Source of the DNA: Sorex araneus
Lineage: Eukaryota > Chordata > Mammalia > Eulipotyphla > Soricidae
Assembly: GCF_027595985.1 (NCBI RefSeq)
Contig: NC_073302.1
Location: forward strand, 9,922,966-9,986,965
Reading direction: 5' to 3'
DNA length: 64,000 nt
Below the pieces are notes generated by a model. That model was not told where the DNA came from, made no database searches, and saw nothing but the letters and a program-made list of their open reading frames with translations. Position 1 is the first letter of the stretch. Every line of letters begins with the position of its first letter. A program made the translations under genes and the position numbers. Below, piece after piece: positions 1-64,000 of the stretch.

Positions 1-541
1 AGAAGTGTGGGATGGTATTGTTATCACAAAAGGAAACTCGAATCAAGAGGAGGGTGTGCAACAGAGATCGGAGAGAACAGTAGATCCAGGATGCAGTAAC
101 TAATGAGACACATTTCTCGTGCCTCATAATGGTGGTATAGTGGAGTGGCTGACAGATAGCCACATACCTGTCATAGGCCATCACTGCAAGAAGTATGTTG
201 TCAACCGAACCAAACCACATGAAAAAGTACATCTGTGACATGCACCCTGCATAGGGGATGGACTTGTGAATGCTCTGCATGTCCTTCAACATTTTGGGCA
301 CAGTGACAGATGAGAAGGACACGTCAGTGAGAGCCAAGTGGCTGAGGAAGAAGTACATGGGGGTGTGGAGACGAGAGTCCATCCGGATGAGCAGGATGAT
401 GAGCAGGTTCCCCAGCACCGTGGCCATGTACATGACTAGGAATAAGGTGAAGAACAAATCCTGATGTTCTGTAGGTATGGGGAGTCCTAGTAGCAGAAAT
501 TCAGACACAGTGGTCTTATTATCTCTTTTCATGCTGCTCAT
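1..541 (-). CDS. Olfactory receptor, MSS type, 5' part (cut by window edge)
   Basis: Seven-transmembrane odorant receptor of the rhodopsin-like GPCR class, expected in the cilia of olfactory neurons. The minus frame is open from the ATG at 541 to the window edge (180 codons), with no stop or frameshift. Visible hallmarks are the N-terminal sequon NKT at residue 8, GN in TM1, [13 protein letters not shown] entering TM2, the TM3 cysteine and [10 protein letters not shown] at the end of TM3. Extracellular loop 2 begins with CDNNTIPHF. The start was chosen because a strong splice acceptor (tttcattcccag on the sense strand, its AG at 549-550) lies 7 bases upstream, as in all paralogues here. The TM5-TM7 half lies outside the window, so integrity of the whole gene is unknown. 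Closest relative in the window is the receptor at 8275-9237. Confidence 0.9.
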
Positions 542-717
542 GTTTCTCCTGGGAATGAAATAAAGAGAGAAAAGTCTGTAACTTTCATAGCAATAACCTT
601 AAAATAAAGCCATTTTATATTAAACTGTTACATTGAAACAAGTCTCCTGTCTATTTCTCAAAATACCAGATGCATACACCATAGTCTGTACCGTTCAGAT
701 GCCAATGATATATCTCT

Positions 718-951
718 CACTATGACTAACAGACAGCAGAGTGGGTAGGGCATCATTAGCCCTCCATGCAGCCAACCCAAGTTCAATTTCTACATCCATC
801 TCAGAGAGCCCAGTAAGCTACTGGGAGTATCTCACCTACACAATACTCGATATGCCAAATGCAGTAACAAAATTTCTCACAATGAAAACGTTACTGGTGC
901 CTGCTTGAGTAAATCCTTGAGCAACTGGATGGCAAGGACATGACAGTGACA
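718..951 (+). mobile_element. Long shrew SINE (tRNA head, RTE-like tail), old copy
   Basis: Diverged long-type SINE. A tRNA-like head is followed by a body ending in cagtaac and a tail of the gttactggtgcc...gagcaac...gacagtgac type. It sits inside the intron of the flanking receptor. The same insertion recurs at 9418-9645 and, in the other orientation, at 30781-31008, so it predates the split of these three OR units. Confidence 0.75.
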
Positions 952-954
952 AAT

Positions 955-1090
955 TAAGATATGGAGATCCAGAGAGGTAGCACGTGTGTCACACTGATGT
1001 TCAATCCCCAGGACCCCAATGGCTCTCTGAACACTGCTAGGAGAAAGCCCGGGTACGGCAGGAGTTGCCACAGAACAAAACAAAGCAAAA
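955..1090 (+). mobile_element. Older short-SINE-like fragment
   Basis: Contains a degraded tRNA-like B box (gttcaatcccc) and a body with ctgaacactgctaggag...agcccggg, related to the short shrew SINE. Counterparts lie at 9646-9790, 30645-30775 (minus) and 63385-63500 (minus), so this fragment is ancestral to all four MSS-type units. Confidence 0.5.
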
Positions 1091-1740
1091 TACCAGAACA
1101 GGAGATAATTTTCATCATTTACCACTAAAATAATGTGAAACTATGTTGGGATAGAATAACTACCATGAAAATTGTTGGATCCTCACTGGTCAGAGATATC
1201 CAGATAGTATTTTCTTCACCAAAAGTGACAATCAACATTAACAATAGTGGCAGATATTTATCTTTTATAGACACTATGCACACATCATTCCAAGGGATTT
1301 ATAACACTGTGTCACTGTCATACTGTTGCTCATCGATTTGCTCGAGTGGACACCAGTAACATCTGCATTGTGAGACTTGTTGTTACTGTTTGGGGCATAT
1401 TTTATATGCAATTTCATTTATAAAACCTCAGCACAGCACAAAGAAGCAGCATTTAATCCATTTTAATAACTCAGAACAATAGATTTGTTATCTCAATGTG
1501 CAAAGTTACATCATTCATAAGTAAAATAGGTGAAAATATATCTTTAAGGGATAATCCATCACCTAACCACTGTATATAATTCTTCCTGTTATCATAAAAA
1601 GACATACATTGTAATATCACTTCACATCTAAAGAAATTACACTTATAGATAATTTAATCCCCATTGTTTTAAACACTTCAATTTCAAATAAATATGTATT
1701 TGGTGCTGTATGATATATACGGCAACTTAAATGGTATATA
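1091..1740. other. Intronic DNA of the MSS receptor unit, no gene
   Basis: AT-rich sequence colinear with 9790-10420 and, inverted, with about 29990-30640 and 62700-63380. I see no coding potential; short open frames are not conserved between copies. Confidence 0.7.
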
Positions 1741-1756
1741 TAGCAGCATCATTTTA

Positions 1757-1939
1757 TTTTATTTTATTTTTTTTTCTTTTTGGGTCACACCCGGCGATGC
1801 ACAGGGGTCACTCCTGGCTCATGCACTCAGGAATCACCCCTGGCGGTGCTCAGGGGACCATATGGGATGCTGGGATTCGAACCCGGGTCGGCCGCGTGCA
1901 AGGCAAACGCCCTACCCGCTGTGCTACCACTCCAGCCCC
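1757..1939 (-). mobile_element. Short shrew SINE, young copy with target-site duplication
   Basis: On the minus strand this reads tRNA-like head with an intact B box, a body ending gggtgtgacccaaaaag, then an A-rich tail. It is flanked by a perfect 16-bp duplication (tagcagcatcatttta at 1741-1756 and 1940-1955). The paralogous site near 10420 is empty, so this insertion is younger than the duplication that made the two left-hand OR units. Confidence 0.92.
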
Positions 1940-1955
1940 TAGCAGCATCATTTTA

Positions 1956-3545
1956 AAGATATGAATAACCTGGTAATTTAGAAGTAGTGGAAAAAACCTT
2001 TGACCCCAGCTCTCTGATGATAGACTCTAAATTCAATATTCCTTTAGAAGCTCTAAGTTAGAGCTTAGAATTGCCAAACACATACTGCCAAGAATGAACC
2101 ATACTGACCTTTGTATTCAGGTATAGAAGAAGAAGAACAAGTCCAGTAGGAACTGTTATATTCCTTAGGGACACTGGTTATCTTGGTTCATGTCCACCTG
2201 GGATGACAATGACTTGAGCCTTCCATCAAGCTCAGGATGCTCATGGACATGTTCTGTGTATGTCCTGCCTGGAAGAAACTAGAAGAAAATTAGCAGACCG
2301 TTGTGGGAGATTTGATGCAGACAAGACCTCAGAAGACAGTTCAGCACAAGCAGGAAATGTCAGGCCATGTCCAAGATAGTGAGAAGGGCTTGTGTAGGAG
2401 TTTTCTTAAATTCCTGAGCTTTTTAACCTACATTTACTCAGTTATTGGAGAAATTAGAATCTTGATTACAACAAACTTCAATTAGGAAGAGATAATGGTT
2501 ATACTTCATCTTCTTGGAGAAATTATTGTATGTCAGACATGACACTAAATAACTTGTGTACATTTTTCATTTTAAGTTTTATATTGTATTATTGTCCAAT
2601 ATTTACCCTTTATATGTGGAAATTATTTCAGATACAGATATGTAAGTATCAATCTTAAGATAATATCCTAATATTGACTTTTGAGGCACTGGCACAGTAG
2701 GTATTATGTGATAATTTCCTAGAGGTGGAAACACACATGAACATATTTAATCAGTGCAGTAATGTAATCACTATTGACAGTCCACTGAATATGCATTCGT
2801 GAGATTGGTGCTTCTTAGTCATTCACTTACACAACCACTACTTTGACAAAGACATGAGCAAATACAAACAGAATAATAAATGAAATACTCAATAAGTCAA
2901 TATTCAACATCTCACATCACTAAATATTTTGAGTGTTTTGATTATTTTGAGTCTTTTTACCCATGTTGGTAATTGGCAAATTTAGAAAAACTGCCCTCTG
3001 TAGCTGGACACAAATTTGTCTGATCAGACACTTCAGTCTCATATTTAAATATTAGATCTGCATATAGAGGAGAATATGTAAGTTATTGAAGGAGAACAGA
3101 GTAGGTTTTGAGCACACATCTCAAATCACACTCAGAACTTCTCTTCATGTACTTAATGGAAATTTATTTGGCTCCGTGTTTTCTGACCAATGAGACGAAA
3201 TATTCCAGTCATGTATAGCATGCATCTTCCACAGTCTCTACATTCATGTCTCTTCTTATCTCCTATTTTTCTCCATTTCCTTTCTATATAAGGAGATATA
3301 TCATACACATCCAACACAATTTTTGAAGTAACATACAAATATTCACATCACATCAATAGGAATCATCGCACAGATTCACATGCCTATCACACAGCTTTCT
3401 AAACACACAGAGACACATCTTGCTCTCCTAGAATTCAACCTCACTCCTCACTCTTGCCTCAGCACTCATGGGTAGCTCAGGCACCTTCCCATCTAGTTTC
3501 TGAGTCACCACCTTCTATCATAGACATCAGAATAAAAAGAGTAGA
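1956..3545. other. Intronic DNA between 5' exon module and OR exon
   Basis: Colinear with 10437-12035 (same orientation) and with 28390-29990 and 61110-62690 (opposite orientation). This is the putative OR intron. No coding region or further recent repeat is recognisable. Confidence 0.65.
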
Positions 3546-3549
3546 AAGA

Positions 3550-3893
3550 AGCATTCATGAGTCCCTCACCTCCTGAACTTTCTGTTCTGATACCCAGAAC
3601 AATAAGAAGAGCATCACTGTAGATCTTATAGAGAAGAGCAAGCAAATTTCCCTAATTTCCTGGTTAAGAAAAGAAAGTAGCGTAATTGCCTCAGTGCAAA
3701 CAGACCTTGGGGAATAGACTGTGCAGGGATTGGAGAGACTGAGCTGCTTGGGCCACATGAGAGAAAGTCCCAGGTATCAGGTGCATCGGGCTGTTCCCTG
3801 CCTGATCAATTCTAACCAAAGCAGAAATCGCTGAGCTGCTCCAACACCATCTAATGCACAGGAGAGCCAGGGCTTGATGCAGGATCCGCCACT
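3550..3893 (-). promoter_or_regulatory. OR promoter / untranslated 5' exon module
   Basis: One of eight related modules in the window. In sense order it holds an O/E (EBF)-like site attccccaaggtct (3702-3715), a homeodomain-like CAATTA (3683-3688), a TATA-like tataaga (3624-3630) and a candidate splice donor GTGAGG whose exon would end at base 3570. It lies about 3 kb upstream of the receptor starting at 541. OR genes commonly have such an untranslated first exon. The transcription start is inferred, not observed. Confidence 0.55.
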
Positions 3894-3897
3894 CATT

Positions 3898-4600
3898 CAC
3901 TTTTTTTTTTAATTTTATTGAATCACTGTGAGATAGATACAAGCTTTCATGTTTGGGTTATAATCTCACAATGATCAAACACCCATCCCTCCACCAGTGC
4001 ACATTCCCCACCACCAACATCCCGGGTATATTCCCCCTTTCCCACCTGCCTCTATGGCAGACAATATTCCCCATACTCTCTTTCTCTACTTTTTGGCGTT
4101 ATAGCTTGCAACACAGACACTGAGAGGTCATCATATTTGGTCCATTATCTACTTTTGGCATGCATCTCCCATCCTAACTGGTTCCTCCAGCCATCATTTT
4201 CTTTGTGATCCCTTCTCTATTCCATCTGCCTTATCCCCTCCACTCATGAAGCAGTCTTCCAGCTATGGAGCAATCCCCCTGGCTCTTGTAACTACTGTCC
4301 TTGTTTGTCAGCCTCGTGTGGCATTATTTTATACTCCACAAATGAGTGCAGTCCCTCTATGTCTGTCCCTCTCTTTCTGACTCATTTCACTTAGCATCAT
4401 ATCCTCCATGTTTATCCTTTTATAAGAAAATTTCATGACTTCATCTCACCTAACAGCTGCATAGTTTTCCACTGTGTAGATGTACCAAAGTTTCTCTAAC
4501 CAGTCATCTGGTTTAAGGGACTCGGTTTGTTTCCATATTTTGGCTGTTGTGAATCGTGCTGCAATGAATATATAGGTACAGATATCATTTCTGATGGTAA
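3898..4600 (-). mobile_element. L1 3' end, truncated
   Basis: Antisense L1: a poly(T) run (poly(A) tail on the minus strand), then ttttattgaatcactgtgag and the 3' UTR, running into the ORF2 C-terminus. It begins at the same point of the OR unit as the longer L1 at 12372-14960, so both descend from one insertion. Here the element stops abruptly near 4600, where a foreign OR 3' flank begins. Confidence 0.85.
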
Positions 4601-4872
4601 TGTATTGTATTATTTGTGCCTCCAAATAACATCCTCCAAATAACATCGTCACGTTCCTCTAGTCAGTCACTTTGCTTGGAAAGTCTACTCTGTTTCTTAG
4701 CTATCTGGGTATCTAAGGACCCCAAAGGACCCAGCCCCAGGAGCTCACGGCTACTCTCCACACGCTCACGTGGAGCCTCACCCATGAGTGAATCTATTGC
4801 TGGAAATCTCATACTTTACACCACTAATATTCCAACACTCGCACACCACAATTTATGAGATTTAAAGTTGAA
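4599..4872 (-). pseudogene. Orphan 3' flank of a lost MSS-type OR unit
   Basis: This stretch is the reverse complement of about 32640-32885, the DNA a few hundred bases downstream of the receptor at 31375-32337. Shared landmarks are the doubled cctccaaataacat motif, the ggacccagccccagg segment and gtgaatctattgctgg versus its partner. The homology ends at about 4872, before any receptor coding sequence, so only the tail of a former OR unit remains. Confidence 0.65.
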
Positions 4873-5340
4873 CGTAACCAATCTTAGGGGAATATATATT
4901 ATATATGTTATATATGTTACATATAATATATGTATGCAGACAAGGCTTAACCTTTAACAAAATGTTAGTTATCTCTTATAGAAGGGGTTAATGGCTTCTG
5001 GGTGAAATACAACAGTCTCTACATATCTTCCTCTAAGAAAACCTTTTTGGATTATTTCTTTAGCGGATTATTCATAACAATACAAAATGAATTATTTTAG
5101 TTCTGCTTTGGGGGCAGAGGTTGGGGATCTAAATGGAAACATCCAAAATATGGTGTTGGAAAGGTGTAATGCTGGTTGAATTGGTGTTCGATATTAAATG
5201 TAATCAAATATTGTGAACTACTTTATAAAAATAAAATTAAATTAAAATAACAAAAGTCTTTCTTATTTTCCAGTATGTGAATTCGAAGAAAGTGATTCCA
5301 AGTGTTCATGGGGTCTATCATTCTTCATTTCACTGCCTTA
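4873..5340. other. AT-rich intergenic stretch with TATAT-type simple repeat
   Basis: Includes an atatat/gttatat low-complexity run at 4890-4935. No gene recognised. Confidence 0.5.
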
Positions 5341-5344
5341 AGAG

Positions 5345-5990
5345 GCAGTTGTAAGCAATGTTTTTTTAATTCAGTTAATTTTTATTGATTTTAAAATAAG
5401 TAAAAACGTGTTAAGACTTTTTTTAAACCATGAGTTGTTTTGATGTATGTTATTTAAGATTTTACAGTCAGCCTTAAACATTTATATCTAGTTTAATTTT
5501 ATTGTAGTCAGAGAGCAAACTCTGTGTTGTTTATAATATTTTAAACATGGGTGGTTTTCTGACATTGGATGTAAAATAGCTTATGGAATATTTATTCTGA
5601 ATATGATAAAAATATGTTCCCTGATCTTTTTGGGTTAGTGTTTAATAAACATAATTTGTTCCATCCAATTGATTCATTTTACTATTTTGATGTTTAGCTA
5701 CACCTGTATGTTTTATTTTTCTGATTGCCCACTCAGTTATTGATGGTAGAGTGTTAAAATCTTTAATCAAACTGAGTTTTTGTCTACTTATCACCTTTAT
5801 GTTACATTTTGATAGTCTGAGTTATGTGTATACACATTTATTCCATTTTCAAAATAATTCTTCCTTTTTATAGTATGTATCTCTAAGTATTTTTATCTTC
5901 CTGTTAAGCCAACTTTGCCTGAAATTTAAGCCACTCTAGTTTCTTGGTAAGTGTTTATGAGGGATATCTTTTCTTCATTTCTTTACTATT
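5345..5990 (-). mobile_element. Probable ancient L1 remnant, heavily decayed
   Basis: T-rich sequence with patches (gtcagagagcaaactctgtg, gttaaaatcttt, tttgcctgaaatttaagcca) that resemble antisense coding parts of old mammalian L1s as I remember them. No readable frame survives. A repeat-library search would be decisive. Confidence 0.4.
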
Positions 5991-6371
5991 GTTTTATGGC
6001 AAAATATGTATAACATTTAACAACAGAACCACTTTAATGTAATTTTTGTTTGGCTTGAAGCGTGCTGACATTGTTTTGCAATGATTACCAAAGATTACTG
6101 AACTTTTTTATCATCCAGTGTTGATGTTTTGCATCATTTCAACAGTGATTTCTACTTTCTGCTTCCCTCTCACCTGGGAAATATTATGGCATTTTGTTTG
6201 TAAAGATGACACATAGAAGTGACATCAGTAATATTTGTGTTTTTGTGCTTGGCATATCTCACCTATTGTGTTATATTCAAGGTTTATCAACATTTTACAC
6301 AGAAAAAAATTTGTGGAAAAATGGTTATTCTCTTTAAATGTGAGGGATTCGTGTATATATAAATATATATA

Positions 6372-6620
6372 ATAGCACTGTAGCACTATAGCACTGTCTT
6401 CCCGTTGTATATCGATTTGCCCACTGAGTGGGCACCAATAACGACTCCATTTTCAGACTTGTTGTTACTATTTCAGGCATATCAAGTACACTATGGGTAG
6501 CCTGCCAGGCTCTGCCATGCGGGCAGGATAGTCTCGGTATCTTGCCAGCTCCGAAGAGGGTCAGAGTAATTGAACGTGGATTGGCTGCGTGCAAGGTAAA
6601 TGCCCTACCTGTTCTGCTAA
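6372..6620 (-). mobile_element. Long shrew SINE
   Basis: On the plus strand it reads cgatttgcccactgagtggg, ggcatatcaa, ctgccaggctctgccatgcg, and ends in the reversed tRNA-like head (tgcgtgcaaggtaaatgccc). The longest spurious open frames of this region come from this SINE and the next one. Confidence 0.8.
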
Positions 6621-6717
6621 GGAAAAGGAATGGGAAATATGTGCCCACTGAAAATGAAGTAATTGACAATTGCCCTATATATGTGATAAAAAAAAGAAAA
6701 ACAAAAAAATCAGTTAC

Positions 6718-6898
6718 GGGCCCCAGAGAGATAATAATATGGTTTGGGCACGTATTTTTCAGGCAGCTGACCCAGGTTCCATTCCTGGGACCTATTCTGG
6801 TTCTCCAAGTTGACGAGGATACATCTCTGAGTGCAGAGCCAGGAGTAAGCCCTGGACAACCCTGGGTGTAGCCCCCCAAAAGTCACCTAAAAAACAAA
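6718..6898 (+). mobile_element. Short shrew SINE, diverged
   Basis: Recognisable by ggttccattcctggga, gagtgcagagccaggagtaa and the terminal gggtgtagccccccaaaag before an A-rich tail. The head is decayed. Confidence 0.7.
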
Positions 6899-6899
6899 A

Positions 6900-7448
6900 G
6901 AATCAGATAAACTGTGAATAAATGAGGGAAAAAATTGAGTGGAGAGGAAATAACACAGTAGAAAACATAAGAACCTCTCATAGAATAATTTCATTTATTT
7001 AGTATATACAGATGAATCATATAAACATATGGCACTTATTTGTATTTACTTATAGACATGTATATATGTAACTATAACTAATAGCTGAGAATATATGACT
7101 CGTGTATGTTATTTCTCATATGCAAAAAAATCATATGTTTATAATAAACATAGTCACCAAACCATGTAATTACATAAACATACACAAACATGACACCATA
7201 ACCTTTCCAGTAAGATAGTCATAGTTTTTTGCAGTTCCTCTGACCTCCGTCTTCAAGCTATTGTACAAAAACATTCATTTAGTGCATAAATTTGAAATGT
7301 AGAGTGTTGAATTTTTCTAAATGTAACTTTCTAAATCATACCTCACGAATGAAGATGTAAAATATACTAAAATTCCCAAATAAATAATTATTAGAAGCAA
7401 AGGATATATTGAATAGAGAGTATATTTTCAAAACCTGTATAATTTAAA
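6900..7448. other. AT-rich intergenic stretch
   Basis: No gene and no confident repeat seen. Confidence 0.5.
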
Positions 7449-7636
7449 GGGTCTGGAACAATAGTACAGCAGGTAGAGTGTTTGCCTTGCATTTGGTCAA
7501 ACTGGGTTCAATCCCTGTCATCCCATATGGTTTCCCAAGCATCATCATCAGGAGTAATTGCTGAGTGCAGAGCTAGAGTAACCCCTAAGCACTGCTGAGT
7601 GAGACCCCAAATGTAAAATGAATAAATAAATAAACA
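7449..7636 (+). mobile_element. Short shrew SINE
   Basis: Complete layout: tRNA-like head with B box gggttcaatccc, body cccatatggt...gagtgcagagctagagtaac, end gagtgagaccccaaatg and an (aaat)n tail. Confidence 0.85.
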
Positions 7637-7689
7637 AGTTGTATCATTATATATTATTGAATGCAAGTAAATTTATGTGAACCCAAAAT

Positions 7690-8274
7690 TTTTAGAAAGT
7701 CTACCACAACCAGTGCTGGGAGTGACCCCAGGGGCACTCTGCAATTTTTGGTTAGAGTTGAGCTTAACATTTAAATGAATGGGTCTGACAATTCTGAGCT
7801 GCTCTGCCCCAAGATGAACCTATACTTGTAAGGAAATGAAGTTAGAACTCACTAAAAAGTTACTACTAGGGATGACAGAATTGAAAATATGACAAATCTG
7901 ACTTATGTAAGCAGTAAGTTTTTCTGACACCTTCTTTCTTTGATGCTAAGAATGTGAAGAAATTAAAGCTGGTCTCACATGAAGCTGTGGAAAAAGAGAA
8001 ACTTATTTTTCATTCCTGCCAGTTATCATCTTTACCACTATCCCATTCCTCAACTCAACAAGCTGATATATGACACCATGAATTCTATCCATTGGTATGA
8101 AAATCCCCAGTCCGTGAAATCTGATGGATTAATGAAATCTCTCTGAGGAATATCAGCAGAATGTGACACGAGAATCCCAACCACTCTGATATTGGGTGAA
8201 GACAGTTTCATCAGAATACTAAGAGCTGAAATAATAGCTTTCATGTTCATCTGACTATATATTTGAAAACGCAT
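7690..8274. other. 3' flank of OR 8275-9237
   Basis: Related to the 3' flanks at 32338-32600 and, weakly, 15430-15640. No gene. OR 3' UTRs usually extend into such DNA; no polyadenylation site could be fixed. Confidence 0.5.
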
Positions 8275-9237
8275 TCATATTAAGTTATTTGAGCTACATG
8301 ACTTCATTCTGTTAACAAATAATTTTAGGGCCTGTTTTATATCTCTGTTTCTCAGACTGTAGATGAAAGGATTCAGCATGGGGGTGACTATCATATACAT
8401 CACAGAAGCAGCTATTTCTTTAGCACTGGACACGGATGGCGAGGAGAAAACGTATACTTCTGTAATGGTTCCATAGAATAAAGACACAACAAGGAGATGG
8501 GAACCACAGGTAGAAAGGACTTTGAAGAATCTCTTCGCAGAAGGATCCTTCATAACAGTGGCCCATATGCGAATATATGAGCAAACAATAGTGATAAAAG
8601 GCAGGAAAACAAATGTTCCAACATCAATGAAGAGAAACCATTCATTGAGTGAGACATCTGAACAGCTCATCTTCAGGAGAACAGTGAGTTCACAGAAGAA
8701 GTGGGGGATGGTAATGTTATCACAAAAGGACACTCGAATCAAGAGGAGGGTGTGCAACAGAGAGCGGAGAGAACAGAAGACCCAGGATGCAGAAACTAAT
8801 GAGACACATTTCTCTTGCCTCAGGATGGTGGCATAGTGGAGTGGCTGACAGATGGCCACATACCTGTCATAGGCCATCAATGCAAGAAGTATGTTGTCAA
8901 CTGAACCAAACCACATGAAAAAATACATCTGTGACATGCACCCTGCATAGGGGATGGACTTGTGAATGCTCTGCATGTCCTTCAACATTTTGGGCACAGT
9001 GACAGATGAGAAGGACACGTCAGTGATTGCCAAGTGGCTGAGGAAGAAGTACATGGGGGTGTGGAGACGAGAGTCCATCCGGATGAGCAGGATGATGAGC
9101 AGGTTCCCCAGCACCGTGGCCAGGTACATGACCAGGAATAATGTGAAGAACAAACCCTGATGTTCTGGAGGTATGGGGAGTCCCAGAAGCAAAAATTCAG
9201 ACACAGTGGTCTTATTATCTCTTTGTATGCTGCTCAT
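8275..9237 (-). CDS. Olfactory receptor, MSS type, intact
   Basis: Complete single-exon odorant receptor of 320 residues, a normal length for the family. Features: N-terminal sequon NKT (residue 8), TM1 GN at 44-45, [13 protein letters not shown] at 58-70, TM3 cysteine C100, [10 protein letters not shown] at 121-130 (G-protein contact), loop-2 cysteines at 172, 182 and 192, KVLSTCGSHL entering TM6, [12 protein letters not shown] in TM7 and a short basic tail. Loop 2 has an extra sequon (NIT at 174). A splice acceptor (sense cattcccag, AG at 9245-9246) lies 7 bases before the ATG and fixes the start. A matching promoter module lies at 12040-12365. By sequence it is closest to mammalian OR1J-type receptors; the subfamily is from memory and tentative. 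Confidence 0.95.
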   Translation of the reverse strand: MSSIQRDNKTTVSEFLLLGLPIPPEHQGLFFTLFLVMYLATVLGNLLIILLIRMDSRLHTPMYFFLSHLAITDVSFSSVTVPKMLKDMQSIHKSIPYAGCMSQMYFFMWFGSVDNILLALMAYDRYVAICQPLHYATILRQEKCVSLVSASWVFCSLRSLLHTLLLIRVSFCDNITIPHFFCELTVLLKMSCSDVSLNEWFLFIDVGTFVFLPFITIVCSYIRIWATVMKDPSAKRFFKVLSTCGSHLLVVSLFYGTITEVYVFSSPSVSSAKEIAASVMYMIVTPMLNPFIYSLRNRDIKQALKLFVNRMKSCSSNNLI

Positions 9238-9417
9238 GTTTCTTCTGGGAATGAAATAAAGAGAGAAAAGTCTGAAAAATTTATAGCCATAACCTTAGAA
9301 TAATGCCATTTTATATGAAAGTGTTACATTGAAACTAGTCTCCTATTTCTCAAAGCAGCAGACGCATACACCATAGTCAGTACCGTTCAGATGCCAATGA
9401 TATACCACTCACTATGA

Positions 9418-9645
9418 CTAACAGATAGCACAGTGTGTAGGCATAAGCCTTGCATGCAGCCAACCCAGGTTCAATTTCTACACCCCTCTCGAGAGCCTGG
9501 CAAACTACCGGGAGTATCTCACCTGCACCATTTTCGATATGCCAAAAACAGTAACAACATTTCTCACAAGGGAGACGTTACTGGTGGCCGCTCGAGCAAA
9601 TCCATGAGCAACTGGATGGCAGGGACATGACAGTGACAATACAAA
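9418..9645 (+). mobile_element. Long shrew SINE (same insertion as 718-951)
   Basis: Colinear with the SINE in the left-hand unit and with 30781-31008. Compared with 31009-31200, the DNA next to its tRNA-like head has lost about 165-190 bases in both minus-strand units. Confidence 0.8.
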
Positions 9646-9790
9646 GATATGGACATCCAGAGAGGTAGTACATGTGGCCTACTAATGTTCAATCTCCAGG
9701 ACCCCGATGGCTCTCTGAACATTGCTAGGAGTAAGCCCGGGCACTGCAGGAGTCTCCATAGAACAAAACAAAGCAAAATACCTGAACAGG
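9646..9790 (+). mobile_element. Older short-SINE-like fragment
   Basis: Counterpart of 955-1090: gttcaatctccagg, ctgaacattgctaggagtaa, agcccgggcactgc. Confidence 0.5.
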
Positions 9791-12035
9791 AGATAATTTT
9801 CATCATTTACCGTTAAAATAATGTGAAACTATGTTGGGTTAGAATAACTACCATGAAAATTGTTGGATCCTCACTGGTCAGAGATATCGAGATAGTATTT
9901 TCTTCACCAAAAGTGACAATCAACATTAATAATAGTGGCAGATATTTATCTTTTATAGACACTATGCACACATCATTCCAAGGGATTTACATCACTGTAT
10001 CACTGTCATAATTTTGCTCATCGATTTGCTCGTGTGAACACCAGTAACATCTCCATTGTGAGACTTGTTACTGTTTTGGGCATATTTTATATATAATTTT
10101 ATTTATTAAACCTCAGCAGAGCACAAAGAAGCAGCATTTAATCCATTTTAATAACTGAGGATAATAGATATATTATTTAAACGTGTAAAGTTACTTCATT
10201 CAAAAACAAAATTGGTCAAAATATATCTTTTAGGGATAATCGATCTCCAACCACTGTTTATAATTCTTTCTGTTATGATGAAAGACATGCTTTGTAATAT
10301 CACACCATATCTAAAGTAATCACATTTATTGATCATAAATTCCCAGTGTTTTAAACCCTTTAATTTCATATAAATATGTATTTGATGCTTTATGATATAT
10401 GGGAACTTAATTGGTATATATGGTAGCATCATTCAAAGATATGAACAACCAGATAGTTTAGACATAGTAGAAAAAAACTTTGACCATAGCTCTCTGATGG
10501 TAGACTCTAAATTCAATATTCCCTTAGGAGCTCTGAGTTAGAGGTTAGAATAGCCAAACACATACTGCCAAGAATGATCCATACTGACCTTTATATTCAG
10601 ATTTAGTTGATGGACAAGTCCACTAGGAACCGTTATATTCCTTAGGGACACTGGCTATTCTGGTTCATGTCCACCTGGGATGACAATGACTTGAGCCTTC
10701 CATCCAGGCCAGGATGCTCATGGACATGTTCTGTGTATCCTCCCTGGAAGAAACTAGAAGAAAATTAGCAGACCATTGTGGGAGATTTGGTGCAGGCAAC
10801 ACCTCAGAAGACAGCTCAGCATGAGCTGGAAATGTCAGGCCATGTCCAAGATTTTAAGAATTGCCTGTGTAGGAGTTTTCTTAAATTCCTGAGATTTTTA
10901 AACTATGTTTACTCAGACATTGGAGAAATTAGAATCATGATTACAACGAACTTCAGTTGGGGAGAGATAATGTTTATACTTGATCTTCTTTGAGAACTTA
11001 TTGTATGTCAGACATGATACTAAATAACTTGTGTGCATTTTTCATTTTAAGTATTGATATTGTATTATTATCAAATATTTACCCTTTATAAGTGAAAATT
11101 ATTTCAGATACAGATATGTAAGTATCAGTCTTCAGATAATATACTAATATTACATGTTGAGGCACTGACACAGTAGGTATTATGTGATACTTTCCTAGAG
11201 GTGGAAACACACATGAACATATTAAATCAGTGCAGTAATGTAATCACTATTGACAGTTCACTGGATATGCATTAGTGAGATCAATGCTTCCTAGTCATTT
11301 ACCTACACCACCACTACTTTGACAAAGACATAAGCAAATACAAACAGAATAATAAATGAAATACTCAATAAGTCAATGTTCAACATCTCACATCACTAAA
11401 TATTTTGAGTTTTTTGATTATTTTGAGTCTTTTTACCCATGCTGGTTATTGGCAAATTTAGAAAACTGCGCTCAGTAGCTGGACACAAATTTGTCTGATC
11501 AGACACTTCAGTCTCATATTTAAATATTAGATCTGCACATAGAGGAGAATATGTAAGTAACTGAAGGAGAACAGAGCAGGTTTTGAGCACACATCCCAAT
11601 TCACACTCAGAACTGCTCTTCATGTACTCAATGGAAATTTATTTGTCTCTGTGTTTCTGATAAATAAGAGAAAATATTCCAATCATGTATAGCATGCATC
11701 TCCCACAGTCTCTACATTCATGTCTCTTCTTATCTCCTATTTTTCTCCATTTCCTTTCTATATAAGCAGATATATCACATATCCAACACAATTTTTGAAG
11801 AAACATACAAATATTTACATCACATCAATAGGAATAAGCACACAGACTCACATGCCTATCACACAGCTTTCTAAACACACAGAGACACATCTTGCTCTCC
11901 TAGAATTGACACCTCACTGGTCACTCTGGCCTCAGCACTGGTGGGTAGCTCAGGCATCTTCTCATTTAATTTCTGAGTCACCACCTTCTATCATAGAAAT
12001 CAGAATAAAAATAGTAGAAAGAAGCATCAATAATC
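9791..12035. other. Putative OR intron, no gene
   Basis: Colinear with 1091-3545 apart from the missing 1757-1939 SINE. Open frames here do not persist in the paralogous copies. Confidence 0.65.
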
Positions 12036-12039
12036 CCAT

Positions 12040-12365
12040 CACCTCCTGAACTTTCTGTTCTGATACTCAGAACAATAAGAAGAGCATCACTTTGTGGATC
12101 TTATAGAGAAGAGCAAGCAAATTTCCCTAAGCTCCTGGTTAAGAAAAGAAACTAGAGTAATTGACTCAGTGCAAACAGACCTTGGGGAATAGCCTGTGCA
12201 GGGATTGGAGAGAATGAGCTGCTTGGGCCACCTGAGAGAAAGTCCCAGGTATCAGGTGCATTGGGCTGTTCCCTGCCTGATCAATTCTAACCAAAGCAGA
12301 AATCGCTGAGCTGCTCCAACACCATCTAATGCACAGGAGAGCCAGGGCTTGATGCAGGATCCGCC
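12040..12365 (-). promoter_or_regulatory. OR promoter / untranslated 5' exon module
   Basis: Sense-strand order: O/E-like attccccaaggtct (12177-12190), homeodomain-like CAATTA (12158-12163) and TATA-like tataaga (12099-12105). The candidate donor reads GTGATG, weaker than the GTGAGG/GTGAGA of its paralogues. It lies about 2.8 kb upstream of the ATG at 9237, and an L1 abuts its far side. Confidence 0.55.
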
Positions 12366-12371
12366 ACACAT

Positions 12372-14960
12372 TCACTGTTTTGTTTTAATTTTATTGAATC
12401 ACTGTGAGATAGTTACAAGCTTTCATGTTTGGGTTACAATCTCACAATGTTCAAGTACCCATCCCTCCACCAGTGCACATTCCCCACCACCAACATCCCT
12501 GGTATACCCACCCTTTCCCACTTTCCCCCTGTCAATATGGCAGACAATATTCCCCATACTCTCTCTCTACTCTGGGGCATTATGGATTACAACACAGACA
12601 CTGAGCTGTCATCATGTTTGGTCCATTATCTACTTTTGGCATGCATCTCCCATCCCAACTGGTTCCTCCAGCCATCATTTTCTTAATGATCCCTTCCCTA
12701 TACCATCTGCCTTCTGCCCTCCACTCATGAAGCAGTCTTCCAGCTATGGGGCAATCCCCCTGGCTCTTGTAACTACTGTCCTTGTTTGTCCGCTTCGTGT
12801 GACATTATTTTATACTCCACAAATTAATGCAGTTCCTCTATGTCTGTCCCTCTCTTTCTGACTCATTTCACTTAGCATCATACTCTCGATGTTTATCATT
12901 TATAAGCAAATTTCATGACTTCATCTCACCTAACAGCTGCATAGTTTTCCACTGTGTAGATGTACCAAAGTTTCTTTAACCAGTCATCTGTTTTAGGGTA
13001 CTCGGGTTGTTTCCATATTTTGGCTATTGTGAACAGTGCTGCAATGAATATATAGGTACAGATGTCATTTCTACTGTGCTATTTTTTTATCCTCAGGATA
13101 TGTTTCCAGAAGTGTTATTGTGGGGTCATATGGAAGCTCAATTTCTAGTTTTTGAAGGACTGTCCATATTGTTTTCCAGAAATGTTTGACCAGTCTGCAT
13201 TCCCACCAACAGTGAAGGAGAGTCCCTTTTTCCCCATATCCACACCAGAACTGGTTGCCTTTGTAGTTTTGAATGTGTGCCAGTCTCTGTGGTGTGAGAT
13301 GATATCTCATTGTTGTTTTTATTTGCATCTCTGTGATGACTAGCAATGTGGAGCATTTTTTCTAGTGCCTTTTGGCCATTTGTATTTCTTTTTTGAGGAA
13401 ACATCTCTTTGTTTCTTCTCCCCATTTTTGATGGGGCTGGAGGTTTTTTTCTTATACAATTCTACAAGTGTCTTGTATATCCTGGATATTAATCCCCTAC
13501 CAGATGGGTATTGAGTAAATATTCTTTCCCATTCTGTGGGCTCTTTCTTATTTTGGTCACTGTTTCTTTTGAAGTGCAGAAGCTTCTTAGTTTGACGTAG
13601 TCCCATTTGTTTATGTTTGCTTCCACTTGCATGGTCAGTGCTGTTCCGTACTTAAAGATGCTTTTAGCTTCAATGTCATGGAGAGTTCTGCCTACATATT
13701 CTTCTATGAACTTTAAAGATTCATGTCTGATATTGAGGTCTTTAATCCACTTTCACGTGATTTTTGTGCCTGGCATTAGACAGAAGTCAGAGTTCATTTT
13801 TTTTGTAGGTAGCTATCCAGTTTTCCCAGCACTACTTGTTGAAGAGGCTTTCTTTGTTCCACTTTGCATTTCTTGCTCCTTTGTCAAAGATTAAGTGGCC
13901 ATATATTTGGGGGTATGTGACAATATATTCAGCTCTTTTCCATTGGTCTGCAGGTCTGTTTCTAGCCCAGTACCATGCCGTTTTAGTTACTACTGCTTTG
14001 TAGTAGAGTTTGACGTTGGGGAAGGTGACGCCACCCATCTTCTTTTTCCCAAGGATTGCTTTACTCTTCGTGGGGATTTATTGTTCTATATAAACTTCAG
14101 GAGTGTTTTTTCTATTTCTTTGAAAAATGTTATGGGTATCCTGATCAGGACTGCATTAAATTTGTGTAGAGCTTTGGGCAGTATTGCTATTTTGATACTG
14201 TTAATTCTGCCTATCCATGAGCAGTGGATGTGTCTCCATTTCCTAGTGTCCTCCTTTATTTATTTAAGTAGTGTTTTGTAATTTTCCTTGTATAGGTCCT
14301 TCGCCTCTTTGGTTAAGCTGATTCCAAGGTACTTGATTGCCTGCGGTACTATTGTGAATGGATTTTTTTTATTGTCTCTTTCCTCTCTTTCATTATTTGT
14401 ATATAAGAAAGTCATGGACTTTTGAGTGTTGATTTTGTAGCCTTCCACTTTACTATATAAACTTATTGTATCTAGGAGCTTTTCTGTAGTCTTTAGGTTT
14501 TTCCAAGTATAGTATTATATCATCTGCAAATAGTGATAACTTGATCTCTTCCTTTCCTATCTGTATGTCCTTGATATTTTTTTCTTGTCTAACTGCTATG
14601 CCAGGACTTCCGGTACTATATTGAATAGGAGTGGCAAAGTCAGGCAACCTTGCTTTAGAGGGATCTTAGAGGGAAGGCTTTCAGTTTTTTCCCATTGAAA
14701 ATGATACTTGCTGTATGCTTTTGGTAGATGCCTTTGACTATATTCAGGAAAGTTCCTCCGATGTCCATTCTGCTGAGAGTTTTCATCATAAATGGGTGCT
14801 GAATCTTGTCAAAAGCTTTCTCTGCATCTACTGATATGATTATATGGTTTTTATTATTTCTTTTATTAATATGATGAATTATGTTGATTGATTTGTGAAT
14901 GTTAAACCATCCTTGCATCTCTGGAATGAATCCTACTTGGTCATGGTGTATGATATTTGA
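12372..14960 (-). mobile_element. L1, 5'-truncated, antisense, ORF2 3' half
   Basis: Minus-strand L1 with its poly(A)/3' end at 12372, the 3' UTR, then the C-terminal and RT-proximal parts of ORF2 split over several frames. Recognisable pieces are [24 protein letters not shown] and, near 14640-14900, [15 protein letters not shown] of the reverse transcriptase. A start-to-stop reading is interrupted by many shifts, so it is dead. Truncated at 5' near 14960. Shares its insertion point with 3898-4600. Confidence 0.9.
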
Positions 14961-15001
14961 TATTAAACATTAAATAAAAAGATTTACATTCAAAAAATTG
15001 A

Positions 15002-15172
15002 TTTTTTTTTTGCTTTTTGGGTCACACCCAGCGATGCTCAGGGGTTACTCCTGGCTCTGCACTCAGGAATTACTCCTGGCAGTGCTTGGGGGACCATATG
15101 GGATGCCGGGGATCGAAGATCAAACCCGGGTTGGCCGCGTGCAAGGCAAAAGCCCTACCCGCTGTGCTATCG
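15002..15172 (-). mobile_element. Short shrew SINE
   Basis: Reversed short SINE: poly(T), tttttgggtcacacccagcg, aggaattactcctggcagtg and the reversed head ending ccctacccgctgtgctatcg. Little diverged. Confidence 0.9.
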
Positions 15173-15179
15173 AATAAAT

Positions 15180-15411
15180 CAGAATCTTTTTAAGTTCTAT
15201 GAACTAATTTTAATTCCCCTATTGACAAAATCATACAATGACACTACTAAGATAGATAATTATTGGCCAATATCCCAAAAGACCATATATGCAAAATTCC
15301 TTAACAAAATCTTAACAAACAGAATAGAGCAGTGAAATTCATATAAAACTATTGTTTTTTTAAGGGACCAAGCCCAGGTGTACTTTGGGGCCTGGGCATT
15401 CCCAAAATTCT
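15180..15411 (+). repeat. Inverted-repeat arm 1 (partner 23809-24033), with L1 ORF2 piece
   Basis: Its reverse complement is recognisable at 23809-24033 along its full length, including cctgggcattcccaaaattc and gacaaaatcatacaatg. Part of it is an L1 ORF2 fragment in sense (aattattggccaatatccc; ttaacaaaatcttaacaaac). Confidence 0.7.
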
Positions 15412-15639
15412 TGATTTGGGTGGGTTAAGTTCTTGGATCTAGCAATATGCAATCCACGGGCTACCATGACCACATACATGTAGGGAAATGAAGCTAGGAT
15501 TAATTGAAATATTGTAACAGGAATGCCAGATTTTTTAAACTGGAAATCTGGTTAACATGACCAATTTTAAATGATAAAACTCATTTGAGTTGTCTCATTC
15601 CTTTAAGGAGAAGAATCTGAAAAATTAATGGAGGTCTAC

Positions 15640-15800
15640 AGAGATTGTACATTGGGTAGGGTAATGGTCTTGCATGTGGCCAATCCAAGTTCAATCCATG
15701 TACCTGATACGTTCCCCTGAGCACTGCCAGGAGTGACCATTGAGCTCAGAGCCAGGAGTAAGCCATGATCACCATCGAATGTGGCCTAAAAATCATTGTA
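15640..15800 (+). mobile_element. Short shrew SINE, old, shared by MSN-type units
   Basis: Diverged SINE (ggtcttgcatgtggccaatc, cctgagcactgccaggagtg, gagccaggagtaagcc). It occupies the same place in the 3' flank of the OR pseudogene as the reversed copies at 41583-41700 and 55550-55668 do downstream of the two intact MSN receptors, so it predates that duplication. Confidence 0.7.
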
Positions 15801-16153
15801 CCAAAACAGAAAATATATAAAATTAAATAAAATGATATGGATTTACTTAGAGCTATTGGGATTAGAGGAGCTGACTTATTCACTGCTGCCAGTTGAAATC
15901 TTAACCACACCACACAGAGCCCAAATACCCCAAATTATTTCATGCAGACCTGAAATAAGGCATTATGGATGATAACCACTGATAAAAAATAATATCTGTC
16001 ACTCAATATCAGTCTGGGTAATGAAAGCTGATAGCGTCACAGGAGAATTCCAACCTCATGAGATGTAAGGAGATAATTCCAATGGAATACTCAAAGTTCT
16101 GGAATAATTGTTATCTTGTTCATTTAAATATGCATACATATTAGCTAACACAT

Positions 16154-16600
16154 TCACATTAAGTTGTTTGGCTTAAAGAACTTTAATTTTTTAAATTTTA
16201 GAACTTGTTTTATATCTTTGTTTCTCAGGCTGTAAATGAAAGGGTTCAGCATAGGGGTGACAATCATATACATGACTGAAGCAATTATATCTTTATTACT
16301 GGAGAGAGATGAAGAAGAGAAAATTAAACCTCTACAATGGTCCCATAGTACAAAGATACAACAAGGAGATGGGAAACACAGGTAGAAAGAACTTTGAAGA
16401 GTCTCTTAGCAGAGGGATTTCTTAGGACAGTGGCCCATATACAAATATAAGAGCCCACGACACTTATGACAGGTGGAAAACAACCACTATTCCCTCAGTG
16501 AAGACGGCCAGTTCATTGATTGAGACATCTGAACAGCTCATGTTCAGGAGGACCGTGAGTTCACAAGAGAAGTGGGACACGGCAATGTTGGGGTCAAGAC
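16154..16600 (-). pseudogene. Olfactory receptor pseudogene, MSN type, 3' half
   Basis: Corresponds to about residues 174 to 320 of the intact MSN receptors (loop 2 through TM7), including TCGSHL-, [12 protein letters not shown] and [12 protein letters not shown] ends and a TGA at 16154-16156. It is disabled by an in-frame TAA plus a one-base deletion in the segment matching EVYFFSSS, and by small deletions near the C-terminus. The 5' half is missing; similarity ends near 16600. The 3' flank to about 15640 matches that of 40272-41234, so this is a truncated segmental copy, not a processed one. Confidence 0.88.
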
Positions 16601-16798
16601 ATGTTGAAGGAAAACTTGAGAAAGATTGTGTGCATATAAGCTCTTCTCTGAAAAATCTTAATGGAGTCCACTTCCCTATAACTATAGATGCAGGTTAATA
16701 TGTTATAGAAGGAGTGTTATTCTGACTGATATGCTGAATATTGCATCATATTGTTATGATATCTTGTGGGGACAGCTTAGGTTACTTTTAGGGGGTTT

Positions 16799-17100
16799 CA
16801 TATAATGCTATCACTATCACTATCATCCTGCTGATCCATGATTTTCTCGAGCTGGCCCAGTAACATCTCCATTCGTCCTAACTGTGAGATTTTAACAGCC
16901 TCTCTTTATTCGTCCTTCCCAACAGTACAGCATTAGAGGCTTTTCAGGGTCAGGAGAATGAGACCCATCATTGTTACTGTATTTGGCATATGAATATACC
17001 ATAGGGAGCTTGACAGGCTCTCCTACGGGGGCAGGAAAACTCTCTGTAGCTTGCCAGGTTCTCCGAGAGGGAGTACTATGCTATAAGATGTCGAGATTCC
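16799..17100 (-). mobile_element. Long shrew SINE variant with internal insert
   Basis: Reversed long SINE (tttctcgagctggcccagta, tttggcatatgaatatacca, agcttgccaggttctccgag). About 75 bases from ttaacagcctctctttattc to gaatgagac are inserted in the body compared with the other copies. Confidence 0.7.
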
Positions 17101-17109
17101 AGTAGCTTT

Positions 17110-17670
17110 GTTTTAAGGTCTCTGGATGTTGGCTGTTGATGGGATTCCACGGCGCTGGGGGCAATTTGCGGTTTTGACTGCCTAGCTAATGGAAAATGGG
17201 CGATCTGGGTGGAAGACGCCCAGTCCCAATCTGAGCAGGCTTGGAGATCTCAGCCCTTGGTCCGGCACACCTCGGTTCCTCTGCCGGTCCCTTCATTCAT
17301 GAGGTTCGTCTGAACATGTGGGAGTGGCCTTGAGTATGACTGTGCTGGGTTCTGGAGTCTTGGCTTCTGGGGCTCTGCTTGGGGCGGGAAAATTCAACCC
17401 ATCCACTCAGAGGAGCCCCGGTGAAGACAGCCAGGCACAGGAGGGAGAAGGCTCTCCGTCGCTCTCTTCTGGGAGCTTGTAGTCTCTGGATGTTGGCCGT
17501 TGATGATTCCACGGCGCTGGGGGGAGCGAGGGACGAGGAGGCAGTTTCTGGGTCTGACCGCCTAGCTACTGGAAAATGCGGGATCTGGGGGGAAGAGGCC
17601 TAGTCCCAATTCAAGCAGGCTTGGGAGATCTCAGCCCTGGGTCCCTGGGCAGGGGTGTGAGGAATTAAAA
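17110..17670. repeat. GC-rich element with two copies of a ~190-bp module
   Basis: The block beginning gtctctggatgttggc occurs at 17118 and again at 17482, a spacing of 364. Each copy runs through ttccacggcgctgggg, ctgaccgcctagctac-like sequence and gggagatctcagccctg-like sequence. It is far richer in G+C and CpG than its surroundings and ends in an (aaaat)-rich tail, suggesting a retroposed unit. The family is not recognised. Confidence 0.6.
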
Positions 17671-17697
17671 ATAAAATAAAATGTTTATTAAAAACTG

Positions 17698-17892
17698 TCA
17701 CAGTCAGTCATCCCCTTGCTCATCAATTCGCTCCAGCGGGATGTTTCTAGTGTGAGACTTGTCGTTTCTGTCTTTGGCATATCGAATCCACCACGGGTAG
17801 CTTTCCAGGCTCTGCCTTGCGGGCAAAATACTCTCAGTGGCTTGCCAGGCTCTCCGAGAGGGGCAGAAGAATCGAACCCCAGTAGGCTAGGA
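17698..17892 (-). mobile_element. Long shrew SINE, head-truncated
   Basis: Reversed copy with gctcatcaattcgctccagc, tggcatatcgaatccaccac, gcttgccaggctctccgaga and gaatcgaacccc, lacking most of the tRNA-like head. Confidence 0.8.
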
Positions 17893-18654
17893 AATGCCTA
17901 AGTCTAAAAGACAAACTGTGATGTTCCGAAATTAACTGGCATCCTAGATGTTTTCTCTAACAAACTTCATAGCTGAACCTTATTCAACACTAATTCTCCT
18001 TTCAAATACCGACTGCTCTCAATGGTATTTGTATGAAAATTATTTTTTATTAAGAAATAAAAATTAATAGTCTGGTCAGTGGATGTTCCTCAAGGCATCC
18101 AGCTAGAGAAGAAGGCATTGCTTTATGTATACTGGCACCCTTAACAGAAGGACTCAAGAGACTGAAGATATAGTAGTATTTCTGTTAAAAGGAACACCTG
18201 TATGTGCTCAATTTCCTTCAACAAACTTAGTTTCAAAACACACTTTGGATCTTTAGAAGTAGTAACTTCTTTTTAAGCTTTAGGAAATTAATCAATAAAG
18301 TACCAAAAAAAATTTAAAAGTCGGGAACAAAATTTTTTTTTTTGGAGGGAAGTGTGGAATTGTCATACAGGATGTGCTCAGGGGACCATACAGGTCAAAC
18401 TGATCAATTGGAAGGTCCTTCTCTGTTTCCAGGACACTGAGATTAAAAACTTCTATATCTATTAATGCTTATAAGTGTATTCATCTCTTGGTGTAATAAA
18501 CTAAGTTAATGACACTCACAGTGGACATGCAATGTACACCTGTGTGCTTGAGCATTAATCATCTAAGTAAATGCTATCAAAGATTCAGTGGCATGCAAAA
18601 ATAATTTGAGTTTTATAGCTTCAGAGACAAACCTGAGAGAAGTCACTTGACTTA
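17893..18654. other. Intergenic, no gene seen
   Basis: Only a possible decayed SINE trace at 18331-18440 (gtgctcaggggaccatacag). Confidence 0.45.
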
Positions 18655-18990
18655 TTGAGAACCAAGAGTGAATGGCCGACAGACTCTGTCTGGAAAGGCA
18701 TTGGCTGCCTTGAAGTTGGAGCATATCTCAGTATTCCTCCCTCCAGCTGGAACTCTGGGCAGGCAAACAGCTGCCAGGATACCCTGATACTTGGTCACTC
18801 TCAGGTGGCTTCACAGGCTCAGTGCCTCCAGTCCACACACAAGCTTCCTCCCAAGATCTCAGTGGACTGAGGCAATTATCCTACTTTTGTTCCTTAACCA
18901 GGAGCTTAGGGACCTTTCACTTAGCCTTCTCTATGTGTATAAAGTTCTATTCTTGTTTCTTTGGAGTCATGGATGGGCACATGAAGCCCA
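18655..18990 (+). promoter_or_regulatory. Orphan OR promoter / 5' exon module
   Basis: Same module as at 36650 and 50620: homeodomain-like CAATTA (18873-18878), aaccaggagcttagggac and TATA-like tataaag (18938-18944). The O/E-like site is diverged (cctcccaagatctc). Related downstream DNA continues to about 19567. Then L1 and RTE sequence takes over and no receptor follows before 31375, so the module appears to have lost its own MSN-type coding exon. Confidence 0.5.
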
Positions 18991-19149
18991 ATCTTTTGTG
19001 GGTTCACAGAAGATTTCTTCTTGTTCTTTTTTTCCTGGTATATAGGACAGATACCAGGAGCTCGAGCAAACTGAAGATAAACAGGATGACAAGTGATATA
19101 TGTGATAATTAATGGATATAATGTACATTTAAAGAATACAACACAATAA

Positions 19150-19393
19150 TTTGGGCAGGAGCAATAGAACAGTGGGTAGGGCGTTTGCCTTGCAGGTGAC
19201 CGACCTGGGTTTGATTCCTTCGTCCCTCTCGGAGAGCCTGATAAGCTATCCAGAGTATCTCGCCCAAATGGCAGAGCCTGGCAAGCTCCTGTGGAGTATT
19301 TGATATGCCAAAAAACAGTAACAAGTCTCACAATGGAGATGTTACCGGTGCCCGCTTGAGCAAATCGATGAGCAATGGGATGACAGTGATAGT
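19150..19393 (+). mobile_element. Long shrew SINE, full length
   Basis: tRNA-like head (cagtgggtagggcgtttgcc, B box gggtttgattcc), a body with ctctcggagagcctg and gtatttgatatgcc, then a tail ending gggatgacagtgatag. The tail codons 19334-19381 read WRCYRCPLEQIDEQWD, matching the C-terminus of the RTE reverse transcriptase at 22949-22981. This suggests the tail derives from that element. Confidence 0.92.
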
Positions 19394-19569
19394 TATCTAG
19401 GACAGAAACTGATCAGAATTTTAATAGGATGCAAGATCAGAGTTTGCTGAGCTTCCAAGATTTGCTGAAGCTGGAATGAGCTGGTTTCTAGGTGAGCAAA
19501 GTGTGTCTCATGTGCCTATAGGTCTGTACATGCTATGTGTTGATCCCTCCTGGGTGATGTGAATACAAA

Positions 19570-19890
19570 ATGTTTCTTCAAAAGTTCTGTCTCCTCAACA
19601 CCGCCTTATCACTTCTGGATAGATCAACAAGATCAAAACTCAGCAAGGAAACACTGGCCTTGAAGGAAGAAATAGAAGAGAGAGAGCTAATAGATATGTA
19701 CAGGGCTTTGCATCCCCAAAAGAAAGAATACACATTCTTATCCAGTGCACATGGAACATTGTCCAAAATAGATCATGCACTGGGCCACAAGCATATATCC
19801 ATAGAATCAGGAAGATAGAAGTTGTGTCATCTATCTTCTCACACATAAGACACACCGTAATACAATTAATAACCATTTTCCATAATTCCC
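19570..19890 (+). mobile_element. L1 ORF2 fragment (end of endonuclease domain)
   Basis: The plus frame reads LLDRSTRSKLSKETLALK, then EYTFLSSAHGTLSKIDHALG, the hallmark of the L1 endonuclease C-terminal part. It is interrupted by the RTE element. L1 ORF2 resumes at about 23019. Confidence 0.85.
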
Positions 19891-19924
19891 GCACTATATT
19901 TGATAGGGTTCAAATATGGTGTGA

Positions 19925-22900
19925 ACCATGGTAACACCTCTAAGGGTGATTGGAGACTGCCCTACAAGCCTCCATTCTTCTCGGAGAGCCTGGCAAGCTA
20001 TTGAGGGTATCCCACCCAAAGGACAGAGCCTAGCAAGCTACCCATGGAATATTCGATATGACAAAACCAGTAACAACAATGAGCCTCGTTCACCTGACAC
20101 AGAAAGAGCTCCCAACATGGCAGCGTTAAGAAAAATGAGCAAGGAGAGGCTGAAAAAATCTCAGGGATGAACTAGACTGCCAAAACAAAGAAAGACTAAA
20201 ATGACTGTCTGCACTTTCAATGTACATATGCTGGTATCAGAAGCATCCATCGAGGACCTGATGGTGCAAGCACAGAAGATCAAGTTCGACATCATTGGTC
20301 TGACCCGAATGAGAAGACATCAATCACATCATGCCATTTTCAACTCTGGAAAAGAATTGTACCTCTGAACATGCAACAACAGAGGTGTCAGTGGCTTTGG
20401 TGTCCATGTAAACACGAACTTGGCCATGAGCATTGATTCATTCGAATACCTAACAACCCGATTCAGATGATTACGCTTGAATAGATATGGCTCACTGCCA
20501 GCAGTGTCTATCTTTGTCGTCTATGCACCAACATCCAACTACCATGAAGAAGAAATTTAGAAGTTCTATATAGAATTTGAGAGGTTCTATAAAGAAGACC
20601 ACACCTTCTACAAGATCATCGTTGGTGATTTTAATGCCAAGATAGGACCGAGAAGGTCGCTCAAAGAACAGCCATGGCCTAGAATGGAAGGATCAGTCTG
20701 AGTTCATCATGTCGACCAAGACCATCCATGGTAACTCACAGTTCCAGAAGGCCAAATCTAAACGCTGGACATGGGAGTCTCCCAGTGGACAGTTCCACAA
20801 TGAAATTGACCACATCATATTCAATCGAAGGTTTTGCCTGACCGATGTCGCTGTTGTTCCAAGATTCCAAACGGGATCGGACCACCATATCCTTTGTGCA
20901 AAATTATACTTCACAGAGCGGGAAGAAGCTCTGCAAAGTTTAAGTTTAAGAAAAGAACTCCCAGAATGACCATCAACTGGGAGCTCTTTGACATTATTGC
21001 AGTGACATGGGGAGATGCCATCCTTGACAACATCGACAAGGAATATGATCAACTGATTCAGCACCTCCATGACAGCGCGAAGAATGCTGAGGCTGAGAAA
21101 GCTACAAACAGTTCATGTGTCTTTGGAAACTCTTGAGCTCATTCATCAATGTGGTTTGCTGTGAGCCTCAGGCAACAACAAGCTAAGGTACGAGCTCCCA
21201 AAACTGTGGAGAGAAGCAATAAAGGAAGACCTGAAAGAGAGAAGAGCAGCAGTGTTGGACGATGCGGCAGAAGTCAAGAAAAGTATTCGCAATGCTCACC
21301 TGTCCTTCACAAACTACAAGACTAAGATGACTGCCCTCCAACATCCTGATGGATCTATTATATCTCCAGGAAGGTAATGGGGAGGATTGTTCACAACTTC
21401 TATTCGGATCTCTTTGACAGCCATGTCCACCTGCCCACATACCAAATTCCACAGGATGGATATGTCATTCCTAATGTCCTCCCTTCTGAAATCTGACATG
21501 CCATTTCTTTGGTAAAGACATGTACAGCACCTGGTCCGGACAAGGTCAGACCCAAACACCTGAAGAATCTGCCACCAGTACTCATCAATACACTGGCTTG
21601 GCTCTTCACATGCTACCTGTTTAAATGCAAGGTTCTGTCCCAGTGGAAAATCAGCAGGACTGTTCTGTTTACAAGAAGGGAGACATCCACGACATCGGCA
21701 ACTATCACCCAATCTGCCTGCTGTCTGTCTTCTACAAGTTGTTCACTCATGTCATCCTGAATAGAATAGGCAGAACACTAGATGAAGAACAACCATGAGA
21801 GCAAGCCGGGTTCCTAAATGGATTCAGCATGACCGACCATATTCACACAGTTACCAAACTCATTGAAGTTTTCGCGCTAGTTCAAGATGCCACTCTCTCA
21901 AGCCTTCCTCGACTTAAAGAAGGCCTTTGATTCAGTTGAGACTGAAGCAGTCACAGAAGCCCTAGCTAAACAGGGCATTCAAACTCAGTACATGAGGATC
22001 CTCCGCGAGCTGTATTGCGGATTCACCACCAGTATTTCCCCATTCTACAAGGAAGTGATCATTGATGTAAAGAGAGGGGTTCGGCAGGGTGATACCATTT
22101 TACCGAAACTCTTCAGTGCCACTGAATTCAAGAATGTCATGTGATGACTTGAATGGGAAGGAATGGGAGTGAAGATAGACAGTTGGCAACTACACCACCT
22201 CTGTTTCACTGATGACATCTTTCTCATAACGCCAAACATTAGCCAAGTGGCACAAATGCTAGCCAACTTCAACCGGGAGCGTGGAAAGGTCGGACTGTAG
22301 CTGAACCTCAACAAGACGATGCTCATGAAAAACGAACTAGTCCCTGACGCTCTATTTTCTCTCAATGGAACGAAGATCTCCAAATGCAGCAGTTATGTGT
22401 TCCTGGGTCGAGAACTCAACATGAGGAATGACTTGGCACCAGAACTGCGCAGCTGGAAGATAGCAGCGTGGAACGCCTCCAAGAGCATAGAAGAAGTGGT
22501 TAACTCTGGACACATCTTTTTGAATCCACCATTCTTCCTGTGCTATCCTATGCCTCAGAGACCTGGGCCCTATGCAAACGAGGTGAGAATGCTATTTGGG
22601 TATCCCAAAGAGGAATACAAAGAGCTATGCTAGGAGTATCACATCTCACTCACGTGAGAGAAGGAATCCGGAGTTCCTACCTCCATCAATGATCAAGACT
22701 CAGGGACGCTGTCTCATTTGCCAGTGTCGAAAATCAGATGGGCCTGACACATAATGCGATTTAGAGACAACTGCTGTACTAGAGCTGTTACTGACTGGAT
22801 TCCACAGGACGTCAAAAGACCGCGTGGCTGCCCACCTACAAGATGATCAGACTTCTTCGTCAAAACCCTAAATGAACCATTTGAGGCTCTTTCTGTTCCT

Positions 22901-23010
22901 GGAGTGAGCAGATATCATTGGGCTACATTAGCATGAGAAAGCATCAAATGGAGGTGTTACTGGCACCCACTCAAGCAAATCGAAGTTCAACAGGAAGACT
23001 AGTGATACAA
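19925..23010 (+). mobile_element. RTE-clade non-LTR retrotransposon, nematode-like, degenerate
   Basis: A nearly full-length but dead RTE element. A 5' region related to the long SINE body (19977-20085) precedes an AP-type endonuclease starting MTVCTFNV (20201). Further motifs are VVYAPTSNY, VGDFNAKIG (20621-20646), NEIDHIIFNRRFCLTDVAVV and GSDHH. The reverse transcriptase follows: APGPDKVRPKHLKNLPPVL (21530s), motif A LDLKKAFDSV (21908-), motif B VKRGVRQGDTI, motif C FTDD instead of the usual FADD (22205-22216) and a C-terminus WRCYWHPLKQI (22949-22981). Stops and shifts are frequent, and the usual endonuclease glutamate region reads GLTRMRRH. As I recall the literature, an RTE of this type in the common shrew was attributed to horizontal transfer from parasitic nematodes (Dunemann and Wasmuth, 2019). 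It lies inside an L1. Confidence 0.88.
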
Positions 23011-23018
23011 GTGATCTT

Positions 23019-23808
23019 CCTACACCATGATGCACTGAAGATAGAAGTTAATCATGCAGAGATGCAGTGAACCAAATCATACACCTGGAAATTAAACAAC
23101 TCAATGTTGAACAATGAGTGGAATAGGGAGGAAATCAAGAAAGAAATCAAAAGGTACCTGGAAAAAATGAGAATAAAGACACTAGTGGATTAAGGAAAGC
23201 CTCTTTAACAAATGGTGCTGACATCAGTGGACAGCTACATGCAAAAAAATGGGCTCAGACTTACACCTAACACCATGCACAAAAGTCAGATCAGAATGGA
23301 TTAAAGCCCTCAACATTAGACCAGAATCCATAAGGTACATTGAAGACAAGGTCGGCAAACCCCTCCACGATATGAAACTACAGGTATCTTCAAAGAGGAC
23401 TTGCCTCTGATCAGGCAAGTGGAAACAGATATAAACAAATGGGACTACCTTAAACTGAGGAGAAGCTTCTGTACCTCAAAAGATACAGCTACCAGAATAC
23501 AAAGACAGTCTACAGAATGGGAAAGGATATTCACCCAATACCCAATTGATAAGGGGTTGATATCGAGGATTTACAAGATACATCTGATAAGGGGTTGATA
23601 TCAAGGATTTACAAGGTACTGGTTGAACTCTACAAGAAGAAAACCAACCCCATTAGTAAATGGGGCAATGAAATAAACAGAAACTTTCTCAAGGAAGAAA
23701 TTGGAATGACTAAAATACACATAAAATATGTTCCTCATCACTAATCATCAGGGTGATGCAGATCAAAACAACAATGAGATACCATCTCACACCACAAGAA
23801 TTCTGGGA
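23019..23808 (+). mobile_element. L1 ORF2 remnant, continuation after RTE insertion
   Basis: Sense L1 ORF2 pieces: LNNSMLNNEW then EEIKKEIKRYLE, followed after an internal deletion (about 23175) by the 3' third, with WERIFTQYPIDKGLISRIYK and [14 protein letters not shown] local repeat of ctgataaggggttgatatc (23545-23605) is a small tandem duplication. It ends abruptly at 23808, where inverted-repeat arm 2 begins. Confidence 0.82.
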
Positions 23809-24033
23809 ATGCCCAGGGCCTCAAAGTACATCTGGGGTTGGTCCCTTAAAAAAAACGATAGTTTCATATGAATTTCACTGCTCTATTCTGTTTGTTAAGT
23901 TTTTGTTGAGGAATTTTGCATATGTGGTCTTTGGGGATATTGACCTATAATTTTCTATCTTAGTAGTACCATTGTATGATTTTGTCATTAGGGGAATTAA
24001 CATTAGCTTCATAGAATTTATTAAGATTCTAAT
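23809..24033 (-). repeat. Inverted-repeat arm 2 (partner 15180-15411)
   Basis: Reverse complement of arm 1; the arms lie about 8.4 kb apart. It includes the antisense L1 ORF2 fragment and the cttaaaaaaaacgatag stretch. Confidence 0.7.
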
Positions 24034-24058
24034 TAATTCAATTTCTGTAAATGAAAAT

Positions 24059-24303
24059 TCGTCACTGTCTCTGTCACTGTCATGTCATTGCTCATAGATT
24101 TTTTTGAGCGGGCACCAGTAAGAGACTTATTGTTACTGTTTTTGGCATATCCAATACGCCACGGGTAGCTTGCCAGGCACTGCCGTGTGGGCGCGATACT
24201 CTCAGTAGCTTGCCGGGCTCTCCAAGAGGGACGGAGGAATCTAACATGGGTCGGCTGCATGAAAGGCAAATGCCCTACCGCTGTGCTATCGCTCCAGCCA
24301 GTG
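24059..24303 (-). mobile_element. Long shrew SINE, recent, with target-site duplication
   Basis: Well-preserved reversed long SINE ending in gctgtgctatcgctccagcc. It is flanked by aatgaaaat at 24050-24058 and 24304-24312. Confidence 0.92.
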
Positions 24304-25309
24304 AATGAAAATATTTTTATTTAATGGTTAGTATTTTTCATCTATATTCAATGGGAATTTAGTTTCTATGTTTTAAAAATAATATTTCTCATATTCTCAC
24401 AAAAATCATATGTCTGCTTTTGTATTGGGGTAATTCAGACCTTAAAGGAAATATTAGGAAAGATTCCAGTTTTTACAAATTCTGGAAAAGCTTGCTTATT
24501 AAGGTAGTAAGTCTGTATTGAAGGTTCAGCAGCTCAAAACCCTAAAAAAGTAGCACTATTGTAATCATGTTACAGTAAACAATGGAAAAAAACATGTTAC
24601 AAATGATTAGCCCTTGTTAAACTGTGGGTACCATACAGAGTGTACATGTTTGGAGAAGCAACAGTAAAATAATTTTGAGTGCATATTGACAAAAAAATAA
24701 AAAGAATTCCAAATCAATTGCACAGGGAATCCAAGTTGTTTCTGGCACTTCTCTCCCTGTTGAATTCTTCGGCAAAAAGAGATTGTGGTGGAAAAAGTTT
24801 AACAACCACGGGTTTAAGCCTTGTAGATTGATACCTCCAGTTCAAGTCTAATGCCATGTGGCTCCCTGAGCATCCCTGGAGCAGTCCTGAGGACACAGAG
24901 AACTCTCACTGTGGGTATGAAGGCATCTAAGCACAAGAGGAGTGCCCTGGCTAATCTCCAACACCACAGGGCCCGCATCTTTGGGTCGTCGAATTGAACT
25001 GACAGCCCTGATTAGCTATGATTTGCCATCAGGGACCATTGGCTCCCTTCCCAAGCACAAAATTGGAAACCCTCTCAAATTTAGAAGTTGAAACAAAAAA
25101 ATTAATTAATTTTGTACTGCTCAAACACAATAAGTTTTATACTTTTCGGTGATAAAAGTTTGGATTCTTAGTACTACTGATAACAGGATGCATATTTTAC
25201 AGGAAAAAGTATAAACCATTCTGCTATTATGTATGCCACAAGAAACTGAAATATAAATGAAAAAGGGAAACATGTATACTCTTCAGAAATAGTGCTGCAT
25301 ATGTTTTTA

Positions 25310-25408
25310 TTTTTTATTTTTATTTCTTTATTCTTTTATTGAATCACCATGTGGAAAGTTACAAAGATTTCAGGTTTAAGTCTCAGTTACACAATGCTCA
25401 AACAACCA
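25310..25408 (-). mobile_element. Very short L1 3'-end insertion with target-site duplication
   Basis: Only the terminal ~100 bases of an L1 3' UTR (ttttattgaatcaccatgtg, cagttacacaatgctcaaac). Flanked by gcatatgttttta at 25297-25309 and 25409-25421. The A and B paralogues (42390, 56355) are empty. Confidence 0.88.
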
Positions 25409-26515
25409 GCATATGTTTTTAAAGCAACAGAATACACACTCTTCTCGAGTAAACCTGGAAAATTCTGAAGAATAAATGTTATGTTGAGACAGGAAACAAA
25501 TCTCAATAAATTTGAGAAAAAAATCATATCAATATTTAAGAAAAATTGTATGAAACTAGAAATTAATCAGAGAAATGCTTAACGAAATCACAAATATATG
25601 GAGAATAAGCAATATGGGCCTGAACAATAACTGTATCAATTAAAAACACAAACAATAAATGAAAAATGCCTGGAGACAAAGGAAATGAGATATAATGACC
25701 TCAAAAAACTTTTGGGATGCAGTAAATGTGAAAGTATGAGGCCCTTCCTCATAAAGAAAAATAAAAGCTTAAATAAGTTATCTAGATTTTTACTTAAAAA
25801 AAGTTCTTTAAATAAAAGCAAAAATCAACATCATAAAATAAAGATTTTTTTAAAACCCAATACAGGAAGTTTATTAAGAGATGGTTCTTTGAAATGACAA
25901 GTAAATTGACAAGTCTTTATCAGTAATCAAGAAAGAAGAGCACCTCCATCCAAAAGTTGTCTAGGAGATGACTTGAGGGTCTGGAGCACACGTTTCTTAT
26001 GGAGGAGGTTCCTGTATACTTTCTAGAACTGCACAGTCCTCCAGGAACTTACAGGAGTGAATACCAACTACTGACCCAGGAGTATTTTCTAGGTATCACC
26101 ACTTGTGCATCTATTACCCAAAATAAATAATAGTAGATTAGCCACTGGCAGTATAAAAATTGCTGTCCTGTAAGTCCTTTTAGTTCAGTTCCCTTTTGCA
26201 CTTGGTACTAAGTTTCTGTCCAATACCAGCTCATCAGATTGCTGATCTCTTGCATTTTATGATCTCTGATTCTCCCCTTTCCTGATGTTATAGAAATGTT
26301 CCTTAGCTCAAATGTCCACAATTGTGACTTCTGTAGAGTTGAGATAATGGAAAAATCTTCTCATTCATTGAATATGGTGAACTTCTATGAATTTGTTCTT
26401 CATGATGCCTCACAGGATGTGGTGCAACCATTTAATGTTTATACGTTCTTTGTATTGATACCCTGGGAGCACTTACAAAACTGCTATTTTTGGACATCTT
26501 GACAATCTCTTTAAA

Positions 26516-26918
26516 CTGTCTCTTTCTTCTCTTTCATTATTTGTATATAAGAAAGTCATGGATTTTGGGGTGTTGATTTTGTAGCCTGCCACTTTACTAT
26601 GTTGACCTATTGATTCTAGGAGCTTTTCTGTAGAGTCTTTAGGGTTTTCTAAGTCATATCGCCTGCAAATAGTGATAATTTGACCTCTTCCTTTCCTATC
26701 TGTATGCCCTTGATATCTTTTTCTTTTCTAACTGCTATGCCAGGACTTCCAGTACTATATTGAATAGGAGTGGCCCAAGTGGGCTACCTTGTCTTGTGCC
26801 CAATCTTAGAGGGAAGGCTTTTAGTTTTTACCCATTGAGAATGATACCTGCCATGGGCTTATGGTAGATAGCTTTGACTATATTGAGGAAAGTTCTTCCA
26901 ATGCCCAGTTTGAACTGA
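26516..26918 (-). mobile_element. L1 ORF2 fragment without a 3' end
   Basis: Antisense L1 ORF2 reverse-transcriptase piece that parallels 14370-14770 (tcattatttgtatataagaa, gaatgatacctgccatgggc). It has neither poly(A) nor 3' UTR, and only a short direct repeat at its edges (aactg). It interrupts the paralogous duplicated DNA exactly where unit B carries its own, unrelated insertion. Confidence 0.8.
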
Positions 26919-28029
26919 ACATTTTTAATATCTGCAGCCTATTGTGTCAACTATGTTCAGATAAAGCTAGAAAGAAGAAATGGATGAGATAGTAGAGTTG
27001 AATAATCATAAACCAATAAAAGATATTTAATTAATTTTTATAAAGTAGATTTTAGACACAGATGCTTTCATGTATGAATTTTGACCATAATCCTAAGGGA
27101 AGAAATAGTACCAATTAACTGTGTCTAGAAATTTCTTGAAATTTTTTTTTTAGTACAAGTTTCCTATTTAGTTTTCAATTGTCTTTTGAAATTATTTTTA
27201 GATTTTCATTTCTAGACTTGGTTATGTGACTAAGCTATCTTTAAAAAATCAGTCTTGTCTACATAAATAAAGTGGGTCAAAAGCCTGAGCTAAAAAAAAA
27301 CTTTAGTATTTATAAGTTATTTCTTTCCCTGGCTGAAAAGTTAAGAGAAGGTGAAAGAAGTGACACCTTTGGCAGGTATCAATATTGAGTTGACAGGGAT
27401 GCTTGTGTACACTAAAAGAAACTTGCATAGACTAATAGAACCGGACCTCATGTGAACCTACTGACTTTCCAGGACTGTACTAAGCTCTGATAGGGGTATG
27501 AGAGAGAACAATCAGTTGCATATCCTCTGTGCTATTGGGAAATATTTTATTTTTGAGGTTGAGGGTACAAGAAACATATGCAAATGGTCTCTCATCAGTT
27601 AGTCTGAAAGTGGCCCAACCCCACTTCCAACATGTGGGATATGTGTCACTATATGTTAGATATAGATGAACTGTGTTAGATAAAGATGGCTGATTTTCTG
27701 AATACTTGTATCACAGAACTATATCTATTTGTAGGGATACTTAAATCTTTATTAATGAAGTAGGAGTTTGTAACTGAGGGAAATAATAACCAGTTGTCTG
27801 AGTGATTCAGTAACTCCAGTTGTTTAGCAATATCAAAGATCCTATATACATTGTTCTTTTGCTGGAATATACAAAGTGATAGAAACAGTGAACATGTGCT
27901 ATGCATCTGAGTCCATAAGCATGATTGACCTCATTGACACTTAATAAAAACTTCATGATGATTTACTTATTACTCTCTGAATTTTATAACTGCTGGAACA
28001 AAGAATGGGGGAAGTAACTTTACCTATGT

Positions 28030-28364
28030 AGCATCAACAGTGAATGAGTTGTGGATCCTGCATCCAGCCCTGGCTGACCTATGCATTGGCTGGTGTTGGA
28101 GCAGCTCAGCCATTTCAGAATTGAGCAGGTAGGGAATAGTCCAGATTTCCCTGATACATGGGACCTTCTCTCAGGTGGCCCAAACAGCTCAGTCCCTCCA
28201 GCCCTTGCAGGAGCTATTCCCCAAGGTCTGAGTTCTCTGGAGCCAATTACTCTACTTTCTTACCTTAACCAGGAGCTTAGGGAGATTTGCTTGCTCTTCT
28301 CTATAAGATCCACAAAGTGGTGCTCTTCTTATTGTTCTGGGTATCAGAACAGAAAGTTCAGGAG
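28030..28364 (+). promoter_or_regulatory. OR promoter / untranslated 5' exon module for 31375-32337
   Basis: O/E-like attccccaaggtct (28216-28229), homeodomain-like CAATTA (28244-28249), aaccaggagcttaggg, TATA-like tataaga (28302-28308) and a good donor gag|GTGAGA at 28364/28365. The matching acceptor is at 31366-31367, giving a putative intron of about 3.0 kb. The exon 5' end is inferred from the TATA-like box. Confidence 0.6.
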
Positions 28365-30640
28365 GTGAGAGGCTTATTGATACTTCTTTCTACTTTTTTT
28401 ATTCTGATATCTATGATAGAAGGTGGTGACTCAGAAACTAGATAGTAAGGTGCCTGAGCTATCCACGAGTGCTGAGGCCACAGTGAGGAGTGAGGTGTGA
28501 ATTCTAGGAGAGCAAGATGTGTCTCTGTGTGTTTAGAAAGCTGTGTGATTTGTATGTGAGTCTGTGTGCTGATTCCTGTTAGTGTGATGTGAATATTTGT
28601 ATATTTCTTCAAAAATTGTGTTGGATGTGTGTGATATATATCCTAATATTGAAAGGAAAATGGAGAAAAACAGAAGGAGAGAAGAAGAGATATGGATGTA
28701 GAGACTGTGGAAGATGCATGATATACATGATTGGATTCTTTCCTTTTATTGATCAGAAAACAGGGAGCCAAATAAATTTCCATTAATTACAAGAAGAGCA
28801 GTTCTGAGTGTGATTTGGGATGTTCGGTTAAAACCTGCTCTGTTCTCCTTCATTGACTTACATATTGTCCGATATTTGATATTGTAAACGTAATATTTAA
28901 ATATGAGACTGAAGTGTCTGATCAGACAAATTTGTTTCCAACTACAGAGGGCAGTTTTCTAAATTTGCCAATAACCAGCATGGGGAAAAAAGGCTCAAAA
29001 TACTTAGTGATGTGAGATCTTGAATATTGACTTATTGAGTATGTCATGCTTTTTTACACTGTTTGTATTTGCTCATGTCTTTGTAAAAGTAGTGGTGGTG
29101 TAAGTGTATGACTAGGAAGCACCGATCTCACCAGTGCATATCTAGTGGACTGTCAATAATTATTACATTACTGCACTGATTAAATATGATCATGTGTGTT
29201 TCCACCTCTAGGAAGGTATCACATAAAACCTACTGTGCCTGTGCCTCAATAGGTAATATTAGGATATTATTTGAAGACTAATTGTTACATATCTATATCT
29301 GAAATAGTTTCCAGTTACAAAGGGTAAATATTTGATCACAATACAATATGAAAACTTCAAATGAAAAATGAACACAAGTTATTTGTATCAAGTGTGGCAT
29401 ACAATAAATTCTAAAAGAAGATGACGAATAACCATGATCTCTCACCAAATAAAGTGTTACTGTCATCAAAATTCTTATTTCTCCAATATCTGAGTAAACA
29501 TAGGTTAAATATCTAAGGAACTTAAGAAAACTCCTATACAGGCCCTTCTCACAATCTTGGACAGGGCCTTAACTTTCCCGCTTATGCTGAGCTGTCTTCT
29601 GAGGTCTTGCCTGTAACAAATCTCCCACAATGGTCTGCTAATTTTCTTCTAGTTTCTTCCAGGAAAGACATACAAGAACATGTCCATGAGCATCCTGACC
29701 TTGATGGAAGGCTCAAGTCATTGTCATCCCAGGTGGACATGAACCAAGACAGCCAGTGTCCCTTAGTAATATGATGGTTCCTAGTGGACTTGTCTATTTC
29801 TCCTATACCTCAAATACAAAGGTCAGTATGTTTCATTCTTGGCACTATATGTTTGGCAATTCTAACCTCTAACTTAGAGCTTCTAAGGGAATATTGATTT
29901 TGGAGCCTACCATTAGAGACCTGTGGGTCAAAGGTTTTTCCATTTATGTCTAAATTATCAGGTTTTTCATATCTTTGAAATGATGCTGCCATATATAACA
30001 TTTAAGTTGCAGTATATATCATACTTAACCAAATACACATTATTTGAAATTAAAATGTTCAAAAACTGGGGATTATATGATCTATAAATATGATTACTTT
30101 AGATGTGAAGTGATATTACAAAGCATATATGGTTATGATAACAAAAATAATTATGAGAATTATATACATGGTTAGGAGATGGATTATCTCTAAAAGATAT
30201 ATTTTCACCTATTTTACTTAAGAATGATGTAACTTTGCACATTTAGATAACATATCTATTGTCCCAGTTATTAAAATGGATTAAATGCTGCTTCTTTGTT
30301 CTCTGCTGAGGTTTTATAAATAAAATTGGATATAAACTATGCCCAAAACAGTCACAAGTCTCACAATGGAGACGTTACTGGTGTCCAATCGAACAAATCA
30401 ATGAGCAATGGGATGACAGTGATACAGTGGTATAAATTCTTTGGAATGATGTGTGCATAGTGTCTATAAAGGATCAATATCTGACACTATTATTAATGTT
30501 GATAGTCACTTTTGGTAAGGAAAATACTACCTAAATATCTCTGACCAGTGAGGATCCAACAAATTTCATGGAAGTAATTCTATCCCAATGTAGTTTCACA
30601 TTATTTTAAAGGTATGTGATGAAAGGTAGCTCCTAATGTT
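28365..30640. other. Putative OR intron, no gene
   Basis: Inverted counterpart of 1091-3545 and 9791-12035, and colinear with 61110-63380. At 30340-30425 a fragment of the long SINE tail (gagacgttactggtgtccaa) is embedded, as at 63065-63150. Confidence 0.65.
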
Positions 30641-30780
30641 CAGGTATTTTTTTTTTTTTGGCACATCCTGCTGTGCACGGACTTACTCCTGGCAGTGTTC
30701 AGAAAGCAATCTGAGGTCCTGGGGATTGAACATCAGTCTGCCACACATGCTACCCTTCCGGATATCCATATCTTTATGTT

Positions 30781-31008
30781 GTCACTGTCATGTCCCTGCC
30801 ATCCAGTTGCTCATGGATTTGCTCAAGCGGTCACCAGTAATGTCTCCATTGTGAGAAATGTGTTACTGTTTTTGGAATATCGAATATTGTGAGGGCGAGA
30901 TACTCTCGCTAGCTTGCCAGGCTCTCTGAGAGGGATGGAGGAATAAAACCCGGGTCAGCCGCATGCAAGATAAACGCCCTACCCGCTGTGCAATCATTCT
31001 AGCTCATT
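30781..31008 (-). mobile_element. Long shrew SINE in OR intron, target-site duplication
   Basis: Reversed long SINE. Flanking tttatgtt at 30773-30780 and 31009-31016. The unit at 63500 preserves the empty site (single tttatgttatcatagtaaat), while both left-hand MSS units carry the insertion. Confidence 0.92.
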
Positions 31009-31374
31009 TTTATGTTATCATAGTAAATTACTAAGATTGATCAGGCATGACACAATGTATACGCTCATTCTACACTGAGACCGTGTTATGCACAAAGAGC
31101 TTTATGCAGTACCTGGGACACAAAGATAAAGTTTTATGCTTTTTTTCTGAGAAAAAAGAATATTATCCTCCCGTTCAAGAAGGAAATCTGTTAGTCATAG
31201 TGAAGTGATATATCATTGGCATCTGAATGGCACATACTCTGGTTTATGGATCCTCTAGTTAGAGAAATAGACAGGAGACTTGTATGAATATAAGACTTCC
31301 ATACAAAAAGGCCATTATTATAAGTTTATGACTATAAAAGTTCAAGACTTTTCTATTTCATTTCCAGAGGAAAC

Positions 31375-32337
31375 ATGAGCAGTGTACAAAGAGATAATAA
31401 GACCACTGTGTCTGAATTTTTGCTTCTGGGACTCCCGATACCTCCAGAGCATCAGGGTTTGTTCTTCACCTTATTCCTGGTCATGTACCTGACCACGGTG
31501 CTGGGGAACCTGCTCATCATCCTGCTCATCCGGATGGACTCTCGTCTCCACACCCCCATGTACTTCTTTCTCAGCCACTTGGCTCTCACTGATGTGTCCT
31601 TCTCATCTGTCACTGTGCCCAAAATGTTGATGGACATGCAGAGCACTCACAAGTCCATCCCCTATGCAGGGTGCCTGTCACAGATATATTTTTTCATATG
31701 GTTTGGTAGTGTTGACATCTTAATTCTTGCAGTGATGGCCTATGACAGGTATGTGGCCATCTGTCAGCCACTCCACTATGCCACTATCATGAGGCAAGAG
31801 AAATGTGTCTCATTAGTTTCTGCATCCTGGATCTACTGTTCTCTCCGCTCTCTGTTGCACATCCTCCTCTTGGTTCGAGTGTCCTTTTGTGATGACATTA
31901 CCATCCCCCACTTCTTCTGTGAACTGCCTGTTCTCTTGAAGATGAGCTGTTCAGACATCTCACTCAATGATTGGGTTCTCTTCATTGAGGGTGGATTAAT
32001 TGTTGTCTTGCCTTTTATCACTATTGTGGGCTCTTATATTTGCATATGGGCCACTGTGCTGAAGGATCCTTCAGTTAAGAGATTCTTCAAAGTCCTTTCT
32101 ACCTGTGGTTCCCATCTCCTCGTTGTGTCTTTGTTCTATGGAACCATTGCAGAAGTGTACTTTTTCTCCTCTCCATCCCTCTCCAGTAATAAAGACATAG
32201 CTGCTTCTGTGATGTATATGATAGTCACCCCCATGCTGAACCCGTTCATCTATAGCTTGAGAAATAGAGATATAAAACAGGCCCTAAAATTATTTGTTAA
32301 CAGAATGAAGTCTTGTAGCTCCAGTAACTTAATATAA
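31375..32337 (+). CDS. Olfactory receptor, MSS type, intact
   Basis: Complete 320-residue odorant receptor. It has the same hallmarks as 8275-9237: NKT sequon at residue 8, [36 protein letters not shown] and [12 protein letters not shown]. Compared with that copy, loop 2 reads CDDITIPHFF, so the second sequon is lost. Differences cluster in TM3 (DILILAV versus DNILLAL), TM4 to loop 2, and the loop 2 to TM5 stretch (IEGGLIVVLPF), the ligand-facing part. The acceptor tttcatttccag ends at 31367, 7 bases before the ATG. Promoter module at 28030-28364. The receptor couples to the olfactory G protein in the family at large; its ligand cannot be read from sequence. Confidence 0.95.
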   Translation: MSSVQRDNKTTVSEFLLLGLPIPPEHQGLFFTLFLVMYLTTVLGNLLIILLIRMDSRLHTPMYFFLSHLALTDVSFSSVTVPKMLMDMQSTHKSIPYAGCLSQIYFFIWFGSVDILILAVMAYDRYVAICQPLHYATIMRQEKCVSLVSASWIYCSLRSLLHILLLVRVSFCDDITIPHFFCELPVLLKMSCSDISLNDWVLFIEGGLIVVLPFITIVGSYICIWATVLKDPSVKRFFKVLSTCGSHLLVVSLFYGTIAEVYFFSSPSLSSNKDIAASVMYMIVTPMLNPFIYSLRNRDIKQALKLFVNRMKSCSSSNLI

Positions 32338-32970
32338 ATGCATGTTCAAATATTCAGTCAGATGAACATGGAAGCTACTATCTCAGCTCTGGCATTCTGA
32401 GTGTTCTGATGAAACTGTCGTCACCCAATATCAGAGTGATTTGGATTCTCACGTCACATTCTTCTGACATTCCTCAGACAAATTTCATTACTAAGTCAGA
32501 TTTCATTGACTGGGGGATTTTCATACCAATGGATACAATTCATGGTGCCGAATTTCAGCTTGTTGAGTTTAGGAATGGCAAAGAGTTAAAGATAAATGGC
32601 ATGAATGAAAAAGAAGTTATTTTAAACTTCATAAAATGTGGTTTGCTAGTATTGGAATATTAGTGGTGTATAGCATGAGAGGTCCAGAAATAGATTCACT
32701 CATGGGTGAGGCTCTACCTGAGCGTGTGAAGAGTAGCCTCCAGCTGCTGGGGCTGGGTCCTCTGGGCTTCTTTGACAACCGGGTAACTAAGAAACAGAGT
32801 AGACTTTCAAAGCAAAGTGTGGTGACTCCAGGAACTTGAGAATGTTATTTGGAGGATGTTATTTGGAGGTACGAATCACAAAATACATTCCCATCAAAAT
32901 CTGCAATTGAGATACCACTAAAGAAGATAATTGTGGTCTTGCTGTCCAGGGCACTAGAAGGAAAGAAAAA
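32338..32970. other. 3' flank of OR 31375-32337
   Basis: Partly related to 8000-8274 (inverted). The part from 32640 recurs as the orphan piece at 4599-4872. Contains the tandem ttatttggaggatg motif. No gene. Confidence 0.55.
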
Positions 32971-32974
32971 TGTT

Positions 32975-33260
32975 GCTCATTTTATTTCTTAATTTTATTT
33001 TGGTTAAATCACCGTGATTTACAATTATTCGCAGTTGAGTTTTAGACATATTATGTTCCTGCTCTAACCCCATCCCCTATATCTCTACTCTTCCTTAGGT
33101 TTCCTTCCATTTCCCTCCTACACCTCCAGCCCTCCACCTAGGTGACAGGCATATTTTCAAGCATGTAAGTTTTAGTTTGGAGGTCTATTTTCAGAGTTGT
33201 CGTCTGTATGATACGGATATTTGGTTATACCATTTTTTTGAAGAGCAGCCCCTTGACCCT
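32975..33260 (-). mobile_element. Old L1 3'-end fragment
   Basis: ttttggttaaatcaccgtga and the C/T-rich cctccagccctccacc stretch are the layout of reversed L1 3' UTRs seen elsewhere here (3900, 46620, 58300), but more diverged. Confidence 0.55.
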
Positions 33261-33506
33261 TTGCTGATTTCTATTGCTTCCCGTGAAGAACCACTCCCCT
33301 GTTTCAAGACTTAGCTTTGCTTAGCATCAGCACAGCCATTTCTGAAATCAACAGCTCTAACCAGCGCTCAGATGAACCTGCCTCACTCTGACAAACTTCA
33401 GTTGGACCAGACACTCTTTATGGGAATCAGATGAAATGGCAGAATTACCCTGCATGAATTCAAAGGCGATGACTACAGAACCGAGTCAGGAATAGTGTCA
33501 CCAGGC

Positions 33507-33735
33507 TGTTGTATGAGATGATCAGGAAACCCGCTTGTCTTCTTAGAGCATAAAAGGACCCTGGAAACAGGGGAAGGGTCCCTCCTACTGGAGGGCATGG
33601 CCCACATGGGTCAGCTTTCTCAGCCTTCTCAGCTGTTTCAGCTTCTGAACTCAATGCTTTTTGACGTATAACGAATAAACTTTATACCGCAAAGCTTATT
33701 GTTTTGTGTGGTCTCTCAGAACCAGAACCCTAACA
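33507..33735 (+). mobile_element. Possible solo LTR of an endogenous retrovirus
   Basis: The segment begins TGT and ends AACA, has a TATA-like ataaaag (33550-33556) and an AATAAA polyadenylation signal (33674-33679), then a G/T-rich stretch (gttttgtgtggtctctcag), which is the usual order in an LTR. I could not find a clear target-site duplication, so the limits and the identification are tentative. No retroviral coding sequence is present. Confidence 0.35.
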
Positions 33736-34109
33736 CTTCTCATCTAGCTCTTCTCTTTGTTTTTTTCTACTTTGTTTCTTAGGTGAAAGAATGTATTGTA
33801 CTCCAGAGTGCATGGAGAGTAGGAACAATGCTCAATCTAGGTTATATATATACATATTACATATGTATCTATGTAATAATATAGATTACATATTACAATG
33901 AAGGTGGTTCTGTGATAACGAATCTGGGGACCTTGAGGCCATTATATCTCCTGGCTATTTATCTGGTAATAATTATTTATTTTTTCCATTTCTTTCTATA
34001 ACAGATATCATATTTAACAGGTTTGGGGGTTCTTTGGAAGAAAAAAGTCAAACAGGAAAAAAAGTACTAAGCTCTAATTATGTGTGTTGCAAACCATAAT
34101 TCCCAAAAG
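33736..34109. other. Intergenic with short AT-rich run
   Basis: A tatata/acatat low-complexity stretch at 33843-33898. Nothing else recognised. Confidence 0.45.
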
Positions 34110-34300
34110 TAGAGAGAGAGTCTGGGAGAAATTGTCTTCCATAGAGGTGGGGTGAGAGTTGGAATGGGGTTATAGTGGGGATACTAGTGGTAGAAGATGT
34201 GCACTGGTGCAGGGATAAGTGTATGATCATTATATGACTGAACTTTGAACATGAAATCTTTGTAACTGTATCTCACAGTGATCCAATGAAAAAATGAGCT
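34110..34300 (+). mobile_element. L1 3'-end fragment
   Basis: Reads toward gcactggtgcagggataagt, gaactttgaacatgaaatct, cagtgatccaatgaaaaaat: the plus-strand version of the terminal L1 sequence seen reversed elsewhere. Confidence 0.7.
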
Positions 34301-34309
34301 ACATAAAAA

Positions 34310-35430
34310 AGAAAAATAGAGAGCTAAGAAACATTTATTTATTCCTGCATACAAAACATTTTAGCCCATTTGCTGCTTCTTCAATGCAGTTTCTATAAAA
34401 CCAGGGTGTGTGAGAGGTATTGCCATTGATCTATTCTCTCTGACAGGCCTGTGTCTTTAGAATCATATGTGGTGGTAATACCCATTAAGGTCATGGTTTC
34501 ATGTCTAAAACAAATCAAATTGACCCTTTCAATCCCTGTACTGTGGGTCATTTGCAGGAATGAGACAGACAAACCACAGGGACTGTCCAAGCCTTAAGTC
34601 TCCTGGGAAGCCCATAGTGCTCTCATAGACTGTCCTTTATTCAGTACAATATCTCTCGATTCTCCGTCCCCTGAGCTGTTGTTGAAAGAGAGAAAAAAGG
34701 ATAGTTGCTACACATATGAACATTCAATAGGTACATAAAGATCAGAGGCCGGGGTATTTTACTTAATGATAGAAGGCATCCTTACCATGTAAATTCTCAA
34801 GAGCTTCCTATTCCATTTTTGTCCATGATGTCACTCCATCTCTAAGACACCAAGAGTCACATTTTATACTTTCCTGGTACATTTCATGAAGCTTTTCCGC
34901 TATTCTATTCTTTCCTGTTATATTATTCTTTAAGGGGTTCATTTTTGCAACCTACTTGCATTCTAATAGCTAAAGGATCTTGTCTACCAGGGGTCATTTC
35001 CTTTTGGGCCTTATATTCTGCAATAAAGATAATGAAAGACTATCAAAGTAGGTAAAGATTATCCCTTTATCTACTTTCAACACTAAGTCCCTGTCCAAAA
35101 TGATCATTCCCAACTTTTACTGTCATATTTGCCCTTTCTCTATCCAAACTTCCCTTCAAATCCCCCACTACCAGCCCATGCCCCCACCGATACCCCCTTC
35201 TTGTGGCAAGTTTGTGCAGGGAAACTTGACTGGCTTTTGGATTCATGTATTGGAGAAAGACAACAAGTATTTTAGTCCACAGAACTATGGACTGCTGAAG
35301 GCAGTGATACTCTCCATTAATGTCCTCTAAGGTAGACACTGTCTTATCATTGATTTGTGAATAGTGATAATAGCCTCACTGTGCGGAGGCTGAGAAACAC
35401 AAAATCACTTAGTAGACTAAAGTAGACTAT
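34310..35430. other. Intergenic, no gene seen
   Basis: Single-copy-looking DNA. The open frames around 35067-35339 lack family resemblance and compositional support. Confidence 0.45.
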
Positions 35431-35439
35431 AGGCTGAAC

Positions 35440-35684
35440 ACGATGCCACTCAATACCTCTATTGAAAACTATAACATCATATGAGAGAAAACAAAAGGGA
35501 ATGCCCTGTTGAAGAGGCAGTGTGGGGTGGTGGGGGTTTGGGTGGAGTGATGAGAGGGATACTGGGAACATTGGTGGAAGAGAATGGGCAATAGTGAAGG
35601 GATGAAAACCAAATGTAAACATGAAAGTTCATAATATTGTAACTGCACTACATAGTGATTCACTAATAAAAATTTTTTAAAAAG
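35440..35684 (+). mobile_element. L1 3'-end fragment
   Basis: Contains acattggtggaagagaatgg, tattgtaactgcactacata and gtgattcactaataaaaatt, the terminal L1 pattern. An AATAAA lies next to the A-rich end. Confidence 0.65.
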
Positions 35685-36147
35685 AGGTGATTCTTGAGTC
35701 AGATTCCTAGCAATGTTCAAGTGGATAGTGAGTAGGAGTGACTGAAGCAGGGCCATGCTCGGTGCCAGATAATCCTTTGCTGGAGTTCTGACACAGAGAA
35801 GCATGACCTTTGCTATGGGTAATCCAATTCCGGGTCAGAGCAGTAGTTTTTTAATTCTAGACACTTATATTAATAAATGAAGAGATTGTTAACCAATTCC
35901 TAATCATTCATTGGATTTACTTCACCTCAGTAGGAAGGATTTGACTTTATAATCCATTCAGATCAACACAATAGAATTGTGCCTTTTGGGTTATTTTGAA
36001 ATAGGCAAATTTCTGTTGTTTCTCTGTTGGGAATTTTTCTCTTGAACAAAGTCTTTGAATAGAATTTTTTTTGGTTGTAACCCAAATATAAACACTATTT
36101 CCAGAAATTCTGAAACAATATTATATAAAAAAGAATTTTATGCCATT
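35685..36147. other. Intergenic left flank of duplication unit A
   Basis: Not duplicated elsewhere in the window as far as I can see. No gene. Confidence 0.45.
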
Positions 36148-36373
36148 GATGCAGATTTCTGCATGTATAACCATGTCACCAAGAAAAGGGAAGATTTAGT
36201 TCAAAGTTTTCAAAACAAAGAATTTCAAAATACTTGTTTTTCTAGTGAAGTGTAAATTTCTCATAGAATTCTAAAACATAAATGCAGTACAAGGTTTTGA
36301 TTTTCCTGATAAACTCTCTTTTACTCCATCCTGAAAAAAAATTTTCTGTTCCTCAATGCAATCATTCATTGCG

Positions 36374-36530
36374 ATTTTTTCATTTTGGGTCACAGTTGGA
36401 GGTGCCTAGAACTTACTCCTGGCTCTGTGCTTAGGTATTACTCCTGAAAAGGTCAGGGGGCCATATAGGATGTGAGGGATTAAACAGGGGTCAATTGTGT
36501 GTGAGGCGAACACTGTACTGTCACTCCCAT
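36374..36530 (-). mobile_element. Old short SINE (unit A)
   Basis: Reversed and diverged: ttttgggtcacagttggagg, ttactcctggctctgtgctt, ccatataggatg. The same insertion is at 50350-50512. Confidence 0.65.
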
Positions 36531-36649
36531 TCCTATTAATGGCATTTTATAACTGCTAAGAGAAGCCAGTTCACTTATTTAGAATCAATCATCAACAAAA
36601 ACTTTGGGAAGAGCCTTACATCAAGTCTTATCTAACTTATGTATTGGCT

Positions 36650-36925
36650 ACATTAGGTATTGGAGCATAACTCAGGTGTACCTACTTCCAGCTGGAACTC
36701 AGCATTTAGAGTATTCCATTGTGGCCCTGATACATGGGACACATCTCAGGTGGCTGCAGCATCTCAGTGCCTCCAGACCCTGATCCCCAAGGTCTGATTG
36801 GATTCAAAACAATTACCTTTCTTTCTTTCCTTAACCAGGAGCTTAGGGACTTTTTTTTTTGGTCGTCTCTGAGATGTATAAAGTGGTATTCTTCTTAAGT
36901 ATTGTTTTGGTACTCAGGGACAGGT
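36650..36925 (+). promoter_or_regulatory. OR promoter / 5' exon module for 40272-41234
   Basis: O/E-like atccccaaggtct (36783-36795), CAATTA (36810-36815), aaccaggagcttagggac and TATA-like tataaag (36877-36883). A possible donor is cag|GTGCAG after base 36923. The acceptor of the coding exon is at 40263-40264, about 3.3 kb downstream. Confidence 0.55.
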
Positions 36926-37186
36926 GCAGAAAGCTCAGGACAACTCACAGTCTTTCTTCCTGCTCTTGCTTTAATGATAAAAATTGAAGACCCAGAAACT
37001 GGATTAGAAGGAGCACGAGCTATAAAGGACTTTAGAGATCAGAATGAACTATGAGGGCAAGTGCACCTCTTGCCATAAAGGTCTGTACATGCATTCCATG
37101 TGGGCCTGTGTTCATTTCTTTCTTGGAACATCTGGGATTTGTATGTGCTTCTAAATTTGTGTTCAAGTCTAATTTGATCGCCACCA

Positions 37187-37280
37187 TTGCATATGGACCT
37201 TGAAGCCTGCTTGGAGTTCCTGTGGAGAGAGTCAGGAGTTAAGCCCTAAGTACCACTGGGTGTAGCCCCCCAAATTTTTC
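37187..37280 (+). mobile_element. Short SINE 3' fragment (unit A)
   Basis: catatggacc..., gagagagtcaggagttaagc, accactgggtgtagcccccc. Counterpart at 51165-51260. Confidence 0.6.
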
Positions 37281-38039
37281 AATTATTTTTTGAAAAAAAT
37301 TTTCATCCTTTCCAAAAATTTTGTGTCTGTCTGTACCGTAAATATCTCTTGATATGTAGAGAAAGACAGAGAAGTGCAATGAGGCATAGACAAGAAAAAG
37401 ACAAAGAGAGGTTAATGACTCATAGTGCTTATTTTCATCTCTTTGACCAGAAACCACAGTACAAACAGGCTCCTATTAAGCAATACAGAGCAGCTCTGAG
37501 TGTGATTTAGTCACATAATCAAATTTCTATCCCATTGTTTTTGAATCACTTCCTCATGCCTGTCATTGCATGGACATCACAATTAAATAATGCATTAGCA
37601 GAGTTTTAACAGACAGAGACAGTTTCCTGGTGTGGAGTAGACATTTCTTGAATTTATCCTTGATTATCAGAGGAGAGGAAGCATGGAATATTTACTCAAG
37701 CATATGGGTATTTGTGATTTTGTACTTTGTTTAGCATTTACATTTACATTTCACTTCAAGATTTGTTGTATTTGTGTGTGACTTTGTGATAGTAATTATC
37801 TTATTTGTTAGTGGTATTTTTGTGGGGTTACTTGTGAGAGAATGGGATACACATGCCATTCCCATAACAACCTAGAAGTTTTTCATGAGTTGCTGCATTA
37901 CTGCATTGAACAAGCCAGTTGATGTGCACTTATATCAATAGGAAGGTTTTATGTACCAGTACCTCTAACCAATGTTTCAATTCATTATATTAGAGTCTAT
38001 TTCTCAGCTAAGTAATTTTCTCTGAATTCAGTTTTTTTC

Positions 38040-38315
38040 TAGAGGGGAGCCATGCTGAATGAAGTAAGTCAAAAGGATAAGGAGAGATACAGAATGATCT
38101 CTCATATATAGGACATTAAGATTCCTAATATGGGAATAACAAATGGACAAAAGCACCAAAATCAGAGAACTGCTCTACATAACTGAGCTTACATGGTAAG
38201 GAAACTAGAGGGAGGGATTTGACTGGGGGAACGCTGAGACAATGATAGAAGGAAATGGACACTCTGATAGAGTATATAATATTAAAACGCTGTGGTAATG
38301 AAACCCTAAAAAAAA
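38040..38315 (+). mobile_element. L1 3'-end fragment (unit A)
   Basis: gaatgatctctcatatatag and ggatttgactgggggaacg, followed by an aataccctaaa-like A-rich end. Shared with 52010-52285. Confidence 0.65.
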
Positions 38316-38399
38316 GAAATTCAGTTTTTTCACTGGTTGTTAATGGGTATTTAATCCTTGATCATAGTGTTGTATTTAATTAAGTTGGACAATATACAA

Positions 38400-38587
38400 T
38401 TTTTTTTTGTTTTTTGTTTCTTTTGCTTTTTGGGTCACACCGGCCATGCACAGGGGTTACTCCTGGCTCTGCACTCAGGAATTACTTCTGGCGGGTTCTC
38501 AGGGGACCATATGGGATGCTGGGATTTGAACCCAGGTCAGCTGCATGCAAGGCAAATGCCCTACCCGCTGTGCTATCGCTCTAGCCC
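38400..38587 (-). mobile_element. Short shrew SINE with target-site duplication (unit A)
   Basis: Reversed short SINE flanked by caatatacaa (38390-38399 and 38588-38597). The same insertion, with the same duplication, is at 52368-52559, so it predates the A/B duplication. Confidence 0.92.
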
Positions 38588-40044
38588 CAATATACAAAAA
38601 TTGTTCAGCACTGTGCCTGACACGTAACGAGTATTCAGTAAAGAGTAAGCATTATTATCTTTCCCCAGGAAAGTGTATTTGTGACTGGAGATTGTTATTT
38701 ATTCACTGTCTGAAGTATTACAGGTAGAGGCCTAAGAGAATCTGTCTGCACTGGCCCTTCCCACACTTTGTGAACACCGCCTTATCTCTTTTCTGAAGCT
38801 CATGCCTCGCTGTCTCACACAAAAGTTCCTGTTTGAATCAAGGTTCTCAGGTTGGTCATCACCTGTTTCTTTCATTTTGGTTTCTCAGTAAATGGCGAGT
38901 CAGCATATGTCAGTGAGTAACAAGGCCTTCAGAGGTGGGTCAGGTCACTGTTCTCCTTTTTGATCATGAATTGAGAGAATCAGTATCTCTGAGCAAGTTC
39001 TTGGTTCAAGTTCATGGTTCCTGAGGAGGACTTGCTGTACTTTGGGTTTTAAATGTGAATGTTGATCAAGATTGTCTCCTCAAAAGCACATTAAGAATCC
39101 TAAACTCTAACCTATCTTCCAAAGGAATACTGAATCTAGAGTCTACCTAGCACAGTGCTGGATCTCAGTTCTGTCATTTATGTTCTGAGGCCTAAGTTTT
39201 TCCACATCCACAAAGAACAGACACATATGTTGAGATATATCCACACAGTGGTTATTTACTTACTTGATATTTATTTATTTACTTACTTGACATTAAAAAT
39301 AGTTGAACACACATAGTGATCTCCATGGTATTAAAACTGATAGCTTTTGGAGTTGTGGAGCAGTATCTTATCTTATCGCATGTCTTCTCATGTTAGCTAG
39401 TGAGAAGTATGATAACATGGTAATTAGGTGACAGACACTGTCCAGATAAATATTGTCTTACACTTTTAAAAATTTATGTATGCAGTACACATATATGCTT
39501 ATATGAATAATGTGTTTATTGGTCCTCATAATTAAAGTGAATATAATACTAATTTTGTTGTACTTTCATGATGATTTAAGTAAATCTTATCTGCAATACA
39601 TTGGAATATGCCCTGCTCAGTGTATGTTAATATGTACTTTGCATGATAATTATTATTTATGGACAATTTGGTGACAGAGAATATTAAATATCTGTGATCT
39701 CTTAGGATCCAGCCAGTTTTACTGTTATCTTGTCCTCGGTAAAGAGTTTCATGTCATTTTAAGGGAAAAATTATAGATATCTCTTAATGAATGTCTGTGT
39801 CTTTATGGTATTATAAAATTTATCAGGATGAAGAAGCATGATATAAAGGCTTACACATTTTAACATCAAGACTTTGATTTGTTTTGTCCTGTTTTGTACT
39901 TAGGGATTTGAGTTGAACTTGGGACAAAGCCATTGTTCAATTTATTTTTCTGGAGTAACAGAAAAATCCCTCCGGTGTCAGGAAAGAAACTCTAATTTAT
40001 TGTGAGGCTGTGAATTCCAAAAAAGACTGTTATTCACACAATAA

Positions 40045-40160
40045 GTGAATATAAGAGCCCACAACACTGGTGAAAGGTAGGAAAACAGCCACTCTTCCCT
40101 CAGTGAAGATGGCCAGTTCATTGACTGAGATGTATGAACAGCTTGTTTTTCACACGATAA
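40045..40160 (-). pseudogene. Antisense OR fragment in the intron upstream of OR 40272
   Basis: The minus strand encodes SVNELAIFTEG, then R-V-A-V-F-L-P-F and SVVGSYI, i.e. the loop 2 to TM5 segment of the MSN receptors, with a two-base deletion just before it. It ends about 110 bases before the sense ATG and lies opposite to the receptor. A matching fragment sits at the same distance upstream of the unit B receptor, so it predates that duplication. Confidence 0.88.
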
Positions 40161-40271
40161 AATGAGTAGAAGTCTAGCTTAAACCTAACATTCTTAAATA
40201 AAAATGACAGTGTTTTCACTTTATGGATATTCAAGGCTCAGATTTTTCTAACTTTCATTCCCAGCAAACAC

Positions 40272-41234
40272 ATGAGCAACATGAAGAGAGATAATGAGAC
40301 CAGCGTGTCCCAGTTCTTCCTCCGAGGACTCTCTGTAGCACCAGATCATCAGGGTTTGTTCTTCACCCTCTTCCTAGTGTCATACCTGGCCACGGTGCTT
40401 GGGAACCTGCTCATCATCCTGCTCATCAGAATGGACTCCCGCCTCCACACCCCCATGTACTTCTTCCTCAGCCACCTGGCTTTCACTGACGTGTCATTCT
40501 CATCTGTCACTATGCCCAAGATGTTGATGGACATGCAGACTAACGAAAAGTCCATCCCCTATGCAGGGTGTATTTCTCAGGTATTTTTTATAATATTTTG
40601 TGGGTGTATTGATGATTTCCTTCTTACAGTGATGGCGTATGACAGATATGTAGCCATCTGTCAGCCACTCCATTACACAACCATCATGAGGCAGGAGCGA
40701 TGTGCCTTATTAGTAGGTTGGTCCTGGTTCCTCAGTTTTCTCCACGCTTTTTTACATGCTATTCTCTTGTCCCGGGTGTCATTTTGTTCCAACATTGTCG
40801 TGCCCCATTTCTCTTGTGAACTCACGGTCCTCCTTAACATGAGCTGTTCAGATATCTCTGTCAATGAACTGGCCATCTTCACAGAAGGAATAGTGGTTGT
40901 TTTCGTACCTTTCATAAGTGTCGTGGGCTCTTATGTTCGTATATGGGCCACTGTCCTAAGAAATCCCTCTGCTAAGAGACTCTTCAAAGTCCTTTCTACC
41001 TGTGGTTCCCATCTCCTTGTTGTATCTTTGTACTATGGGACCCTTGCAGAGGTTTATTTTTTCTCTTCTTCCTCTCTCTCCAGTAATAAAGATATAATTG
41101 CTTCCATCATGTATATGATTGTCACCCCTATGCTGAACCCTTTCATTTACAGTCTGAGAAACAAAGATATAAAACAGGCTCTAAAATTGTTTGTTAATAA
41201 GATGAAGTTCTTTAAGCCAAATAACTTAATGTGA
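40272..41234 (+). CDS. Olfactory receptor, MSN type, intact (unit A)
   Basis: Complete 320-residue odorant receptor starting MSNMKRDNETSVSQF, with the N-terminal sequon NET at residue 8. Hallmarks in order: [30 protein letters not shown], conserved loop-2 cysteines, VGSYVRIWATV in TM5, KVLSTCGSHLLVV in TM6, [14 protein letters not shown] in TM7 and a basic, Lys-rich C-terminus. The acceptor cattcccag (AG 40263-40264) lies 7 bases before the ATG and fixes the start. Compared with the unit B copy it differs at a handful of sites, several in TM3 (GCIDDFLLT), TM4 (WFLSFLHA), loop 2 (SNIVVPHF, no sequon) and TM5. Unlike unit B, no MSS-type receptor follows it before the L1 seam. Confidence 0.95.
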   Translation: MSNMKRDNETSVSQFFLRGLSVAPDHQGLFFTLFLVSYLATVLGNLLIILLIRMDSRLHTPMYFFLSHLAFTDVSFSSVTMPKMLMDMQTNEKSIPYAGCISQVFFIIFCGCIDDFLLTVMAYDRYVAICQPLHYTTIMRQERCALLVGWSWFLSFLHAFLHAILLSRVSFCSNIVVPHFSCELTVLLNMSCSDISVNELAIFTEGIVVVFVPFISVVGSYVRIWATVLRNPSAKRLFKVLSTCGSHLLVVSLYYGTLAEVYFFSSSSLSSNKDIIASIMYMIVTPMLNPFIYSLRNKDIKQALKLFVNKMKFFKPNNLM

Positions 41235-41582
41235 ATGTGTTAGCTAATATCTATGCATATTTAAATGAACAAGAAAACTAACATTCCAGAACTTTGAGAT
41301 AGTTCCATTGGAACGATCTCCACACATCTCATGAGGTTGGAATTCTCCTGTGACATTATCAGTTTTCATTAACCAGACTGATGTTCAGGGAAAAATATTT
41401 ATTTTTTACCAGTGATTATCTTCAATGATGCCTAATTTCAGCAAGTCTAGAACTTTGGGCTCTGCATGACGTAGTTAAGATTTCAACTGGCAGCAGTGAA
41501 TACATTAGCTCCTCCAGTCCAAATAGCTCTAAGTAAATCCATTCCTTTTTATTTAATTTTATATATTTTCTGTTTTGGTTCA

Positions 41583-41700
41583 TTGATTTTTAGGCCACAT
41601 ACAATGGTGATCATGTCTTACTCCTGCCTCTGAGCTCAGGGGTCACTCCTGGCAATGCTCAGGACCATATCAGGTACCAGGGATTGAACTTGGATTGTTT
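41583..41700 (-). mobile_element. Old short SINE in OR 3' flank (unit A)
   Basis: ttttaggccacatacaatgg, cctctgagctcaggggtcac and the reversed B box gggattgaacttgg. Orthologous to 15640-15800 (inverted) and 55550-55668. Confidence 0.7.
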
Positions 41701-44089
41701 CATAAATTGTAGGTACCATACATAGTGTACATGTTGGGAGAAGCAACAGTAAAAGATTTCTGAGTGCATATTGACAAAAAAATGAATTCCAAATCAATTA
41801 CACAGGGAATCCAAGGTGTTTGTGGCACTTGTCTCCCTATTGATTTCTTGGGCAAAAAGAACTTGTAATAGAAAAAGTTTAAGAACCATGAGTTTAAGGT
41901 TATGCATTGTAGATTGCTGCCTCCAGATCAATCCTAGTGCGTCGTGAATCCCTGAGCATCCCTGGGGAAGACCTGTGGGCCACAGAACACTGTCAGTGTA
42001 GGTATGAAGGCATCTAAGCACAAGTGGAGTGTCCTGGCTAATCTCCAACACCACAGGGCCAGCATCCTTGGGTCCTTGAATTTAACTGACAGCCCTGGTA
42101 AACTATGAATTGCCAGAAGGAACCCTTCGTTCCCTCTCCAAGCAGAAATTTGGAAACTCTCTCCAAATTTAGACGTTGAAACAAATAAATTAAATAATTT
42201 TGTTCTGCACAAACACTATAAATTTTATACTTTTTGGTAATAAAATTTTGGATTCTTACTACATTTGATAACAGTATGCATATCTTGCACAAATACAGTA
42301 TAAACCATTCCACTACTATGTATACCACAAGATACTGAAATATAAATAAAAATGGGAAATATGTATACTCTTCTGAAATAGTGATGCATAAATTTATAAA
42401 GCAACAGAACACAGATTATTCTGGAGTTATCCTGGAAAATTCTGAAGAATAAATGTTATGTTGAGACAGGAAACAAATATCAATAAATTTAAGAAAAATT
42501 AAATCATATCAATATTTAAGCAAAATTGTATAAAACTAGAAATTAATCAGAGCAATGCTTAATGTAATCACAATTATATGGAGATTAAGCAATATGGTGC
42601 TGAACAATAACTCTATCTAAAGAAAAAAAACAGAGTAGGAATGCAAAAACCTAAAGACAAAGGAAGTGGAATATAATGACCTTCCTAAACTTCTGGACGC
42701 AGGAAATGTGAAAGTATGAGGTCCTTCCTCATAAAGAAAAATAAAAGCTTAAATACATGATCTAGCTTTTTACTTTAAAAGTTCTTTAAGTAAAAGCAAA
42801 AACCAACATTATAAAATAAAGATTTTTAGAAAACCCTATACAAGAAGTTTATTAAGAGATGGTTCTTTGAAATGACAACTAATATTGACAAGTGTTTAGC
42901 AATAGTCAAGAAAGAAGAGCACCTCCATCCATAAGGGGTCTAGGAGATGGCTTGAGGGTCTGGAGCACAAAATTCTTACACAGGAGGTTCGTGTACACTT
43001 TCTAGCACTACACAGTCCTCCAGGAACTTACAGGAGTGAATCTGAAATACTGTCACAGGAGTATTTTCTAAGTATCACCACTTGTGCATCTATTCTCCCA
43101 ATTAAATAATAGTAGATTAGCCACTGGCAGCATAAAAATTGATGTCCTGTAATTCTTTTTATCTCAGTTCCCTTATGCCTTTGGTCAAACATTTCTGTCC
43201 AGTACCAGTTCATCAGATTGCTGATCTCTTGCATTTTATGATCTCTGATTCTCCCCTTTCCTGATGTTATAGAAATGTTTCTTAGCTCAAATGTGGTCAG
43301 TTGTGACTTCTGTAGAGTTGAGATAATGGAAAATCTTCTCATTCATTGAATATGGAGAACTTCTATGAATTTGCTCATCATGATGCTTCACAGGATGTTG
43401 TGCAACCATTTAATGTTTATATGTTCTTTGTGTAGATACTCCGGGAGCACTTACAAAACTGGTATCTTTGGCATTCCTGAGAAACTCTTCAAAATTAACA
43501 TTTTAAATATCTGCAGCCTGTTGTGTCAACTATGTTCAGATAAAGCTAGAAAGAGGAAAGGGATGAGACAGTAAACTGGAATTATCCTAAATCAATAAAA
43601 GAAATAATTAATGTTTTTATAAAGTAGATTTCAGACACAGATGGTTTCATGTATGAATTTTGTCCATAATCATAAAGCAAAAAATAGTACCAATTAACTG
43701 TGACTAGAAATTTCTTGAACAATTATTTTGAGTTCTTGTTTTCCTATTTCTTTTTTCACTTATCTTTTCAAATTATTTTTAAATTATCATTTCTAGACTT
43801 GGTTATTTGACTAAACTATCTTTAACAAATCAACCTGTGTCTACATAAATAAAGTGGGTCAATACGGCTTGAACCAAGAAAAAGCTTTAGTATTTGTAAG
43901 TTCTCTCTTTCCCTGACTGAACAGTTAAAAGATGGTGAAAGAAGTGACGCCTTTGGCAGGTATCAATATTGAACCTACGGGGATGCTCGTATGCACAAAA
44001 AAAGAAGCTTATACAGACTAAAAGATCCTGATCAAATCTGAACCATACTGACTTTTCAGGACTGTGCTAGGCTATGATAGGTGTATGAG
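41701..44089. other. Unit A flank between the MSN receptor and the next module
   Basis: Non-coding, colinear with 24600-27490 and 55670-59920. It includes an old retroelement-like block at 41900-42140 (cctgagcatccctgggg). No gene. Confidence 0.6.
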
Positions 44090-44333
44090 CACTGTGGCAC
44101 TGTGCTTCCATTGTTCATCGATTTGCTCTAGCAGGCACCAGTAATGTCTCCATTTTGAGACATGTTGTTACTGTTTTTGGCATATCAAATATGCCACGGG
44201 TACCTGCCAGGCTCTGCTGTGTGGGGAGATACTCTGGAGAGCTAGCCAGGCTCTCCGAGAGGGGTGGAGGAATAGACCCTGGGTAGGCCACGTGCAAGGC
44301 AAACACCCTACCTGCTGTGCTATTGCTCCAGAG
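44090..44333 (-). mobile_element. Long shrew SINE with target-site duplication (unit A)
   Basis: Reversed long SINE flanked by gtatgag (44083-44089 and 44334-44340). Also in unit B at 59921-60162. The older paralogue at 27490 is empty, so insertion fell between the two duplication events. Confidence 0.9.
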
Positions 44334-44505
44334 GTATGAGAGGGAAGAACAAGTTGTATATCTTCTGTGCTACTGGAAATGGGTTTTTTGGGAGGGAGGG
44401 GTACAAGATTCATATGCAAATGGTCTCTCTGCTGGGAATCTGAAAGTGGCCCAACCCCACCTCAAACATGAGGGATGTGTGGCACTATATGTTAGATATA
44501 GATGA

Positions 44506-44575
44506 ACTATACTATACTATACTATACTATACTATACTATACTATACTATACTATACTATACTATACTATACTAT
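44506..44575. repeat. Perfect ACTAT pentanucleotide microsatellite
   Basis: Fourteen uninterrupted actat units. In unit B (60329-60388) the array is broken by c and t substitutions, and in the older paralogue (about 27672) only a non-repetitive gatgaactgtg remains. Confidence 0.95.
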
Positions 44576-44939
44576 ATGCTAGATATAGATACAGATGGCT
44601 AATTTTCTGAATATTTGTATCACATAACTATGTCTATTTGTAGGCACAATTAAATCTTTATTAAGGAAGGAGGAGTTTGAAACTGACGGTGATAGTAACC
44701 AGTTGTCAGGGTGATTCAGTCACTCCGATTGTGTAGCAATATCAAGGATTTTATATGCATTATTCTTGTTTTGCAATATACAAAGTAATAGCAACAGTGA
44801 ACATGTGTTATGCATCTGAGACCTTAAGCATGATTGACCTCATTCATACTTTATGAAAACTTCATGATGTTTTACTTTTCACTCTTTGCATTTTATAACT
44901 GCTGGAACAAAGGATGAGGGAAGTTACTTTACTTTTATA

Positions 44940-45290
44940 GGGTCAACAGTGAATGAGTGTCAGATCCTGCATCCAGCCCTGGCTGACCTATGCCTTGGCT
45001 GGCATTGAAGCAGCTTAGCAATTTCTGCTTCGGCCATAATTGAGCAGGCAGAGAGCAGACCAGATTTCTCTGATACCTTGTACCCTCTCTCTGGTGGCCC
45101 AAGCAGCTCAGTCCCTCCAGCCCCTGCATGGGCTATTCCCTAAGGTCTGATTGGACTGGAGGCAATTACGCTACTTTCTTGTCTTAACCAGGAGCTTAGG
45201 GAGATTTGCTTGCTCTTCTCTATAAGATCCACAAAGTGGTGCTCTTCTTATTGTTCTGGGTATCAGAACAGAAAGTTCAGAGGATTCAGG
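44940..45290 (+). promoter_or_regulatory. Orphan OR promoter module (unit A, MSS type)
   Basis: O/E-like attccctaaggtct (45135-45148), CAATTA (45163-45168) and TATA-like tataaga (45221-45227). The donor position reads cagaggattcagg, so the GT is lost. The downstream intron is cut at 46439 and no receptor follows before the next promoter module. Its unit B counterpart at 60750 leads to a receptor. Confidence 0.55.
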
Positions 45291-46439
45291 CTCGTGGATG
45301 CTTCTTTCTACTTTTTTTATTCTGATGTCTATGATAGAAGGTGGTGACTCAGAAACTGTTTGGGAAGGTGCCTGAGCTACCCACAAGTGCTGAGGCCAGA
45401 GTGAGGACTAAGGTGTGAATTCTAGGAGAGCAAGATGTGTCTCTGTGTGTTTAGAAAACTGTGTATTTTGCATATGAGTCTGTGTGCTGATTCCTGTTGG
45501 TGTGATGTGAATATTTGTATGTTTCTTCAAAAATTGTGTTGGATGTGTGTGATATATCTCCTTATATAGAAAGGAAAACAGACAATACAGGGGCAGTAAG
45601 GAAGAGACATGGCTGTAGAGACTGTGGAAGATGCATGATATGCATGACTGGATTCTTTCCTTTCATATTAGAGAACATGGAGCCAAATAAATTTACATTA
45701 AGTGTGCGAAGAGCAGTTCTGAGAATGATTTGTGTTGTATGGTCAAAACCTGCGCTGTACTCATTCAATGACTTTCATATTCTCCTCTGTGTACAGATAT
45801 AATATTTAAATGTGAGACTGAGGTGTTTGATCAGAAAAATTTGTTTCCAGCTATGGATTGTGGTTTCCTAAATTTTCCAATAACCAGCATGGGGAAAAAG
45901 GCTCAAAATACTTAGTGATATGAGATCTTAAATATTGACATATTGAGTATTTCACTCTTTATTGCAATGTTTTCATTGGTTTGTGTCTTTTTAAATTAGT
46001 GGTTGTGTAATTGAGTGACTAGGAAGCACATCTCTCACCTATGAACATTTTGTGTGCTGTCAATAGTGATTACATTACTGCATTGATTAAGTATGTTCAT
46101 GTGTGTTTCCACCTTTAGGAAGGTATCACATAATACCTACTCTGCCAGTGCCGCAATAGGTAATATTAGGATATTATCTGAAGACTGATACTTACATATC
46201 TGTATCTGAAATATTTTCCATTTATAAAGGGAAATATTTGATCACAATACAATATCAAAACTTCAAATAAAAATGTACACAAGTTATTTCGTATCATTTA
46301 TTACATACAATAAGTTCTCCAAGAAGATGAAGTATAACCATTCTCTCTCCCGAATTGAAGTGTTATTGTCATCATGATTCTTATTTCTCCAATGTCTGAG
46401 TAAACATAGGTTAAAAAGCTAAGGAATCGAAGAAAACTC
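45291..46439. other. Truncated MSS intron (unit A)
   Basis: Colinear with 61100-62251 and with 28380-29530. Non-coding. Confidence 0.65.
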
Positions 46440-49400
46440 TTTTTTTTCTATTCTATTTATTTATTTATTCATTTATTTTATTAGACCCCCAGCACTGGTC
46501 CAAGTCTGTCTGGCACTATAGAGTCTGAGCAGCACCATACCCTTGGGTCCTTGTGCGGAATTAACAGTCCAGTTGACAAGAATCACTGTGGTGCTCTGGG
46601 ACTTCCTGAGTTCCTCTTTTTTTTTTTCTTAAATTCTTTTATTAATTCACCATGTGGAAAGTTACAAAGCGTTCAGGTTAAAGTCTCAGTTATACAATGC
46701 TCAAACAACCATCCCTTCACCAGTGCACCTATTCCACCACCAAGAATCACGATATACCTCCCCCTTCCCCCCACCCCCCGACCCCCACCCCGCATGTGTA
46801 ACTGGTAAATTTCACTTTACTTTCACTTTAATTACATTCAATATTTAAACAAAAAAAAATCACTGTTATTGATTTGTAGTTTCTCCCCCCTAAAGTCATT
46901 CTGCTGAAAAGAAAGCATTTGGTATTTTGTTTTCCATTGCTGAATGAAGAGCTATGAGGTCAGGAGACCGCACTAGCAGCAGCATAGTTTTGGATTTCTG
47001 TATTTTAGTATTTTAGTAACTAAGCCCAGAGAAATGTCTGCCAGGAATCGCAACATTGTAAGCTTGTACCTCTCAGCTACTTTATATTCCACATATGAGT
47101 GCGATCTTTCTATGTCTGTCTCTTTCTTTCTGACTCATTTTACTCAGCATGATACTTTCCATGTTGATCCACTTATATGCAAATTTCATGACTTCATGTT
47201 TTCTGACAGCTACGTAGTATTCCATTGTGTAAATATACCAGAGTTTCTTTAGCCAATCATCTGTTTTCAGGCACTCTGGTTTTTTCCATATTGTGGCTAT
47301 TGTAAACAGAGCGGCAATGAGAATGGAAATGCAGATGTCATCTCTACTATACCTTTTTGCCTCTCCGGGATATATTCCCAGGAGTGGTATTGCTGGGTCA
47401 AATGGGAGCTCAATTTCTAACTTTTTGAGAATTGTCCATATTGTGTTCCAAAAGGGATGAACCAGTCGGCATTCCCACCAGCAGTGAAGGAGAGTCCCTT
47501 TCTCCCCACATTCACGCCAACACCGGTTGCTCTTGTTTTTTGGATGTGGGCCAGTCTCTATGGTGTGAGATGATATCTCATTGTTGTTTTGATCTGCATC
47601 TCCCTGATAATTAGTGATGTTGAACATTTTCTCATGTGCCTCTCAGCCATTCGGATTTCTTCTTTGGAAAAGTTTCTGTTCATTTCATCACCCCATTTTT
47701 TGATTGGGTTGGCAGTTTTCTTCTTGTGGAGTTCAACCAGTGCATTGTATACCCTTGTTATCAACCCTTTATCGGATGGGTACTGCATAAATATCCTTTC
47801 CCGTTTTGTAGATTGTCTTTGTATTTTGGTCACTGTTTCTTTTGAGTTGCAGAAGCTTCTTACTTTGATATAGTCTCATTTATTTACCTTTGTTTTCACG
47901 TGCTTGGCCAGTGGCGTGTCAGCTTTGAAGATACCTTTGGCTTCAATGTCGTGGAGGGTTTTGCCGACCTTATCTTCAATGTACCTTAGGGATTCTGGTC
48001 TGATGTTGAGGTCTTTAATCCACTTTGATCTGATTTTTGTACATGGTAATAGATGGAGGTCTAACCCATTTTTTTTTGCATGTAGCTGTCCAGTTTTGCC
48101 AGCACAATTTGTTAAACATGCTTTCCTTGCTTTATTTCACATTTCTTTCTCCCTTATCAAAGATTAGATGATCATATATTTGGGGGTGTATGTCAGAGTA
48201 TTCTACCCTATTCCATTGGTCTGCAGCTCTGCCTTTGTTCCAATACCATGCTGTTTTAATGACTACCGCTTTGTAGTAGAGTTGGAAGTTGGGGAGGTTG
48301 ATTCCTCCCATTTTCTTTTTCCCAAGGATTGCTTTAGCTATCCATGGGGGCTTATTGTTCCATATGAATTTCAGGAGCGCTTGCTCCATTTCTTTGAAGA
48401 ATGTCAAGGGTATCCCTATAGGGATCGCATTGAATTTATACAATGCTTTGGGGAGAATTGCCATTTTGACAATATTAATTCTTCCAATCCATGAGCAGGA
48501 GATGTCTTTCAATTTCCTTTTATCCTCTTTTATTTCCTGAAGTAGTGTTTTATAGTTTTCATTATACAAGTCCTTTACCTTCTTTGTTAAGCTGATTCCG
48601 AGGTACTTGATTTTTTTGAGGCACAATTGTGAACGGGATTGCTTTTCTCAGGTCACTTTCTTCTCTCTCATTATTTGCATATAGGAAAGCAATGGACTTT
48701 TGGGTATTGATTCTATAGCCTGCAACTTTATTATACGACTCTATTGTTTCTAGGAGTTTCTTGGTAGAGGTTTTAGGGTTCTCTAGGTATAGTATCATCT
48801 GCGAATAGTGAGAGCTTCATTTCTTCCTTTCCTACCTGAATGCCCTTAATATCTTTATCTTGCCTAATCGCTATTGCAAGTACTTCCAGTACTATATTGA
48901 ACAGACGTGGAGAGAGTGGGCATCCTTGTCTTGTCCCTGTTCTCAGAGGGAAGGCTCTTAGTTTTTCCCCATTGAGGACAATGCTTGCCATAGGCTTGTG
49001 ATAAATGGCTTTGACTATATTGAGGAAGGTCCCTTCTATACCCATTTTGGCGAGTGTTTTCATCATAAACAGATGCTGGATCTTGTCAAATGCTTTCTCT
49101 GCATCTATTGATATGATTATATGATTTTTATCTTTTCTTTTGTTGATATGATGGATTATGTTGATTGATTTCCGGATGTTAAACCATACTTGCATCCCCG
49201 GGATGAATCCCACTTGGTCGTGGTGTGTGATCTTTTTGATGAGTTGTTGAATTCTATTCGCTAATATTTTGTTGAGGATCTTCGCATCTGTGTTCATCAG
49301 GGATATTGGCCTGTAGTTTTCTTTTTTTGTGGTGTCTTTGTTTGCTTTTGGTATTAGGGAGATATGAGCCTCATAGAAACTGTTTGGGAGGGTTTCTGTT

Positions 49401-50124
49401 TCTTCAATTTCCTTGAAAAGCTTGAGAAGGAATGGCAAAAGGTCCTCTTTAAATGTTTGGAAGAACTCGCTAGTGAATCCGTCTGGACCAGGGCTTTTGT
49501 TTTGGGGAATATTTTTGATTACCATTTCAATTTCTGTGATGTTAATTAGACTATTCAGGTACTCCAGGTCTTCTTGGTTCAGCCTTGGGAGATTATAGGA
49601 GTCGAGACATTTATCCATTTCTTCTAGGTTCTCTTGTTTTGTGGCATACAGATTTTCAAAGTAGTCTCTGATGATCTTTTGAATTTCATTGGTTTCTGTT
49701 GTGATGTCCCCCTTTTCATTTTTGATTCGTTTATAAGGGTTCTCTCTCTCTTTCTTTGTGAGTCTTGCTAGTGGTTTATCAATCTTGTTTATTTTCTCGA
49801 AGAACCAGCTCTTGGTTGCATTGATCTTTCGGATTGTCTTTTGGGTTTCCATGTCGTTAATTTCTGCTCTAAGTTTTATTATCTCTTTCCTTCTGCCTGG
49901 TTTGGGCTCCTTTTGTTGGTCCTTTTCTAACATCTTGAGCTGTGAAGTCAAGTTATTTATTAAGGCCCTTTCTTCCTTCCTGAGATATGCTTGCAGAGCT
50001 ATAAATTTTCCCCTTAACAAGGCTTTAGCTGCAACCCGCGCTTTCCTCCCCTGCAGACTGCCGGCCAAGTGGCCAGCACGCAGACCCCAAGCGCCGCCGC
50101 CATTCTGTCTTGCGGCAAAGGTCC
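46440..50124 (-). mobile_element. L1, antisense, internally deleted, filling the duplication seam
   Basis: An older repeat fragment (46441-46612) precedes an L1 3' end (ttaattcaccatgtggaaag at 46640) and 3' UTR. On the minus strand the ORF2 C-terminus, RT and linker are well preserved. At about 50040 the ORF2 sequence joins a short GC-rich leader (50050-50124, with ggcggcggcg on the minus strand). ORF1 and the ORF2 endonuclease are absent. Unit A ends at its left edge and unit B starts at its right edge; I find no target-site duplication. Confidence 0.88.
47082..50068 (-). pseudogene. L1 ORF2 remnant (reverse transcriptase and C-terminus)
   Basis: A 431-codon open frame (48773-50068) covers the linker ([20 protein letters not shown]), the RT palm ([68 protein letters not shown]) and the catalytic LFADD near 48790. 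A frameshift follows. The remaining thumb and C-terminal parts are split over frames at 48132-48626, 47558-47833 and 47082-47627, the last with [13 protein letters not shown] and LKKLWYIYTMEYYVAVRKHE. The frame opens with [20 protein letters not shown], in which the first residues come from the GC-rich leader. This is mobile-element coding DNA, not a host gene. Confidence 0.9.
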
Positions 50125-50349
50125 GATGCAGATTTCTGCATGAATAACCATGTCACCAAGAAAAGGGAAGATTTAGTTCAAAGATTTCAAAACAAAGAAT
50201 TTCAAAATACTTGTTTTCCTAGTGAAATAGCAAATTTCTCATAGAATTCTAAAACATAAATGCAGTACAATGTTTTGATTTTCCTGATAAACTCTCTTTT
50301 ACTCCATTCTGAAAAAAATTTTTTGTTCCTCAATGCAATCATTCATTGC

Positions 50350-50512
50350 AATTTTTTGGTTTTGGGTCACAGGTGGAGGTGCCTAGAACTTACTCCTGGC
50401 TCTGTGCTTAGGTATTACTCCTGAAAAGTTCAGGGGACCATATAGGATGCGAGGGATTAGACAGGGGTCATTTGTGTAAAAGGCAAACACTGTACTGTCA
50501 CTCCCACTCCTA
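50350..50512 (-). mobile_element. Old short SINE (unit B)
   Basis: Same insertion as 36374-36530. Confidence 0.65.
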
Positions 50513-50619
50513 TTAATGGCATTTTATAGCTGCTAAGAGAAGCCAGTTTACTTATTTAGGATCAACAATCATCATAAACTTTGCGAAGAGCCTTACATCA
50601 AGTCCTGTCTAACTTATGC

Positions 50620-50905
50620 ATTGGCTACATTAGGTTTGGAGCATAACTCAGCTGTTCCTTCTTCCAGCTGGAACTCAGCATTTAGAGTATTCCATTGTGG
50701 CCCTGATACATGGGACACATCTCAGGTGGCTGCAGCATCTCAGTGCCTCCAGACCCTGATCCCCAAGGTCTGATTGGATTGAAAACAATTACCTTTCTTC
50801 CTTTCCTTAACCAGGAGCTTAGGGACTTTTTTTTGGTCGACTCTTAGATGTATAAAGTGGTATTCTTCTTAAGTATTGTTTTGGTACTCAGGGACAGGTG
50901 CAGAA
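50620..50905 (+). promoter_or_regulatory. OR promoter / 5' exon module for 54241-55200
   Basis: O/E-like atccccaaggtct (50759-50771), CAATTA (50786-50791) and TATA-like tataaag (50851-50857). All are conserved with unit A, about 3.3 kb upstream of the receptor. Confidence 0.55.
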
Positions 50906-51164
50906 AGCTCAGGACAACACACAGTCTTTCCTCCTGCTCTTGCATTAATGATAGAAATTGAGGACCCAGAAACTGGATTAGAAGGAACATGAGCTATAAA
51001 GGACTTTAGAGATCAGAAGGAACTATGAAGGCAAGTGCACCTCTTGCCTTAAAGGTCTGTACATGCATTCCATGTGGGCCTGTGTTCATTTCTTTCTTGG
51101 AATGTCTGGCTTTTTGTATGTATTTTTAAATTCGCATTCAAGTCTAATTTGATCCCCACCATTG

Positions 51165-51260
51165 CATATGGACCTTGAAGCCTGCCTGGAGTTCTTGTGG
51201 AGAGAGTCAGGAGTTAAGCCCTAAGTACCACTGGGTGTAGCCCCCAAAATTTTTCAATTA
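51165..51260 (+). mobile_element. Short SINE 3' fragment (unit B)
   Basis: Counterpart of 37187-37280. Confidence 0.6.
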
Positions 51261-52009
51261 TTTTTTGAAAAAAATTTTCATCCTTTCCAAAAATTTAGTG
51301 TCTGTCTGTACCGTAAATATCTCTTGATATGTAGAGAAAGACAGAGAAGTGCAATGATGCAGAGACAAGAAAGAGACAAAGAGAGGTTAATGACTCATAG
51401 TGCTTATTTTCATCTCTTTGACCAGAAACCACAGTAGAAACAGGCTCCCATTAAGCAATACAGAGCAGCTCTGAGTGTGATTTAGTCACATAATCAAATT
51501 TCTATCCCATTGTTTTTGAATCACTTCCACATGCCTGTCATTGCATGGACATCACAATTAAGTAATGCATTTGTAGAGTTTTAACAGACAGAGACAGTTT
51601 CCTGCTGTGGAGTAGATATTTCTTGAATTTATCCTTGATTATCAGAGGAGAGGAAGTATGGAATATTTACTCAAGCATATGGGTGTTTGCAATTTTGTAC
51701 TTTGTTTAGCATTTACATTTACATTTCACTTCAAGATTTGTTGTGTTTGTGTGTGACTTCGTAATTATCTTATATGTTAGTGGTATTTTTGTGTGGTTAC
51801 TTGTGAGAGAATGGGACACACATGCCGTTTCCTTAACAACCTAGAAGTTTCATGAGTTGCTGCATTACTGCATTGAACAAGCCAGTTGATGAGCACTTAT
51901 ATAAATAGGAAGGTTTTATGTACCAGTACCTCTAACCAATGTTTTACTTCATTATATTAGGGTCTATTTCTCAGCTAAGTAATTTTCTCTGAAATTCAGT
52001 TTTTTCTAG

Positions 52010-52285
52010 AGGGGAGCCATGCTGAATAAATTAAGTCAAAAGGATAAGGAGAGATACAGAATGATCTCTCATACATGGGACATTAAGAATCCTAATATGG
52101 GAGTAACAAATTGCCAAAAGCACCAAAATCAGAGAACTGCTCTACATAACTGAGCTTACATGGTAAGGAGACTGGAGGGAGGGATTTGACTGGGGGAACG
52201 CTGAGACAATGATAGAAGGAAATGGACACTCTGATAGAGTATATAATATTAAAACGCTGTGTTAATGAAACCCTAAAAAAAAAGA
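52010..52285 (+). mobile_element. L1 3'-end fragment (unit B)
   Basis: Counterpart of 38040-38315. Confidence 0.65.
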
Positions 52286-52367
52286 AATTCAGTTTTGTCA
52301 CTGGTTGTTAATGGGTATTTAATCCTTGATCATAGTGCTGTATTTAATTAAGTTGGACAATATACAA

Positions 52368-52559
52368 ATTTTTTTTTTTTATTTTTTGTTTCTTTTGCTT
52401 TTTGGGTCACACCCGGCCATGCACAGGGTTTACTGCTTGCTCTGTACTCAGGAATTACTCCTGGCGGGTTCTCAAGGGACCATATGGGATGCTGGGATTT
52501 GAACCCAGGTCAGCACATGCAAGGCAAATGCCCTACCTGCTGTGCTATCACTCCAGCTC
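52368..52559 (-). mobile_element. Short shrew SINE (unit B)
   Basis: Counterpart of 38400-38587, with the same caatatacaa target-site duplication. Confidence 0.92.
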
Positions 52560-54014
52560 CAATATACAAAAATTATTCAGCACTGTGCCTGACACGTAAC
52601 GAGTACTCAGTAAAGAGTAAGCATTATTATCTTTCCCCAGGAAAGTGTATTTGTGACTGGAGATTGTTATTCATTCACTGTCTGAAGTACTGCAGGTAGA
52701 GGCCTAAGAAAATCTGTCTGCACTGGCCCTTCCCACACTTTGTGGACACTGCCTTATCTCTTTTCTGAAGCTCATGCCTCACTGTCTCACACACAAGTTC
52801 CTGTTTGAATCAAGGTTCTCAGGTTGGTCATCACCTGTTTCTTTCATTTTGATTTCTCAGTAAATGGCAAGTCAGTATATGTCAGTGAGTAACAAGGCCT
52901 TCAGAGGTGGGTCAGGTCACTGTTCTCCTTTTTGATCATGAATTGAGAGAATCAGTATCTCTGAGCAAGTTCTTGGTTCAAGTTCATGGTTCCTGAGGAG
53001 GACTTGCTGTACTTTTGGTTTTAAATGTGAATGTTGATCAAGATTTTCTCCTCACCAGTATGTTAAGAATCCTAACCTCTAACCTAACTTCCAAAAAAAT
53101 ATTGAACCTAGAGTCCACCTAGCACAGTGCTGGATCTCAGTTCTGTCATTTATGTTCTTAGGCCAAAGTTTCTCCAAGTCTACAAAGAGCAGACACATAT
53201 GTTGAGATATATCCAAACAGTGGTTATTTACTTACTTGATATTTATTTATTTACTTACTTGACATTAAAAATAGTTGAACACACATAGTGAACTCCATGG
53301 TATTAAAACTGATAGCTTTTGGAGGTGTGGAGCAGTATCTTATCTTATGTCTACTCATGTTAGCTAGTGAGAAGTATGATAACATGATAATTAGGTGACA
53401 GATACTGGCCAGATAAATATTGTCTTACACTTTTAAAAATTTATGTATGAGGTACATATATATGCTTATATGAATAATGTGTTTATTGGTCCTCATAATT
53501 AAAATGAATATAATACTAATTTTGTTGCCCTTTCATGATGATTTAAATAAATCTTATCTGCAATACATTGGAATATGCCCTGCTCAGTGTATATTAGTAA
53601 TTACTTTGCATGATAATTATTATTTATGGACAATTTGGTGACAGAGAATATTAAATATCTGTGATCTCTTAGGATCCAGACAGTTTTACCGTTATTCTAG
53701 TCCTTGGTAAAGAGTTTAATGTCATTTTAAGCTAAAAATTACTTATACCTCTTAATGAATGTCTGTGTCTTTATGGTATTATAAAATTTACCAGGATGAA
53801 GTAGCATGATATAAAGGCTTACACTTTTTAACATCAAGACTTTGATTTGTTTTGTCCTGTTTTGTACTTAGGGTTTTGACTTGTACTTGGGACAAAGCCA
53901 TTGTTCAATTTATTTTTCTGGAGTAACAGAAAAGTACCCTCTGGTGTCAGGAAAGAAACTCTAATTTATTGTGAGGCTGTGAATTCCAAAAAAGACGGTT
54001 ATTCACACAATAAG

Positions 54015-54128
54015 TGAATATAAGACGCCACAACACAGATGAAAGGTAGGAAAACAGCCACTCTTCTGTAAGTGAAGATGGCCAGTTCATTGACTGAGAT
54101 GTATGAACAGTTTGTGTTTTACACGACA
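54015..54128 (-). pseudogene. Antisense OR fragment in the intron upstream of OR 54241
   Basis: Same antisense loop 2 to TM5 fragment as at 40045-40160, at the same distance from the ATG, with a few further substitutions (ttctgtaag in place of ttccctcag). Confidence 0.85.
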
Positions 54129-54240
54129 AAATGAGCAGAAGTCTAGCTTAAACCTAACATTCTTAAATAAAAATGACAGTGTTTTCACTTTATGGCTATT
54201 CAAGGCTCAGATTTTTCTTAATTTCATTCCCAGCAAACAC

Positions 54241-55200
54241 ATGAGCAACATGAAGAGAGATAATGAGACCAGCGTGTCCCAGTTCTTCCTCCGAGGACTC
54301 TCTGTAGCACCAGATCATCAGGGTTTGTTCTTCACCCTCTTCCTAGTGTCATACCTGGCCACGGTGCTGGGGAACCTGCTCATCATCCTGCTCATCAGAA
54401 TGGACTCCCGCCTCCACACCCCCATGTACTTCTTCCTCAGCCACCTGGCCTTCAATGATGTGTCATTCTCATCTGTCACTATGCCCAAGATGTTGATGGA
54501 CATGCAGACTAACGAAAAGTCCATCCCCTATGCAGGGTGTATTTCTCAGGTATTTTTTATAATATTTTGTGGGGGTATTGATAATTTCCTTCTTACAGTG
54601 ATGGCGTATGACAGATATGTAGCCATCTGTCAGCCACTCCATTACACAACCATCATGAGGCAGGAGCGATGTGCCTTATTAGTAGGTTGGTCCTGGGTTT
54701 GCAGTTTTCTCCACGCTTTTTTACATGCTATTCTCTTGTCCCGGGTGTCATTTTGTTCCAACATTACTGTGCCCCACTTCTCTTGTGAACTCACGGTCCT
54801 CCTGAACATGTGCTGTTCAGATGTCTCAATCAATGAACTGGCCATCTTCACTGAAGGAATAGTGGTTGTTTTCGTACCTTTCATATGTGTCGTGGGATCT
54901 TATGTTCGTATATGGGCCACTGTCCTAAGAAATCCCTCTGCTAAGAGATTCTTCAAAGTCCTTTCTACCTGTGGTTCCCATCTCCTTGTTGTTTCTTTGT
55001 ACTATGGGACCCTTGCAGAGGTTTATTTTTTCTCTTCATCTCTCTCCGGTAATAAAGATATAATTGCTTCCATCATGTATATGATTGTCACCCCTATGCT
55101 GAACCCTTTCATTTACAGTCTGAGAAACAAAGATATAAAACAGGCTCTAAAATTGTTTGTTAATAAGATGAAGTTCTTTAAGCCAAATAACTTAATGTGA
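54241..55200 (+). CDS. Olfactory receptor, MSN type, intact (unit B)
   Basis: Complete odorant receptor of 319 residues starting MSNMKRDNETSVSQF. An in-frame ATG lies 46 codons further upstream (54103), but that stretch crosses the splice acceptor (AG 54232-54233) and the antisense OR fragment, so I use the conserved start. It has lost one serine codon relative to unit A (FFSSSLSGNKD versus [12 protein letters not shown]). Other differences from unit A: GGIDNFLLT in TM3, WVCSFLHA in TM4, SNITVPHF in loop 2 (keeps a sequon), NMCCSDVSINE and PFICVVGSY, several in the odorant-facing region. Family motifs [33 protein letters not shown] and [12 protein letters not shown] are intact. Confidence 0.95.
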   Translation: MSNMKRDNETSVSQFFLRGLSVAPDHQGLFFTLFLVSYLATVLGNLLIILLIRMDSRLHTPMYFFLSHLAFNDVSFSSVTMPKMLMDMQTNEKSIPYAGCISQVFFIIFCGGIDNFLLTVMAYDRYVAICQPLHYTTIMRQERCALLVGWSWVCSFLHAFLHAILLSRVSFCSNITVPHFSCELTVLLNMCCSDVSINELAIFTEGIVVVFVPFICVVGSYVRIWATVLRNPSAKRFFKVLSTCGSHLLVVSLYYGTLAEVYFFSSSLSGNKDIIASIMYMIVTPMLNPFIYSLRNKDIKQALKLFVNKMKFFKPNNLM

Positions 55201-55549
55201 ATTTTTTAGCTAATATCTATGCATATTTAAATGAACAAGAAAACTAACATTCCAGAACTTTGAGATAGTTCCATTGGAACGATCTCCACACATCTCATGA
55301 AGTTGGAATTCTCCTGTGACATTATCAGCTTTCATTAACCAGACTGATGTTTAGTGATGGATACTTATGTTTTACCAGTGAATATCATCCATGATGCCTT
55401 ATTTCAGCAAGTCTAGAACTTTGGACTCTGCAGGAAGTGGTTAAGTATTCAACTGGCAGCAGTGAATACATTAGCTCCTCCAGTCCCAATATCTCTAAGT
55501 AAATCCATTCTTTTTTATTTAATTTTATATATTTTCTGTTTTGGTACAT

Positions 55550-55668
55550 TGATTTTTAGGCCACATACAATGGTGATCATGTCTTACTCCTGCCTCTGAG
55601 CTCAGGGGTAACTCCTGGCAATGCTCAGGACCATATCAGGTATTAGGGATTGAACTTGGATTGTTTCT
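55550..55668 (-). mobile_element. Old short SINE in OR 3' flank (unit B)
   Basis: Counterpart of 41583-41700. Confidence 0.7.
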
Positions 55669-57455
55669 TAAACTGTAGGTACCATACATAGTGTACATGT
55701 TGGGAGAAGCAACAGTAAAAGATTTCTGAGTGCATATTGACAAAAAAATGAATTCCAAATCAATTACACAGGGAATCCAAGGTGTTTCTGGCACTTGTCT
55801 CCCTGTTGAATTCTTGGGCAAAAAGAGCTTGTAATAGAAAAAGTTTAAGAACCATGAGTTTAAGGTTATGCATTGTAGATTGCTTCCTCCAGATCAATCC
55901 TAGTGCGTCGTGACTCCCTGAGCATCCCTGGGGAAGACCTGTGGGCCACAGAACACTGTCAGTGTAGGTATGAAGGCATGTAAGCACAAGTGGAGTGTCC
56001 TGGCTAATCTCCAAAACCACAGGGACAGCATCTTTGGGTCCTTGAATTTAACTGACAGCACTGGTAAACTATGAATTGCCAGGAGGAACCCTTCATTCCC
56101 TCTCCAAGCAGAAATTTGGAAACCCTCTCCAAGTTTAGAAGTTGAAACAAATAAATTAAATAATTTTGTTCTGCACAAACACTATAAGTTTTATACTTTT
56201 TGGTAATAAAATTTTGGATTCTTACTACATTTGATAACAGGATGTATATCTTGCACAAATACAGTATAAACCATTCCACTACTATGTATATCACAAGAAA
56301 CTGAAATATCAATTAAAATGGGAAATATGTATACTCTTCTGAAATAGTGATTCATAAGTTTTTAAAGCAACAGAACACAGATTATTCTGTAGTTAACCTG
56401 GAAAATTCTGAAGAATAAATGTTATGTTGAGACAGGAAACAAATAACAATAAATGTATGAAAAATTAAATCATATCAATATTTAAGCAAAATTGTATAAA
56501 ACTAGAAATTAATCAGAGCAATGCTTAATGTAATCACAAATATATGGAGATTAAGCAATATGGTGCTGAACAATAACTCTATTTAAAGAAAAAAAACATA
56601 GTAGGAATGAAAAAACCTAAAGACAAAGGAAGTGGAATATAATGACCTTCCTAAACTTCTGGACGCAGGAAATGTGAAAGTATGAGGTCCTTCCTCATAA
56701 AGAAAAATAAAAGCTTAAATACATGATCTAGCTTTTTACTTTAAAAGTTCTTTAAGTAAAAGCAAAAACCAACATTATAAAATAAAGACTTTTAGAAAAC
56801 CCTATACAAGAAGTTTATTAAGAGATGGTTCTTTGAAATGACAACTAATATTGACAAGTGTTTAGCAATAGTCAAGAAAGAAGAGCACCTCCATCCATAA
56901 GGGGTCTAGGAGATGGCTTGAGGGTCTGGAGCACAAAATTCTTACACAGGAGGTTCGTGTACACTTTCTAGCACTACACAGTCCTCCAGGAACTTACAGG
57001 AGTGAATCCCAAATACTGTCACAGGAGTATTTTCTAAGCATCACCACTTGTGCATCTATTCCCCCAAATAAATAATAGTAGATTAGCCACTGGCAGTATA
57101 AAAATTGATGTCCAGTAATTCTTTTTATCTCAGTTCCCTTATGCCTTTGGTCAAACATTTCTGTCCAGTACCAGTTCATCAGATTGCTGATCTCTTGCAT
57201 TTTATGATCTCTGATTCTCCCCTTTCCTGATGTTATAGAAATGTTCCTTAGCTCAAATGTGGACAGTTGTGACTTCTGTAGAGTTGAGGTAATGGAAAAT
57301 CTTCTCATTCATTGAATATGGAGAACTTCATTGAATTTGCTCATCATGATGCTTCACAGGATATTGTGCAACCATTTAATGTTTATATGTTCTTTGTGTT
57401 GATACTCTGGGAGCACTTACAAAACTGGCATCTTTGGCAATCTTGAGAATCTCTT
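55669..57455. other. Unit B flank, no gene
   Basis: Colinear with 41701-43490 and 24600-26500; non-coding. Confidence 0.6.
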
Positions 57456-57824
57456 CAAAATTAACTTTTTTTTTGAAATCACAAGACCCAAACTTTAATG
57501 ACCAAATTTAAAAAGGTGCTTGTCAAGAAGGCAGACTGGAGGTGTGGTGGGGATGCGTTTGTAGGAGAGGAACCTGGAAACACTGGTGGAGGGAGTTGAT
57601 ACTGGTAGAGGGATTAGTGCTGGAACATAGTACATCAAAAACCTAACGCTAACAGTGAATAACTTTGTAATTCTTGGTGTTTTAATAAAATAAAATTTTG
57701 AAAAAAAAAACAATGCTAGCAAAACATCTCCAGTGATTCCTTTTACTACAACCTCCTCCTCTTTGCAAATAAGGCATTTTAAAATCTGGTACCAACTCAC
57801 CCCTCTAAATTTTTCATCTACAGG

Positions 57825-58000
57825 AGCCAGGAGATAGTACAGTGGGTAAAGCACTTGACTTACATGCATCTGCATGAATCTAGGGGCTTCAATCCCTACT
57901 ACCCCATATGGTCCCCTGAACTGTGCCTGGAGTGATCCCTGAACAAATAGCAAAGAGCTAGCTCAATACAATACCAGGCATGTTCCCAAAACAGAAAAAA
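57825..58000 (+). mobile_element. Short shrew SINE inside the composite insertion
   Basis: ggagccaggagatagtacag head, cccatatggtcccctgaact body, aggcatgttcccaaaacag end. Confidence 0.75.
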
Positions 58001-58054
58001 TAAACTAAATCTCTCAGTTACAATTCTACTGTCTTTTATTATTAATGGCCTTTG

Positions 58055-58220
58055 CATATTTTTGGTGGGGAACACTCTGCAATGATGCTCAAGGGTTACT
58101 CCTGGCTCGGCATTCAGGAATTATTCCTGATGGTGCTTAGGAAAGCCCTGTGGAATGCCAAGGATCAAACCCTAGCGTGGTGGAAGGCAAATACCCTGGT
58201 ACTATCGCTACAGCCCTGCC
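58055..58220 (-). mobile_element. Short shrew SINE inside the composite insertion
   Basis: Reversed: ggttactcctggctcggcat, aggaattattcctgatggtg, ccctggtactatcgctacag. Confidence 0.75.
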
Positions 58221-58294
58221 TTTGCATATTTTGTTTCCTCTGTTCAAATGATGTTATTTCTTTCATTAATGAACTGTGTTCATGATTTAGACTG

Positions 58295-58790
58295 ATCTCT
58301 TTTTTTAATTTATTTTATTGAATCACCATGTGAAAAGTTACAAAGTTCTCAGGTTTATGTCTCAGTTATACAATGCTCAAACACCCGTCCCTTCACCAGT
58401 GCCCACATTCCACCACCAATAAAAAAATAAAAAATAAATAAAAAAATAAAAATAAAAAAAAAACAGTATACATCCCACCCCTCACCCCCCAAATGCCCCC
58501 CCTGCGTAACTGATAAATTTCACTTTCTTTTCTCTTTACCTTGATTGCATTCCATATTTCAACACAAAACTCACTATTGTTGTTGGAGTTTCAACACAGA
58601 CTCACTATTTTTGTTGGGATTTATCTCCCAAGAATACAGCACCATTGACAAGGAAATATTTAATAATTAGTTTTCCACTGATGAGAATGAAGGATAAAAA
58701 GTCGCGCTGCCTCTGTAGCGGGTGTAGCGGTCGCGCGGTTTACAATTTCTGTATTTTAGTAATTAAGTCCAGGGAGATTTAAGTTGGAAA
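58295..58790 (-). mobile_element. L1 3' end and 3' UTR inside the composite insertion
   Basis: Reversed L1 terminus (ttttattgaatcaccatgtg, caatgctcaaacacccgtcc), an (aaaat)n-like run at 58420-58465 and a CpG-containing stretch gtcgcgctgcctctgtagcg. Parallels 46630-47040. Confidence 0.8.
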
Positions 58791-58794
58791 TTGA

Positions 58795-59329
58795 ATAATT
58801 TCCCTTCCTGGAGCAGCATGGAGCAAAACCTTAGTTCACAGTCTGGATACATGGTTGCAAGCACTCGCTGGAACTGCAAATAATATAGCTGGTTCTGGAT
58901 CCTGCTCGTTCCGCAGCCACGCGGCTGTGCAAAGGCATGGCCACCCGGGTCCATTCTAGGCCGGAGCCTGAGCTCCGGCCCCACCCGAGACTTCCCAGGT
59001 GTCCAACCTTTTCAAGTTCAAAGCACACTTTTTTTTTCTGCGCCACAAAGTTCATACCTGCTCAAAGGACCCATAAAATGTCGGACACCACACCTCCTCC
59101 TCTGGGAGGGAAGAGAGACCAAGGAAGAAGGATATTTCCTTCCTTAGCTGGCGTGGGGCAAAAGCTTAGTTCACAGTCTGGATACATGGTTGCAAGCACT
59201 CGCTGGAACCCCAAGTCATATAGGTAACTCTGGCTCCTGCTCGTTCTGCAGCCACTCGGCTGTGCAAAGGCATGGCCACCCGGGTCGAATCTCGGCCGGA
59301 GCCCGAGCTCCGGCCCCGGCCCGAGACTC
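58795..59329. repeat. CpG-rich tandem repeat, ~335-bp period, 1.6 copies
   Basis: ttagttcacagtctggatac recurs at 58831 and 59166. Both copies run on through gcaagcactcgctggaac, gtgcaaaggcatggccaccc and gagctccggcccc. In orientation it would be the 5' end of the inserted RNA, resembling tandem monomers of an L1 5' UTR. The identity is inferred. Confidence 0.7.
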
Positions 59330-59339
59330 CAAAATTAAC

Positions 59340-59920
59340 ATTTTAAAATTCTGCAGCCTGTTGTGTCAACTATGATCAGATAAAGCTAGAAAGATGAAAG
59401 GGATGAGATAGTAAAATGTAATGATCCTAAATCAATAAAAGAAATTTAATTAATGTTTTTATAAAGTAGATTTCAAACACAGATGATTTCATGTATGAAT
59501 TTTGTCCATAATCATAAAGGAAAAAAATAGTACCATTTAACTGTGACTAGAAATTTCTTGAACAATTATTTTGAGTTCTTGTTTTCCTATTTCTATTTTC
59601 ACTTACCTTTAAAAATTATTTTTAGATTATCATTTCTAGACTTGGTTATTTGACTAAACTATCTTTAACAAATCAACCTGTGTCTACATAAATAAAGTGG
59701 GTCAATACAGCTTGAACTAGGAAAAAGCTTTAGTATTTGTAATTTCTCTCTTTCCCTGACTGAACAGTTAAAAGATGGTGAAAGAAGTGACGCCTTTGTC
59801 AGGTATCAACATTGAACCTACTGGGATGCTCGTATGCACTAAAAGAAGCTTATATAGACTAAAAGAACCTGATCAAATCTGAACCAAACTGACATTTCGG
59901 GGCTATGAGAGGGGTATGAG
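59340..59920. other. Unit B flank after the composite insertion
   Basis: Colinear with 43500-44083; non-coding. Confidence 0.6.
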
Positions 59921-60162
59921 CACTGTAGCACTGCGCTTCCATTGTTCATTGATTTGCTCTAGCAGGCACCAGTAGTGTCTCCATTTTGAGACATGTTGTT
60001 ACTGTTTTTGGCATATCAAATATGCCACGGGTACCTGCCAGGCTCTGCTGTGCCGGGAGATACTCTGGAGAGCTAGCCAGGCTCTCCAAAAGGGGTGGAG
60101 GAATAGAACCTGGGTAGGCCACGTGCAAGGCAAACACCCTACCTGCTGTGATTTTGCTCCAG
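59921..60162 (-). mobile_element. Long shrew SINE (unit B)
   Basis: Counterpart of 44090-44333. Confidence 0.88.
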
Positions 60163-60328
60163 AGGTATGAGAGGGAAGAACAAGTTGTATATCTTCTGTG
60201 CTACTGGAAATGTTTTTTTTGGGGGGTACAAGATTTATATGCAAATGGTCTCCCCCGGGATTCTGAAAGTGGCCCAACCCCACCTCCAACATGAGGGATG
60301 TGTGGGACTATATGTTAGATATAGATGA

Positions 60329-60388
60329 ACTATACTATACTATACTATACTACACTATACTACACTACACTATTCTATACTATACTAT
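60329..60388. repeat. Interrupted ACTAT pentanucleotide array (unit B)
   Basis: Same array as 44506-44575 but broken by ctacact and tattct units. Confidence 0.9.
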
Positions 60389-60749
60389 ATATTAGATATA
60401 GATACAGATGGCTGATTTTCTGAATATTTGTATCACATAACTATGTCTATTTGTAGGGAAAATTAAATCTTTATTAAGGAAGGAGGAGTTTGTAACTGAC
60501 GGTGATAGTAACCAGTTGTCAGGGTGATTCAGTCACTCCAATTGTGTAGCAATATCAAGGATTCTATATGCATTATTCTTTTGTTGCAACATACAAAGTG
60601 ATAGCAACAGTGAACATGTGTTATGCATCTGAGTCCTTAAGCATGATTGACCTCATTCATACTTCATGAAAACTTCATGATGATTTACTTTTCACTCTTT
60701 GCATTTTATAACTGCTGGAACAAAGGATGAGGGAAGTTACTTTACTTTT

Positions 60750-61100
60750 ATAGGGTCAACAGTGAATGAGTGTCAGATCCTGCATACAGCACTGGCTGAC
60801 CTATGCCTTGGCTGGCATTGAAGCAGCTCAACAATTTCTGCTTCAGCCATAATTGAGCAGGCAGAGAGCAGTCCAGATTTCTCTGATACCTCCTACCCTC
60901 TCTCAGGTGGCCCAAGCAGCTCAGTCCCTCCAGCCCCTGCACGGGCTATTCCCCAAGGTCTGATGGGACTGGAGGCAATTACTCTACTTTCTTTTCTTAA
61001 CCAGGAGCTTAGGGAAATTTGCTTGCTCTTCTCTATAAGATCCACAAAGTGGTGCTCTTCTTATTGTTCTGGGTATCAGAACAGAAAGTTCAGAGGTGAA
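60750..61100 (+). promoter_or_regulatory. OR promoter / 5' exon module for 63873 receptor
   Basis: O/E-like attccccaaggtct (60948-60961), CAATTA (60976-60981), TATA-like tataaga (61034-61040) and a candidate donor ag|GTGAAG (about 61095). The receptor ATG lies about 2.8 kb downstream. Confidence 0.58.
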
Positions 61101-63860
61101 GGGCTCGTGGATGCTTCTTTCTACTTTTTTTATTGATGTCTATGATAGAAGGTGGTGACTCAGAAACTGTTTGGGAAGGTGCCTGAGCTACCCACAAGTG
61201 CTGAGGCCAGAGTGAGGACTAAGGTGTGAATTCTAGGAGAGCAAGATGTGTCCCTGTGTGTTTAGGAAACTGTGTATTTTGCATATGAGTCTGTGTTCTG
61301 ATTCCTGTTGGTGTGATGTGAATATTTGTATATTTCTTCAAATATTGTGTTGGATGTGTGTGATATATCTCCTTATATAAAAAGGAAAACAGAAAATACA
61401 GGGGCAGTAAGGAAGTGACATGGCTTTAGAGACTGTGGAAGATGCATGATATGCATGATTGGATTCTTTCCTTTCATATTAGAGATCATGGAGCCAAATA
61501 AATTTACATTAAGTATTCAAAGAGCAGTTCTGAGAGTGATTTCTGTAGTATGGTCAAAACCTGCTCTGTACTCATTAAATGACTTCCATATTCTCCTCTA
61601 TGTACAGATATAATATTTAAATGTGAGACTGAGGTTTTTAATAAGAAAAATTTATTTCCAGCTATGGATGGTGGTTTCCTAAATTTTCCAATAACCAGCA
61701 TGGGAAAAAAGGCTCAAAATACTTAGTGAGATGAGATCTTGAATATTGACATGTTGAGTATTTCACTCTTTATTGCAATATTTTTATTGGTTTGTGTCTT
61801 TTTAAACGTAGTGGTTGTGTAATTAAGTGACTAGGAAGCACATCTCTCACCTATGAACATTTTGTGCACTGTCAATAGTGATTACATTACTGCATTGATT
61901 AAGTATGTTCATGTGTGTTTCCACCTTTAGGATGGTATCACATAATACCTACTTTGCCAGTGCCTCAATAGGTAATACTAGGATATTACCTGAAGACTGA
62001 TACTTACATATCTGTATCTGAAATATTTTCCATTTATAAAGGGAAATATTTGATCACAATACAATATCAAAACTTCAAATAAAAATGTACACAAGTTATT
62101 TAGTATCATTTCTGACATACAATAAGTTCTCCAAGAAGATGAAGTATAACCATTCTCTCTCCCGAATTGAAGTGTTATTGTCATCATGATTCTTATTTCT
62201 CCAATGTCTGAGTAAACATAGGTTAAAAAGCTAAGGAATCGAAGAAAACTCCTATACAGGCCCTTCTCACGATCTTGGACACGGCCTGACATTTACACCT
62301 TATGCTGAGCTGTCTTCTGAGGTCTTGCCTGCATCAAATCTCCCACAACGGTCTGCTAATTTTCTTCTAGTTTCTTCCAGGGAGGACATACACAGAACAT
62401 ATTTATGAGCATCCTGGCTTTGATGGAAGGCTCAAGTCATTGTCATCCCAGGTGGACATGAACCAAGATAGCCAGTGTCTCTAAGTAATATAATGGTTCC
62501 TAGTGGACTTGTCCATCTTCTCCTATACTGGAATACAAAGGTCAGTATGGTTCATTCTTGGCAGTATGTGTTTGGCAATTATAACCTCTAACTTAGAGCT
62601 TCTAAGGGAATAATGAGTTTAGAGTCTACCATCAGAAACCTGTGGGTCAAAGGTTTTTCCACTCATGTCTAATTATCAGATTGTTCATACCTTTGAAATG
62701 AGGCTACAGTATATGCCAGTTAAATTTCTATATATATCATACAGAGTCAAATGAATATTTATTTGAAATTAAAGTGGTTAAAACACTGGGAACTATATGA
62801 TCTATAAATATGATTACTTTAGATGTGAAATGATATTACAAGGCATATCTGATTATCAAACCAGAAATAATTATGACAATTATATACAGTGCTTAGGAGA
62901 TGGATTATCCCTAAAAGATATATTTTCACCTATTTTCTTATGAATGATTTAACTTTGTGCATTTAGATAACATATCTATTGTCCCCAGTTATTAAAATGG
63001 ATTAAATTCTGCTTCTTTGTGCTCTGCTGAGGTTTTATAAATAAACTGGATATAAAATATGCCCAAACCAGTAACAACAAATCATTCAATGGAGACTTTA
63101 TTGGTGTCCACTTGAGCAAATCGATGAGCAATGGGATGACAGTGATACAGTGATATAAATCCCTTGGAATGATGTGTGCCTGCTATTTATAAAGTATCAA
63201 TATCTGCCACTATTAATAATATTGATAGTCTCTTTTGGTAAGGGAAATACTATCTAGATCTCTGAACAATGATCATTCAGAAATTTTTAATGGTAGTTAT
63301 TCTATCCCAATGTAGTTTCACATTATTTTAAAGGTAAATGATGAAAGCTATTTCCTGATGTTCATGTATTTGCTTTGTTTTGATTTGTGGCACATCCTGC
63401 TGTGACCAGGGATTACCTCTGGCTGTGTTCATAGAGCCATCTGTGGTCCTGGTATTGAACATCAGTATGTCACACATGCTACCTCTCTGGATGTCCATAT
63501 CTTTATGTTATCATAGTAAATTACTAAGATTGACCAAGCATTACAAAAGGTATATGTTCATTCAACACTGAGACCGTGTTATGCTCAGAGAGCTTTATGT
63601 AGTACATGGGACACAAAGATATAGTTCAATAATTTTTTTCTGAGAAAAAGAAAATTATCCTTCTGTTCAAGAAGGAAATCTTGTTAGTCATAGTGAAGTG
63701 ATATATCATTGGCATCTGAATGGTACAGAATATAGTTTATGCATCCTCTGGTTTGAGAAATAGACAGGCGGCTTGTTTCAGTGTAAGACTTTCATATAAA
63801 AATGGCATTATTATAACGTTATGGCTATAAAAGTTCCAGACTTATCTAACTTTATTCATT
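61101..63860. other. Putative OR intron upstream of 63873
   Basis: Colinear with 28370-31360. It lacks the long SINE at 30781-31008 and preserves its empty site near 63510. It contains the older fragments at 63065-63150 and 63385-63500. No gene. Confidence 0.65.
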
Positions 63861-63872
63861 CCCAGAGAAAAC

Positions 63873-64000
63873 ATGAGCAGCATACAAAGAGATAATACGA
63901 CCACTGTGTCTGAATTTCTGCTTCTGGGGCTCCCGATACCTCCAGAACATCAGGGTTTGTTCTTCACCTTATTCCTGGTCATGTACCTGGCCACAGTGCT
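63873..64000 (+). CDS. Olfactory receptor, MSS type, 5' end (cut by window edge)
   Basis: The first 42 codons of an MSS-type receptor: [15 protein letters not shown] (sequon NTT at residue 8), [13 protein letters not shown], then the start of TM1. A splice acceptor cattcccag (AG 63864-63865) lies 7 bases before the ATG, as in the complete paralogues. No stop or frameshift is seen up to the edge, but most of the gene is outside, so whether it is functional cannot be judged. It ends the MSS unit joined to segmental-duplication unit B and is the partner missing from unit A. Confidence 0.88.

Follow-up and report, generated by a model that had tools for sequence, protein, structure and literature searches.

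The long SINE of Sorex araneus is a chimaera in which a tRNA-type head is followed by about 110 nt of the leader of an RTE element and by the last ~60 nt of RTE. Very probably, the leader and the 3' end of a strongylid-type RTE were fused to the tRNA head after its B box, and the RTE drove the resulting wave of SINE copies. The window in which this was seen is a 64,000-nt stretch of DNA from a genome of 2.41 Gb in 65 contigs. The RTE-derived architecture matches that of Bov-tA/Bov-A2 and of the AviRTE SINEs and is of a kind already known. A sequence-only reading of the window had proposed that the RTE gave a tRNA-headed SINE its body and its tail, and the proposal is borne out by the 40 best-scored RTE 5' matches (40/40), by a 3' consensus of eight RTE copies and by the coding nature of the tail. 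The alignment of consensus ends suggested in that reading gives 107/111 bases for the body and 60/66 for the tail, and the shared 3' terminal repeat that it had suggested looking for is seen as CAGTGA-type tails; these tails and the target-site duplications are consistent with the proposal.

The focal copy matches positions 4-246 of the LONG model with 252.7 bits (nhmmer), and its parts are listed in Table 1. The LONG and SHORT consensuses can be aligned over the head only, the short SINE having the same head. At the joint between head and leader, the pol III B box GGTTCGATTCC is followed directly by RTE leader sequence (TCCGTCCCTCTCGG). The pol III boxes are kept in the long SINE, and the B box is visible by eye in the consensus. 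The head is assigned to tRNA by ARAGORN, which calls tRNA-Ala for one short SINE copy, and by Rfam, which calls tRNA for another; both calls fall on short SINE copies and none on long copies. The short SINE copy at 1862-1934 (-) is intact enough for an ARAGORN call of tRNA-Ala (TGC). The long SINE alignment has 27 rows, seven of them from genome loci and four of these (L004-L007) in reverse orientation; the majority consensus was taken from 23 of the 27 rows, without L004-L007, and one A (AGTAACAACAA) was inserted by eye.

Table 1. Features of the window (positions counted from its first base)
Feature	Position	Strand	Remarks
Focal long SINE	19153-19393	+	tRNA-type head, RTE leader piece, RTE 3' end and CAGTGA-type tail
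tRNA-type head of focal long SINE	19153-19218	+	boxes read by eye; head is that of the A-tailed short SINE
B box of focal head, GGTTTGATTCC	19208-19218	+	read by eye
SINE body, an RTE leader piece with GTCTCA at its end	19217-19331	+	consensus 107/111
SINE tail, last ~18 RTE ORF codons and start of terminal repeat	19332-19393	+	60/66 against RTE 3' consensus
Long SINE, body-deletion form	732-951	+	insertion identical to 9424 by flank
Long SINE	6381-6619	-	
Long SINE, body-deletion form	9424-9638	+	
Long SINE, 5'-truncated head	17704-17889	-	
Long SINE	24061-24301	-	9-nt target-site duplication ATTTTCATT
Long SINE, body-deletion form	30780-31005	-	duplication AACATAAA
Long SINE	44085-44333	-	paralogue of 59916-60164
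Long SINE	59916-60164	-	paralogue of 44085-44333
5'-truncated long SINE tail	1303-1409	-	flank shared by four copies
5'-truncated long SINE tail	9990-10085	-	flank shared by four copies
5'-truncated long SINE tail	30338-30431	+	flank shared by four copies
5'-truncated long SINE tail	63057-63152	+	flank shared by four copies
Degenerate RTE copy (endonuclease and reverse transcriptase; stops, frameshifts)	19849-23015	+	with leader and 3' end
RTE leader stretch equivalent to SINE body	19969-20079	+	
RTE 3' end equivalent to SINE tail	22946-23015	+	
Headless RTE derivative, D family	16804-17076	-	RTE 3' tail directly behind ~190 nt of RTE leader; 273.6 bits

The window holds nine long SINEs with head, body and tail, one of them (17889) with a partial head. 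The sequence-only reading had counted at least nine, and this number stands; as independent insertions only about six remain, because the flanks reveal segmental duplication. The flanks identify 732 and 9424 (probably also 30999) as copies of a single insertion and 44329 and 60160 as copies of a second one. The four tail-only copies have common flanks and were counted as one. The body-deletion form lacks ~26 nt of the body in 3/3 copies (732-951, 9424-9638 and 30780-31005), and it is either a subfamily or a single duplicated insertion. Four olfactory-receptor-like ORFs of 320-365 aa, named by eye, lie at 8275-9237 (-), 31375-32337 (+), 40272-41234 (+) and 54103-55200 (+); they sit in segmental duplications, which also multiply the SINE copies.

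The tail of the SINE is the 3' end of the RTE. Within the window, the tail matches 22947-23007 with 77% identity (blastn, E 1e-7). An RTE 3' consensus was built from eight copies, namely five fetched windows, L019, L026 and the window copy; of 18 windows retrieved in the search for 3' ends, five had a 3' match and 13 had none. This consensus runs through ...HWAALARDRDKWRCYWRPLEQIEDQWDDK to the stop and continues with repeats of the CAAGTGATA type. Aligned with it at 60/66 bases, the SINE tail is seen to consist of the last part of the RTE ORF together with the terminal repeat, and the score of 92 compares with a top score of 26 among 300 base shuffles. The codons that had been read in the sequence are confirmed in the RTE frame, with WRCYRCPLEQI at 19334-19366 and WRCYWHPLKQI at 22949-22981. 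The consensus tail also matches H. contortus in tblastn, where QWRRYWCPLEQIDEQRDD of the SINE tail agrees with the Haemonchus C-terminus EWRRYWRPLEEVDDQRDD at 13/18 residues (E 2.6e-9), and it matches four other C-termini with E values from 1.2e-7 to 0.037. Because the tail is coding sequence, it must be RTE-derived.

The body of the SINE corresponds to the RTE leader. In a blastn comparison inside the window, 19227-19325 matches 19979-20076 with 82% identity (E 1.6e-21), and the agreement of the SINE body consensus with the RTE leader consensus (107/111 bases) spans CCTCCGTCCC to AACAACAA, with a score of 202 against a top score of 32 among 300 base shuffles. These tests, with 300 shuffles each, reject chance as the source of either likeness, that of the body or that of the tail. 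The short SINE is likewise rejected as the source of the body, 100 of 300 shuffles being as good as it against the RTE leader. A genome search with 19979-20400 as the query gave 8818 candidates at first look, and scores were computed for the best 40. In all 40, the window copy included, the body is contiguous with the ORF; these matches start at query base 1-5, end at 407-422 and have at least 86% identity, and some of them are possibly duplicates of one another.

Twelve RTE 5' loci were fetched and aligned for a comparison of their upstream regions. At least 120 nt upstream of the SINE-like stretch are common to another locus in 9 of the 12; the shared length is 85 nt in L040 and 36 nt in L030, and L035 is absent from the matches. 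The window RTE copy has 130 nt of homology above 19979, its leader beginning near 19849 and the stretch in common with the SINE near 19969. The upstream homology stops at differing distances, and in two locus pairs it continues for ~1,500 nt. Since RTE homology lies upstream of the body in most loci, the body belongs to the interior of the RTE leader. The earlier claim that the body matches the region 5' of the RTE coding sequence thus holds (107/111), whereas its placement at the extreme 5' terminus of the RTE is rejected, as the leader extends further upstream in most copies. The long upstream stretches are common within the pairs L034/L037 and L038/L039 and only over ~190 nt between the pairs, and they are either host DNA that was duplicated or RTE leaders of different kinds. 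In L035, an inverted piece that codes for RTE reverse transcriptase, as judged by eye, is joined upstream of the leader; twin priming would give such a structure.

The protein of the window's RTE copy, with stops and frameshifts read through, matches Pfam RVT_1 (2e-20) and Exo_endo_phos (5.5e-6) in a single ORF. A protein search gave 342 proteins with E <= 0.001 among 8000 scored. The thirteen best of the 120 relatives listed have 60-65% identity over 92-98%; ten carry the names Ancylostoma, Necator or Haemonchus, and three, including the top two, are unnamed. Other RTEs, some from the same worms, follow further down the list at 35-38% identity. When 18 chosen proteins were placed in a midpoint-rooted tree, the window RTE joined the strongylid-type rows, with 100/100 for the split from six RTEs of 35-37% identity; the tree does not place it further inside that group, and the tree program issued warnings about long branches and about the differing composition of the window row. 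Judged by these protein comparisons, the window RTE belongs with the strongylid nematode RTEs. The accessible text of PMC6542046 describes RTE1_Sar as a strongylid-type RTE that occurs, within mammals, only in Sorex araneus, and claims its horizontal transfer from parasitic worms. The suggestion of a possibly transferred enzyme, made in the sequence-only reading, agrees with the strongylid kinship and with this published claim (PMC6542046), and we infer that the RTE came into the lineage by horizontal transfer. No relative turned up among viral contigs, whether a SINE-tail word or RTE proteins served as the query.

In a second family, D, which has no tRNA head, the RTE leader runs straight into the RTE tail. 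Its consensus agrees with the RTE leader at 157/190 bases, and it is multicopy, with 12 matches in a 200-kb sample (10 with leader and tail) plus one in the window; one of the 12 headless rows (L011_5506) was excluded from the D model. Headless copies are more diverged and therefore probably older. The headless family has coding residues in common with Haemonchus (LGRT..ERLLKSQG) at places where the present RTE consensus differs, and these may stem from an earlier RTE lineage or from a second transfer. At L011:5300-5504 (-), a headless element runs into a tRNA-SINE head instead of an RTE tail, which is perhaps a nested insertion or a fusion.

Some nematode RTE proteins have in-frame N-terminal extensions, and we compared these with the body; some of the extensions tested are probably host exons. 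Haemonchus P0017 matches the RTE leader consensus with 67.7% identity over 65 residues that include the ORF start (E 6e-29), this match overlapping the body by only ~20 nt, and it matches the headless consensus with 60.5% over 38 residues (E 3e-13). In a first test, the nematode leader pieces were cut by eye once a likeness had been seen. The SINE body scored 51 against P0105 (source unnamed; 0/150 shuffles, z 6.1) and 40 against Necator P0004 (0/150 shuffles, z 4.4), while 1 of 320 window tiles scored at least as high for P0105, and likewise for P0004; P0029, P0045 and P0017 were weak or null against the SINE body. The decayed body of the window's RTE reached significance with none of the five leaders in this test (z 1.7 for P0105 and 1.8 for P0004). 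In a frameshift-tolerant comparison, 13601-13707 (-) scores 55 against the P0105 leader, above the 51 of the SINE; this tile has no RTE, headless or long-SINE hit and is therefore counted as a chance match of that strength.

A second test followed a fixed rule and compared the RTE body consensus with ten extensions. P0105 scored 54 and P0004 scored 45, with 0/150 shuffles each, and P0045 was marginal (2/150). The other seven leaders were not significant, with 10 (P0017), 12 (P0003), 17 (P0044), 34 (P0029), 38 (P0114), 75 (P0030) and 76 (P0035) of 150 shuffles as good. Body-level homology is thus clear in 2 of the 10 nematode leaders (P0105 and P0004). Protein searches with the leader regions gave two matches each, the query included. 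From these comparisons, the homology of the body to nematode leaders appears uneven and moderate, and the direction from RTE to SINE is favoured for the body.

The abundance of the families was estimated from 200 kb, made up of 20 pieces of 10 kb each, one every 20 Mb along contig C1 only. The sample contains 21 long (16 with head), 12 headless and 108 short SINE hits and 2 RTE pieces, which take up 2.1%, 1.5%, 7.9% and 0.9% of the sampled bases, respectively. Five of the 21 long hits are 5'-truncated, and three of these five are tail-only and hardly distinguishable from other RTE-derived tails; among the 12 headless hits, one has only the tail and one only the leader. Rough extrapolation, on a single-contig basis and with fragments counted, gives 253,000 +/- 71,000 long, 144,000 +/- 56,000 headless and 1.30 +/- 0.19 million short copies and 24,000 +/- 17,000 RTE copies. 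Divergence from the consensus without CpG is 0.077 for the long (n=15), 0.134 for the headless (n=11) and 0.234 for the short SINEs (n=84), the last value comparing several subfamilies with one consensus; these values are biased low where the consensus was built from the same copies.

The 3' ends of the families were scored over the last 15 nt of each match plus 40 nt. Two or more AGTGA-type words are present in 12/15 long, 2/85 short and 3/10 headless copies, against 5.75% of random sequences; 3 of the 15 long tails are without two repeat words, and two of the other headless ends finish in TGA repeats. An A-rich end was found in 1/10 headless copies. Target-site duplications of at least 8 nt were found in 10/16 own flank pairs of long SINEs and in 9/240 mismatched pairs. 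The 16 SINEs were hand-picked (11 of the 16 headed sample copies and 5 of the 9 window copies), and six of them, including the focal copy, have no duplication of at least 8 nt.

It could be supposed that 19977-20085 is a separate SINE inserted in one RTE copy and that the tail likeness is slight, and the window alone, with its single RTE ORF copy, would allow this. The genome refutes it, for the stretch is in place in the best 40 of the 8818 RTE 5' matches, so that the RTE 5' region without the body which the sequence-only reading had envisaged did not turn up. RTE sequence also stands on both sides of the stretch in most loci aligned, and an RTE 3' end that fails to align with the tail, likewise envisaged, was not found (60/66); we give a separate insertion practically no credence. 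It is very improbable, too, that the RTE gained its leader piece from an earlier SINE. A LINE could in principle capture 5' sequence via template switching, and the homology of the body is clear in only 2 of the 10 nematode leaders, but those two match with 0/150 shuffles each. Moreover, RTE material did pass into the SINE, since the tail is taken from RTE coding sequence; the short SINE shows no similarity to the RTE leader (100/300 shuffles as good), and headless copies have the body followed by RTE sequence without any tRNA head.

The long SINE could also be a headless D element with an added tRNA head. The two families begin at nearly identical leader positions, and the D copies are the more diverged (0.134 versus 0.077). 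We nevertheless consider this origin unlikely, as the long body agrees with the RTE leader at 107/111 bases and with D at only 96/110, and the internal joint lies at a different place in the two. Being nearer to the RTE than to the headless family, the long body points to probably separate origins of the long and headless elements. As to the driver, L1 might move the long SINE as it probably does the short one, with the RTE parts as passengers; the A-tailed SINE uses the same head, and L1-like ORF2 pieces, named by eye, lie at 48132-50068 (-), a type that is the probable driver of the A-tailed short SINEs. A-rich 3' ends, however, occur in 0/15 long against 76/85 short SINEs and 9% of random 55-mers, which makes L1 a highly improbable driver of the long SINE. 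From its anatomy, the long SINE would have been moved by the RTE enzyme.

Similar systems are known from birds and ruminants. In the accessible part of PMC4844689, ManaSINE1 and other bird SINEs carry, behind their head, a bipartite tail taken from the two UTRs (5' and 3') of AviRTE, which is shared with nematodes and has 141 to 8,306 copies in avian genomes. The AviRTE SINEs belong to bird hosts and filarial nematodes, whereas the shrew long SINE belongs to a mammal and a strongylid-type RTE, has a tail of mostly coding sequence and reaches ~250,000 hits by extrapolation. Mammalian SINE/RTE pairs listed in the accessible text of PMC3747384 include Bov-tA, Bov-A2, RTESINE1 and the Afro SINEs; that review nowhere mentions Sorex or shrew. 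As far as PMC8620236 and PMC3747384 describe them, Bov-tA/Bov-A2 and BovB resemble the shrew case in pairing a tRNA-headed SINE with a headless RTE 5' element, both with the RTE 3' end, and in an RTE obtained horizontally by the host genome; the giraffe has 381,457 Bov-tA copies (PMC8620236), a count resembling that extrapolated for the shrew long SINE. The D family is likened to the Bov-A2/RTESINE1 type, with a 5' leader and a 3' end and no tRNA head. The shrew differs in its strongylid-type RTE and, presumably, in its tRNA head and an independent origin, the Bov elements being compared by description. RTE1_Sar of Sorex araneus is likewise a shrew-genome RTE of strongylid relationship, and the accessible main text of PMC6542046 contains the terms SINE, tRNA and non-autonomous 0 times. 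Accessible text of PMC8466645 gives Sor as a shrew SINE. The long SINE has the head alone in common with a Sor-type short SINE. Sor is presumably the A-tailed short SINE of the window. An RTE-derived shrew SINE was found nowhere in the open literature as far as it was accessible; Repbase, Dfam and subscription journals, outside this scope, may hold entries.

In the mechanism we propose, the fusion would have arisen when reverse transcription of the RTE switched templates to a tRNA-SINE transcript. Pol III would transcribe the long SINE, and the RTE protein would bind the 3' end that SINE and RTE have in common and copy it by target-primed reverse transcription. With the RTE acquired horizontally, the enzyme behind the SINE wave would thus be of nematode descent. 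An RTE of published worm origin and a SINE built from it mean that the wave of repeats seems to go back to an acquired gene. The SINE lineage is likely to have changed its driver, an L1-dependent head having captured pieces of a nematode-derived RTE; together with the headless elements, this would amount to several hundred thousand copies and several percent of the genome.

The shrew would then be a large mammalian case in which a LINE, seemingly from a parasite, supplies enzyme and tail for a host SINE wave, and it adds to ruminant BovB and bird AviRTE. One head occurs in this genome both on an A-tailed SINE (L1 type) and on an RTE-tailed one, so nature provides a matched pair in which to study what determines the LINE that moves a SINE. 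If the proposed origin is true, no long SINE or headless element predates the arrival of the RTE, so that orthologous insertions in other shrews would bracket the date of the transfer, and the RTE transfer would become datable.
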